Below, in pieces: positions 1 through 64,000 of a DNA stretch of 64,000 nt. A program made the position numbers and the translations under genes. The notes under the pieces were generated by a model. It had not been told where the DNA came from. It made no database searches and was given only the letters and a program-made list of their open reading frames with translations. The first letter of the stretch is position 1, and each line of letters begins with the position of its first letter. The stretch covers positions 310,001 to 374,000 of the forward strand of contig JAHBBC010000027.1 of NCBI GenBank assembly GCA_019915015.1, written 5' to 3'. The stretch is from Auriscalpium vulgare (Eukaryota; Basidiomycota; Agaricomycetes; Russulales; Auriscalpiaceae).

Positions 1-201
1 GGCATCGATCAAGCCTGCAGTGTTGCTCTGAGTGATGCCGACGCGCATGGTGAGAACCTGGCTGTCCGGTGCAGGTCCGACGTGTACGAAGCCAGCCGGT
101 GCGCTGTCCCGCCGCACATGCACAAACGTGTCGCGCGAGACGTTTGGCACTGCGCACACGACGGAGATGAGGGAAGCGAGCAGCAGATAGGACCGAGCCA
201 T
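1..201 (-). CDS. Sedolisin-type serine peptidase (tripeptidyl-peptidase/aorsin-like), N-terminal part only
   Basis: The reading frame starts at the ATG at 201-199 and runs off the left edge after 67 codons. It begins with a hydrophobic secretion signal (ARSYLLLASLISVVCAVP) and continues into a segment with APAGFVHVGPAPDSQVL and a following RVGI-x-Q stretch. That pattern is typical of the start of the pro-kumamolisin activation domain of fungal secreted sedolisins (S53 family). Known family members are made as proenzymes, secreted, and cleave themselves before trimming peptides from protein N-termini at acid pH. The catalytic domain lies outside the window, so activity cannot be judged. The start is supported by a TATA box about 57 bp upstream. 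Assignment rests on motif recognition of a short stretch. Confidence 0.72.
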   Translation of the reverse strand, partial: MARSYLLLASLISVVCAVPNVSRDTFVHVRRDSAPAGFVHVGPAPDSQVLTMRVGITQSNTAGLIDA

Positions 202-256
202 GATGCCAGGAGCAAAGAACACCAGGTGCTCTGCGGGTGCGAGCAACGACGCTCGA

Positions 257-265
257 GTTTATAAG
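257..265 (-). promoter_or_regulatory. TATA box of the sedolisin-type gene
   Basis: Read on the minus strand the sequence is CTTATAAAC, about 57 bp upstream of the ATG at 201. This is the usual distance for a fungal TATA-type promoter with a short leader. Confidence 0.5.
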
Positions 266-3200
266 ATCCGTTGTGGCGAGAGAAGACTGAAGATGTCCGG
301 GATCGCGAGCTAGATTATTCAAGGGAGAGCGCGGAACTTGCAACGCGCCGCATGCGACCTCCAAGAGATTTACGGTCGCGAACGGAGATGTGCGGCTTTG
401 CAGTGAGTCGCAAACCTATGAAAGGAGTGTGAGAAATTATGAGAAGACTGGAGCGACGCAGACGAGACATCCCTAGCAGCATGTCTAGTGCATGCTTCCC
501 GCATGCGTGTCGTAATCGGACCCATACGGTTCTCGTGCAACGTTGCGCAGAAGTTGCGGAGCGACTGTCCTCGGCGCAAAGTCGGCAACAGAAGTCTAGT
601 GCCGCAATTTATGGATGGTCGCGAATGGGGATAAATGGTATATTTGATGGCTCCGCGCCGTGCTTCCAACAAACCGTAGCTAGGGTCCGGTCTCACACGG
701 ACGAACCGCATCGGCGCATTCTTGCAGGCGATGTAGGGCCCCACAATGCCGAAGAAGCAGCCCAGTCGACGAGGGTGATTTGGAGTGGTCGTAATAATTG
801 CAGGCAGCTAGACCAGTGCAGGATACGAGGACTTAGGAAGGGTACAATGGTGTGGGGATCCCTCGTACATAACCTCTGGATATCAGGGTACGTGAACAGG
901 AGGAGAGAGCGCGGGATTGGAAGGTGGATGAGACGTACACCGGTCTCTGTACTAGACTCGGGCCATGTGCGATCAACCGCGTCGCGCAATTTGCGTCGAT
1001 TTTTCGTGTCTTCCGCAGATGTCTTCTGTCTGACCAAGAAGAGCGTGATTGACCCGCGCAGCATGGGACGAGGCGTCATCCCTGGCTATCGGCATTAGCG
1101 CATGCGGGGAAGACGGTGCGCGAGGGCCGGAACGCACCGTCCACGACTGGCACTTTCTTGCACGAAGTCACTGCTAGATTGGGCGTTTCGAGCGACAACA
1201 CGGCGGTGGTTGGGATGTAGAGCGGGATGGGCTATAGCCTAAGCCTTCAGACAAGGAAAGAGGGCAATAAAGAACGCACGCACCTTTCAGTGAGTACAAC
1301 GCCGCGGTCGTCTTGACATCCGCACGAACGAAGTCGTGCCGCATCTCCAGAAGGAATAAGCCTGCAAACCAGATATATCAGCGCACCATTCCATGATAAT
1401 TTCGCCGGTTTACCTATGCAGTCTATAGTGCGCCATCGCGAGTTGCGAGTCATCCAGTCTAGAGATTTCTTGAAGGAGTCGCGCGCTTCCTTCTGTTTGG
1501 TGCAATGAAAGCCGGGCGGCGCGCGGTATTTTCGGCGGCAGATCGTTCAAGCTACTGATCCTCGAGATGTAGGGAGATTGGCTAGCAAAAAACCCGCAAG
1601 GGTTTAGTCTGTCAGAGGGAAGATAGCGAAGGTCAGCGCAGGTGCACCCGTGTGTGCAGGAAGACACCCACCTATAGTAGTATCAAATATGCATGCCTCC
1701 GCAGACTCACAGACCCGAGCCACGTCACACATTGACCAATTGAGAGATGAGCTGTCGTCTTTGCTTGATAGTCTTAGTGGACGCTAGAGATATGGTTTGG
1801 CCATGAGGAGACGAGGGGTAGAACGACGCCGCGAGCTCGAGGAAGAGTTACACGTTGAGAAGGAGCGGCCGCAGATTGCCGAAGAGGCCGCGCGGCGCCA
1901 GTCGCGGTCTACTCGACAATCCTTCGAGCTCGACCTCTTTGCTTCGCTCTGATACAACTGGAAGGGCCTCAATCACATTTACAAGCTTCTCGGCAGACTA
2001 TTGCCCCTGAAATGCTGTAGGAAGGCTTTCCATCGTTACGACGAGGTCGACTCGACTTACGGACGACTGCGCGGATCGATGTCGGGCAGGCAGGCTCCTC
2101 GGGAGAGAATCAACGCAACAAACGAGCTCCAAGTGAAACGGAGTCGACACAGGTGCATGCGCTGCGCATTTGCTTTGCTTCGATTGCTCATTCTCGTTCA
2201 CCTCGTCGTTTAGGCCGCGCGATATCCAGCATTCTTTGCTGTCGGTACGCTCCCCATTTATCGTTCTACTTCCAGCACAACAGGCCAAGCTTCTACCTTG
2301 CAATGTATGCGTGCGGCGTGCGTGCTGAAATGGGCACTCGAGCTCCGGTCAGCTAGACGCTTTGCTCCTTTGCCCGGCCGGCGGGTACTTACCGTTCTGC
2401 AGCTCCGTACATCAGTGCGCGCCGCGCAGCCAGCTAGTCATAACAGCCGCCTCCCGCGTACGCCCCTTGTCCGAGTGTCGCCCAGATTCTGCTGTAGATA
2501 AGCAAAACCGTCTGCGCACCGTCCCAGCCCACGACCCAGCTGGCAGGTAGTGGACACGAGGTGAATCTCCTGCCCGGAAAGCACTCGCACGATGGCGTTT
2601 GCAATCTCTCTGACCCACTTCTTCCACCCATCGTCATCCCCATTGCTGCAGCCCGCGTGCTCGAGGCCATCGTACTTGCATCTTCCGTCGTTTTTGCTGC
2701 TGCATCCGCGGGCGTCCTGCAGGCGTGGACAAGTCGGAGGTACGTGTGCCATACACCCACTAGTGTCCTGGTTGAGGCCACAGTCTGATACACGCTTCGC
2801 AGATCCGTCTCTGAGATCCTCCGGGCAGGATGCCGACGGTGCGTCACAACGTGTCTTTCTACCTTTCATTCTGACGCCCATTTTCGCAGCCCCATGCATA
2901 TACTTCGCCGAGGGCACTTCAACTGGCAGCACCGCCCCGCTCGCCCGCCGTAAATCCACATCTATGCTGGCGCGCAGTGGAGTACGTACAGCGCAGTTAC
3001 ACAGCGAATGCTCACCTTATGCCCTCGCCGTCCGTCGCCCCCCCTTGCTCTGGTGCCGTGCGCGGCTTTGGTCTGCAGTGCCGCAGCCGCACGAAGACGC
3101 CCAGTGACCTCTCGCAGTACAATGATGGCGGGTGGGCTTGGCGTCCGCGCGATGTACGTGGGCCGCAGTCACGCGCATGGGTGTCCTTTCCTCAGGTGCA

Positions 3201-4996
3201 GAATCACTGCGTTCAGGGCCCGACTACCCTAACATAAAGAAGATGAGCTACTTGAAGGATGTGAGGCGCTTGAAGTAGATAGTGTACCCAGAGTAAAAGT
3301 ACTCGATAGTAGCTCGGAGTAATCGATGTGTTAGGAATTCAAGTAGACAGGCAAGTAGTTCGGCTGATCAGAGCTGAAGTAGCTGGATTAACTCCCTGGT
3401 TATTCTCGTCCTTGAATATGTCCGAGTAGCTGATGTACTACGGATTGTAGGAGGTGTGGAGCTGTGACGCAATCATTTGGCAAGAGATTTCGTCAAGTCG
3501 CGCGCCGGCGCTCTGCTTGACTCTCGACTTCTACCTTCTCCCATCATGCATCTCCGGTCACGACCAACTTCCCGCCCCTTTCCCTGGCAACGAGGACCAT
3601 TACACGCGCATCCGCACCAAGGACCCGTGGACGAGCACACCCGTGGAATAGGGCACGCAGGCGCCAGGTCATAGCCCCTGACGACGGCTCCGACCTTCAG
3701 TCGACGACAACGAGCAGGAGGGAGCCTCGGAGCGCACAGACAGCAGGAGGAGACGCGTCAAGGTGCGCATATGACGTTCGGATCAAAATACAAGGTGCGA
3801 ACATCTATGCGTCCGAGCTACACAACGTGCGCCCACTCGGACCTCGTCTTGCACTGCCAGGATATCACCCCTATGCTGTGCTATGAGTGCCTGCTCTGTA
3901 CTACGCTGCTCCGCTCTTTGCTATTGGCTTGTCTTCCTGCGGAGCTTGTGTCGCGATCTGGGGAACCGAAGGCTCTCTGTCGGCCATCGGAGCTAGATAT
4001 ATGCGCGGTAAGCTAATTTTCCTATGCTCTTAGTGTTTTTCTCACCTCGTTGTTTCACCAGGCTAGGCACGAGCACCCACGGCCGAACGCCCAGGCGCGT
4101 CAAGAACCGAATTCCCTCCCACCCTTCGGACGACTTCTTCGAGAGAGCGACCATGCGACGCGGGCCTGCGGGGTCAATGGGATAATACATGTATTAATTA
4201 TCTTTGAGTTAATTAAATCATTGTGTTACATTTGGGTCACATAAGGATAACTAGCTGGTAGAAAGTGGAAAATGCACGAGAGCCTACCACGACCTGGTCC
4301 CAACTATTTTGAGCCCTAGCAGACGAGGTGCTTGCGGTCCGAGCAGGCCGTCTACTCGAAGTCTAAGTATTTGACGCGATCCCATCTTGTTCGGTCTACT
4401 TGCCGAGTTTAACCCCCCGCTTCCGGGACTCCAAGCAGCTGACGTGGTCGGGGATACTTTAACCTATAGTATCCGGGCCCTGAACGCAGTGAATGCAAGG
4501 GCACGCGCGCGGTGCGGCAGCCGCTCGATATGGCGTAACATATACTATGTACTGCCAGTATATCCAATGAACAAGTCACTGCACGAGGTTGGAATGTTAC
4601 GTAGGAACGGAGAGGATACGACGCGCATATATTGTGGGAAGTGTATACATTTTTGGACGCAGAAGACGACAGACCCAGGACCACTAATGCCTCGATGATG
4701 CGAGAATAAGTACCCCCTACCTTCTCAAGATACGTCTTTCATTATGTTGCGCCCCGATGCCCCTCACTCAACCGTCGACGGGAAGGAAATCCAAAGCACG
4801 ATAGGACCGCTGCGTTGGGCGGGCATGTCAGCGTGGCACGACTCGGAGACAAGATGTAGAGGAGAGGCAGACACGCCGCGTACACGTACTCGCTGAGAGG
4901 CACATGGCGGCCGATGCGCCAACCACACGCACACCACGGGACTGTCGGGCCACGTCAGAATCGGAGCACAGAGAGGAACCGAGCGGCATACATCTT
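266..4996. other. Gene-poor GC-rich stretch, no supportable gene
   Basis: Open frames here overlap on both strands and show no domain, signal peptide with consistent splicing, or codon pattern that I would trust. A hydrophobic stretch at 2561-2710 (plus) looks like a membrane segment followed by a GTACGT donor and could be one exon of an unrecognised membrane protein, but no neighbouring exon could be joined with confidence. Confidence 0.4.
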
Positions 4997-5092
4997 TCAT
5001 CTGACCAGCCTATGCCTGTGCAACACTTGGTAGGAACGGATAGAGGCAAAAGACCATGAGGAGGAGACGGCGGGTCCTGGCGTGGAGTCCAT
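4997..5092 (-). pseudogene. Short first-exon-like frame of a repeated gene family (MDST...SSSWSF)
   Basis: A 31-codon frame starts at the ATG at 5092, about 55 bp downstream of a TATA box, and encodes a peptide with AVSSSWSFASIRSYQ. A second copy near 59115 (plus) encodes ARVSSSWSF and, after a candidate 5' splice site, AVRSYQ. A third copy starts near 7135 (minus) and keeps the nucleotide sequence CTCCTCATCATGGTCCTTTG, though in another frame. The shared start and shared promoter indicate a multicopy family. This copy stops early and I cannot find downstream exons, so it is either a very small peptide gene or a truncated relic. The family is not recognised. Confidence 0.35.
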
Positions 5093-5143
5093 GGTGGTGG
5101 CTGTGGGCGAGGAGTTTGGTGGGGCACAGACAGATGAGCGCGG

Positions 5144-5261
5144 CCTTATATGCGCGCAGGGTGTTTGTTCGCTGTCTTGAAGACAAACAGGCCGCCAGAG
5201 CGCATTTCGACGCGTCGAGCACGTGCGGGCGGGCGGCCAACCGGGACGCGCCAGCAGCCGC
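5144..5261 (-). promoter_or_regulatory. Repeated promoter module: GCGCCAGC element, CCAAT-type box, E-box, TATA (copy 1)
   Basis: Read on the minus strand the order is a GCTGCTGGCGCG block, a GTTGGCC block, CACGTG, a CTGTTTGTCTTCAAGA block and GCGCGCATATAAGG. The TATA lies about 55 bp before the ATG at 5092. The same order and spacing recur at 7183-7285, 58950-59072 and, less well kept, at 8530-8660, 18760-18800 and 62895-63000. CACGTG is the core bHLH site and CCAAT the HAP-complex site in fungi; activity here is inferred from conservation only. Confidence 0.55.
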
Positions 5262-7069
5262 AGTCGTCTGTTGCGCTCTACGACGACGACCGCGACAACG
5301 TCGACGCGGCAGCTCACGGCCAATTCACCCGCCCTCTGGTAAGTACGCATATGCTGTCCCAATGCTCTGCGGCTGTACGTATCGCGCCGCTCATGAACGT
5401 GTCCTCAGATATGTCTCGCTCGACAGACCCTCGGCCATCTCTCCACGATCGGCCTCTTCGAACGTCCTCTACGCCCTATCCATCTCTCCAACAACCCCAC
5501 GCTCCCACTCCCACCGCACCGGACCTGCGATCGCATCCATCGCACTGGCTATACTGCTCGCACATCGGTCGACGGGCATCCTTCCTTTCATGGGCCCCCG
5601 CGAGCGTCACGTAGGCTCACGCATGTCGAAGGTGTTCCCTGTGTCCAGGAGTGCGAGCATATGCCGGTCGTGCGGTCGTTGGAGACGCGGTTCGTTGCCC
5701 GCGGGAGGGAGACTTCTCGATAATCTCGGTTTGCTGCCATGTTTGCCCTATTCCCGCCGTCGTTCAGATACCCTAACATGATCTCCCAGCTCCAGTAATT
5801 TTCTGCATAGACAATTTTGGCGGGATCGGTGCTCCGTGAAGGAACGCAGTATGTGGTCATTCCTCATCGCCTCACCGGAGCGTTCCCAGCCGTGCTTTTG
5901 GCGGGAACGGCATAGACTCCGAGTCGCCGACCTCCACCCGCACTCCCCTCGCCTCTTCTCCCACAAGTGGCGTCGCGATCACCACTACCGCCTGGAGCCG
6001 TTGCCCGCATGCCAGGTCAAGGGATGTCCTTCCGTGCATGTGCCCTGCGAGCTTCGCGTCGGCTCAGGCATGTCGAAGGTGAGGCCCCTGAGTGATCATG
6101 CGGGCATAGGCCCATCGTGCGGTAGATGGGGACGCGGATGCTACTGTTCACGCACCCAAGGATGTCTGGTTTCTGGTGAAGTCTTCTTCATTTTCTCTCA
6201 GGCGTGTCCCAGAACCGCTAACTGCAATCATACACGGCCCGTCGGAATGCTTGCAGTAACTCTCGGCCGCCGAGGAACGCGCAATATATGAGACGGGTAG
6301 ACCGGGCATTGGGTGTGTGCGTCGGTTCTGTTCGTCGTGTACTGGTTTTAACTCTCGTTCCTACAGCGTTTCCGATGCGTTCAGGGAACCCTGCTTTTCG
6401 TTCGTCTGGCTGCCTCCCGACGAGCGACATGTGGAAGGCGCGTGCTGCGTCGACAGCGGGCAAGATCTCTGGCGTCGAGGACGCGTGATGGCGGCGCCGC
6501 ACCGTGGGTGGTTACACAACTCAACTCATCTCAGCTTTGCCCCGGGCCTCCGCTGCCACGTATTTGTTCTGCAATGTTGCATGCCGACGATGTCGACATA
6601 TCTTCCGGGGCTCCGAGCCTGCAATCCCCATGCAGCAGGTGAACGATCTGACGGCGGGTGGATTGCGGCATGCCAGTGCGGTCATCGATATCAGTATCCC
6701 GCCTGTGTAGCTTGTAGCTTGCATAATTACTATCCTCCTTGCCAGCCACCCCTTCTCCGAGACGCCAAAGATAGAATCACAGCGCGCATATATTCCAAGT
6801 TCCGAACAACAGCATTATATTGAACAGAGAGGACAGCTAGTGATGGTGCGAGAATACCGAGAAGACAAAAGTTCGACGTCGGTTCTGAATGACATTCATA
6901 TACAATCCTTACAGTGTTCCCCCGATGCATACACGAGATGGATGGTCGCAGGGCGTGCAGCGTGGGGCCGGTAGACATCTGCTATAGGCAGCGGCCATGA
7001 GCACAGCACAGTTGGGTGAGAAAAGAGATGTGCATACCGTGGGGCGCGGCTTCCTCGCGACGATCTGCA
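5262..7069. other. No supportable gene; weak internal repeats
   Basis: The words CTCACGCATGTCGAAGGTG (5620-5638) and CTCAGGCATGTCGAAGGTG (6063-6081) show that parts of this stretch are diverged direct repeats about 440 bp apart. They fit decayed copies of one gene family rather than two live genes. No frame is convincing. Confidence 0.35.
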
Positions 7070-7135
7070 TCACAGGGAGGAGCTGATGCAAAGGACCATG
7101 ATGAGGAGACGCGGGCGGCAGGATGCAGCGACCAT
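7070..7135 (-). pseudogene. Second copy of the repeated first-exon-like frame, diverged
   Basis: An ATG at 7135 is followed by GTCTCCTCATCATGGTCC, the word that encodes VSSSWS in the copy at 59115, but here it is read in a different frame because the ATG context has shifted. It sits downstream of promoter module copy 2. It most likely represents a decayed family member. Confidence 0.25.
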
Positions 7136-7182
7136 CGCGGGGGGAAAGACGAGTGACAGAGCTGCTCTCAGACCTGGGACGA

Positions 7183-7285
7183 CGTTATATGCGCGCGGGG
7201 GGTTTGCTCGCCCTCCTCAAGCCAAACAAGCCGGGGGTGCGCCATCACGTGCGCGCGCAGGGCCAATGGGAATGCGCCAGCCGCC
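7183..7285 (-). promoter_or_regulatory. Repeated promoter module (copy 2)
   Basis: Minus-strand order: GGCGGCTGGCGC, CCCATTGGCCC (a perfect inverted CCAAT box), GCACGTGATG, CTTGTTTGGCTTGAGGAG, then CCGCGCGCATATAAC. Spacing matches the copies at 5144-5261 and 58950-59072. Confidence 0.55.
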
Positions 7286-8529
7286 ACTCGCCTGTGGCGC
7301 TCTGACCACGACGGCGACGACGGCTTGATCTACCTGCTCCTCTTCCCCCGCAACCGAACCCCTGGCATACTCTGTGGCCCTTACCAGTCGTTGCGCCTCG
7401 GAATCGCGCCCACATTTTGCCTCGATCAACGCACGCAGGCTGCAGCAGGGCAACACCGCAAACATCCTGGTGACCCACTGGATTGGATACGATGGGCTCG
7501 TAGCGTCCTCCAGGTGACCCTGAGTACTATCAACGACCCGCTCTCGTCGCATTGGAGCTGCGATCGCCATCATCGCCCGGACCCCGCTGCTCGCATCTTC
7601 TCTGGATGCCTCCTTCCTCGCATGCGCCCGCACGAGCTTCGCGCGGTCCCATGCTCATGGATGGTGGGTCGAACCTTGAGATGCCTGCGAGCACCTCGGG
7701 TAGGGCGGTGGCCGGCGACGCAGTCCCCGCGACTGGCATTCCACGTCCCCCTCGAGTCATCACCATCCTCCTCGTCTTGTGCTGTTGTTGGGCTGGCAAC
7801 TTTACTGATGTTTCTGTCCAGTTACGCCCACGGAGTAGTGCCATTCCACAGGGGGCCGCTGCTCTCACATCGCGCTCTGATGAACGCCTCGCAGCAGCCT
7901 GGAGTAGCATTTGCTTTGCACTCGTGCGTTGCCAGCGCTTCTTCTCCTGCTTCTCATGCTCACATCTCGTCCTGCAGCATCCCGGTTCCGACTTGGCGCC
8001 GGGCTCAGCGGGCTTCTTCCTATCCTCGACCCACCACTACCGCCTCCGGTCGTCAACGCGACAGACGCACCCTGTCCGGCTTGTCCGTCCGCAGCGCAGA
8101 CGTCGAACATGCGCGGAACCCCGCCCTGCTCTCGTCCATTTCCAGCGTCGTACAAACTTTCTCCCCGTCGCTCCGGCACCGTGATGAGCACCATCGCCCG
8201 GACCCCGGTGCTCTCATCCTCCCAGCCCTCACCTTCCTCGCAAGCGCCTGCGCGAGGCCCGCGCAGGCTCGCGTGCGTTGAACGGGAGCAGCTAGCTCCT
8301 TAGGAAGAGCACCTGGTGCCCGAGAAGTGGTCCACGACGCGGCTCCGCTCACGGCTCACAGGACGCACAAACGACCCACCCTCTGCCTGCCGTGATGTCT
8401 GGCGTGGTTTTGCGATGACCTGGCGTCTCGGGATGAGCGAGCTCGAGCTGGTGTACTGATGCTGTTCTACCACAGCCATGATACCCTTACTGGCCTGCGA
8501 GGACTCGGCGCTCTTCACCGGAATGTAGG
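7286..8529. other. GC-rich stretch with long but unconvincing open frames
   Basis: Frames of up to 318 codons exist on the plus strand, but equally long ones run opposite. Their products are low-complexity mixtures of Ser, Arg, Pro and Ala without a domain. The words CATCGCCCGGACCCC at 7572 and 8203 suggest internal duplication. I read this as decayed repeated-family sequence. Confidence 0.35.
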
Positions 8530-8660
8530 TGCGCTCTGCACACAATTATATGCGGTTTCTGACAGACACTTTGCAGTCGGGCCTTAGCTTGGCCAGCGGA
8601 TGTCGGATGTCGGTCACGTGCAGCCGGGCGGCCAACAGGGATGCGCCAGCGGCCCAGCAG
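8530..8660 (-). promoter_or_regulatory. Repeated promoter module (copy 3, degenerate)
   Basis: Minus-strand order: CCGCTGGCGCATCCCTGTTGG, then a CACGTGACCGACAT block and a final CCGCATATAATT. The CCAAT core is changed to CCAAC. The spacing to the TATA is kept, but the CTGTTTGG block is lost. Confidence 0.4.
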
Positions 8661-10028
8661 CGCCACCCATCCGCTTCTTCTGACGACTTCATCATTCATG
8701 CACATCGACCCGCGAGCTTCGGCATACGGCTGCAGCTGTGTAATGATCTTGCTTTGGTTCATGTCTCTCGTTCTGCACCGTCACACTGGTGTGCTGACTG
8801 TTGCGTCTTAGTCATAGACGATGCGCACCGCGCGCGCAAGGATCTGTCATCCCCGCAGAATGTATGTCTCGCCTTCGAGCATAATTTCCTAAGCGTTGTC
8901 TGACGGGACATCGCAGCCAGGCCTCTTTGAGTCTGAAGATAAATTTCGGGGAGTGCGATAGCTAGTCAGGTGCGCGGCATCTCTCCCCCCGCTTGCTTGG
9001 CATTCTCACACGCCATTCTCTTAGCAGCACGGCGTCCTCCACTTCGCTCTCTGAATCGCGCACAATGGCCACCTCCCCTCCTTCTGCGCATCTTGCAAGA
9101 CCCTTGGGTCCGCGTGTGCTTCCCGTCAAAGCCGCCAGGCTGCACATCCACACATACGGGCGTGCGCGTCGTAGCAGCATCCATGTCGCGCAGCACGGAT
9201 GGTACGTTTCTCGTTATTTCGTGCCGTCGCAGATAGACTGACATTTGGCGCCAGCCCGGTCTATACCACGCGCTCGAAGGTCCTGCCCTTGCTCCGCGAA
9301 CTTGCGCATCATATGCAGACGGCGCACTTGCATTCTTCAATGCAGACGCACCGCCGGCTTGGCTTTTGCGGGAGGCGAACGCGTCAAGTCGCTCTTCCTA
9401 TGATATACGGGTACGGCTCGCGCGGTTCACGATCCCCCGTGCTTGTATTATCTTACCGTAACACCATGCTCGCGCTCGCCATTGAGCCTGCCTTCTATCT
9501 CTTCAGCTCTACGCAGCAACCTCCTCGCATACACCTCACCGCGCCGCCTGCCAGCGGAGATGCCAGAGCCACATGCGATGGACGCAGATTGCAAAAGCCA
9601 AGGTGGTCTGTGCGAGCAGCAGCACGGTTTTTGGTGGAAATTGTACGTCCCATTTGCAGTACCATGACCCGCACATCGTACTGACGGTTCTTGCTTTGCA
9701 GGCGTTCAAATACAAATATACATGCGTGGCGCGTCAATTATATGCCAACGGCACATTTCCCTGGATCTTCCTTCGGTCTGCCGGAATCATTCAAGTTTGG
9801 GCACAGCGCGCAGTAAGTTGACGTATGAGTTTGCTGCCTAGACGTTAAACTATTCCTCGCGACGTGCATGATGCGGCTTGGGGCCGTAAAACGCGAAGGT
9901 GCATTCAATCACTGACGACTGTTGATTTCATGATGTGTACAAGCGTTCGTCCCTTTTCACAGCAATCCGTGGCCGCCCTCTCTGCAACGACGAATGTCAG
10001 GCGCGCTCCACCGCAGCCCCAAGCGTCC
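8661..10028. other. Intergenic, nothing supportable
   Basis: No frame with recognisable features. The 3' end of the first SDR gene lies just to the right. Confidence 0.35.
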
Positions 10029-10900
10029 TCAGACAACAAAACCCTGAATCCAAGTCGGTAAGCATGTGTTGCCCGCTTGATTCATAGAGGCGACTCACCC
10101 CGTTGACCAGAATGTTCTGCCCATTGACCCACGAGGCGCCGTCCGACGCGAGGAATGCGACAGCGGGGGCAATCTCCTCCGGCTTGCCCAGGCGCTTCGC
10201 GGGCGCAAGGTTCGCGATGAACTGGATCACTTGCTCTGACTTTCCGGCGCGGAATAGGTCCGTATCTGTGGGGCCGGGCGAGACGGTGTTGACCGTGACG
10301 CCGCGCGCCCCGAGGTCCTTCGCCAGCACGCGTGCCAGCTGCTCCACTGCGCCCTTCGACGCCACGTAGACGAGGGCGTTCGGGAGAACGGTAGAGGCAT
10401 GCGCCAGCGACGTGGACAGAAAGATAATACGGCCGCCTGCCATGATCTCGATCAGCGCGCGATACAAAATGTGGACACAACACCAGCGACGCACCTGCTG
10501 GGATCAACGGCGCAGCCAGCTTCGTAAGGAACAGCGGCCCCTTCACGTTGATGTCGAAATGGGACTCGTAGAACGCCTCGTCGACATCGGCGAGGACCTT
10601 GCTGCCCATGATGCCCGCGTTGAGCACGAGGATGTCGAGCTTGCCGAACGCGCTGATTGACTGGTCGAGCAAGACCTTGGCGCCGGCGACAGTGGACACG
10701 TCGGCCTTGACCGAGACGGCCTTGCCCTTCCCCTCTGCGGCGATCGCAGAGACGACGCTCTCCGCAGCGGCGGCATCGTTGACATAGTTGATGACGACGC
10801 TGGCGCCGTCCGAGGCGAGCCTCCGGGCGATCGACGCTCCGATCGAGCGCGAGGAGCCGGTGACGATTGCCACCTTTCCGGCGAGGGCGAGTGCGGACAT
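10029..10900 (-). CDS. SDR-family oxidoreductase (3-oxoacyl-ACP-reductase-like), copy 1
   Basis: Three exons, 10900-10495, 10436-10099 and 10043-10029, give a 252-aa protein. Both introns (58 and 55 nt) have GT-AG ends and keep the frame; the last exon supplies the typical SDR tail VNG-GFVV. The Rossmann motif is VTGSSRSIGASIA near residue 15, NAG is present (NAGIMG), and the active site is Ser in FLSTS plus Tyr-x-x-x-Lys in YVASK. VSPGPTDTDLF follows, as usual in classical SDRs. The second Gly of the common TGASRGIG motif is Ser here and also in the paralogue at 17524. Such enzymes reduce ketones or oxidise alcohols with NAD(P)H in the cytosol. The substrate is unknown. The neighbouring FAD monooxygenase on the same strand suggests a shared aromatic or specialised-metabolite route. 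Confidence 0.9.
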
Positions 10901-11028
10901 GGTGGTGGATGGGATGTGCTTGGATGAAGTCTCTTTGGATGGGGTGGGTGTGGGTTTGCGACGCGATAGACACAAGCACATACACAATGAGGAGAGCGAA
11001 TGGACGGGACTGGCGCACGCAAATAGCG

Positions 11029-11038
11029 CTTTATACGA
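11029..11038 (-). promoter_or_regulatory. TATA-like box of SDR copy 1
   Basis: Minus strand reads CGTATAAAGC about 130 bp upstream of the ATG at 10900. The leader between them is CA-rich and free of in-frame ATGs that would compete with the modelled start. Confidence 0.4.
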
Positions 11039-11692
11039 CGCAAACAAGATTTGGATTCCGGTACGTAAGGCTTTCAGGATGCAGAGTGGATGCTATGAAT
11101 TCGCAAAGTGGAACCCTCGGGTATTGCTCGGGCAGGCAAGGCGGCCGTGGAAGCATATGACCTCGTGGTGGACGCCTACGATGTGGATAGCCCCAGTCCA
11201 CGTCCGTTGGCCCTATACGACCATGAATAAGGCTGCAGTGCGGTTTGTGTACTACCGATCTTCCGTGCTTCAAGCACCATAGCACGATGGACATTTTACG
11301 TATTGCGCGTGCAGCGCCCAGCGGAGGATGCAAGTGGATGGGACGCCGAGTTGCCCGTCTCGTGCCGTGTCGGCAACCCGAAAGCAAAACAGAATGAGAT
11401 CTCAAAGTGGGTTGGGCCTAGGCTCCGTGACAGAATATAGTTGTTCTGGCGTTCCGTCACATCTCACAATGTCGCAATTGGCAGCAAGTTCGACATCCTC
11501 TAGATGACAACATCCCATTCAATTACCAGTGAAATTGCTCAAGAACTCAACTCCGCGAAAGAGACAACCCGCGTAGTCCGTATCGCGGGACGAAGGGCCT
11601 TGGCTTTCGTCAATCTCATATCGCAAAAACATAGCAAACGCGACATCCAATTGATACACACGGATGTACTTTACAACATCTAGTCTAGTACT
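11039..11692. other. Intergenic between SDR copy 1 and the FAD monooxygenase
   Basis: No gene is seen. It carries the 5' region of SDR copy 1 and the 3' end of the monooxygenase gene. Confidence 0.5.
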
Positions 11693-14133
11693 TCAGATCA
11701 AGAACTCCGCAAAGTACTTCTCCACCGCCGCCCATTGCTCACGGCCGTACCCCACGGTCCGCATGCCGACATGGCCATCCGGACGCGCGATGATAACCGC
11801 GCCCACCCCCGTATCCACCGCCCACTTGGCGTGCAGCTGGTGCTCGAACACCGCGCCGGCCTCCGGGGCAGACTGGCGGTACGGCGACAGCGTCGCGATG
11901 TCGTCGCAGTAGAAGTGCGCCGGGTGGAAGAGCCGCGACTTCGCGGCGGCGCCGGCGGACCCTGCGCGCGGGTACGTGCGGTCCATGATTTCGTCGAGGA
12001 CGAACGTGCTGGTGGCGGCGGTGGTGGTGACGACGGACGTGCGGAAGAGGGAATGGGGCGCCGACGCGTGCTCGCCGGTGATCTGCGGAATGTCCTCGTA
12101 GTTGTAGGTGTAGAGCCGCCGGCCGACGGGGACAGCTGCCTTGGTCTCCTTGGGCGCGGGTGCCTCGATACCGTTGACGTGATTGTCATACTGTGGGGTG
12201 AGGAGTCGCGGCATGCGTTCCGCAACTGGCTTGCTGTGGACATCGTTCTCGCGCCCGTACCGAGCGAAGATCGAGCCGTTGCTTTCCTGGATGTATGCGT
12301 CCAGGTCAAGCAGCCGATCGAGGGCGCCGGACTTCTCGAGGTCGCCGACGAGAACGTATATGGTGAAGCGGCCGTCGAAGCGAGGCTGGATGGAAACAGG
12401 GATGGTGTCCGAGACCCGTGTGACCTTGGCTGGGCGAGTGCGCGAGCCAACTGGGACTCCAGGCTTCCCGATGGTGAACTGCTCCGCTTCGTTGGAGCCC
12501 GTGGACACGAGGACGCTCGGCTCGTACACGATAGATGCACCCGCTTGGTACTAGAAGAAACCAACATTCCAGTCAGATGAGGTCAACTGACACGGAATCC
12601 AGGGGAGAGCACGCACAGCGTAATTGGCCGCTTGGAAGAGTCGGAGGTTGTCCAACCATTCGCGCGCCTCCTCCGATGAGAAATCTTGCATCGTCTGCTT
12701 CTCCAGCCCGGCATACAGCTGAACGAGCTTGCGATCCATCTCAATGAGGTAGCGCGCCACGCCGAAACGCTCGGAGGAGTAAGTCGAAAGGACGCCAGGT
12801 TTTGCTATGCCGTTCAAGACCATTCCGAGCTTCCACCCAAGGTTGTGAGCCTCAAGGACGGCGGTGTTGAGACCAAGGCCGGCTATGAAAATCAAATGTG
12901 GACCGTAAGCCGGTAGCATACGTCGAAAGGACGGATTAGACGCACCTCGAGGGCTGTGCGTGTGGCACGCATCGCCGAGGAAGAAAACCTTCTCCTGGAT
13001 AGTGTAATTATTGATGAGACGTTGACCGACTGACCGGAGAAAATTTGTCAGAGGTCAGCAGAGGAACCGCGGACATATTTGACGCACCATCGTAAGAAGA
13101 CCACCAATTGACTTCATCCCACTCGACGTTGAACGGCGCGAAGATGGCCTTGATCATCCGGGTCGCCTCCTCTTCTGTTGCCTCATGCCTGGATTTTTCG
13201 AGCTGAATGTCGAAGCGAGCGGCGGGCTTGCCGTTGATAGGCTCGCGGGGGATGATGAGAACAATGCCTTGTTGAGAGCGGATGACACTAAACGAGAGAC
13301 GTCACGTCATCAGAAGAAGCCTGGCAAGGAAGTAAGAAAGAACTCACGAGAGGCGTTCAAGATCGGGGAAGTCGCTCTTCAGGCCCACAGCATCCAAGAC
13401 ACACCAAGTCACGGGCAACGCTTCTCCGAGAAGCTTGACACCGTAGGGCGCCGCCCAGCGCCGGACAGCGGACCTCGCGCCGTCGCACGCGAGCACGTAC
13501 TTGGCGCGCACGACACGCTGCTCGCCTGTGGAGTCATTCTGGATGGTGACCTTGCTGACACCCTCCGCATCGTCCTCCGCGGGAAGCTCCATCGTCACAA
13601 ACTGCCAGCCCCACTGCACTTCAAAGCCGTCGTCGTGCCGCTGTACATCGTGGATCAGAACTTGCTCTATGAGCCCCTGCCGGATGCACAAAGAGTAGTC
13701 CTCATCGAGGTCGAGGAATTCGGGGTAGAATCGAGCGAACCCGGTTCGCTTGCCCGTGCCGCCGGAGATCTCCCAGAACGACCGGCCGTAGAGTTTCTTG
13801 CCCATGTGCTTCAGCTGCTCCATCGGCGCGCCCAAGCTCTGTTGGAGGCCGTCAACATCATTGGCGGGACGACCGAGGGCGCGTGCGGTATACAGACATA
13901 CCTCCATAACTTCCATCGCCCTGCAATGAAACGCGTCGGACCGACCATACTGGTGATCGGCATAGTCGGTGCCGTCAATGACAAGCGGTCGGATGCCCAT
14001 CCTCGTGAGAGTCACCGCCGACATCAGACCGGCGGGGCCTGTACGCGGCATGTCAGCGCCGGGCACATCCCGCAAACGTGCATCGCGACTCACCAGCGCC
14101 GATAATGAGGACTTCGTGCGTTTGGTCTTGCAT
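11693..14133 (-). CDS. FAD-dependent aromatic monooxygenase (phenol 2-monooxygenase-like)
   Basis: Seven exons (14133-14094, 14038-13902, 13838-13348, 13287-13088, 13029-12946, 12882-12617, 12550-11693) join in frame to 691 aa. The Rossmann FAD motif IIGAGPAGLMSA starts near residue 9. The DG motif is VLACDGARSAV and the second FAD motif is FFLGDACHTHSPRAGLGLN. The C-terminal ~200 residues contain RPDGHVG and resemble the thioredoxin-like dimerisation domain of phenol hydroxylases. Length fits the family (about 600-690 aa). These flavoproteins hydroxylate phenolic rings with NADPH and O2. Every junction is GT-AG and intron sizes are 53-66 nt. The substrate cannot be told. The two flanking SDRs could act on its product. 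Confidence 0.9.
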
Positions 14134-14202
14134 GGCGGTATGTAATAGCGTACTAGCTGACGTAGAATCGCAGAAAGCTGCAGGGGCGGTAACGATAGTC
14201 TA

Positions 14203-14213
14203 CCTTTTATAAG
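14203..14213 (-). promoter_or_regulatory. TATA box of the FAD monooxygenase gene
   Basis: Minus strand reads CTTATAAAAGG about 70 bp upstream of the ATG at 14133, which supports that start codon. Confidence 0.55.
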
Positions 14214-17200
14214 AGTCCGACGCCGTCGAGGGAACCAAGTCTGAATGTGGGCAGCCTACGGAAGGTGTCTGTGACGATACGTCTATGCAGACGTTTTCCG
14301 AGAGACGCTGGCGCCACTCTACGCCGTGATGCGGTCGGCCGAGATCTACAGCCGAGAGGATGCGCGGAGGTAAGAAGCTACCGCGAGGCGGCCTCGTTAC
14401 TGAACTTAAGTTGCCGATCAACAGTCCCGCTTGGCAATACATCGTCAGCTCCAGTGCGTCGACGCGTCGATTTCAGTTTAAGAGCTACGCCTGAGACTAA
14501 GTGGTGGATTGCAAGAGCGGCGACGTCCGTCGGGAGATTCGGGTGTCAGCGTCAGTTCTAACGTAAGCGAGGATTGAACCCACCGCATGCCGAGCGAAGG
14601 TTCTCAGACGTCGCCGCCCCTGGCCTGAGGTGGATAGCAGTGGCTGTTCTGGGATAGGATAGGCGCTGTAGCTTCATATTGTTGGGACAAAGTAGTACGT
14701 TGCAATTGCACTTGGCGGGGCCCATGTCTCCACCTTCGTCCGGTCTCTTCGAGCCCGAACCTGTCCTATGGTGCGTGGGCCGACGCGCAGTTCTGATGGC
14801 ATGTACAAGAGTGCCAGATGCGACAAACTGAAACTGATCAGATATAACTCAGACAACTCATGAGAGGCGGGACGAACGATATCGATGGATGCTGCTTCGC
14901 ATGTGGGCTATAATGGATGCAGCGCAAAAAGTAAGAATCCAGACTCAGCACAGAGATAAAATGTGCTTACCGGTGGCGAGAATTGGCGACATAGCTGAAA
15001 CGCCCACGTCGCCGAGGCATGTATGCGCGACCGCGGGGAAAACTGTAGAGAAAGACGTCGAAAGACCAAAGAACCGCGGCCCGCATCTAGATCCTCGTAG
15101 GAATGAGAACAGTAAAATGCGCGTTCGCTTCGTATCCCAACCACGGCGTCAGGTACCAACGTCGGGCACCACCACAGCTCCTTGCGCTCCAGGCAGGCAA
15201 CATGGTGCGCTTTATATTTGTAGCCAAACTGCCCTTTGGTGCGCACAGATCTCCTTGGACTCTCGCATCTACCCGCGTCCATCTGAGTCGACCAGCGCAC
15301 CAAGCGATAGCCCTGGGATCGCCGCAGGGTGGTTTGAAGCGCATGCGAAGACGCTGCGAAGAGCTGAGGAGGCCGAAGCAGCGGGCTAAAAGCGAGCGCT
15401 CGAGTATTGCGACATTAGGCTTCCCCTGTCCTGGGCGGACGAGCGATAGCCGTAGGTGCCGTGGCGAGGTCGCGGGTGGTCTGGGAATAATCCCCGATGC
15501 GAGATGGGACGGCTGGGATAGGAAGCGATTCGACGTTGAGAACAGAAAAGAGAGAGAGCAGGCCAGCACACACCTTTGCCTGCCCCCTATGCCTGCCCCA
15601 AAGACACCTGAATTCTCCAGTCCGTCTCGTCCCATGTTCATCGTCCATGAATCCAGTCTCGCCCATCTCCTAGCAGCTGCGCGCGCTTTCTTGGCTGGTA
15701 GCCCCACCCGAAAAACGAGTCGCGCGGTGATTTCGGCGCCACAACCGTCAGGGGTTTACGTGACTATTCAAGACGGATCTGTAAGTCAGATGAGCACCGT
15801 CTCGGGGGTGTAAGTTCGATGACACGCACGATGTGTCCGAGTCGACTGGCATGCCAGCGAAGAGCCTCGGGTAAGCACTACGGCTGTCACATCACAAAGG
15901 ACCTCATTGAAATCAAGCTCAGTTCATCGCAAATCTGCCTGGCACATGCGCGAGCCGGGATGGGAGGAGGGTTGGAGAGCTGAGTGGAAGGAAGGCTGAG
16001 GGCGAGGCGGACGTAGTGGGCGGGATACGAGGTCACGTGGCGTTTGGTAGCGCGCGCCGCGCGGCCTCTCGACTTGGCGGTCGAGTCCAACTTCCTTGAA
16101 TCCTTCACTTCACCGGCATGAGATCGCCTCAGCAACAAAATCTCAGCACGGATGCCCTCTTTATATGAACTCTCACTGTCCTCTTGGCAAAGAAAGCCTG
16201 CGCGTTGTGTCGACGCGGCGGCGGGATGCGACGGGCGAGGCTGCAGATCGATGCCATGGTGGTCAAGTTGAAGCAGAGATGTTCAGGCGGTCCAAGCGGC
16301 ACACAACGCCGGTTGAACGTTGATGGACGGTGGAGTGCCTTTAGGTGCGCGCAGAATGTTTTCTGTTAGCCGGTCATGTCTCTGATTGTTCTTCCGCCTT
16401 CAGCATATGTCCCTACAAATCCCTCAAACTCTATCTCTGCCTCACCGCACTCTTTGAGGCGTTGAACTCAGAGAAAGAGGTATTATATTTTCCTGTCCGG
16501 ACGCTCAAGTCGAGATTTACACCATTGCTCGTGCATAGCGTCTGGTGCTACGAGGAACTCCCCTTTGAGGCTTTGAACGTACCGACAATCTTCTGAGCGT
16601 GTTGTACAGTCAACCAGCGCAACTGTGATATGCGCACATCCAAGGCAGGGATCATCAGCATTGGTAGCTGCCGTCCTCGTGCTTTCTACTCGCGGTCCAG
16701 CTGACATGCATTGTTGCAGCTTTGGCATCGTTTTCATTGCGTGTGAGCGGGGGTTAACCTGGAAGATAGAGCTTTGGCCAACACACTGCTACGCTCGCGG
16801 TGCGGTTCATTAGGTGTGTTTGCGAAAAATCACTACCGACCATTCTTTTAGGCCTCGCACGCACGACGAACGCCGCGCCACGAGGTCTATGTGCCCCACA
16901 CCTGTAACACGTACTTTCCATCCAGGAGAGCCTTCACTTACGGCCATGTACGCTAGTGCGTCAGCGCCTCTAGTTTATTGTCTTGGGCTCACACACAGTC
17001 TGATACCAACAGCATCCGAATTCGAATGCTCATCGCGCCCCTTCATATCCGTATTCTTTCGCCTCTCCCCGTCGCCCGGAAGAATTTCCGTTTGGCCGAT
17101 TATTTTCAAAACCTGTCGCCTGAAGCATGACCTCGAGGGACGCCGTTGGCCGATCCTACGTGCCGCTTTCGACGGACTCTGGCGCCTGTAGGGTGTGGCG

Positions 17201-17523
17201 CATGACGCGCAGGCCGAGTAGTTGCGCGCTGGCGTAGGCAAGGTGCAATATTGGCATCGAAATGCAGAGCGCAAGCTAAACAATATGCTGTGCGTGTACA
17301 CTCACTTTGAGCTCGTCCGGAGGCTGCGTGCTGACATGGCGCATGCAGAAGCGCCGTATGCCCTTGATAAACGGCTCTTCGGCAAGCTATAGGGCGCAAC
17401 ATGCGCGGTCGAGGGGCAGCGCCCAGTGAGCTCATCATTCCAGACCTTTGCGTCCACAATCTTTCAACCCTTTCTTAAGCCTGAGATATTCCTGGTCCCG
17501 CATTCACATCTCTATCAGACTCC
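14214..17523. other. 3.3 kb between the divergent monooxygenase and SDR copy 2, no supportable gene
   Basis: Several frames of 100-240 codons occur on both strands at 14.9-15.8 kb, but none has a domain or convincing splicing. The stretch holds the upstream regions of two divergently oriented genes and may contain their control sites. No clear TATA box is seen for the SDR at 17524. Confidence 0.35.
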
Positions 17524-18387
17524 ATGTCCGCTCTCCCACTCGCTGGAAAGGTCGCCATCGTCACAGGCTCCTCGCGCTCTATCGGGGCATCGATCGCGCA
17601 GCGACTCGCTTCGGATGGGGCGAGCGTGGTTGTCAATTATGTCAACAACGCTATCGCTGCAGAGAGTGTTGTTTCCGCGATCCACGCAGAGGGGAAGGGC
17701 AAGGCCATCTCGATCAAGGCCGACGTGTCCAGTGTCGCTGGCGCAAAATCCCTGCTCGACCAGTCTATCAGCGCATTTGGCAAGCTCGACATCCTCGTTC
17801 TCAACGCCGGCGTGCAGAGCAGCACGGTCCTCGCCGACGTCGACGAGGCGTGCTATGACTCCACTTTCAACGTCAACGTGAAGGGCCCCTTGTTCCTTAC
17901 GCAGCTCGCCGCGCCCTTGATTCCCTCAGGTGCGTGTTGTAGTGCTCACATCGGCCGCGCGCTGATGATAGCATGGCAGGGGGCCGTATCGTCTTTCTTT
18001 CGTCGGCGTTGTCGCATGCGTCTTACGTCCAGCCGAATGTCCTCGTCTACGTGGCGACGAAGGGCGCAGTAGAGCAGATTGCGCGTGTGCTGGCGAAGGA
18101 GCTCGGGGCGCGCGGGGTCACGGTCAACACCGTCTCTCCTGGCCCCACCGATACGGCGCTATTCCGCGCAGGAAAATCAGATGAGTGGATCCAGTCGATC
18201 GCGAACCTTGTGCCCGCCAAGCGCCTCGGGAAGCCGGAAGAGGTTGCCCCCGTCGTTGCGTTCCTCGCGTCTGAGGGGGCCTCGTGGGTGAATGGGCAGA
18301 ACATTTTGGTCAACGGGGTAATTAATTTGCATGAATGGGGCAAACAACACACGCTGATTGACTTGCTTTCAGGGCGCTGTGGTCTAG
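17524..18387 (+). CDS. SDR-family oxidoreductase, copy 2 (paralogue of the gene at 10029)
   Basis: Exons 17524-17929, 17980-18317 and 18373-18387 give a 252-aa protein with introns of 50 and 55 nt at exactly the same codons as in copy 1 (phase 1 before GGR, phase 0 after VNG). Exon lengths (406, 338, 15 nt) are also identical. It starts MSALPLAGKVAIVTGSSRSI and keeps NAGVQS, a Ser in FLSSA, YVATK, VSPGPTDTALF and the tail GGAVV. The protein is clearly homologous along its whole length to copy 1. It lies on the opposite strand, with the FAD monooxygenase between the two, so this is an inverted dispersed duplication within one small cluster. The substrate is unknown. Confidence 0.9.
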
Positions 18388-20181
18388 ATATTCGTGGACT
18401 GCAGTAGGCATGACAGATGTTACGGAGAAGGGGCTGCCACGAGTTGCCGTGATCATGGGATGCACACTTGTACCTCGACATCGGATAATCAGGAGGCGTC
18501 AGTTTGATAACGCTTTACGGTCGCAAGCACTGCCTGCCACCCCCACGCAATGCCGGCAGACGCAATCTCGGAGCAAGTGTGCGCTTCTCCTCTTGCTGCT
18601 CAATCTTCACGAAGCTTGCGTTCTGGAGACACGGGATCCCTAGTGTCAGCTGCTGAAAGGTAACCTTGATGAAGCGGCCATATGCGTACGAAGACGGCGC
18701 GTCGGCGCCCGTCTCGTTCAAAATGTCGTGTAAGTCCTGCCACGCGAATGGTGTGTTTCCGTCACGTGCGGACGTGCGGCCAATCAGAACGCGCCAGCAG
18801 TACTCTGACTCATTAGGGCGACGAATCCCCCTCTTCGCTCCCCACCAGCTACTTACTCTTCTTCAAGATTGCGTGCTGGTGGTTTATGACTGTCCTCGAG
18901 CTTGAATATCATCTTCACTGCGCCGACCACGCACACCCCCCTTCCTCCACCTGGCGCATTGCACTGGAATACCGCAGCCCGCCACCATCGCCTGACGCTG
19001 TTGCTCGCATGGCCGATGCAGTACGACTCCTTCCTTAGATGCACCTGCGCGTGCGGAATCATACCTGTTGAAGGCGTCGTTATTTGTGTCCAGACCATGC
19101 GGGCAATTGCGGGTCGTACGATGTCTGGGGACTCTGGGCACGCTCGCACAAAATCTCATGTCGTCTCATAGTACTTCCTCTTGTGGTCTCGTCGGTATAC
19201 TGATCTTCGTGCCGCAGGAACACCCAACCTGCATGCACCCTGTCTCGCGAGGTTCCTAGGCTCCTCGGTGAAACGCGCGTGTTGCATGCATGCGCGTGCA
19301 GTACTTGTATTATGCGCGCGTGGTCCGACTTGGACGCTTTGCAGCCATGCATCTTCCCTCTGCCAGTGGAACGTTCCGAGGCATGCTCTGGCGTCAGTTG
19401 GCTGGACGTGTCCGTCACAACATCTCGTCCTCACCCCTATCATTCTCATGCCCTACCCTTAGCGCAGCGCACGATTCATCATCCCAATGCCGCTTCCTAA
19501 TCACCCAAGGCACCTGCTGGCAACACAGACGTCCCGCGCGAACTTCCTATCGTCCATATGCCATAGTAGAACCCTGGCACCGCAGTCCGCGACCTCCACC
19601 CTTGCCGACCCGGCTGCACGCAGTTGCTGACGGTGACTCCTTCCTCGCAACGCCCACACGCTCGCGTAGGCTTACGTCGAATGCATTCCGACGAGCTGCG
19701 AGCACCCACTGGTCGAGCAACGCGCACTTTCCTTGCGCAATCTGAGACTGACAGTGACCTTTGAAATTGCAGTGCACCTTCTGGTGGCTCGTTGCACTGC
19801 GGACGCCACAAATGAATGATGTTTGAGGAGATCAACGCGAGGTCGGTGTTTGCCAACGATCACGTGGCAGCGCTCGCGCTGAAAATTCTCTTTTGATCTG
19901 GCACCATCTGATTCTCAGCACAGCGCAGGCCGGTACCCCTCGCTAGCTCTCTCCGTTGAGGAATTCAGATCGCGTCCTGCGGTATGGCATACAATCGGTC
20001 AAGCGGGGTCGTTGGCAGCAACCAACAGAAGATGCATGCGTGCATTCGAATGGATGGATACAGGTGCGCCCACATTACTAGTACCGTCTGCCTGGTCGGT
20101 TGCTGATCCGTTCTTCGTCTTCAGCACTTCTTTTTCGCGCATACAGCCACTCACTCAGCTCACCCTTGAAAATCTCTGACA
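18388..20181. other. Intergenic up to the mobile block; contains one degenerate promoter module
   Basis: No gene could be supported. At 18760-18800 the sequence reads GTCACGTGCGGACGTG then GCGGCCAATCAGAACGCG and CCAGCAG, matching the E-box, CCAAT and GCGCCAGC order of the repeated module on the minus strand, but no TATA follows. Confidence 0.4.
18760..18800 (-). promoter_or_regulatory. Repeated promoter module (copy 4, TATA-less)
   Basis: Contains CACGTG, a perfect CCAAT box and GCGCCAGCAG in the conserved order and spacing. The usual TATA and the small first exon are not seen downstream on the minus strand. Confidence 0.4.
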
Positions 20182-20187
20182 CAATTC
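20182..20187. repeat. Left target-site duplication of the outer element (CAATTC)
   Basis: CAATTC immediately precedes the terminal TATGGGCACTATACTG and recurs at 52061-52066 directly after the opposite terminus. Confidence 0.85.
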
Positions 20188-20339
20188 TATGGGCACTATA
20201 CTGTAAAAGTATTCCGAAATTGCGTAGGTTGACTAGAAAGCATGTGATTTTTGCACATGTTGGTCATTTTGCTAAAACAAAACACACAGGTGGAGCAAAA
20301 TTAAGATTTTCTACACATGTTGTCACCTCATTCTGCTCA

Positions 20340-20830
20340 CAATGACACAACTATGTTTGAGTCATTTAGGAATTTACACAGGTCCTGCAAAAAGAGAATC
20401 TCCACAAGTGCTTGAAGTATCACAAAGATTACACAGGTTTTTTGGGTGAGTAAAACTGCACATGTCAAGTTTTTGCAGTAATGAAATCTACACAGGTCTC
20501 TGGCAGCTTAATTTACACAGGTTCCATAGGCACAAGGGATCTACGTAGGTTGAATCCTGTGTGCATAAACATAAATAATCTACACAACTAACAGAATCCG
20601 GAAAATGTACACAGGCTGCTTGGACATAGATCTATACACAGGCATTGGAACTGAAGAAATCTGCACAACTTACAGAACCCAAAAAACATACTCAAGTGAG
20701 TTGAACATATATTCTTGCACAGATGGTAGATCTAAAAAAATCTGCACATCTGAAAAAATCTAGGAGGTAGAAATTTACACAGCTTATACAGCTTACAGAA
20801 TTTAGCATATGTACAGAGGTCAGAGGGACT
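20340..20830. repeat. Left subterminal ACACAGGT repeats of the outer element
   Basis: An AT-rich stretch contains the word TACACAGG or close variants about every 30-45 bp. The same word, inverted, occurs at the right end (51814-52033) and near both ends of the inner copy. Repeated subterminal words of this kind are usually transposase binding sites; that role is inferred. Confidence 0.65.
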
Positions 20831-21928
20831 TCAGTTCTGTGGCAAACCAGTCAGGGTGATATGTGTAGTCTGCCTGCCCGGTTCTGTCTTCCCGTGTACC
20901 CTGTGGGCTCACTCCAGGGCAGCTGGAGCCTGTAAACTGTGAGGGAATCCAGACAGCGCCAGGTGGCTTCCACAAGCACAAGGTCCACATGCTGGTGTCT
21001 GTGTCTTTGTTGCCTCGCCCGCGGTGATACGCTATCACCCGGGATGGACCCTACCGGAGCGTGCGGCGGGTGCCCCTCGGGACAACAACCACCAACACTG
21101 CCTCCTGACCATTGCGATCCCTACCAGGTGTCCAGACTTGCAGAGTGGGAAGGTGTTCGTGTCACTGTTGCGCCTCGCGCCCTCCCGCTGATACGCCTGC
21201 CCAGCTGTCTAGCGGAGAAACCCCCGACTTTTGGCATTTTCGGCATCTTCCGAAATCACGTGACCTCGGCCCGCCGGCCTCGGTCCGCACCATCAGGTTT
21301 CACTACCACCCCGCAGCATCTATCGAAAGCGCCCCAAACGCACTCGAAATAGCCTACACGCCCCACCAAGCGCCCCGAGCCACACGCCACAATCCTACGG
21401 CTCCGCACAACAGTCACACAGCGGCTATCTGACTCGGAGCCACACGCCACAATCCTTCCCCGCCGTGATGCGCCGCTGTCAATCATACTTCCCTTCTGTG
21501 TCCCCCGATTCCTCGATATTCCCCACATCTTGATCCACGATACGGTCCCGCCTACGTTAATCCACAGCCATCCGAGATAGGCAGGAGCGCTACACAGCGA
21601 GCCAAGACCGCCCGTCGTACGTCCCTCCCTTCAATTTACGCTCGGAATACATCGGATACCCCGCTCGACTTTACGATACACCACCAGCGCCTTACGATAT
21701 AAGCGCTAGCGCGCTAAACGCACTTCGCCCCCTAGCGGCAATTGTAAGTCGGAACTAAACCTAAACCATCCTTAATTCAACGATCCTCTCTTGCCACATC
21801 CCTCGTATACTCACTCCCCCGCGTCCACTTCGTACCCCCGTGATATCTGACCCACGTCTCTCGTGTTTTAGATTGTATTTGTCTTCACTATGTCAACGTC
21901 TGTATGATACAGATTTCTGACTCGCTTG
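20831..21928. other. Interior remnant of the outer element, no gene recognised
   Basis: Contains a short direct repeat (GAGCCACACGCCACAATCC at about 21377 and 21435). No domain could be recognised in any frame. It is separated from its likely continuation at 37023 by the KDZ insertion. Confidence 0.4.
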
Positions 21929-21936
21929 ACGTACAA
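21929..21936. repeat. Left 8-bp target-site duplication of the KDZ transposon (ACGTACAA)
   Basis: ACGTACAA lies directly before the terminal CACCTGATGG and is repeated at 37015-37022 directly after CCATCAGGTG. Zisupton-type transposons are known for 8-bp duplications. Confidence 0.9.
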
Positions 21937-22538
21937 CACCTGATGGTACCTCTTACCTAAGATAAGAAGCCCGGGTAGTGTGTGTGTGATGGCCAGGCTA
22001 ACTAGCATCATTAGCTCAAAATCATTGACTGCAGCACTTCCCCCAGCGTTCGCACCCCGGCAGATCAAGAGATCTCGAGAGATAAGTGTGATAAGGGGTG
22101 AGCGGGAGATAGTCCCGGATCAGAGCCATCGGGCACGTGCCCGTCCCGTTGCCGACGTTCCCGCGCCTGCCGTCACCGGCGCCAACTGTCCCGACAGCGC
22201 GCTAAGGGTGCTCGTCGTCGTCACCGACGACGAGCTCGACTGTCCCGCCGTCCCCTCCCGTATATAGTAACATGTATATACCATTGGAACCGCATTTTCA
22301 AGGGGAACACGATGGTGTCACTCCCTAAGCGAGCGGGGCACGGGGGAAGGGGCAATATGGGGTATTCCCGCAGCTGGGAAAAGAACCAACATGACGTAAT
22401 CAGAAAATTTGCGGGGCCGGCGGCAGCGCGGGTCCGGGCGCCCCGTCGCCCTTGCCGATTGATGCCGCGGCGCCCCGCCGGCGCCTGTCCCGCTCGCCGT
22501 GCCAAGGCCCGTCGTCGCCGTCGTCGACGATGAGCTCG
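21937..22538 (+). repeat. Left terminal inverted repeat of the KDZ transposon
   Basis: 602 bp beginning CACCTGATGGTACC; homology with the right arm stops after GATGAGCTCG. It contains GC-rich blocks with GTCGTCGTC runs. One G is extra relative to the right arm near 22363, and one base differs near 22420. Confidence 0.93.
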
Positions 22539-22852
22539 TCACTTCCTCTCATGCTTAGCAGCTTGTACATCATAGTCATCCATAATGCAGCTATAATACA
22601 ATGGTTGTATACCACGTACGGGTCTCTGATGGCTAAGACTTGAGCAAGGTCAACACGGTCACGTGCCCGAAACTCGTTCTCTGCACAAGTCAATAACACC
22701 TAGCACCTTGGTGTCAGACGCGTCCCGACCGCTCGATTTGCTTTCAGAACATACTACGTACACTATGACACACACTGAGCACAAGAAAACAATTTATTTC
22801 AGCCTTAAAGGCTACAATATACACGACTGAGGATACGAGGGGGAAGTGGCGC

Positions 22853-24202
22853 CTAGGTCGACGAGGGGCCGGCGACAGCGTTGGACGTAGCCTTCTTGGA
22901 CTTGCGGTGGACGTATACCACCTCTCCACGGTCCACGCGCTCTTGGTTGCGCTCAATGCGCGCGGCGACCTCGAGGTCAGTCATCGCCTCCCATCGGCAG
23001 GTCTGGTTCTCCAACGCACGGAGGAGCGTCGTGAGCTCCTGTCTCTTGAGGCCTCCTGGGTTTCGAACAGGGCCGGAGAGCGGCCAGCCCCGGAGCTCAA
23101 TCTTGTGCTCCTCGACGACCTTGCCCTCGTAGTTGACATAGTTCATCTTGAGGGAGCCCGGCTTGATACGCTCTTGCTTGAATAGCAGGGCGTCTGTTCA
23201 CCGGCCAGTTAGTTCAGGACGCTTGCCATCTGTCGAAGGGTTTGCGCACCGTGCCCATCCTGAATGCACCTCCGTGCAGTGCTCTGGTCTTCCGTCATAC
23301 TCTTTTTGGCCCTCGAAGTGTGATCTACAGACGGTGAGCGGGTATCCAGTATATGCCGTCAGGGTTTGCTCACCGTTGCCAAGGTCTGCAAGTACGAACG
23401 CCTCTAGCTTGAGTGCGAACTGCTCAGGCGTCATGCCAAAAGCCTTTGCGAGGAACGCCTTCGCCTTCGGGGACACGTAGATTTCAGGGGCACCGTATTG
23501 CGTGACGTCGCCGCGGACACCGAACATGATGGCCTCGCCCTGTGTCCGCTGAAGGCCACCGTGTACCTACAGTTTGTTGAGCACAATGAAAGGATCCCAG
23601 AAAAAGAGTCAACGCACCTCGTTTGCGATCGCCTTGAAGGTCTCGTGGAAGTCCTTCTGGACCGCCTTCTCGCTCTTGCGCATGGGCAGGACCGCCTTCT
23701 CGGCTCGGCTTTTTTCGCCCTCCTCTTTGAGGGCGTCCTTCTCCGCCTTTGTGAGCTTCTTGTAGGCGTCATGCAGCTCCTGCCCATCCTCTTCGAGGTA
23801 CTGGCTGATGGATAGCTTCTCGCCCTTCGATTTTCCTGTGGACGCGTCGAAGGTGAGCGGACGCATTGGTGGCTCGAGGACACCCTTACCCTGGTTCAGC
23901 TTTTTGATTTGGCGGCTGAGGAACGTGGTCCAGGGGCTAACCGAACGCTTCTTCGTGAGGCGCCTCCCGCCGAGGTGCAACTGCCCCACCACCCACTCTA
24001 GGGACCTAAAGGGCGGTCAGCATGGCGTGTCATCTCTACATAACGATACTCACCGCCCGTGGGTCACCGCAATCTCTCCGGCTTTGAGGTAGTACTCCCT
24101 TTGCGCCTCGAGAATCGCCTTCGTCATCCGGACTTGCTTGGCTTTACGACGCTCCTTTGCCTCGTTGGTCATCTTCGCGGAGCCGCCACGAGTTCGAGCC
24201 AT
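22853..24202 (-). CDS. HMG-box-like DNA-binding protein carried by the KDZ transposon
   Basis: Five exons (24202-24054, 24005-23618, 23566-23374, 23324-23250, 23193-22853) with 48-56 nt GT-AG introns join in frame to 381 aa, so the gene is intact. The N-terminus is very basic (MARTRGGSAKMTNEAKERR). Around residues 75-165 it has PWTTFLSRQIKKLN followed by a charged helix-rich part with LTKAEKDALKEEG, the general layout of a divergent HMG box (Pro-Trp near the start, helix, then EK in the last helix). The C-terminal third is of unknown fold and ends in SNAVAGPSST. Proteins of this layout accompany TET/JBP genes in mushroom KDZ elements; a role in DNA binding or targeting is inferred. It ends 270 bp from the next gene and is transcribed in the same direction. 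Confidence 0.72.
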
Positions 24203-24472
24203 GTCGTTTGAAGGCGGGACGGCAAAAAGGTGCGGGCAAGGGAAGGGGAGGGGACGAGACTCTTGGATTCGCGCCGAGGTTCAAGACTGGTTCAAGGCGG
24301 TCGGGGTCTGAAAGCGCGTCTTGTTGATCGCACCGAGACCGGTCTCGTAGACTTACTTATTGGAGCTCCGCCGGGTCATTCCGTTGTGGGTTCAAGGCAA
24401 AGGATGCCCTAGAATGAAAATTACAGTATATAGACGAAGCTGGAATGAATATTACAGGGCGTACGTTTGAGC

Positions 24473-26431
24473 CTAATTCTTACCACCCCAGAGCTCCCTT
24501 TCCCGACGAAGAAGCCACTCCCGGTCCTCCTGGAGCTTGCCATACTTAGAAAGCCTCGCCAGTTGCCTCTCCCAACCCTCACCGTCGGCGCCGTCCAAAG
24601 AATCACGCTCCTCCGTCGACAAGTCGCCTGCGGGTCGCATGCCGTGTCTCACCCAACGAAGCAAGCCGCCGGGACAGTATTGCGTGAACGAATACCTCTT
24701 CTCGCCCGGTTGAATTGGTAGGTTGCCGTGTCGAAGGCCTGCGGAGGAGAGGAGAATGGTAGAGCCTGCAGGGAAGCGGACCCGCAGGCCCATGTCCCAG
24801 AAGTATAACTGCCCTCCCTTGTCCGCGTCGAAGTTGCCGAAGGCCGTGATGGCGCAGGCAAGGCTTGGGAAGTTTGTACAGTCGTTGTGGTCGAGGGTCG
24901 TCGTGTCGGGGCCCAGGTTTGCAGTCGCCGTGGGGTACGCGCTGGTCTGGAAGGGAAGTTCTAGGTTCGGGTACTCCTCGCAGAGGTCGTACAGGCCTTC
25001 TCGCATGTGCTGGTAGGGCTGTGGAAAAAACGCGGAGAGACCGCCTACCTCGCAGTTAGCTAAGGCCACGGCAATGGAGCATGCGGACGTACGGCTAGCA
25101 TGGCCGGCGTATCGCCCGAGGTCCTTCGATTTTCGCAGTCGCTCCACCACCGCCTGGCGGCCCTTCGTATGGCGAAGCGTTCCAGGCACCTAGCTCACGA
25201 TGAGCCAGCCTCCCTTCTGGAGAGACGATACGCTCACCGTTTGACCTCCGCCGTACGACAGGCCGAAGGAGAGGGCAGTAAAGTTGCCCCGACGGTGGCG
25301 GACCAGCTTCTCAGGGAAGGCGCGGTGCTTCTCGCCAAACTTGCGCGAGGTCTCGAAGAGGGTTGCTACGCGCCCGGCGGTGGCCCTCCATGAGTCGTTG
25401 AGGGGCCGATCCTCGTCGTCCTCGGGGGTTCCCAAGAGGACGGCAATGATCCGCTCCTCAACGTCGAGGATGGCATAGGTGTCGCTGAACTTCGCTATGA
25501 GCTGCGCATCTCTAAATGAAAAAAGCCGTCACGCACCGTCCATTCCATGCAAACTCTGCGAACCCCATCTCATCCAGTTCCGCCCCCGTCCACGGCTCGT
25601 CCTGAAAGCTTCCGAGGCGTCGAACCGTGTACGCGCCCTTTGTGATTGCATATTCATAGGCGTCGGCCTCAACGTCGTAGACTTTCGGTGCAGCGTGTCG
25701 CCATGCAAACGACGGGTCATGGATCTCTGTTAGGGGGTTCTTGCGCGCAGCGGCCTCATGGCGATCCCTCTGCCGGCGTTTCCTCTTGGCGAGTTTCGAG
25801 GACGCCTTCGTCTTGCCACCGCCCGAGGCAAACCCCGGGCCCTCTGCGCGTTGCAGAGTATTGCTTTTGGTGGGATCCTCTGTAGAGGGGCGATGGTCTG
25901 AGTCTCAGATGGGTAGGAACTGCGCGACACGCCCGCACCTGCTGCCTCTGCCCCACCGCCGTTCAGAGCTACCTTACGCCGCTTGTCCACCTCGACCGCG
26001 CCGGACATCGAACTGCCTTGGAGCCTAGCCTTTTTTGCAGCCGCTTGTCGACGCCGCCTCTTCTGCGATTGGGAGAGTTCGGGAGTTGGACCACCCAGCT
26101 CGTCGCGACGTGCCGCTGGCGTACCGCCCATGGAAGGCCGCGCGCCGTCGGCGCATGGGCTTGTAGGGCGGGTGGAAGGGGTGGAAGGGGCGGGGGAAAG
26201 GGCTGTGGGTGAGTAAAAAGCGTCCATGTCCAGAGGGTCGGCGTCGGGGGCGTCCTCGTCCAGCCAACCAAGATGCAACTCCGCGAGCACGCGGTGGAGG
26301 TCCGTTGCTGCCGCTATCTGGTCGTCGCGCTCCACGGCCTTCTCCAGGAGACGTCCATAGTTTAGATTGGTTTGAAGGGGCTGGGTCGACGGGATGGCGG
26401 CGTAGACGCGTCCAGTACGGGTAATTCGCAG
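24473..26431 (-). CDS. TET/JBP-family 2-oxoglutarate/Fe(II) dioxygenase (5-methylcytosine oxygenase-like)
   Basis: Exons 26431-25939, 25879-25537, 25511-25238 and 25189-24473 join to 608 codons; the first exon with the start codon is not resolved. The N-terminal part has TRTGRVYAAIPSTQPLQTNL and a basic Pro/Ser-rich linker. The C-terminal ~240 residues hold the double-stranded beta-helix: Fe ligands His-x-Asp in LDHNDCTNF, then GGQLYFWDMGLRVRFPAGST, the distal His in LRHGN, and the 2-oxoglutarate Arg in RYSFTQY. All expected catalytic residues are present. Family members oxidise 5-methylcytosine or thymine in DNA. One intron (25536-25512) would be only 25 nt yet must be removed, because it contains a stop and shifts the frame. 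The protein is probably nuclear. Confidence 0.85.
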
Positions 26432-26587
26432 CTACCAGACGGCATGTCAGTAGAATAGAGCGGAAATAACGATATTGCACTACGTTTGGGCGGCAAATCA
26501 TATTGGTCAACCTGCGTTGGACGTTTGTCAGATCTGTGTGAGGCGGGGCGGAAATGTAAAAAGCAAAAGCGAACAGACGCGCTCTAC

Positions 26588-26742
26588 CATCACGACGCGT
26601 CTGGGCCCTGGAGGGACCCTTCCGCATCGAGGAGCAGGAGGCGACAAACCCGGTGAAGAAAGAACGTGGGCGTGCGCGACGCGTCCGGGGCACCGCGACG
26701 CGTCTGGGCCCTGGAGGGACCCTTCTGCATCGCGGAGCTTTG
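26588..26742. repeat. Short direct repeat inside the KDZ transposon
   Basis: The word GCGTCTGGGCCCTGGAGGGA with flanks (about 40 bp, ending GCATCG) occurs at about 26596 and again at about 26702, 106 bp apart, with few differences. It lies upstream of the TET/JBP gene, where a promoter would be expected. No function is known. Confidence 0.6.
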
Positions 26743-27330
26743 GACGGCGCAGAACGGATTGGAAAAGGATCTGTCGGTAGAGGGACTCACTTTGATGATC
26801 GTTGAATAGGGAGGACCCTTGGGCGCGCGTCTTATACGTGCTCAGCGTTGTGGCCGTTGCTTGGCCGTCGGCGGCGGCGTCCAAGCGACCGTTTGTCAAC
26901 CAACCGGACGATGCCGTGACGCCGAGACAATGGCGCTCCTGGACGCGCGACTTTGCGTGGCCGGCTGCCGTTCGCTACCAACGCCCCCATATCATCCACA
27001 TGAGAACCCTCAACCGTTTCACATCAACACGTAGTATATATTTCGCATATGACACTCTTACTGTAGACTAAATACGAGGTCGAGGTGCTGCTGGGATGGT
27101 CGTCGCCTTGTGCACGTCGTCCGGTTGCGCCCCGGAATCTGCGGGAATCCTGATGCGAAGCAGTGACATAGTCTATTAAAACCAATATTGAATCCACCCA
27201 ATCCACCGCTGACGTCGAACAATGCCCCTTGCGACCGCATTGCCCCAGTATGGCCGAGAGCCGTCTGCTTTGTAGTGAATGGCGGGTAGGTCGGTTACAC
27301 GTCGAAAAGGCCTGCCTCAGCGCCGAAATT
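26743..27330. other. Non-coding stretch of the KDZ element
   Basis: No gene is seen between the upstream repeats of the TET/JBP gene and the hairpin-ended insertion that starts at 27331. Confidence 0.35.
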
Positions 27331-27593
27331 ACGATTCCTTTGAATCGTTGCTTATGTCATCTACATCCAGCATTTTTTTGACCCATGCAACGACAGTCTG
27401 TGTCGCCTTTTTTGGAAATTCAGTCCCACGCTTTGTTCACTCGTGCTTTCAGCTCCCTCACCGGCCTCACGGGATGATACACTGTACACTACACATGTAT
27501 TGTTGCCTATGAAACTTACTCAGACCATACAACGCGCACAGTGATTATGTTGCCAGGATTGAACATCGAACAGTGCACAGTCGGTAGGAAGAG

Positions 27594-27652
27594 ACGATGA
27601 CATCATTCCGGGTATTAAAGTGCATTTAAAAGCCGAAATGACGTCATCGCTT
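27594..27652. repeat. Palindrome in the hairpin-ended element, copy 2
   Basis: Imperfect inverted repeat whose arms start GATGACATCATTCCGG and end CCGAAATGACGTCATC with a short AT-rich centre. The equivalent palindrome in copy 1 is at about 33008-33064. Confidence 0.6.
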
Positions 27653-28049
27653 TTGAGCTCAAGTGTTGGCAACAATTATTGTTTGGCATCTAGCAGTGCC
27701 GTCCACCAGTGCCAGCATCGACGGGTGCAGCTACACGCACCCTGCATGGCGTGATACCTGCCACTGCACCCCCCCGACCGAGCCCCAACCTGCTCACGGT
27801 GCATGCCACCCCTAGCGTGTCACCCACGTCGCCCGTCATCACTATGTATTCACATCTTCTGACAATACTCACATAGTGCTAGCGCACCTTCAGCAACATC
27901 TGTACTCTGCTCACTCTGACACTCTTACACTGCAGACAACATCCACACATTAAACAACACCCCAACTGGGCTGTTATCCATATGCCTCATAAGTGCATTT
28001 CCTTGTGTGTAGGTACATGTTGTTATTACCATAGCAACAGTGTGACTTA

Positions 28050-28145
28050 TGACATCACTCCGGTAACTAACCGACAGTTTAGTGACCGGAGTGACGTCAT
28101 ATTTGTTGGGGAAATTGGGTTGGACCCAATTTCCCCAACAAATAT
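28050..28145. repeat. Two adjacent palindromes, one with perfect 22-bp arms
   Basis: At 28099-28145 the arms ATATTTGTTGGGG... and its exact complement are 22 bp each around the 3-base loop TGG. Just upstream (about 28050-28100) an imperfect palindrome has arms ATGACATCACTCCGGT and ACCGGAGTGACGTCAT. Together they would form two strong hairpins side by side. Confidence 0.75.
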
Positions 28146-28699
28146 GGTCCACATGATCTACAAGAAGAGGGTGCGATGCACTCGAAGCACGATGAGAGAG
28201 GGAATAGGCTGATAACAGTGTACGCTAAGAGCCAGCTATAGTCTCGGAACCAGCCGTGGCGGAGCTGAAAAAAGACACGGAAAGACACTCCTTAACGTCT
28301 GGCGACTTTGAACCGGCGGCACATGGATCGGCCCAAGCGTGACAGCGAGCCTGAGCGAGGGCCCATTAAAATCAAGAGATAACGGGGAGATAAGCGGCAA
28401 GCACCCGCCGCGTGAGCAGACTAAGCCCGACCTCTGTACCGCCTGCGGTTTTCACAGAGGTCGGGGCATCTACGGCTAAGGGCTGAGAAGCTGGGGATGG
28501 GTAGAGTAGGTCAAAAAACACGTACCCGCCAAAAGAAACCATTCCAAAAGGTCGCGGTTTGCCCGTGAGCAACTGACTGGCCAGCGGTAGCACGGGCCGG
28601 TGCCGGAGGCCTGTTGCACTCGACGCAAAACCTGCGCAGAGCGTGCGGCGCAAGGAAGAAACACAGCGTACTAAATATACAGAGCATAATATACCCGTG

Positions 28700-28880
28700 A
28701 TAGCGGGCACAGGGGCCGGAAAGACGATGCCCTTCGTCATGCCAAACTTCGTATACCCCAACAAGATGACGGTCGTCGTCGGTGATCGTCTCGCCACTCA
28801 AGGCGCTGGAGGACGACCAAGCCGCACGGTTTGCGAAAATGGGGCTGCGAACAGGTGTTGTACAGGGAGTGACATGGAAC
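28700..28880 (+). pseudogene. RecQ/DEAD-type helicase fragment (Walker A region), frameshifted
   Basis: One frame gives VIAGTGAGKTMPFVMPNFVY, containing the Walker A motif GTGAGKT. About 45 nt later the homology continues in another frame as VSPLKALEDDQAARFAKMGL, then TGVVQGVTWNA. The order matches motifs I and Ia of RecQ-like helicases common in mushroom genomes. A frameshift separates the two blocks and both ends are missing, so this is a captured relic. Confidence 0.65.
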
Positions 28881-29389
28881 GCTAGCTCCTGATTGATGAC
28901 ATTGCCCAGATGCTCGACTGCAAAATTTTGCATGGGGACAGAAGCGGCACCCGCCCGTGCGTCGTGGCTTCCAGAGGTGCGCGGAGGACGGCACCAGCGT
29001 GCGATGATGCTTGGGAGTTCTTGACTGACCATCAGGCCCGTTCTTTCATATCGGGTTTTGCTGTCTTCTACGCAGCCCGCGTCACCCCAGCTCACTACGT
29101 CGAGGAGGAAGGGCAGGTTCATGCCCTTGCGGTCCATATAACAGAGGATATCTCGGGCGACCTCGGTGATATTCCCCTTGAAGTTATCTCTCAGCTGCTT
29201 CGTGCGCTTCAACTGTATAGGGTCAACAGGATGGATTGGCGGGGGTGGAGGTGCGGGAGGTGGAGGCGGAGGGAGGGGAGTCTCGGACTGCTCGTCGTCG
29301 GAAAATTGGTCGCTGTCGTAATGTTCTCCATACAGATGCTCAAATAAATCTTCATCCTCCTCAGTGAATATGTCGGGAGCTTCATCCAT
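28880..29389 (-). pseudogene. N-terminal fragment of a DUF6589-type transposon protein
   Basis: From the ATG at 29389 the frame encodes a very acidic start (MDEAPDIFTEEDEDLFEHLY), a run of about 18 prolines broken by Ala, and then NLPFLLDVVSWGDAGC, followed by RTGLMVSQELPSIIARW and PPRT. I recognise this as the conserved N-terminal part of a very repetitive basidiomycete protein family that usually continues into DUF6589. At about 28880 homology stops and the frame runs through the antisense of the helicase fragment, so the open frame to 28511 is a chimera without likely function. Confidence 0.6.
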
Positions 29390-29935
29390 GGTGTTGATTA
29401 CAGTAAACAAACAGCAGACGCATGCGTGCATATTGACGTGACGACGCGCAAACGCGCTTGGTCACATAACTTAATCTCTGTAGCATCAGTGACTAGGCGG
29501 TGACTATCAGTGACATAGTCACTCGATCCATGTGCCGCCGGTTCAAAGTCCCCAGACGTTAAGGAGTCCCCGTTTGCCTTGTTTTTTGACTCCGATGTGG
29601 CTGGTTCCGAGACTAAGCCAGCTACATGTATACAAAATATGGTTCGTGTGAACTGTATAGGACCCGGAAGTTGCCGACACGGTCTTGAGCTTGCTCACGT
29701 GATATATCCAACAATATTTTCCTTGCCCACCTCCGCCCGCAATTCTGGAGGTAGCAGGTCGTCAAGCGCTGTGGGTCATTGCTCATACTTACTGGATTCA
29801 ACTCGGACTCTCATGTTCACATTTGTTTGGTCCATTAGTGGAGAGTATTCAATGTGGAATCGTATTGCCGTGCTAAGCATCGGCCCACTCCCAGCAAGTA
29901 AACAATAGAAGCATCACTACTTACCTCGGTATACC

Positions 29936-30310
29936 AGCTGGGGTTGTCAAAAGCGCCGCGTAAGGGTCCCCTAGTCCAGTTAACCACCCGTCTTGCGTGG
30001 ATCACCGACGCAAGCAGGAGACGGCTCTGTGGCAACCAACAACAATTTGAACGTCGTAACATGCCCCGATTTATGAACACGTACCTTTGGGTTTCCAAAT
30101 TGACCTCAATAACGTTGCAAGCAAGTCGCAAAAGCACTGAGCCGTCCGTCAGTCACTTGACTCTGCGCCGTTGTTGACCGCAGCAAAGCTGGAAAAAAAT
30201 GAGCGGGATTTGGTCAAAGGGTATCCATGATTGAATATGAGGACCCGGTTAGCGTTGGATGGGCCGGACCAAGGACAGGAGCTGGTTTTCGTGATAAGCG
30301 GCTGCACCAT
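29936..30310 (-). pseudogene. Unrecognised gene fragment within the KDZ transposon
   Basis: An ATG at 30310 opens a frame with SSCPWSGPSNANRVLIFNHG, followed after candidate introns by RLACNVIEVNLETQ and WTRGPLRGAFDNPSWYTE, which ends at a consensus donor GTAAGT (29932). The continuation is missing because the hairpin-ended insertion begins about 30 bp further on. I do not recognise the protein. It may be another KDZ cargo gene, cut by the insertion. Confidence 0.3.
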
Positions 30311-30806
30311 TGTCGCGTTGTTCCGTTGTTGCTCAGTAGGCGAATTTTGAATCGAGGCAGTCAGAAACCATAGGAAGAAGGAAGAACGTCCGTAACATAG
30401 ACCGTTTTCAATGCGCGCCTTGTGCCTGGACCGATGCACCGTGAGTGCGGTCTGACGAAGAGTGATAGAGTCGATGAAGGACGAGCGCACGACGCGGCGC
30501 GTTGTGAGTATAGGGCTTGGAGCTCAGTCCTAGTGCTTTAGCAGGCCTTCACTGCGACACCCACACAAAACACTGCCCCCGGAACTGAATCATCTGGTAC
30601 ATATGTACATATATTGCTGCAATCCAGCTTCCTGTGGCTTTACGGTGCTTGTTCTCTCAAAGCCGAGGGCTACCGAATCACTGTCGGGGATCTCGGGCAT
30701 CTCTCTAGCAGCAGCCCCATCCCTCACAACTTAGCTGTACCAGCCGAGGGCTTTTCATTCACAATTCGATGTCAAGAAGTCATGTTTCACAGCAGCTATA
30801 TACGTT

Positions 30807-32042
30807 TTACAAAAAGCGGATGACGCCCAGGGCCCTCTCAGCGCCTCCCCGCACATGGACGAGACCCTCCTCCAAAGCCAGCGCATAAGCCCGATCGGCT
30901 GCCCCCTTCGTCGAGAACTTGCAGTGTACGTTGAGCGGAATGCCGAGCACAAGCCCGCCATGGCCCCCCTACTGGGACATCAGGTGGTGTTCATGAGCCT
31001 GTGAATGGGGCGCACCAGTTTGGGAAGACACCGGTTTTCAGGCCGGCGAAGACGACATACCAATGCTTCCTATGGCCTCTGCAGCCATGGGGGCACGCCG
31101 TGGGAGGAGCAGCTGCGGAAGGGTCGCTGTACTTGCGGGCCTCATCCTGTTGCTTGCGTCGCTCGGCCGCCTCCTGCTCGCGGCGTGCAGCCAGCTCGAA
31201 CTCCCTGCGATCAGCTTCCTCCCGTCGAGCGGCAGTCTCCTCCCGTTCCTTGCGCTGAGCCTCCTCCCGTCGCGGCGGTCACGGGCCTCATAGTACGCGC
31301 GGATCTGCTGAGCGCGCTAGGACGTTTCTCAGTCTTGAACAATGTCACAGAAACACCGTTACTCACCTCTTCTATCGTGTCTGGGCCCAACGCCTTCACC
31401 TCCCCGGCGGCACAGCGCCCGCCCCCATTCCCGGATGGCGCGCTCCTCGGACCTGCTCTTCCGGTACTTGACTTCCCCCTCCTTGTATCCCACCACCTGT
31501 CGAACGGCGTCGTCCTGATTGAGGTGAGTCCTGTGTCGTCAGGTTATGTACCGAGCTTACCAGTCGTAGAGTCCGGGGACGAAGCCGCGGTAGACGACCG
31601 TGTCGAGCTTGTAGGGTCGCCTCGTCGAAACCGCGGGTCCTTTTGAAGCCGGAGGAGAGGTGGGGGGAGGTGCTGAGGGGACGGAGGGAGTAGGCTCGGC
31701 CTGTGACCCGTCTGGGCGCTGTCGTTGGCCTTGAATGCCCAAACCTGCGCGCCCGGGACGCCCTGCGAGGCCTCCGCCGCGCGGTACCTTGTACCGTCGT
31801 TAACAAACGGCTTATTGAATAGAGTTTTAAGAGAAAGCTTACCAGGCCTCCATGTGAACAGTGCCCCCGTTCTTGTCGACCTGGTAATGGTGTCCGTTGC
31901 TTTGCAGGGGCGGGCGGGGACTCTTGCGATCTTCGACGGTGCTGAGGTCGAGATTCGCCATCACCAGAGACAAATCGTCTTCCGGCGAGATTTGAGCCTC
32001 GATCTCGGGGTCCTCCAGGGTGTTGATGGGATGGCCTGCCAT
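30807..32042 (-). CDS. Viroplasmin/RNase H1 N-terminal-like domain protein of the KDZ transposon
   Basis: The ATG at 32042 starts MAGHPINTLEDPEIEAQ and an acidic N-terminus. A following exon holds YKLDTVVYRGFVPGLYDW, continuing as VRQVVGYKEGEVKYRKSRSE, which fits the RNase H1 N-terminal (viroplasmin) fold, a small hybrid- or RNA-binding domain. A charged coiled-coil follows (REEAQRKEREE repeated), then a second similar unit HWYVVFAGLKTGVFPNW, continuing as GLVLGIPLNVHCKFSTKGAA, and a stop at 30807. Several introns are needed and not all junctions were fixed, so intactness is uncertain. Such proteins are frequent in mushroom genomes; the role in this element is unknown. Confidence 0.55.
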
Positions 32043-32217
32043 GGTTGGCGTAGGTGGGAGCCTGGAGGGCGAGGACGGTGGTGAGGGTGTTCGTTTCACG
32101 GCGATGTGGAACTGTTTGCATCTGTTTGATTGATCGAGGCGAATCTCATACATCCGGATCTGAGGCACAAGTACGTTATATTCAACTTGGCAGAACATAA
32201 GTACACATATACTATTG

Positions 32218-35200
32218 CTACAACGTTGCCTGCTCCAAAGCCTCCCCGAGGCGTACCATCTCATCGTTCAATTCGTCATGTTCCTCGATCTCCAGCTCCG
32301 TCTCTACCGCGCCGGACTCGTGTTCGCTGCTGCTGACGACGGCGGTCGGTCCACCGATCGGGCCCGTGTACCCGGCGAGCCGGTAGATTTGCTGCAGGCG
32401 CTGTCGGTGGCGATCGTTGACCTTCGCGCGGCGACTGTGTAGATGTCGTATGTGGTCCGCAAGCCGTGGGTCTTCGCTACTAGCAGCCTCCTCCGCCCGG
32501 TGGTACGCGTTGTCCTCAGCGTCGAGCCATGCATGGAGCCTTGGAACTTCGACGTTCAGGCGGTGGATCTCTTCGCGCGCGCGGTGAGTCTTCAGGTACT
32601 TTGTGAGCGCCTCACGGTTCGCAGGTTGGGTCCACGGCTTCTCGAGTACGTCGTGGCGGGACTCCTTCAATAGGTCGAACTCACCAAGCCAGCCGTAGTT
32701 CACGACCTCGCTGTAGGGCAGTATTCGACGTGGGGGGTTACGATTCCCACGAATCGTTGCTTATGTCATGTTCATACAGCGTTTTTTCGGACCATGCAAC
32801 ACACCAAGTATAGCACTATATATAGTCATTTACTCCCACGATGATTTTTAGTCATGATTGTTGCGCTTTGGCCTCCCTCCCTTTTGCTCGGAAACAATTC
32901 CACAGATCATTGTCTTTGTGGCATTTTTGAGACCATACAAGGTCCACAGAAGATGAAAATAGAGATATTGCAAGGAATACTTACCGGTACAATTTGCAGA
33001 CGGGAAAGACAATGACATCATCCCGGGGTTTTAAATGTAATTTAAAACCCGGAATGATGTCATTGCTCTCAATCCCAGGTGTCATGTAGCAACCGCTTGC
33101 AACTGCATATTCAGTGTCCTCCACTGGTGCTGCCTAACACTGCGCAGCATTGCCCACCATCGCTCAGTACCCCCCAGGGTTGCTCAGTCATGTTGCAGTG
33201 GCACATAGTCTCCTATAGTACCACAGTATTATTATTTTATGTACTTATAATAGATATATCTGATTATGTAAAAAAAATCCCAGTCCAACCCAGAATTGGG
33301 AGTGGAATCGTACCGCCGTGCTACGCACCGGCCCACTCCCAGCAAGTCTTGTTGCGGGGCGAGGCGGTTGTAGTTGTCAACGGCGGTGCGGACGGCGGCC
33401 GAGCGGCGGGTGATCGCCGATGAGATATGCTTCCGCATTTTGTAGCCTATGGTTTTGTCAGGACGGAGTACAGAAAGGATCATGCCGCCACGCACCTGTG
33501 CCCGATATGTTCGCCTTCGCGAGCTCAAACACCCTCTGCACCACCAGCCTTCGAGCTGGTCCACTGCTTTGTCGAACTTCGTCCTCTGCAGGATGCCTAG
33601 GTTGCGCTGATATTCGGGAGTCTCGGGCGTCCAGGGCTCTGCAAGGCCGAGTCGACGCTCGAGGTCGGCGACAACGTTTTGCGCCAGGGAGAGCTTGGCG
33701 ACCGCGGCGCGGCGTTCTGCTGTGCCTGCCGCCTTTCCCGCCTTCTTCAGGACGCCCTCGTCGAAGCCGTCGGTGAAGGACGAGGGTGTGACGGTCACCC
33801 AGTCGACCGTCGAGACCCAGGCGTACTTCTGACTAGCAAACCTGTTAGAACGTTTGGAAACATCGTCAGGGGGGGCACTTACTTTGCATTATCGAGGTCG
33901 ATGAGGGCCTGGACATAGGCCTGCTCGTGCTCATCGGCTGCTGGCACCTTCTTGGCGTCCTGTAGATAGTTCCGTTCCGCAACGATCCACGACTCGAAGT
34001 CCTCGTCCGTGTAGCCGGCAGCTGCCTTGAAGAGGCGGACTTCAGGCTCGTAGTCGCTGAGTACCGCGATTGCTTGCTTGTAATTTTTGAGCAGAAAGTT
34101 TGCTAAGAGATTGGTGAGTTGGCGGTCGGTACCTGAGGAGTTCATTTACGTACAGAGCTCGGCGTATTTGTCTTCATCCCACTGCTGGATGTGGAGATGT
34201 ATGAACATCTTCCAGTGGAAGTGAGATGCGTGGCGGATGAGCCTCGCCACGGTGCCGAGGCTCGAGAAGATCCGCTCGCACGTCTCGAAATCCTCGAGGC
34301 CAAGGCCGGTTCGGAAGAGCGGGTGGTGGCAGAGTTGACACAGGCGGTTATGGGCGTATCCGTGGAAGGCGTTGACGATGAGCACGAGGTTGAGAGCTTG
34401 AGCGGAGTCCTTCAACGAGGTCGCCCGTACCGTCGTGTCCATGGAGCACCCTATATCGTACCCGACGCACTGGGCCTCTCCAAACTCACGCATGTACGCG
34501 TCGAGAATGGCTAGAGGATATTTCGCCCTCAAAACAAGCATCAGAGCCACGGGAAATGAGACAAGGATAAGGTCAGAACTCACAATTCCCCGCTGCGAAT
34601 CATTTCTTGCACCAGCTCGACAAGTCCATGTCGACAGGCACCTACGAAAATGCCAGTCTGTTCGAAGACGGCTGCCGTTTTCCCTGTCGACGTTGCATTC
34701 TCTGTGACCCACCGGTCGGTGCATTTGGTGGAGCTGCCGACGTCGGTCGGAAGCCCCTCCGTCATGTCGGGACTGGGCAGGTCGCCCGCGACGTCCTCGA
34801 CGTCTTCCACAGCGGCGCGTCGCTTTCGCGGCTTCACCTCGTCCTTGAAGGCGTCCACCTGTTCCGGGGTCTGGAAGTAGCTGCTGTTGAACGTTCGCTC
34901 GTCCGTGTGCCCGACGCCATTGAGCCGCTTGTGGGAGCTACATCCGTCCATCGCGTGCAGCCGTGCGGGCACCAAAACCGGCTCGTCAGGTTGCTGTTGC
35001 TTGCCCAATCAGCAACATGGCCTGCCCTCGAGGAGGACAATCTCACCTTGAAGCTGCAGCAGGGGCAGGAGTTCCGTAGGCGCCACCCTTCGGCATCGCG
35101 TCCCAGCGCACAATCGGCGCGCTTTTGAAGCCGCTCCAGCAAGTCAAAGTACGCGTCGAACGCCTGGGAGAATCTCTCCTGCAGGGCTGGGTTAGTAGGA

Positions 35201-36206
35201 TATCTAGACAGAGATTAGTACTCGCTGCAACACGGGGGGCTGCACGGACCGAATGTGTCGAGCATACCACTTTCATAAAACCCTGGATTCCAACCTGATG
35301 CCGGCGGCGGAGCTGGTGATAGAATTCGAGGAGTTGGATGGAAAACGCTGTTTCGGGCAGGAAGGGGATCCTCCCAGGAGGCCGTGGAGGACGAGAGATA
35401 CATTTGCTTCGTCGCCGGCACGTTGGACGATCTCGCGCGGGCTCGTAGCCTGAGGCAACGTCAGGAAAGTCTGGAAAGAGCGGCGGGACACGCACCATCA
35501 AGGCCGATGGCTACCACAAAAAACATGTGCGGCTGCTGTGCACTGGGTTCATCGGGGCGGTAGGAAGAGTCTTCGCCTTGGGGATACCTCCATGAGAGGT
35601 ACGCGTCGACCAGTTTGGGGGAGATGGCCGCCCACTCGCTGTGGACAGCGCGACGCCGGTCCGTGCGCGTTCGGTGGTCCCTGGAACGAATTTTGCCGCC
35701 ATATAGCCTAACAAATAATATGTGGATGAGGTCGGGAGGCCAGCAGACGAAGGGGAAAGGACGCACGATATCATTGCATGCAACTTAGCCCGATACAGTG
35801 CCCGGTCCTCGTCCGTGGTGGCACGAAGCTCACCATCCTCTCCCTCATCTTCGTCTACCCAGCTCTCGTTGTCGTCGGGGTTGTCTGTTTCCATAGGCAC
35901 ATCGAGTAGGGGTGGGATGGTGAAGTCGAGGGATACGTCGAAGCCGCCAAGCTCGAGGCCAGCCTCTGCGAGGTTGCGCCGAATCTGCTTCGTAAGTCCT
36001 ACATGTACCAAGTCAGAGTAAGTTTGCCAACAGTTAATAGGCGACGTACGATGTTCTTCTGACTTGCGATCGGACTCAAGCTGCCTCTTCCGCGTCTGGA
36101 TGGATGCTAGAGACATCTTCGAGCCGGCTGCTTGAAGACCAAGGCCGGCATTGTAGGTGATAACCCTGCTAGATGTAGAACGATTCTTTCTTGAAGCTGA
36201 ATACAT
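32218..36206 (-). pseudogene. KDZ transposase, disrupted by a 609-bp insertion and a frameshift
   Basis: The gene starts at the ATG at 36206 (MYSASRKNRSTSS) and ends at 32218. Diagnostic KDZ blocks in order are: FLPETAFSIQLLEFYHQLRR; ALGRDAEGWRLRNSCPCC, a Cys cluster; MDGCSSHKRL; KYPLAILDAYMREF, continuing as VGYDIGCSMDTTV; VNAFHGYAHNRLCQLCHHPL; ERIFSSLGTVARLIRHASHF; and YGWLGEFDLLKESRHDVL. Together these give the expected catalytic core. Two lesions are visible: a one-base loss between GLLGGSP and FLPETAF (about 35366), and a 609-bp insertion (32740-33348) between RLAPQQ and NPPRRILPYSEVV. Other gaps are spliced introns. The enzyme should move the element by cutting at its long inverted repeats, but this copy is probably dead. 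Confidence 0.85.
32740..33348. mobile_element. Hairpin-ended 609-bp insertion, copy 1, inside the KDZ transposase gene
   Basis: It lies exactly between codons that should be contiguous (CAACAA and AACCCCCC on the coding strand), with TT on both sides. The left end is ACGATTCCCACGAATCGTTG, a hairpin. The right end, read on the minus strand, is a nested stem: GGGAGTGG pairs with CCACTCCC around an inner GTGC/GCAC hairpin. A strong palindrome with arms CAATGACATCAT... lies at about 33008-33064. There is no coding capacity. Confidence 0.75.
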
Positions 36207-36413
36207 GCGTGAAGTGGTGAGAGCAGAGGTGGTAGGCGGAGGTAGGGCGAGTCCGCGACTCTGTCGCGCGGCGTGTTCCACGCCACACGTGATAGACGCG
36301 TTTGTTGACGGCACGTGTTGATTTGATCAATCATTCCCCTCACAATTACTATTAACTACTGCATTCACTAGCTGAGTATACATGTTGACTATAAAGAGAA
36401 AGGAGGTATAGAC

Positions 36414-37014
36414 CGAGCTCATCGTCGACGACGGCGACGACGGGCCTTGGCACGGCGAGCGGGACAGGCGCCGGCGGGGCGCCGCGGCATCAATCGGCAA
36501 GGGCGACGGGGCGCCCGGACCCGCGCTGCCACCGGCCCCGCAAATTTTCTGATTACGTCATGTTGGTTCTTTTCCCAGCTGCGGGAATACCCATATTGCC
36601 CCTTCCCCCGTGCCCCGCTCGCTTAGGGAGTGACACCATCGTGTTCCCCTTGAAAATGCGGTTCCAATGGTATATACATGTTACTATATACGGGAGGGGA
36701 CGGCGGGACAGTCGAGCTCGTCGTCGGTGACGACGACGAGCACCCTTAGCGCGCTGTCGGGACAGTTGGCGCCGGTGACGGCAGGCGCGGGAACGTCGGC
36801 AACGGGACGGGCACGTGCCCGATGGCTCTGATCCGGGACTATCTCCCGCTCACCCCTTATCACACTTATCTCTCGAGATCTCTTGATCTGCCGGGGTGCG
36901 AACGCTGGGGGAAGTGCTGCAGTCAATGATTTTGAGCTAATGATGCTAGTTAGCCTGGCCATCACACACACACTACCCGGGCTTCTTATCTTAGGTAAGA
37001 GGTACCATCAGGTG
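36414..37014 (-). repeat. Right terminal inverted repeat of the KDZ transposon
   Basis: 601-bp inverted copy of 21937-22538, ending CCATCAGGTG, followed by the duplication ACGTACAA (37015-37022). Confidence 0.93.
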
Positions 37015-37022
37015 ACGTACAA
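37015..37022. repeat. Right 8-bp target-site duplication of the KDZ transposon (ACGTACAA)
   Basis: Identical to 21929-21936. Confidence 0.9.
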
Positions 37023-38145
37023 ATAGTTCTGAGTCGCTAGAAGACGAAATAAGAAGTTACTATTCCCCCTTGTACTCAGGATCTCGAAAGAGCTTCTGAA
37101 GTGGTCTGACTTCACCACAACCCGTTGCTCTAGCTCTTAGACGCACGAAACTTCAACACCAATACCACGCCGCAATATCAATACGAATACGAATACCACG
37201 ACCCTCGACAAATCCCCTCTCGCCCTTCGAAATCTCCCTACGCCTCACTACTCTCTCCCTCGACACCACGCACCTTCAACGCAGAGATCAGGCCTATATA
37301 CGCCCCTCTGTTCCTTCGTCATTACCTCGTACTTCGTCCCTCTCGTCCTCGATATATTCCTCCGACCATTGCCACCGCTGCGTAATCCCCCTTCGACTTT
37401 CGAAATAGTCCTCGCGTCCCCTCCGACATTCCTAGCTTCCGTGACACATTCTTGGGAGCTCGCCCGTTGCGTCTCCAGCACTGCATCATTTTGGTGATCC
37501 GTGCCGTGTCTAGCTCGCGCACTATTGTCCTCTCCCCCAGCCTCTCGCACCCTCCGATCCAAGTCCTAGTCACCGTGTCCCACTCGTACACCGAGCAGGA
37601 TTTGCTGTGCGTAGTCTCGGGACCCTGACTGCACTCCCTCAACTCGATACGTTCACTACTGCGCTCTGAGGATTGGACATCAATATATATCCGCCTCACT
37701 ACCAGTTGGACGCCCATCAGCGGGTGATGGCCTTATCCCTTGTCCGGACATCTGGAATCACAGCGGTAGTTGGCCGTTTCTACAGTCCGGACATGCGTGA
37801 GCTGATGGCTTAGTAGGGAAAGTGTGACCGGTGTAGCGATGTAGGATACCGTTAGACTGCAGTTTGATTCCCCGTTGATGATTTTGGCTCCGCAACACAA
37901 TTTTTTGTACCCAACTGCTTTACCCCTTACAATCCCTCAGTGACAATCACTACATCCACAATGTTCCCTATGCCCTACTATACCACACAGGATCAATCAA
38001 ATTTGCGTGACTCAAAGTCAATAGTTCAGAAGGTTATAAGCCCGATAAGTTTGAGCCTCCGAATGGGCACGCATGCCGTCGATCTGCCAGACATCACAAC
38101 TATACTGTTGCAGCACTTCTTCTCCCCTTCGTCCCAGTCCTCGTT
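37023..38145. other. Interior remnant of the outer element, no gene recognised
   Basis: Continuation of the outer element after the KDZ insertion. It contains TGTCCGGACATCT and CAGTCCGGACATG (two near-identical palindromic words about 45 bp apart) and the pol III-like boxes listed separately. No protein domain could be read. Confidence 0.4.
37803..37875 (+). ncRNA. Possible tRNA-derived (pol III) element: A-box and B-box like motifs
   Basis: TGGCTTAGTAGG at 37805 matches the A-box consensus TRGCNNARYNGG at every fixed position, and AGTTTGATTCC at 37861 is close to the B-box GGTTCGANTCC. They are about 55 bp apart, as in tRNA genes or SINEs. No complete cloverleaf could be drawn, so a tRNA-derived SINE head or chance are both possible. 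Confidence 0.25.
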
Positions 38146-38630
38146 ATGGAGGAAACAACGGCAGCATCACACATCATCGAAATACCCGACGACCCCGGCG
38201 ACAAGGTATTCATCGCTGCTGAATGGATTGGACAGGGCAAGATCTACCCGGCGATACCACCTGCACATGTTGAAGCCCAGCTGAAAGCCGTTCTCGAGGT
38301 CCCATTCATCCCTCGAAAGCACATCGTTCCTCACGATCTGCCAGTCATCGAGCTGTTACAGCAAAATCTTCCCTCCCAGGTCAGTAGCCTCTTTGTACAA
38401 TATTTGTATCATCTCCACTAATTTATATTTTACCAGTACAGGTGGTCCGGAATTATCAAGCGCCGTGTGTACCGGGTTCGCGGGGCCAATGCCCTCTGGC
38501 ACATGGATGGCAATGAGAAGCTTCGTCCGTGGGGCTTCTATATCCATGGATGCATTGATAACCACTCGCGGATGATCATTTACCTTGCATGCCGCTCCAA
38601 CAAGCGCGCAAAGACAGTTGAAAATGTCTT
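38146..38630 (+). pseudogene. Truncated DD35E integrase fragment of the outer element
   Basis: From about 38446 the frame reads RWSGIIKRRVYRVRGANALW then HMDGNEKLRPWGFYIHGCID and continues to SNKRAKTVEN. This is almost the same protein as the intact integrase at 48915-50624, including the first catalytic Asp. After TVENV homology ends abruptly in subterminal AT-rich sequence, so the second Asp and the Glu are missing. An ATG at 38146 opens an upstream exon (MEETTAASHIIEIPDD...) that does not resemble the N-terminus of the intact copy and is joined by an intron. It is either a different 5' exon or the product of an internal deletion. Confidence 0.75.
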
Positions 38631-38824
38631 ATTTATCTGGCGCATCAATAAACCTGTGTCATTTCGATTGACTTCTGACATCGTACCTTCCTGTTGATTT
38701 TCCAGCTGCTTGCCTACAGATGTGTACATTTGTCGCAATTCACACTTACGCCAATATTTCGGCATGCACACCTGTGTCAATTTGCCAATATTTCTTGTGT
38801 ACGAACAAGTCTGAAAATAAGTAG

Positions 38825-38830
38825 CCCTCA
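38825..38830. repeat. Left target-site duplication of the inner element (CCCTCA)
   Basis: CCCTCA directly before TATGGCAAGTATACTG; repeated at 51808-51813 after the opposite terminus. Confidence 0.88.
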
Positions 38831-38861
38831 TATGGCAAGTATACTGTAAAAGTATTCCAGA

Positions 38862-39060
38862 TTATCGGCTCAAATCCGCACATGTTTGCAACGCAGCAAT
38901 ATATACACAGGCTGTCGGATATGAATTTAATACACGCAAGCAATGTCTGACAGAGTTATTTTGCACATGTCATATGAAACCAGCAATTGACACAGGTGTT
39001 TGCCGCGGCAAAGACGCACACAGGTTCCGAATGAGCTCTTAGAATTAACACAGGTTCTGT
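38862..39060. repeat. Left subterminal repeats of the inner element
   Basis: AT-rich stretch with CACATGTT, ATACACAGGC, GACACAGGTG and ACACAGGTTC words about every 25-40 bp, oriented as at the left end of the outer element. Confidence 0.6.
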
Positions 39061-39640
39061 ATGCAGGGAAATTACACAACAGTGAAAGAAATAAGACTCA
39101 AAGGAAAGAACACAATGAGATATTGACACAGCTCCATCAATTGATGCCCCTAGATAAGCGCAGGCAGCGAGGACCGCGTAGGAGACATCCTGTCGGAACT
39201 GCCGCTTTGGGCCAGCTCTAAAGCCTAAGTATGTCGCTTGCTTCTTTGCTTCTCAGGGACGGCTACTCAGTCGCATCTTTACCTTCATTCTTATCCTTCT
39301 ATAACTACCCTTACCGGAGCATTGTCTGAGTCTCGAACCAGTCTCAAACCCACTGATCCCTGACCTCTCCTGTCTATCTGTCGGACATGTCTCTGTGGGA
39401 AAACCTCGGGCGGACCTTTCATACTGGTGAGATTCCACCAATTCATTTAGCTGGCCCGGTCAGTTAGGTCGGCTCAAGGAGAGGGCAGCTTGAGGAGAGT
39501 GCAGGACTGTTTGTCCGGCACAAACAATGTCCCTTATCACGCGGCATCCCCATCTCTGAAAACTTCGCACTGCTCCTTTCCAGCCGTGCACCCCACACAC
39601 CAGCCAACTGCATCTTCTCCACTCCTCCTTCCAGCCAAAC
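39061..39640. other. Upstream region of the plus-strand gene of the inner element
   Basis: No gene is seen. It carries the transition from subterminal repeats to the first exon at 39641. Confidence 0.4.
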
Positions 39641-42600
39641 ATGTCGTCTACTTGGAGTTTATCCGTTGACGATCTCGGCAGCTGCACAGAGCCATCCTGC
39701 AGCGAGTCTTCGTGCCCTGTCGGATACTTCCCGATCGATGTCACTGTAGTCAACGATCTCAGCCGACTCCCCACCCTTTTGTGCGCATATTGCGAACATC
39801 CAGCGGTGTGGCATCGGCGCGCAGCACCCAGGACAAGCAGAAACGCACCCAGTGCATGGGATAATCCCAGTCAGCCGTCAGGTTCCGCCCTGCCACCCGA
39901 GGGGCACAAGTCGACAGCTTCTAGTGCGGGCAGCACTTCCAAATCTTGGACCCAGGTGCGTAGCCGCATCTATCAACTGCTAAATAGACTCCCCTGATGC
40001 GATATATCTCATAGAATGGCGGACTTCCTCGCAAGACACAGGAGAAGATGATGGACTCTCGCGGCTCAACAAGCAGTGCGTCCTCTCTCCTGCTCACACA
40101 CTGGCACATGCTGACATGATCTCCAACCTAGGGTCATTAAAGTCATTCAAGGAGCATATCAGACACCGGAAGGATCACCTATCAAGTGGCTTATCTCCAG
40201 CTGGGGCGGACGCCTTCTACCCGGCAGGGAAGGTATGGTGAACCACCTCACTCTGCGCTTTGGAAGTGCTCTGATTCAGTGTTGGGGTGATCAAGTCACA
40301 GCAGCAGGCTTCAGAAGAGTCCTCACATCGCAAGCGCAAGCGAGCTGAAGATTTGAAGCCCGGAAGTAAGAGCAAGATTGGGAGTTCAAGTCGTGCCGCT
40401 CCGGGGGCGTCCAAGCCGCTCAAGACCACCAAAGTTACGGTCATCTTAGTGGAGAACACAGCAAAAGTACATCGCGGATGTTACGTTCGACCCGACATAA
40501 ACAAGTACGTCGTGTCCGTATTCCTTCTTCTCCAATGTACCGATTAATTTGCATTCAAGACAGGGAATACTGGATTCAGCGAAATTGGTCCAGACGCTCA
40601 ATATACCAGAGAGCGCGGATAGCGGCACAATCAATGCGCTAGTCGACGACGCCTTTAGGCCAATATTTCAATATGCAGAGGCACGCATCAGGTCCATGGC
40701 CAACCCGAATAGCACTCGTCCTTGGACACTCCTGCGATCGAACGCCCACCAAGGCAGCTCCACAATTCTTTTCCCTGAGCACGCTAATAATGTAGCTGAT
40801 GCGATCAATTCTGATACGTTCATGCGGTATGCACCAAACTTGCTATCTCCAGGAATATTTGCGCTGAAGATACTCGTAGTGCTGGATTGAGCAAGCTGCG
40901 CAACGTTCCAGCTGCTGCTGGATTCAAGATTACGGTGTACTTGGCGTTGGTCAAAGGATCGGAGAATATTCCCCTACCCTCTGGCCCTCGTCGCCGTCGA
41001 CAGCAGACGACAGAAAGCAGCGGCAGTGGAGACAGTGACAGCGACACACACTCATAGCGAGAGCGATCCCATTATTATTAGTGACTCTGAAGTCCCCGAT
41101 CATCCAAGTGAAAGCGCTCGAGCGCAGGCAACGGTAGATTTATCTCTCGATGCATAACAGCGCTTTATCTAACGACAGCTATATTTGCAGTCCGAGAATA
41201 ATACCGCGCGTGACTGGACACCATCGCCGTCTGAGCATGCAGGCAGATATGGCCCGGGTAGTTCAAGAGGTGCTGCGCCTACGGTGAGCCATCAGTCTGT
41301 GTGGTGCGCGACCTATGACCATGCTCAACAGACTTCATATGTAGCGCGACTATGATGACGCTGAGCGCGATGAGATGCTTGACGACCCGGACGCCGATGA
41401 CGATGAGATGGCCGATAATGATGTGTCCGGGTCCCGTGCGTCACCTTCGGGATCAACTGCCCAGCAGCCCGACTCGCCTCCAAAAGTGCCGGAGTGTCAT
41501 CTCGCTCTCCGTCGCGCACTGTGCACTGTGCATCAACCCTCGGGATTGGGCTCGGGATCGCCAAAATCCTGGGTAGGCAACGCTCTTTTTGTCTATCTCT
41601 CTTATAAATGACTGACTCTTACACCTTTTGCACACAAGTGGGCAGCCTCGCGAGAGACTAGCACCGACGCCTTTGTACGTGTTGACCACAATCTTGTGGC
41701 TTTGCAGAATTTTGAAGACCGCCGGTCCATGGGCAATGCTGGGGTGACGGCAGACATCGTGTGGTCCGCCTGTGCGGAACCATTCCTGACTTCATTGGAT
41801 TTTCTAGACGAGCTTGTGCGGCTCATTGAGCCAGCCAACTCACACGAGAATCCAGAGACCAGCCTCGACTGTCGAGAAAGGCTCAGTCTTGGTTTACGCC
41901 TCGGCCCATTCGGACTTCAGGCCGCTGTCAATGGTCTGGATATTTTGTACAATCTCCTTCCCGAGACAAACCCAGGGATCACACGGGGCACGTATGATGT
42001 GCGACTGAAGGTTCTCACCCACACATCGGAGACAGCCCTGCGGCTTCTCACAGACTTCTTATGCTCCTTCCCACGACACATGTACGATCCACCAGGTCTG
42101 CAGGCTGTGGGTGTCCTCCTTGATCGGAATAAAACAAAGTCGACCTTCTCCGTATGTATCCTTATATTCTGGTGCACTGGTACCATGCTGATGGAACGCA
42201 ACTAGGATGCCGATGAAACAGACTGGTCAAAGCTCACAGTGCCAAACCTGGTTCTCAAGCGAGCGGACCCGTCCGCTCTCAAGCATGCTCTTGAACAGGA
42301 CTATGGCCACTGGTCAGATCATAGCGCGATGCGGTACAATGCTATGTATTGTGGCGAGCACGGTCTTGACGGTTTGATCACCCGTGTTGTCCATCCCTTC
42401 CTGGACGAGTTTCCCATCGAGCATCCACACTATGCGGAGTTCTTCGAGATCTTCGAGGGTTTTTTCCGCGCTGTTGATCACAAGCTAACGAGCTACAAAA
42501 AGGTGCGTGGCGTTTATATTGGCAATTCATATTGATAAATTCTTAATAAATGTGTGCTAGTCCCACGGCAAGAACAAGGCGACGACACCGCAGTCAGAAC

Positions 42601-43391
42601 CACCACCGAGAAAACATACCCGAAGCTCGGTGAGGCGGTTACTCGTATTTTCTGCACGGCTCGTACTCATGCGTTGCCGCTGTTCATCAGCACCAGACTG
42701 ATTCAAATGCTCATGTGTCGGACGGGACGGAGGGAAAGCGGTCAACACGGAGCGGAACGCGTGCACAGTAGGCAACATACTTAGTTTCTGAATAATGTAC
42801 GACACGTGTCTCATTCGACAAATTTTGTTTCCTTTTGAAACAGGCAAGCACGTACTGAGGAAAATGCGTACGCAAAAGGTGCAGATGCAGCACCCAATTC
42901 TCCCATCAATATATCTTCAGATGACGATGCACAAGAAGACGACAGCGCGTCTTCACCTGTAAATCCGATGCCAGAGCGTAAGCCTCGACCATACGCAGGA
43001 GGGCCCACCAGCTCCAAATCGGACGCAACAAGATCACCTAACCGCGTGTTACAACGCCTCCAGCTCCTCCAACAGGCCAAGCAGCTGGAGCAAGCCGCCG
43101 CTCTCCGAGGGCAGACATAAACAAAGATTATTGACATTATTTACGACCAGTTTCCGGTTCGAAATGCCCCACCGAAACATGATCTAGCCGTGATGATCCC
43201 CAGCAAAGCGATTCTCCTGCTGCTCAAGGTAGTATTCCGCTCTGGCTTATAATTTCATGAACTCACCGCCGCTGTCACGCAAATACCAATTCCAGGTGTA
43301 CCATCCTGACAAGCATGCCCAATCTGAACATACACAAAAGCTGTTCACTGCCATTGCTCAAGCACTGACGGGCCTTTTACCAGGGAGATAG
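39641..43391 (+). CDS. Large spliced transposon protein of unknown function with C-terminal J-domain-like HPDK segment
   Basis: The ATG at 39641 starts MSSTWSLSVDDLGSCTEPSC. Coding exons follow, separated by short GT-AG introns: FKEHIRHRKDHLSSGLSPAG then GADAFYPAGK; a basic linker RKRKRAEDLKPGSKSK; QGILDSAKLVQTLNIPES; NICAEDTRSAGLSKLRN; a long block with NAGVTADIVWSACAEPFLTS and GLDILYNLLPETNPG; and WSKLTVPNLVLKRADPSALK. The last exon reads LLLLKVYHPDKHAQSEHTQK and ends at 43391. HPDK is the hallmark of J domains, which recruit Hsp70, but the surrounding helices are poorly kept. Between SDTFMR and NICAED the frame changes by either a 26-nt intron or a one-base loss. Not all junctions were fixed. 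I do not recognise the rest of the protein. Confidence 0.55.
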
Positions 43392-45057
43392 ATGCGAGGG
43401 TGGTGGTCAGTTTTGGCTGTAGCGTATCTCATATCTCGAGTGCGGAGAAATGTCACGTGATCTATGTGCGACGCAACAAAGTTGAATTTACAGCAACCGG
43501 GGCATCTACCGCTAAGGTTTCGGATAGTGTGCGATGTGTCTATACCATACCAAAACAATATATTCTGCATCAAAACCATTACAAATGCGTCTGGTTCATG
43601 ATCCCGGGAGGGGGAGGGGAGCACCGGGGCAGGTCACGTGTCGTGTCGGAAGCGTCCCGCTGTGCTTCAAGTCAAATCCATAGCTCTCGGGGCATCTACA
43701 GCTAACATTTTCAAAGGGAACCTCACATCAGCCACGTCAGGGCTGCTCGAGCAACACCGGCCTATGTTGACTAATTCTTGCAGTGCAGGCCCCAACTTGG
43801 TCAACAAGTCAGCGACGGACGGTCATTATCGCCCTGCGTCACTGCGCACTCAAGAGACAAGCCGTGCTCGTGCACTGCGACGCGCAAGGCTAAGCAGCAG
43901 ACGCTTGGCTGCAGGCGAAGGTCAGCAAGACCCCGATGGACACATCAAGGGGAAACTTACATGAGCCATTGCAGGGTTGCTCGAGGACGCTGACCTATGC
44001 TTGCAGCGCAGGATGCATTCAACTTCGACAGCACGCGGAGCCCACAAGCTCATCAATCGTCCGCGAGCCGTGGTCCTCGCCCATCGCTCCCAGCACGCAA
44101 GTCTTCCCGCAAGTGCGCTGTGCCCATCGCGCTCGGGTTCCCGGAGTGCAGCGGGCGGGGAGCCACGGCGCAATGACGCGGTGCGCGTGTTCGCGGCCGA
44201 TCGTCTGCTCGACCTTTTCATTGGCCGTTGGGCGGAATGACGGTGCGTGGGAGATGATGCTTTCCAACGCGCCAGCCCGTGGTGCTCATCGAACGCATGA
44301 CGGTGGCGAGCACACACGCTATGGCTATGTACCCGGCGCACTGTGCGTCGATGACCCGCGCACTGCTCGTCTCTCGTAGAGTGCAGGCGGGCACCGGGCA
44401 TGCCTCGGATATTCTAGCTAACTAACTGCGCCCCTTCAAGTTTTGGATTGGCATGCCCCAGCAAGCACCAACCTGCGACCCCGGGGACGTACGCGCTTCC
44501 CTGCTGCTTCTTGTGCGTACACTGCTAAACAGGGACACAGCGCGCCCTTCAAATGCGTTCTCTTCCTCTTATGCGACATTGCGACCTCGTCCCGACAATT
44601 GCGCTTGTCCTGCGTCTTCAGCGATCCGTGTGTTTTGCTGCACGCGCGCACTCCCTGGTCTCGCCCGCCCTCGAACGCAGCCACTTGCGCACGGCCGCCG
44701 CGATCTCCGGCCCGCCTGACACATACGTCTCGGAGAACCGCGACCCGTCCGCGCGTCCGGGATATCCAGATCCGCGCCGAACTCGATGGGCACGTCGTCG
44801 ACGGCTCTGACGAACCCGGACATGATCGCGCCGGCGATGGCAGTCATGCCGTAGATGTTCTGGTGGTTGGGCGCGAGTCAGTCAGATTCCTTTGCGTGCT
44901 TACCAGCGTCGACTGGCAGCGCAGCCTGGGTGAGCACAGGGGCTGCCTAGGTGTGAACAAATATGAATTCGATCTAAATGAATGAAATATGTTACGAGCT
45001 GGGCGCGAGTGCTCATTGTCTGCCGGTATGTGGGATTACTAAAGAAACAAGTCATCG
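43392..45057. other. Non-coding interior of the inner element with short repeats
   Basis: The word GGGGCATCTAC followed by an AGCTAA/CGCTAA-type end occurs at 43499 and 43687. A diverged direct repeat (GGGCTGCTCGAG... at 43740 and GGGTTGCTCGAG... at 43975, each ending CTTGCAGYGCAGG) lies about 235 bp apart. Frames on both strands at 43.9-44.9 kb are unconvincing. Confidence 0.4.
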
Positions 45058-47431
45058 TCATTGGGGTGCCGCCTCCTGTCCGTCATGATGCCTCGCTCCA
45101 ATCGCGCCCGCGATGCGCACTGCTGTCTGCAAAACTACCGCAGCATCAGCACTCTTACGCTTTTTGGCTGCTGGTAACAACTGTGTCACAGCCGCTTCTG
45201 TATCACTAGACCGGTCGGCGTCTGAAGATGAAGTGGAGGATGACGCATGGTCAGCGCGGGCAACAGAGCGGCGCAGATGAGCAGAGGCAGTGATTTTCTT
45301 GACTTGTCGTGTCTTCACCGCCTTTGACACGGTACCCTTGCGCTGGCCGTCCAATGACAGCGTCCTCCGCTCAACGCTCCGAATTTCGCGCTCCACATAG
45401 AACACCGGGACAGCGGGTCTGGATCGCCTTGACAGGCTATCACTCTAGCGAGCGCAAATGTTAGCGGCTATGCGTAGCATTATTATATGGAGCCGCTCGC
45501 GCGTGTACGTACCTTCGCGATACGCCATCCAGCAGCTTGATGGAAACCCCATTACCACAATACTCAAGCGGACCGATCGCAACGTCCTTCGTGTGCTGGA
45601 TGATGTAGGAAAATAATTTCTCCTTGTACGCGCTGCCTTTTTGAGGCTTCAAGGGTGTCCTGTATGATGTAGCCGTCAGAACCAGGGGCCGGAGAGAGGC
45701 CCAGGTGATAACAGGGCGTACCCTTCAGGAACAACGGTGGATGGGATAACAGACCATATCTGCTTCTTGGTCAAATATAGTTCAGTGCGAGGATATCTCT
45801 TCGCCATTGCTGGACCATCAAGGAACAAATCGCCCGCATTGTAGAGCGTGGCACAGAGATAGGTCGGCGACGCAAGAAGTCCTGCAGAGTTTTATGAGAG
45901 TTGAGCTCGCACGTAAGTCGGAGATGTAGATTTGGAGAAATACCTTCTGCGCGGTAGTATGCAGTCAGCGGATCATCGACTGGTACTGGAGGCTGGTCCG
46001 GGAAAATGGCCTGCCAACGCTCAGCCCCAAAAATGAGGTGGCCAAGGTGGCCCTCCTGCAACAGTGTTGTCTTGAGATAAGACGGCTCGAAGGCATCGCA
46101 GAATTCAGGGCTGGAGACATCGTTACACGTCTGATAATTGATTCCATCAGTCGGAAGTCGTAAACTGTTGAACCCAGATGGAATGGCGCACATTCATCCG
46201 TTCAATAAGCTCCACTGTGCGCGACGAGGTCCGCACCATCTTCTTGCCGTACACGAACAAGTACTTGCTGTATTGCTTGCGTTCTCCAATAGTCGGTGCG
46301 AGGATACCATTGCCGCGACGAATGCAAGGCACAACGAGCTCTGGCCTGTGTATCAAAGACCGCCGAGTGAGCGGGCACGAGATAGGGACAAAGATGGGTG
46401 CGGCATACCAGACACAATAGACAGAGGTCCACGCAAAACAGTAGAAAGCCTCGCACAAGCGAGCGCAACGCGACGGGCAATCGAAAACGTCTGCCTCGGT
46501 TAGCCACGGAGGAAGGCCAGCAAGGAAGGCAATTTCCGATGACGTATAAACACCAACCCCGAAGAAAACGTCTCGCATCTCCCGGATGGCGTCAATGACG
46601 ATGCGCTGGCGGCGCGCAGCTCTGTAGTTCTTGCGGTTTTCTTTGATCCAGCCTACCAGGAGAACGAGAACCGAATGGTACGACTCCAGGATATCGACAA
46701 ACTGGTATGGGACCTTCTCGTCGGAGAATCCCCAGCGCATCTGTCAGAACAAAATTAGCCACATGCACGGACGACCGCCTGGCAAGGAAAACACTCACCT
46801 GGAACAGATTATCGCGGGTATTGAATGATATGACAAAGTCCTGAAAGACAAACGCAACTCCAATGCGGAACACTCGCAGCTGCAGAACAAGGTGCTCAGA
46901 GAGGTGCAGTCGGTGACAGAGTCAGAGCAAGCAATGACATACATCGCGCGGCACATTGCAAATGGACGTCTCCCATGTGCGAAAGGAATAGAACTGTGTC
47001 GATGTATGTGTCAGGTACTGGAACTGTGCGACCGGACGTCAAAACAAGACAAATGACCGAGACAGATAGCCACGTACTTGCATCCAGAGCTTTCCAAAAT
47101 TCATCAGAACGGTGCGTGACGTTGCCTTGATACCGCAGAGCACAAGCCCGCTGAGCTCATCCGTAGTTTGCAGTTGAGGCGGCCAGATGGGCGTCTGGCC
47201 GCGCAGCTGCCCACGCTGTGCCTTGGATTGTGGTCCCAGGATGCTGACAAGGTCCTGACACTGTCTTTTGTCGTGCCGCGGATGCGCGTCGCCCAGAGCT
47301 TTCATGGCCTTCACCTCCTCGCCAGTCGCGTCGTACCAGAGGGAGGCCAGCCTCCAGTCCGAGTTGGGGTTCGCCTCGAAGACTTCTCGCAAGTACGCCC
47401 CACTGGCCATGCTTTCTCGATACTCGGGCAT
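45058..47431 (-). CDS. Spliced transposon protein of unknown function (inner element, second gene)
   Basis: The ATG at 47431 starts MPEYRESMASGAYLREVFEA. Exons continue with LCGIKATSRTVLMNFGKLWM, FVFQDFVISFNTRDNLFQ, MRWGFSDEKVPYQFVDILES, then FFGVGVYTSSEIAFLAGLPP, GKKMVRTSSRTVELIERMNV, LLQEGHLGHLIFGAERWQAI, YNAGDLFLDGPAMAKRYPRT and EKLFSYIIQHTKDVAIGPLE, ending with a Lys/Ser-rich tail at 45058. The blocks are separated by stretches with GT-AG ends and stops, as expected for short introns. They follow one another in a single strand without visible lesions. No known domain is recognised; the many Trp/Tyr/Phe residues suggest a folded protein, not a low-complexity one. It lies between the exon-module array and the non-coding centre. 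Confidence 0.5.
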
Positions 47432-47911
47432 CGAGGGAGAGGAGGTGCAGAGGGGGTTAGTGTCTTGTGGATGAGGCAGATGGAACGCGAGGGCAAGGCA
47501 CTCTGAGCGCGGGTTTTGCCGGTAATCAACAAGCTCGCGACGCGGTGCGAGACGGTCACGTGCAACGCGCATTCCGCACCGCTTGAGGTGTACCAATCGG
47601 ATTTGTTTTGGTTTCTGTGCAGGGGCAAGGGTTTTAGAACTATCTCGAATGATCTAGCTAGGTCTCAGAGCTTAGCCGTAGATGCCCCGGCCCACACAAA
47701 TTTTTGGCAGCGAGAGAGGTGTCCCGAAAAGGAAGGTATGGGCAGTGGCGTCGCCTCTCCTTATCGCGACCTTGCTCAGTGCTTCACCCCATACGCCCGC
47801 GAATTCTAGCCCAATTCCTTTCGCCTCAACGGCGCTGGTCAGCTGTGCGTCTCCCCTCCACAGCACTGCAGGCCGCGTTAAGATCTTAAGATCCGTGACT
47901 CCTATCTCGAG

Positions 47912-48440
47912 GTGCGTCGTCTTTTCGTTGCTTTGCATTAGCCTATGCTCACAGAGGAGTATCCCAGCCAATTCGGACCCAATCTCTCTCGTCTCAGCGA
48001 CAGCGGAGAGCTGTAATCCACCCGCGTTCACCCAGTACGCCGCGTCGCGATGCGTGCCCGGAGTCTGGAGGTGCGTCGTCTTTTCGTTGCTTTGCATTAG
48101 CCTATGCTCACAGAGGAGTATCTCAGCCAATTCGGACCCAATCCCTCTCGTCTCAGCGACAGCGGAGAGCTGTAGTCCACCCGCTTCCACTGCAGTACGC
48201 CGCGTCGCGATGCGTGCCCGGCGTCTCGAGGTGCGTCGTTTTTGCGATGTTTTGCATTAGCCTATGCTCACAGAGGAGTATCTCAGCCAATTCGGACCCA
48301 ATTCCTCTCGTCTCAGCGACAGCGGAGAGCTGCACACCACCCGCTTCTGCCGCGGTACGCTGCGTCGCGATGCGTGTCTCCACGCCCCCTGTACGTCGTT
48401 TTTCATCCTATTAGCATACTATATTCTAACTAATATAACA
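47912..48440 (+). repeat. Tandem array of exon-intron-like modules (period ~160 bp)
   Basis: Three near-identical units each consist of a 43-nt segment starting GTGCGTCGT and ending CCTATGCTCACAG (47912-47954, 48071-48113, 48231-48273), then a 116-117-nt segment starting AGGAGTATC. A fourth, diverged unit lies before them (about 47745-47900), and a final GTACGT...ATAACAG segment follows the array. The 43-nt parts have perfect intron-like ends, and 117 nt is 39 codons, so the array looks like an exon plus intron multiplied in tandem. Open frames exist on both strands, so the coding strand is not certain. Confidence 0.7.
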
Positions 48441-48914
48441 GTTTCAACTCATGACATCTCACATGGTCCCCGACGCGTTCGGATCACTGTATTTTCTCGG
48501 TGTTGGAGGCGCAAGGTATACTCGGGGTGTTCTTGGTACGGCAGAGAGTCGGGAAGTGGTGTGAACGCAGCAGTGCTGGCCTAGGGTCGAGAGATCGAGA
48601 GAGTGGGGCTTGCGCAGGGAGGCAGCTTTGACGGTGCGGATGGAGAAGAAATGGCAAGGGTAAGAGGGTGTAATGGTATGGTCCTAAAAGAGAGATGATG
48701 CTGTCAGTGCGCGACGATAACATCGTCAGCATTGTCAGTGTCGGCATCAGCCAGCGCGCTCGTTGCACCGGTCTACCTGGAGGCATTTTCATTGTGCAGC
48801 AGAGCTGTCGCCGACGCAGCTGGAATCCAGAGCCTGAGTGATCTCATGTTTTCCATGGTTCAAAGACTCGTGAGATGTACTAATACTACGGTTATAAAAT
48901 CTGATCTTTGTCTG
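48441..48914. other. Spacer between the module array and the integrase gene
   Basis: No gene is seen. It presumably holds the 3' end of the integrase transcript. Confidence 0.35.
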
Positions 48915-50624
48915 CTATGTGCGCATACGCGCCTGCAGAAGCAATACTGCCTCACAGTAAGTATCAATTCCCCACTTTTGATCATCTGCCTGAAGGTCAA
49001 TGTCCGATAGAAGGTCCTGAGCATCGGTAAGGTCTTCATTGTCCTCGCCTATGTGATCTTGTTCGGTGTCCCCTTCCGCTGCAAAACCGGCCTCGTGTTC
49101 CTCATCTCTCACCTCATCAGCCGGAGGCATCGGTGCGTCGAAATCCACACCGTACAACGGATCGGACGCATCTTCAGGGGGATCACCCGGGTCGCCGGTC
49201 CAGTAGCCCCCGCGCAGGGCTTTTTCCCGACTGAGCTCATATAGAGCAAGCGGTGTGCGATGTTGAGCGGTACGAATGCTATGGTGATTCCAGGCATCCA
49301 TCGTGCGATTGAGTGATTCTTGAATTCGCGGGAGGAAGACAAGGATAAGGCAAGCACGATGGGCTGGGTCTTCCATGTTGAGAAGCCCACACTCTTCAAG
49401 ATGGAAGAACACTTGACGGTAACTTTCAACGGTGCCCTTGCGCACGTCACGCCAGAGGCGCTCAATCCGGACGTTGTGCACAGACCTTCCGAGAGAAGTG
49501 AGCATTCCCTCAGTGGGACACTAGAAATGGTATGTGCACGAACCGTCCTCGGAGATACGCACGGTGATGCTCACCGCGCTTCTCGATCATCCTCCGCTCA
49601 ACACCATTGTTCTCTGTGCCGAAGTCTCCCCGCACCCGACTTGGCCATCCAAACACATCCACGGCTTCCGCAAAAGCACTCTCGACGGTGTTGGAGCGCT
49701 TGTTGGAGCGACATGCGAGGTAGATGATCATCCGCGAGTGACCATCAATGCATCCGTGAATGTAAAAGCCCCAAGGTCGGAGCTTTTCATTTCCATCCAT
49801 ATGCCAGAGTGCATTTGCCCCGCGGACACGATACACGCGCCGCTTGATGATACCGGACCATCTGTAGAGAGGTTCAGATAAAATCATAAGCAATTCAAGT
49901 CTGGAAATCAGACTAACCTGGTCAGAACACCCAGGGGGTCGACACGGCGCAAACTTGCTTGTACCCGCTTGAGCGACACATGAATATTTTTTGATTCTAG
50001 GTGTCCTTTCACCAAAGCTGAACCTTCAAAGGGATGGGCGAGTGAGATTTCAGCCACCGACTCATCCAAATCGTCGTCGTCGATGGCGGTCAACGCAGGT
50101 CGGGATGATGATATGCCATTGGCTCGGAGGTGATTGTAGATAGTTTGCCGAGTGACGCCCATGACGGTCGCAATCTCCTCCCAGGGGTTTCCCAGATCAT
50201 GCAGAGCGATGGCACGAGCAAGATTAAGTTGGAAAGCAGGTTGGCCAGGCCTTCCGGTGTAGACCCGGGGGAGACGTTCTGCATGAGAGGTAGATCCTGC
50301 CTCCAGATGGGCAACAAGGGGCTGCAAGAGGTCTTCCACAAAATTGAGAAGGCCATCTTGATCATCTGGTGTGGTGTACGGATCATCGAGGTTGGTCAAG
50401 ACACGCCGAATGGCCTCGAGCTGAAGGCAGATACGCTCCACAGCAGGAGTCTCGACGTTCGGAAGAGACTGGATGATGAAATTTGCCTCCACAGAGATTT
50501 TGTGGGCCTCCACCAGAAAGGTATGGACGCCAGGTTGACCATCGGCTGCCGGCGGGGAGTGTGGGTAGTCACCACCATCTTCATCATCGGACTGCTGCAT
50601 ATTATGTTCTTCTGTGTCAGACAA
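48915..50624 (-). CDS. DD35E integrase/transposase (retroviral-integrase-like core domain)
   Basis: Exons 50624-49918, 49861-49544 and 49485-48915 with introns of 56 and 58 nt join in frame to 531 aa. Residues ~136-168 form a helix-turn-helix (NPWEEIATVMGVTRQTIYNH). The catalytic core has Asp258 in WHMDGN, Asp315 in RVRGDFGTEN and Glu350 in VRIERLW, so the spacing of the last two is exactly 35, the DD35E signature of retroviral integrases. GCIDGHSRMI and SVHNVRIERLWRDV match the integrase-core family found scattered in fungi and fish. The C-terminus is acidic. All catalytic residues and the frame are intact, so it is a good candidate for the enzyme that moves this element family. The second intron uses a GTTCGT donor, which is unusual. 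Confidence 0.85.
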
Positions 50625-51420
50625 ATCAGATAAGATACAGCTCCAAAAATGAGAGCAACTAACCTTAGCCTGGACTGTTAGATTGACTGAGTAAATGTCC
50701 CTGGAATGCCCTCAGGTAGAAGCGGCTGTCATCAGCAAAAAGTGCTGAAGTCGCGAGAAGGCGCCTATGCCTTCCCCATTGGGACAGGCCTCAGATGGGT
50801 ACCTTTTCAGTTGCCTCGCAAACCGCCGGTCGGGGACGCAACTGTGCATCCCTCCCCGGCCAGATTTTCCGCGGCGCCGTGCAGCTCTTGAGCGCAGCTG
50901 CTCGAGCTTGTGTCGTGGCTATTGTTCAGGTCCGTGAACTTGCCGTGAACGGCCACCCAGCGCCGCGCGCAGGCACACCGGAACCCGTTCTCGGACCAAT
51001 ACACCAATACTTGGCGATCATGGGGGGTGCTGCATGTTGTGTCTGCTGTGGCAGCGATGAAGGTGATGGTGTTCTGGTGCTGAGTGTGCGCAAGGACGCG
51101 ACGGACGGTCGAGGAGGTGCTCAGGTTTGCGCCGTGGACCTATTAGGAGGAGGGCTGGGAGCTGAGGCTGGACGATGTGAGGATTGTACGCACGGTCATA
51201 GTCGGTCATAGTCATGCCTCATGTGTGCGTCAAGCCGGCGTGGCGACGACGACGACGATGACGGACAGATGGGGCTGGGTCAACGACATAGTCGTGGGGA
51301 CGGCACACTGAGACTTTGCGGTGCAAGGACCAGGCGGGGGCCGAAAATACCAGTTCTCTGACTCTCAGGCTGGTCATCGGTCGATGAGGAGGTCGATGAG
51401 GAGAAATTTCAGTCATTCAA
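50625..51420. other. Upstream region of the integrase gene, no gene seen
   Basis: Frames here are short or low-complexity. It contains a GACGACGACGACGATGACGG run near 51245. Confidence 0.35.
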
Positions 51421-51780
51421 ACCTGTGCATATATTGAATTCTTGTGAGCATGTGTATATTCTCATGCTTTTATATACTTGTGCAAATTCTTATGCTCGAA
51501 CTTACTTGTGTATTTTCGATGAACCATTGGAACATGTGCATATTTGGCCACTTCTGGTACACGTGCATATTTTGATACATCCAGATAACCTGTGCATATT
51601 TTATATTTCTGGGACTTGTGTGTATATTTTGCATGTTGTAGGTCCTGTGCATATATCTCTGCATGCTGGTGCTACTTGTGCTTGTCAAATGCTCTTCTCC
51701 ATGAACTTGTGCATATTTTACTAGAGTAACAGCTCACTTGTGTACAAAATAATGAATTTTGTTCGACCTGTGTAAACCTG
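51421..51780. repeat. Right subterminal repeats of the inner element
   Basis: The words ACTTGTGCATATTTT or ACCTGTGCATATTTT recur about every 30-45 bp (near 51421, 51474, 51536, 51560, 51590, 51650, 51705). They are the inverted counterpart of the ACACAGGT words at the left ends, so the element carries inverted arrays of the same site. Confidence 0.65.
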
Positions 51781-51807
51781 GAATACTTTTACAGTATACC
51801 GCCCATA

Positions 51808-51813
51808 CCCTCA
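51808..51813. repeat. Right target-site duplication of the inner element (CCCTCA)
   Basis: Identical to 38825-38830. Confidence 0.88.
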
Positions 51814-52060
51814 CCCCTGTATGCTGTCAATTCTCCCACATAAACAACCTACGCTGATTTTGAGAGCGCACCAAAACCTGTGTAAAATCTTCAGCTGTGT
51901 TGATTTCTCCGCATATGTGACATGTGCGCATATTGCTTGCAAGATGGCACTTGGGTGAATTACAAGATATTTTAGGCATCTGGTGTCAATTTCTATGCAT
52001 TTTGCGAGATGTGTAAATTTGGACCATATTCTGGAATACTTTTACAGTATAGTTGCCATA
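51814..52060. repeat. Right end of the outer element with subterminal repeats and terminal inverted repeat
   Basis: Contains ACCTGTGTAAA, GCTGTGTTGA and GATGTGTAAATT words and ends with GGAATACTTTTACAGTATAG followed by TTGCCATA. Confidence 0.75.
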
Positions 52061-52066
52061 CAATTC
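52061..52066. repeat. Right target-site duplication of the outer element (CAATTC)
   Basis: Identical to 20182-20187; host sequence resumes at 52067. Confidence 0.85.
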
Positions 52067-52571
52067 ATTTTCCCGCCCACAGACCGCGCTTTGTGCGTGT
52101 GCATGATCGATGTGACGTTGTTTCGTCGGCTCTAGACGCCAGGCTACGCGAATGATGTGCTGTCCACGTCGTTCGCCGCCTAGCGCTGGAGCTGAGAGGC
52201 ATTATGCCGCACGAGCGCCCCCGGCACGTCTTCGAATCACAAAAGCTAGAATAGCTACGCTCAGCCCATGTATGTCGCATTGTCGTCTCATAATTCCGCC
52301 GAGTGCATACTGTCACAGTCGTGTTGGTACCCGGTGCTCGACGCGCATATGTAAGCGCGCCCTGCAGTTGCTGCCAAGCTGACACGTACTCTTTCTGGTG
52401 ATTATCATATACGTCACCATCATGTACTTATGCTGATGCTGCTGCTACTGGAAGGACAGCAACAAGGCAAGCAACCGGCAAATGTTTGCGGAACAATAAA
52501 CGTTGCAACTTACGATTCGTGAGTTGCTTGAGACGTCATACTGTTTGAATTGATGACTCCCTTCAAATATC
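52067..52571. other. Host intergenic sequence just right of the mobile block
   Basis: No gene is seen. In the ancestral locus this adjoined 20187. Confidence 0.4.
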
Positions 52572-54360
52572 ATGCCCTTTTTCCCGCAAATTCGCACTAC
52601 CGGTTTGGCGCGAGGCGTTCAGCCCCAAGTCGTTCGTCCCCAGGCCTTCGTTGACAATCCCGCGTTGACTACCAGCGGCTGTTCAACCCTGCCAGAGGCA
52701 TTGACGCAGCCCATGGCAAGCTCCCCAGTAGTCTTGAAATCGCGATCGTTGCTCTAGGTGCAGGCGGCACCTCTGGTTGCCGCCGGAGCTCAGGTTACCA
52801 CCTATGAGCAAGCCCCCGAGCCTGGCGGCCGCTTCAAGTCTCAAATGGTGGATTCCTTCGAGATTGGCGGTATGCGCTTCCCGCCCTGCGAACTTGCCAT
52901 GTACGCGCTCGCCGCAGCTCGCGGCTACACATTCATTTCCGACTTCCCCGATCCCGGGAAGTCTTCACTCTCCTCTCCCAGGACAGCGTCACCTACCAGT
53001 GGACCGATCCCCGCCAAGCTCCCGAGATCGCCCGCACCGTCGCCGCTGGCTTCCTCGCGCGTATTGACCGCGGAATCAGCAAGGACGGCGCGCCTTCGCT
53101 TCGTTCGTTTGTTGGCTCCAGCGGCTCGTCTAGTCGGACGACGAGAGCGTGCGCATGTTGGTCGTGCCCGACTGGCAGCGGTGGATCGACGCCTTCCGGG
53201 GCAACCCGCTCATCTCGGGCATGCAAAACATCTTCGGCCCCGACGCTGAGTGGGATGTCCCGGGCGGCGACGTCTGGTCCAAGCAGGACTTCAGGACCTT
53301 CGGCAATCTCGACATCAGCTCGGGCGGCTTCCGCGACCTTTTCGACCGCGACTTCTGTGGCGTTATGAAGCTCGTCCCCGATGGTTTCGATACTGACCAA
53401 GCCACTTTCGCCAAAGACGACGGCGGAGTGCTTACCCCCACCCCTGTCGAAGACCTTGTACGCGTTTAATGGACGGTGGCTGCGTCGGGCGGCGCGACGG
53501 GCCACTTTGATGCGGAGGTGCTGGGAATCAAGGTTGTTGGAGACACACCGCCGTAACAGTTCCAGCTTGCTATCAGGCGCAAAGGAGGCGCCACCGAGCT
53601 CGTCACACACGACGTTGTGATCGTCACCACCACAATCCACGTCGCCAGTGAGAAGATGATGCTCGCTGAACGCCAGAGTGAGGGCAAGCAGCTCTTCTCC
53701 AACAAAGTCTGCAACGCCATGCAAACCGTCGACCTTATCCCTTCTACAAAGCTCTTCAATGTCATCCCAGAGCTGCCCGCTGACTACCCTCGTGTTTTGC
53801 TTACCGACACGGTCCCTGGCCAGGTAAGCCGCCGGCACGTTATTCTTGCATATTGCTTACTAGCACCGTCTCGGCCAGGTCTACACGTTCAAATATGGCG
53901 GGAAGATGGTCGCGCTCGAAGACTACACCCGGAATTCGGGCTCCCGAGAGATCGAGACACTCTCAGCCGATGAACTTCATGCCAAGGTCCTCGAAACCGC
54001 CACGCGGATCACACAGCACACCCGGACTACGCGCAGCGGCTTGAGTCGGTTCAACCGGAAGTTCTCATCAAGCATGACTGGCAGCTCGATCCCGCATTTC
54101 GTGGCGCATTCATTCTCCCATCCTGCGATCAGCAGAAACTAGCTGTCGAGCTCGTGTATGCCTTCTTGAAGGTCAAGGACGAGGATGCACTGCCGATGTT
54201 CCTCGGCTCCGACAATAGTTCACATGAGAGCGGCTAGGGTGATGGCGTGTACTGCAACATAGCTAACATCGTCACGGCGATCATCTATAAGTATGGCGTT
54301 CTGAACGACCCCGAGCTCTCACCATTGAACTTGATGGAAGCTGGACTTTACCAGTACTGA
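52572..54360 (+). pseudogene. Flavin-containing amine oxidase (L-amino-acid oxidase-like), decayed
   Basis: The dinucleotide-binding region survives as EIAIVALGAGGTSG and, in another frame, VAAGAQVTTYEQAPEPGGRF. Further homologous blocks are SFEIGGMRFPPCELAMYALA, VPDWQRWIDAFRGNPLISGM, WDVPGGDVWSKQDFRTFGNL, KYGGKMVALEDYTRNSG and DWQLDPAFRGAFILPSCDQQ, and the end is reached at YKYGVLNDPELSPLNLMEAG. Blocks lie in different frames with several frameshifts, and stops interrupt the frame at about 53467, 53554 and 54236 (TAG where Trp is expected). Functional relatives deaminate L-amino acids with FAD and release ammonia and peroxide. This copy cannot make the full protein. Its start lies 500 bp from the mobile block. 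Confidence 0.8.
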
Positions 54361-54711
54361 CTGCATTTCCCTCATTTCCCCCTTAGTATGCGAGTCGTTT
54401 TGCATACATATTACACAGGCATCCTTCCTTTGAGCGTGTTATCAGTCTGGCTGCCAGTTGAAGGGTTTCAATGTGTCAGATCAACCAGACCCTTTTTGCG
54501 ACATCGTGCATCAAGCCTTCTTCTCAGCGTTCACACACAAATGTTTGAGCTCCAACCCATCTTTCAGATTTCCAGTAGGATTCGCCGTCTACGGACCACG
54601 GCAAATACGAACATGTAAGACGCAAAACCCCAGCTCATCTCAAAACGTAACAAGCAGAAAGCAGAAATAATCATGAAGCGTTGAGCGCAATAAATATCGT
54701 AATAACTCCCT
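54361..54711. other. Convergent 3' region between the amine oxidase relic and the secreted-protein gene
   Basis: No gene is seen. Confidence 0.45.
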
Positions 54712-56064
54712 TTAGTCGAGCTCGTTGAAAGCCCGAGATGCCAGGATGAGGGAAGCAAGGGCCTGCTCCGGGGTGACGTTGCGGCGGCTCGCAGCTGCGG
54801 CGATCGGCTGGGGTGCGTCGGGGTCAGAGCTCGAGCTGTAGACTAACGGTCAGCACAGCTGCTCCCCATCGATGCCATGGTGCAAAGGCCAACGCACCTG
54901 ACTGCATGCCCGGCCGGGGAAGGGGTGCCGAAAAGACCGCCGAAAAGACCCTCCAAGTCGCCCCCGATGTCGCCCAGGCTGATGCGCTCCTCAAGGTCAC
55001 GCCTGTAGACAAACGGTCAAAACCTTCCTCACCGACCGCACCGTGCAAATGGCAACACACCTGAGTGGGGTTGGGGGGGCAGAAGGTGTGAACGGGGTCG
55101 AGCCGTCGGCGCAGAATGGGGGGCCGGGCTTAGCTCCCACGATATCACTAATGACAGGAGGAGTAATAGGGCTCGAGCCGTCGGCACACTGCTCAGGGCC
55201 TTGCGGCGGTGGGCGGAAGGAAGGGAACGAGCCGTCGGCGCACTCCATGATCGGAAGGCCGGAGATATGGCTGTGGACGAATGGTCAGAACAGCTGCTCA
55301 GCATCGACACAATGGTGCAAACGCTAGCGCACCTCGTGGTAGGCAGCGAGCCGTAGGCACACGTCTGAATCGCGGTGAGCCCTTCACGTAGGACATCGTT
55401 GCGAGTGCGGAAGCCATCACGCCTGTGGACAAATGCTCAGCACATCTGTTCCCAACCAGCGCGATGGTCAGAGTGTCAACACACCTGGTGCTTGCATGTG
55501 TGGCGCTCGGCGGCGCGGCGCTAGAGCTCGAGCCACCATCGACAAGGCTGAGAAGCTTCCCACCAATCCCAGTGACCGCACCTGCTGCGAGACCGCTTAG
55601 CGCGTTCTTCTTGAGGACATCCTCGATAGTGTCCTCGCCCGCGCCCAGGAGGCTCCCGAGGATGCTGCGGCCAACGAGGAACTCCTCCATGTCGCGGCGC
55701 GTCGGCGTGGCCGTGGCCGTGGGCGCGGGGGCTGCGGGGGCGGAGCTCTGGGATCCACCGCCGAAGACTTTGCCTAGAAGGGGGACGGCGGCACCGCTGA
55801 GAATGCCTGCGCCGACGGTCTTGAGGGCTTTGCCGGCGTCGCTCTCGAGCACAGGAGCGAGGTCGCCGAGAATGCCGCTGATGCTGAAAGGCTCGCGGGC
55901 AGCGAGCTCACGCTCGAGAGCGCGGGCCTGATTGTCACTGGTACAAGCGAGATGTCAGTAGAGTTTGCGCAGTGACTACGCGGGGCGTACTGGAGAGGCG
56001 CAGCGACCGTGGAGGAAGCAGCCGAGGCGGCGATGAGCGCGATGAGGGCGGCGTTGGAGTGCAT
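54712..56064 (-). CDS. Secreted protein with Cys-Ala-(Asp/Tyr)-Gly-Ser repeats, unknown function
   Basis: Six exons (56064-55991, 55937-55485, 55422-55333, 55270-55061, 55002-54898, 54835-54712) join in frame to 351 aa. Residues 1-22 are a clear signal peptide (ALIALIAASAASSTVAA). An Ala/Gly/Leu-rich part follows (GILSGAAVPLLGKVFGGG), then TCAYGSLP in exon 3 and three CADGS motifs in exon 4 (ECADGSF, QCADGSS, FCADGST) in a Pro-rich setting. The end is a Gly-Leu-Phe-rich stretch and RNVTPEQALASLILASR, with one N-glycosylation site (NVT). I do not recognise the family; a small secreted or cell-wall protein is likely. Introns 2-5 (62, 62, 58, 62 nt) all split the codon after AG and resemble one another, introns 3 and 5 at 50 of 62 positions. 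Confidence 0.82.
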
Positions 56065-57749
56065 GTTGATACAATATTAGAACGACTAGTGATGCTTTGC
56101 TTGAATTAGTTTTTGCGTGGGAGTGCGATGGAAGTCGTGATGTAAAATGGTCGAACAAAGGCTGAGCGGCCATGCAGAAGGCAAAGTTAGAGTCGTGCGC
56201 TGACTATTCGATGCCGGGAAGTTACTCACCAACCAGTGCCTATGCGGTGAATAAGAATGAACGAAGTGAGCAGGAGCTGAAGAATATCGATGGATGCGAT
56301 GGTGCTTTAATAGAATGAGCTCAGTCGTGAAGAGCGTGTACCGGGCTACTCGGGATGAGGCAGGTATCATCACCATGAGTTGTCAGATACCTCCGGATGC
56401 AACAGAAATCTTCTAATACAGATGTCTGTGACCGAATCCGTCAGCTTGGTTGTCATTCAGCACATGAACCATGCAGTCGCCTACTCACCTGCTCTCCGTA
56501 GACTGTAGTCAAGTCCGTCCAGTTCAGTCCAAGCTTCGCATTTCGTTCCTATAGATGGCCATGAAAACACCTGAGGACAGGCGAATCATGCAGCACTCAG
56601 CTACCAGGTCGACATTCAGTTCCGCGTTGATTCAGTGTGGTGGCAGTCGGTGTGCCGACACGCGGCAGTTGCCATTGCTTCTGCGCCTCGGCGGCAATCT
56701 TACTGGGCCTATTCTGCGGAGCACGCATGTCCGTACGCGCACAAAAGCAGTGTGTATTGATGCGGATGTAGCGAGGGGTAAAGAATATGCATGCGCCTTC
56801 ACTCCGAGTCGGAGCCCCGAGTCGGAGCCAGCGTCAGCTCACAGCACGGAGCGCCCATCACCTCACCGCGGCTACCTGCGTCCAATCGCATACGTACTGC
56901 ACCTGGTCGGTTTGCCTGGGCTGTTGGCTATATTGCTACGTATCTCAATGTCAGAGTTTGAGCGGTACGTCGGAGGATTATTCTTACCTCTAGCAATGCC
57001 TTTCCTGGCCATCAGAAGCCCAGCTGTCCACCGACAGTTCCAGGGCACGCTCACACGCTGAACACCGCACAATCCTGTAGCCAACGATCCGTGATGGGTA
57101 TAGACTTCGCGCGGCTCCATACGTCCGAGACTACCGGACAGACGAGTCGGAAAGGGTGCACTGAACGACATGGTTGGCACGCGATGTGTCCGCCCGGATG
57201 ACTAGGGATGCTTGTGGTACGTTGAAAGAGGCGACTGTTGGCCGCCACCCAGGCTTCGACGCCTCACATGGTCCTGAGCACCGCGCTTTAGCACACGGCT
57301 CAATGCCGGGATGAGAGACAGTACGCACTGCGGTAAGACCCTTTGACCGACAGCGCGTTCCAAGTCCTTGGATATGACGAGGCGCCTATGAAGCGGGAAA
57401 ATCGGATGCCCAGAGCAACCCCGACGCCGTGCGGAGGAAGCGCGGGCAAGGCTGGCGCCGACCCATCAGTATATCTGCGAGGCGCGAAATGATGGACGTA
57501 CGATCCGTTATTCGAGGCGGCATGGTTGCTTCAATATACTCGCGCAAATGTATGCGGGTGTTCTATGGGACTTTGGACTGGAGGAGCGCGTCGCCGAAAG
57601 CATCTTGCAAGGCACAGGAGGATGTGTAGGGATACCATGGGATGCGGGCAGCGAGGCGCAGGAACTGGTGCCAAAATCAAGGCGTGTGAGATGGAGCAGG
57701 CGAGTAGAAACATACCGCACACGATGCAGTGAACAGATATTGACATTCC
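56065..57749. other. Intergenic, nothing supportable
   Basis: It contains the upstream region of the secreted-protein gene. Open frames are short and featureless. Confidence 0.4.
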
Positions 57750-58994
57750 GAAAGCCTGATGGTCAAAGCTCAAGCGGCCTATCTGCGATGTCCCGTCAGA
57801 CCGCACATAACAAACCATGTGTGAAGGGACATACATTCTGTAAAAAAAGCACAGGTACTCGCGCGGGTGGTGTGCATCGTGTATGCCGGGCTGGGACGCG
57901 ACAGGAAGTACGTAGACCGTTGAACCAGCGAAGACAAAACGACGAGTGAAAATGAGAAGGCTCGGCAAATGCAAAGGAGGAAAAGAAAACGAACTGTAGA
58001 GTGGTCGTCCGTCGCTGAGACGCGCATCTCATCTACCACACGACCAGTGCTCGGTCGACCATATCCTCTACCCTCAGCATGCGCAAGCCTGCGCGACGCT
58101 CACGCAGGCCCACGCATGGAAGGAGGTGGAAGGTCGCTGCGAGCGGCGGGGTCGCCGCGATGTTGGCGATGGCGGTGCGAGGGAAATTAAAATACTCACC
58201 ATGGCGTCGGCGCCGGTATCTTGAAGCTTGCGGAGACATGGATGACGTCGATGAGGTCAAGAAGCTAGGTTGCAGTGGAGAGCAATGAACGGGTGGCGCT
58301 GCTTGCGCATCCCCATTGGCTAGTTAGCAAGACGCAGGAGATGGTGGTGCTGCAAGGCATGCGCGTGAGATAGAGTACGCCAGCAGAAAGACACCGCGCA
58401 CCGTGAGAATACCAGCTGCTACATTTCCTAAATCTTGATTGTCAAAGTAACAGCAGCCTAGCTGCGATGCCCCGTCAAGACGATCATAGGACAGTAGGTG
58501 TGTGAACGCAGCACGTACATTCCGTGCAAGGGCACGGATCCTGCGCGGGCTGTGTGCCTCCTGTAAGCGGGACTGGGACGCAACAATCAGTCAGTACAAG
58601 CCCGAAGATGAAACGACGCATGAAAAAGAGACGGCTCGACAAAGGAGGAACACGACAACGAGCCGCCCGCCGCCGCCCGCCGCCGACGCTCACATCTCCA
58701 GCCACCGCAGAGCCACCAGTGCCCGCAAGAGACGACTCTGCCGTTACCTTCAACATGCGCAAGCCTGCGTGAGCCTCGCGCAGGGCCGTGCATGGAAGGA
58801 GGTGGAATGTCGCCGCGATGGTGGCGATGGCGGTCTGAGCGTGGTGACAGTACCCGTCATGGCGTCGGCGCTGGTACGTTGAAGCGTGCGGGGACGTGGA
58901 TGAAGTCGATGAAGGCCAGACCAGGTGAGTCCGAAGAACGACGGACGCGTGGCGCTGCTGGCGCGTCCTCATTGGCCCTCGCCCCCACGTGACC
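57750..58994. repeat. Tandem duplication of a ~670-bp unit
   Basis: Unit 1 (about 57750-58330) and unit 2 (about 58430-58994) share CTATCTGCGATGTCCCGTC / CTAGCTGCGATGCCCCGTC at the start, ATGCGCAAGCCTGCGYGA in the middle, GGCGATGGCGGT, ATGGCGTCGGCG, and the end GTGGCGCTGCTKGCGC followed by the inverted CCAAT box. The second unit ends in a complete promoter module. The first has lost the E-box. On the minus strand both units encode a LREAHAGLRMLK / LRERRAGLRMLR peptide, so they may be relics of a duplicated gene. Confidence 0.6.
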
Positions 58995-59072
58995 GACGCG
59001 TTAAACCGCGCCCCAGCGACCTGTTTGGCTTCAGGAGAGCGGACAAGCACCCCGCGCGCATATAAGGGCGGC
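58950..59072 (+). promoter_or_regulatory. Repeated promoter module (copy 5, best preserved)
   Basis: GGCGCTGCTGGCGCG, CTCATTGGCCC, CCCACGTGACC, CTGTTTGGCTTCAGGAG and CCGCGCGCATATAAGG follow in order, with the ATG of the small first exon at 59115, about 50 bp after the TATA. This is the only copy on the plus strand. Confidence 0.6.
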
Positions 59073-59114
59073 CCCAGACGTAGAGTGCCCGTCCAACTTT
59101 CTCTTCCCCCCACG

Positions 59115-59279
59115 ATGGCCCCTACACAGGCCGCCCGAGTCTCCTCATCATGGTCCTTTGTATGCGCTCATACCGCTTTGCTACGTACGCCCGCCCTTTC
59201 CTCATCTCGCTTTGTTTCTGATCGCCTGCAGTTTGCAGTCCGCTCTTATCAACTTATCAACTATGATCTGGACACCTGA
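59115..59279 (+). pseudogene. First exon of the repeated family (MAPTQAARVSSSWSF), possibly a very small gene
   Basis: The ATG at 59115 opens MAPTQAARVSSSWSF, then a GTATGC donor. A CTGCAG acceptor near 59232 would join it to FAVRSYQLINYDLDT and a stop. The SSSWSF...RSYQ pattern matches the copy at 5092-4997, where the same residues occur without an intron. The product would be about 30 aa. No longer continuation was found. The family is unknown. Confidence 0.3.
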
Positions 59280-62200
59280 GTTCTCGAGACGCCGGTGTCA
59301 GGCTGAGGTACGCAGCGACCGCACGCATGTGCTCTTCTAGATCTCGTGCTGATGTCCCCGTTCTGTACAGTGCTGCAGTCTCGAGATTCTATGTGCATGC
59401 TGAGACGGTGGAGATCTCCTGGTAAAAGAGGGCTTTGCCGGGTCGAGTGTTAAGGAAGCGGATTTGGACATGGGCAAGACTTTGGTCTGTATTCTCCGTG
59501 GTATTCTCGCACCATCATGACTCTGCTCTCTTTGTAGCGCTTGTTCTTCAGAATATATGCGCGTTTTAATTGCTAGCTACGTCGTCTCGGCAACCGGGTG
59601 GCTGGCATGAACAATAGGTATTGCGAAGTTTACGACATACAGCCGCCGCATGCGATCCACCCGCCGTCGCATCGTCTGCCAGAACATCTCACGCGCTACG
59701 GGCCCTTCCTATGCTATACCGCTCGTCACGGGGCGGCAGAGTCTGTCGATGGCAGAGCAGCTTCGAACATACAAAATCTTCATCGTGACGCGCACATCAG
59801 TCCTAGCAGCGTCTGCTCGCTCCACGATCGACATATGCGCCACTGCCGATGTTACAACCCTCGTAGGCTCTCCGGGGCATTCATGCACTGTACCGGCCCT
59901 TGTGTGGTACCAGATACGTACCTTCTCGGCCAGTCAGTTCAACAATGTACAGGTCCATTACAAACGAGCTTGGCGTACCGTCGCCCTCGCACATGCTCTG
60001 CACGATCCATGAGTAATATATGCGCCAGTGTCGACGCCGGCAACGCTGTAGGTGCGTCAGTAAAGCATCGAGCAAGGTGGGATAATGTCCTGAACGCGCT
60101 AGATTGTAGGCGTGTGGCTGCTGCGCATGTCCGCAAGGACCTAGATGTCTTCTCTCGTACGTCGATGGTTATAGTGGTACCTACTGCGATGCGTCAGCTC
60201 GTCTGCTAAAACAGCTTGCGGGGACGTACCGTCTGTGCGCACAGAGTACAGCGCGCGCGTTGGTTTTTCTGCGCGGTGCGAGGCTGTCAATGGCGCAACG
60301 GGGCGTAGATAATCTGTTGGTCAGGGAATAAATAGCTTTGTACAGAACGAGAGCGAAATCAGCGCACCGATAAATCAACCGACGACTGCTGGATACATGA
60401 CGAAGGCGAGCGAGCGGATAGACGGCATCTGCGTCGTAGTTGGTCGTGTTGACACGCGCGGACCCTGTTGAAGGGCGGTGAGAAAGAGCCGAAGATTTTC
60501 CAAGCACAGAAGACGGGCGCGTACCAGCAGACCAGAACGCTCGAGTTGGTTCGGCTCGAACCCGTCATTTCCTCATGCGTAGATATATTCTGAATAATAG
60601 TTCATGGTGCAATCGGGGCGCATCCAGGAGGACAGAAGTCAGGAGCAGAGCTGGTGCGTCATCTTGGGCGTCCGGAAGCCGTGCTGAGCTCGTCCAGCAG
60701 CATACATCTTGATGCCCAGCGTCGACATCCACCAAAAGACCACACAAGCGTGATATGCCATGATCGCAGGGCGGGATGCAAGTGTGGTCAACGGGAGATC
60801 TTCGGCTGGGAATTGCGGACGCATGACGAATGTACAAGCTAAGCGTACGACGAATCGATGTCGACTTGGAGAAGAGACTTAGAGGGCGAGCGCGGAAGGG
60901 GAGACGCGTAAGCCTCACGTTTTGAGCTCCACCCAAAATGGTGCCGTGATGCCGGCGTCAGCGCAACGTCGACCTCGACAATGTCGTCTCCCACCGACAG
61001 GCCTGATCTTAACCTCTTCGATATCCTTCGTTTTTCGAGGCCATGAGATGTCCAATATACTGAAAGCCCGGGCTTATCAACGTACATCCATTCCTACCAG
61101 CACTGCAAGCGCGGCCACGGCGCGACCCAGCTTGTGACCTCAGCTTGGGCTATCCAGTCGAGTATGCGTGTCTTGTCCCGCGTGCGGAGTCTCAACCGAA
61201 GACGCTTGTCTGTCGCTGTGCTTGTCTTGAGATAGCGTTGGGAGGTATGTGACGCGTCGTCGCTCCCTGCGCGTGCTTACCAGCCGAATATCCCCAGATT
61301 TGCTTGATGGCTGCGTTCTCCGTATAAAATCAGAGCCGTCCGATTGTTGGCCGGGTGCGCGACGAGCTATAAGCATGAGGTACGAGAATTGTCTCTTTCG
61401 GCATCTAGCAAGTCGCTAACATCACTCTCGCCCTCTGACGTCTCTGCCGCATTCCTGGCCAACGACTCTCGCGTCAAACGAGATTAAACGACACCGCGAT
61501 GCATCTGCATGATCCATCGATGTACTTTCAAGCAGCCTATGCTGCGGAATTGTCGTCGCTGCCCTGAAGCGCGGTGCGTATGTGCCCGGGAGAATCGCTG
61601 ACCGAATGCTCCCGCCCTACGCAGCCCGTCAATTTCAACCATTCAGGCATCAAATATGGCTCCAAGACGCACAGGACACAATATCAGAGCAGTCATTGCA
61701 TGCGCTCTGCCGTTTAACATCACGTACGTCTCTTCTGCTGCCGCTGACATTCTACCAACCTACTTCCTCCACGTGGGAGATGTCCCATGAACGTTGTTAC
61801 GATGACGCGTAACGTGGCGCTGCTCTTGCGGTTTTGGTGCGCAATCGCGGCCTTCTTGGTTACCCGCTCAACTATTAACTCATCCTTTTTCGCAGGCCTC
61901 GCAGGCCCATCGTGCACGTTCTCATGAATACTTTCCTCATTCCTTTCCGACCATGGCGGCGACTGCCTCCGGTCGTTGTCAATCCGACGCACGACGCCGT
62001 GCCCTCATACCCGCCTGCCCATCCGTAGTGGATTCCCGGCACTTTGCGATACGGAGCGACGGCTCACGACCCCCGGCTGGCTTGGGACGTTGGCAGAAGA
62101 CTGACTGTACCCTCCACAGCATGTACTTCGGTTTCTCCTTGACACCGTGCGCTCGCCGCGGACCGGCGGACCCTCGACGCTGCGATAACTCGGTGTCCGA

Positions 62201-62894
62201 TCGACGAATGTATGTCCGAGCGACGCTTTGTGCATCTCGTGTATGCCAATACATATATTTGGTGTCTTTTCTGGAGAAGTAGAGCGCGCAGATGTGGCTG
62301 CTGTATTGTGAGCGGTTTGAGGCCTACGTTGTGATCGACTGCCTGCAATGGCTGCAGGATATAGTTCATGGGATATGCATCAACTTTGCTCGCTGAAATG
62401 CAGATACAATTGCATGGGAAAGATACATCCCACATTCGAGAGCGGCAGACTACATGAACTCCACATGTCCCATTCTTCCGCCCTGCGATGATACGAGAAT
62501 ACGAAAGCGCAAGCTTGACAAGTTACAGAAGATGGTCAAACTGCACAACCAATCCAAAATGCGAGCAAATGTCAGCGCGCAATAAACACGAAAGAAAGCT
62601 ATATGCGATAGGTACTTGCTGACCAGGCGGACTCCAAGGCAATCCGACATGCCTTGACTGGGAACCGACTCGGAGGACACACTGAAGAATGACCCCCATC
62701 AACGACAACACTGGCAGACGGTAACGCTTCTGTGGTGCGCACCAAGGCCGCCATGGCTCGGGTTCCGCGCGCTTTCAAACGATGAGCTACTAGTAGGGAG
62801 GGGTAAAAGGCCATGGTGAGGAGGTGTGTGCGCGACGCGAGGCAGCGACATGGGGGAGGGTGGGCAAGACAGGATGGGTCTGAGAGCAAATGCG
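59280..62894. other. 3.6 kb without a supportable gene
   Basis: Only short frames, overlapping on both strands, without recognisable features. Confidence 0.35.
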
Positions 62895-63000
62895 GCGTGG
62901 TTTATATGTGCGCAGCGTGTTTGTGTCATGCCTCAAAGCCAAACAGAGATAGCACACGTCGGCGCGTCGGCCGCACGTGACGTGGCGGCACAAGGGAACG
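62895..63000 (-). promoter_or_regulatory. Repeated promoter module (copy 6, partly degenerate)
   Basis: Minus-strand order: GTCACGTGCGGCC, CTGTTTGGCTTTGAGG, ACACAAACACGCTGCGCACATATAAACC. The E-box, CTGTTTGGCTT block and TATA are kept, but the CCAAT and GCGCCAGC parts are not recognisable. A CTCACCATGGCCTTT word downstream resembles the shared first exon. Confidence 0.45.
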
Positions 63001-63205
63001 AAAAAAGACGACCTGGCCAAACTCATGCACGATACTTTTGACTGAGTGTAAGATCATACATGGGCGGAGTAATGATAGCCCGTGAGCTTTGAACTCCACG
63101 CGAGAGCGAGGTAGGCCGGAACGAAGCCGCGGACGTATTCATTCATCTGCAATTCCACCCGACTGACATTACATTGACAGCAAGCGAGTGCTAGAGAGAA
63201 CACGC

Positions 63206-63517
63206 ATGGACCGTGACTCAAACTTTCGTGGAATGTTGGACAGTTCGTTTCTGACCACCGATATGCATGGTGAAGAGTTTTTTGCCTCCCGGTCTAGAGC
63301 TTATAACAGCTTTCGTGCCCTGATTACGACGCCTCAGCACATAGGAAAAACACTGGATCAGCAACGCACCTTAGACTGGTACCACATATATCGAGTCTTT
63401 GACGGAGCTCCAGAATTCCGAGACTGGCTGAGGGCATACAGAGCAGAAATGAACGTTACGCAAAGATGCGCGCAAGCGATGAGCACAGCGTCGGCAATGA
63501 GCACCTCAATCATATAA
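63206..63517 (+). CDS. Hypothetical protein, unrecognised
   Basis: The ATG at 63206 opens a 103-codon frame beginning MDRDSNFRGMLDSSFLTTDM and containing HGEEFFASRSRAYNSFRALI, then LDWYHIYRVFDGAPEFRDWL. Composition is balanced, unlike the Arg/Ser/Pro-rich chance frames around it, and there is no competing long frame on the other strand in this part. No domain, signal peptide or membrane segment is seen. It could be one exon of a longer gene continuing toward the right edge. Confidence 0.35.
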   Translation: MDRDSNFRGMLDSSFLTTDMHGEEFFASRSRAYNSFRALITTPQHIGKTLDQQRTLDWYHIYRVFDGAPEFRDWLRAYRAEMNVTQRCAQAMSTASAMSTSII

Positions 63518-64000
63518 CCGTCATTCCAAAGATTACAAGAGTGTTTCGGATTGACGACGACTTGATCTTTGCACGCTGTGTAGAGCTCTGTTGGCGCTGG
63601 TCAGATGGAATCCATATAAAAGTCTCCGGATGCGTACGGAACAAAAGCAAGGCGGCCAGCTCACAGACGAACTGCAAGAACATTGGCAGACGCATGGTAA
63701 GAGAGGAGAGCTGGCGAGGAGCCGGGAGATATTTGTGTGGGTTTTTATACAGAACCTATATCGCGAATACAAGGCAGTGTGACAATTATGCGCTCGCCAC
63801 ACCACGCAACAACCACGCACCGCAGCCGACTCCCACGTTCAACTCGGCGACAGCCTCGTTCGTTTTTTTTTTTCATTTTGGTCGACAGCAATCACGACGC
63901 GCTGAGCACGAGCAAACTAGACATTGTGGGGGCATCAGATAGAAGCCCACGGTGTTGTGCTGCATGTACGGGGTGATGAGGCGACGCGGTGTCGCGGTCG
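63518..64000. other. Right edge, no supportable gene
   Basis: A 12-T run lies near 63870. Nothing else can be supported. Confidence 0.4.

Follow-up and report, generated by a model that had tools for sequence, protein, structure and literature searches.

The 12,977-bp inner element found here is very probably a recently mobile DNA transposon of the IS3EU/GingerRoot type that carries a gene (gene B) for a protein with an Fpg/Nei fold; this assessment covers identity only, and the function of the protein is weighed separately below. The IS3EU class is known, and this element carries companion genes A and B in place of the TET/JBP and alpha-kinase genes of TET-positive IS3EU. The window, which is the whole stretch of 64,000 nucleotides that was analysed, lies on contig C27 of a genome of 51.6 Mb and 96 contigs. 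Within the literature searched on IS3EU and on transposon-encoded glycosylases (titles and abstract openings), no description of a transposon-borne Fpg/Nei-type glycosylase gene was found. The features are located in the window as follows.

20184..20189, unstranded: left target-site duplication (TSD) of the outer element, CAATTC, a duplication match
20190..52060, unstranded: outer element of the same terminal inverted repeat (TIR) family as the inner one, interrupted by the inner element and probably by other inserts
38440..38631, plus strand: transposase remnant belonging to the outer element; its identity to gene T is 90.6% across 64 aa
38825..38830, unstranded: left TSD of the inner element, CCCTCA, a perfect 6-bp duplication
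38831..51807, unstranded: inner transposon of IS3EU type, 12,977 bp, with TIR and duplication, a related uninterrupted site and a second copy on C8
38831..38863, plus strand: left TIR, first bases TATGG
38866..39250, plus strand: left subterminal array, six CACA[AGT]G words in a single orientation, putative transposase-binding region
39641..43391, plus strand: gene A, about 15 hand-joined exons, no known family, C-terminus weakly similar to DnaJ, reading frame disrupted by one slip and one in-frame stop
45058..47431, minus strand: gene B, nine hand-joined exons, open 632-aa frame starting MPEYRES; the predicted model of a homologue has the Fpg/Nei fold
48915..50600, minus strand: gene T, transposase, three hand-joined exons, 523 aa, HTH and rva_4 core, D250/D307/E342
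51400..51770, minus strand: right subterminal array, 12 CACA[AGT]G words in mirrored orientation
51775..51807, minus strand: right TIR, last bases CCATA
51808..51813, unstranded: right TSD of the inner element, CCCTCA, a perfect 6-bp duplication
52061..52066, unstranded: right TSD of the outer element, CAATTC, a duplication match

Ends and subterminal arrays of the inner element

The two TIR arms of the inner element are 33 bp each and 88% identical, and the 21-bp TIR end was found four times in the window (up to three mismatches) compared with a mean of 0.00 in 100 shuffles. A related uninterrupted site is present on C8 (locus L012), in an outer-type copy where a single CCCTCA is found and the sequences that flank the inner insertion on either side are continuous, and the boundaries of the inner element are therefore fixed. 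The limits 38831 to 51807, the 6-bp duplication and the short TIRs of about 30 bp which had been put forward in a preliminary description of this DNA all agree with these arms, flanks and uninterrupted site. The inverted subterminal arrays that it reported are also present, but not as arrays of the exact word: close to the left end there are three exact copies of ACACAGGT, and close to the right end a single copy of its complement, and the arrays instead follow the looser word CACA[AGT]G, a post hoc choice made after viewing the sequence. No such word lies on the opposite strand of either array, neither count was reached in any of 500 shuffles, and two control stretches contained none.

Transposase and class of the element

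Gene T is an open frame whose core was matched by the Pfam model rva_4 at 221 bits as against 24.6 bits for rve, together with an HTH. Matches to the NCBIfam models for IS481 (51 bits) and IS3 (40 bits), both under their curated cut-offs, span the HTH and the core, and the zinc-binding integrase domain (HHCC) was absent among the Pfam matches at E<=0.01. Thirty-four residues separate D307 from E342. Among 18 homologues from fungi and animals, picked from the best 120 of 260 database matches, the first D was found in 17 (the remaining one is gapped) while the second D and the E were found in all 18. The intact integrase claimed earlier thus holds for the 523-aa frame and the catalytic triad but not for the residue numbers, which are lower by 8 than those first given.

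The placement in IS3EU was made by published feature descriptions (ends, TIR, TSD and transposase type). Excerpts of PMC10045372 give TA..TA ends and a duplication of usually 6 bp for IS3EU, and for TET-positive fungal IS3EU the available portion of PMC12730594 (Kojima) gives 6-bp duplications, TIRs of more than 30 bp and TAYGG..CCRTA ends; parts of two further sources (PMC8955403, PMC12411881) count IS3EU in mushroom genomes. The corresponding features here are duplications of 6 bp in four of five insertions and 7 bp in one, TATGG..CCATA ends with 33-bp arms, and an IS3/IS481-related DDE transposase in which the HHCC domain is missing.

Two other classes were rejected. Polinton was rejected on gene content: a Pfam scan of 20 of the element's exons or frames, and of the models of A, B and T, gave no match to polymerase B, packaging ATPase or capsid. 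Ginger was ruled out by the 6-7 bp duplications, since excerpts of PMC10045372 give 4 bp for Ginger1 and 4 or 5 bp for Ginger2. The preliminary description was correct in setting both aside, but its proposal of a distinct, undescribed group was not sustained, because the ends, TIR and 6-bp duplications fit IS3EU/GingerRoot, a superfamily catalogued in Repbase. That the element represents a new superfamily between Polinton and Ginger is highly improbable: two companion genes outside Pfam families and the absence of an alpha-kinase match, unlike the TET-carrying IS3EU in the portion of PMC12730594 available, would speak for it, but every published IS3EU feature open to test was found. For the transposon field, this provides an IS3EU-type copy that moved recently and has exactly defined ends, along with a sister element and a related site that is uninterrupted.

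Outer element and other copies in the genome

The inner element is nested in an outer element of the same family, an arrangement absent from the preliminary description. A right terminal repeat copy of the outer element was found at 52031-52051, and the matching left repeat is at 20197 (2 mismatches). With two mismatches allowed, a 19-bp terminal core occurs ten times in the genome, all ten exact, and its reversed control does not occur; the ten cores correspond to five elements, two of inner type (C27, C8) and three of outer type (C27, C8, C25). The duplications are CCCTCA (inner, C27), CAATTC (outer, C27), TGAAAC (outer, C8) and CAAAGT (C25), and the inner copy on C8 has a 7-bp duplication, ACTATAC. 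The inner copies on C8 and C27 differ by one gap and zero substitutions across the compared C8 loci, which span all but about 950 bp, and this near-identity points to recent movement.

Both inner copies were observed to sit near the ends of outer-type copies: on C27 the distance to the right end is 253 bp, and on C8 the insertion lies inside the left terminal repeat. As the terminal 300-bp stretches of the three copies amount to about 1.8 kb of 51.6 Mb, two such insertions by chance are very unlikely, by an estimate which is rough, post hoc and based on n=2. We infer that insertion takes place close to the transposase-binding arrays of related elements. The outer left end contains 12 CACA[AGT]G words (0/500 shuffles); the right parts are weaker, with 2 and 3 words (48/500 and 3/500 shuffles). 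Repeats of 6.2 kb on C14, C3 and C18, whose transposase is about 40-43% identical, were considered as IS3EU copies and rejected for want of a good TA..TA inverted pair; those on C3 and C18 were excluded because they also have common flanks.

Gene A

Gene A is damaged at two places, by an in-frame TAG at 41055-41057 with a frame shift there and by a TAA at 43118-43120, and both lesions recur in the C8 copy (L019). Its one database match, by an exact-word search which distant relatives may escape, is the Auriscalpium vulgare protein P0026 (95% identity), a partial annotated protein that reads through the first lesion site and ends before the second. Such a match makes it probable that the host is A. 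vulgare or a species close to it. The gene A of C25 has no stop at the second site, so relatives that are open at each of the two places exist. In the genome, gene A matches were found on C27, C8 and C25 only. As the damage is common to both near-identical copies, an intact gene A seems to have been dispensable in cis for the last movement.

The C-terminus of gene A has a weak match to Pfam DnaJ over 27 residues (E 0.0012; 19.3 bits with a cut-off of 27.8), and the HPD of this stretch is also present in the C25 copy. No other Pfam match was obtained for gene A, and its AlphaFold model, built on an alignment of just 3 rows, was uninformative (pLDDT 34, pTM 0.24).

Gene B

Gene B appears to encode a protein with an Fpg/Nei glycosylase fold, as judged from a predicted structure. 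This fold had not been foreseen in the preliminary description. The window protein gave zero Pfam model matches at E<=10, and a match to Fpg/Nei families above cut-off is absent at the sequence level. Both companion genes lie outside Pfam families, as had been claimed, apart from the weak DnaJ stretch of gene A. Homologues of gene B (25 listed) come from other mushrooms, and the predicted model of one of them (P0001, 39% identical to the window protein) has the two-domain Fpg/Nei fold. Foldseek gave TM-scores of 0.45-0.65 by target and up to 0.31 by model, and the ranges of structural alignment extend to residue 451. With hhalign, the 25 homologues against 7 Fpg proteins gave P 0.0015 with a probability of only 17%, and 10 homologues gave P 0.0078 with a probability of 5%, compared with P 0.03 and 0.72 in controls; the alignment is confined to the H2TH region and profile-profile support is weak. 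When the alignment of gene B was searched against PDB sequences, the one match (E 0.98) was not convincing. A MutM scan of viral contigs yielded one near-identical locus, which was left unused.

The N-terminus MPE (Pro2, Glu3) is found in gene B of the window, in gene B on C1 and in all 7 Fpg proteins. Among the 25 homologues it was observed in 15, with MVE in 1, MPR in 1 and other predicted starts in 8. According to the available part of PMC5566547, NEIL1 is impaired by P2T and E3Q changes. At the H2TH motif, GxGVY is present in 19 of the 25 homologues and GxGN in none, the Asn being invariant in the 7 Fpg proteins; as the frame of the motif is present and the Asn is missing, gene B is termed Nei-like and not a proven member. 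A GPLEYC motif in the large extra C-terminal part was found in 24 of the 25.

Conservation of the three-gene set

On the C25 element, which is 10.1 kb long and has ends of the outer type, residues 20-56 of the transposase, two stretches of gene B (408-497 and 507-612 in a 625-residue model) and gene A are preserved, with their order relative to one another unchanged; neither the catalytic region of T nor the beginning of B was found there. A codon comparison between the inner element and C25 gave a dN/dS of 0.17 over 168 codons of B and 0.11 over 37 codons of T; in gene A the values were 0.24 for one half (321 codons) and 0.28 for the other (481 codons). Gene T against the outer fragment of the window gave 0.03 (64 codons). 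All these values come from ungapped blocks of at least 15 codons with more than 45% identity, which biases them low, and for B and T dS is close to saturated. On C1, a transposase (34-36% identical) and a gene B (32-49% by piece) share a strand and are separated by about 9.5 kb. TIRs were undetected there, with no TAYGG..CCRTA pair with equal 6-bp flanks within 30 kb. For other species, 25 gene B proteins were compared with the best 120 of 260 transposase proteins; in Favolaschia, P0008 (B) and P0058 (transposase) are on contigs of equal size (781,795), a weak hint of co-occurrence.

Capture of genes A and B by a single copy as chance passengers is thus very unlikely. The full set of three genes is limited to two near-identical copies and so to one lineage, the stretch read of the outer copy on C8 has no A, B or T match, and the outer part in the window has the T fragment as its sole match to element genes, all of which would suit passengers. 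Against this stand the ordered pieces on C25, the low dN/dS of B and of both halves of A, and the neighbouring T and B relatives on C1. The possibility raised at the outset, that the companions are unrelated passengers missing from other copies, therefore turned out the opposite way.

Possible roles of gene B

In the working proposed here, the HTH of the transposase would bind the terminal repeats and the mirrored subterminal arrays, and the enzyme would cut and paste with 6-bp (once 7-bp) staggered target cuts, both steps being drawn from its family. The gene B product might then excise modified cytosine or other modified bases from the element DNA and undo methylation-based silencing, and the gene A product would be accessory. 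That gene B encodes an active Nei-like glycosylase/AP lyase acting in this way, parallel to TET/JBP dioxygenases, is the reading favoured here, tentatively, from the predicted fold. The wider suggestion that such a transposon-encoded glycosylase removes modified cytosines, so that mushroom transposons would jointly hold both halves of active demethylation, is a doubtful one. TET/JBP dioxygenases on fungal transposons are thought to counter methylation in the portion available of PMC12730594; the genome has 11 Tet_JBP matches over cut-off and the inner element has none. In alignments of outer-type copies with at least 88% identity, transitions were observed at 73 of 397 CpG positions (CG in either copy) compared with 60 of 1358 other C/G positions, an excess that would be expected if outer-type elements are CpG-methylated. 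The CpG observed/expected ratios (0.97 for the inner element, 1.02 for the outer and 1.10-1.11 for the flanks) indicate no strong depletion, which counts against this reading.

A real possibility, though short of even, is that the gene B product has the Fpg/Nei fold without glycosylase work and is a DNA-binding partner of the transposase, for instance in pairing of the ends or recognition of nicked or gapped ends. The change of the H2TH Asn to Val, the lack of a family match above cut-off and the additional C-terminal part with its GPLEYC motif are in keeping with a binding role, but Pro2 and Glu3 are kept in 15 of the 25 homologues, the window and C1, with one more MVE. It is somewhat unlikely that gene B repairs lesions or gaps that arise in transposition and is unrelated to cytosine methylation. 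Fpg/Nei enzymes are base-excision repair enzymes, which favours such repair, and transposition leaves single-stranded gaps that are mended by cellular enzymes (excerpts of PMC10045372). However, the host already owns an Fpg/Nei-like gene on C31, where the H2TH match exceeds its cut-off and the Fapy_DNA_glyco match falls short and contains a stop, and the CpG-transition excess of the outer-family copies also stands against repair alone. A transposon-borne protein with a Nei/Fpg fold and N-terminus would serve either to counter silencing or to repair ends, and the fold of gene B suggests a possible identity for a family of 'hypothetical' mushroom proteins.

Comparison with known systems

The element shares with Polinton/Maverick an integrase-type transposase and a 6-bp duplication and differs in the absence of polymerase B, ATPase and capsid matches; with Ginger1/2 it shares the type of transposase but not the duplications of 4 or 4-5 bp. 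With IS3EU/GingerRoot it has in common the TA..TA (TAYGG..CCRTA) ends, TIRs of more than 30 bp, 6-bp duplications, an IS3/IS481-like DDE transposase and a companion gene opposite in orientation to the transposase (gene A here, alpha-kinase there). TET-positive IS3EU of rust fungi and Tuber carry TET/JBP and alpha-kinase in the portion of PMC12730594 available, whereas genes A and B are carried here. Gene B resembles the Fpg/MutM and Nei/NEIL glycosylases in the two-domain fold predicted for its homologue and in the N-terminal Pro2/Glu3, and differs from them in its place within a transposon, its roughly twofold length, the Val in place of the H2TH Asn, the C-terminal part with GPLEYC and the lack of a profile hit above cut-off. 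Like the TET/JBP-carrying fungal transposons (Kyakuja, Dileera, Zisupton, Plavaka and others), the element would encode a protein that acts on DNA bases, with an oxidation step there and, if gene B is active, a base-excision step here.

The two inner copies, on contigs C27 and C8 of the A. vulgare genome, both lie within about 250 bp of an end of an outer-type copy, a shared position suggesting that inner-type elements insert near the ends of related elements. The features considered here are as follows.

Contig C8, about 1261740-1292100: inner copy inserted into an outer-type copy's left terminal repeat and flanked by a 7-bp duplication
Window 47874-48352: 160-bp unit in three tandem copies (82-100% alike), upstream of gene B
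Window 24476-26431, minus strand: gene within the outer element whose match to 2OG-Fe(II) oxygenase is weak (E 0.048)
Locus L057 (contig C14), 821-7021: 6.2-kb repeat, also in L058 and L059, about 99% alike

The 6.2-kb repeats at these three loci bear a relative of the transposase (about 40-43%), and clear TA..TA inverted ends were looked for in them and not found.

Since the 238-aa part of the oxygenase-like gene has 106 matches in the genome, this gene is a member of a large repeated family, which may be a distant form of TET/JBP. The Tet_JBP profile exceeded its cut-off at 11 places in the genome, where six of the matches were observed to have an identical score, as would be expected for a multicopy TET-carrying transposon.
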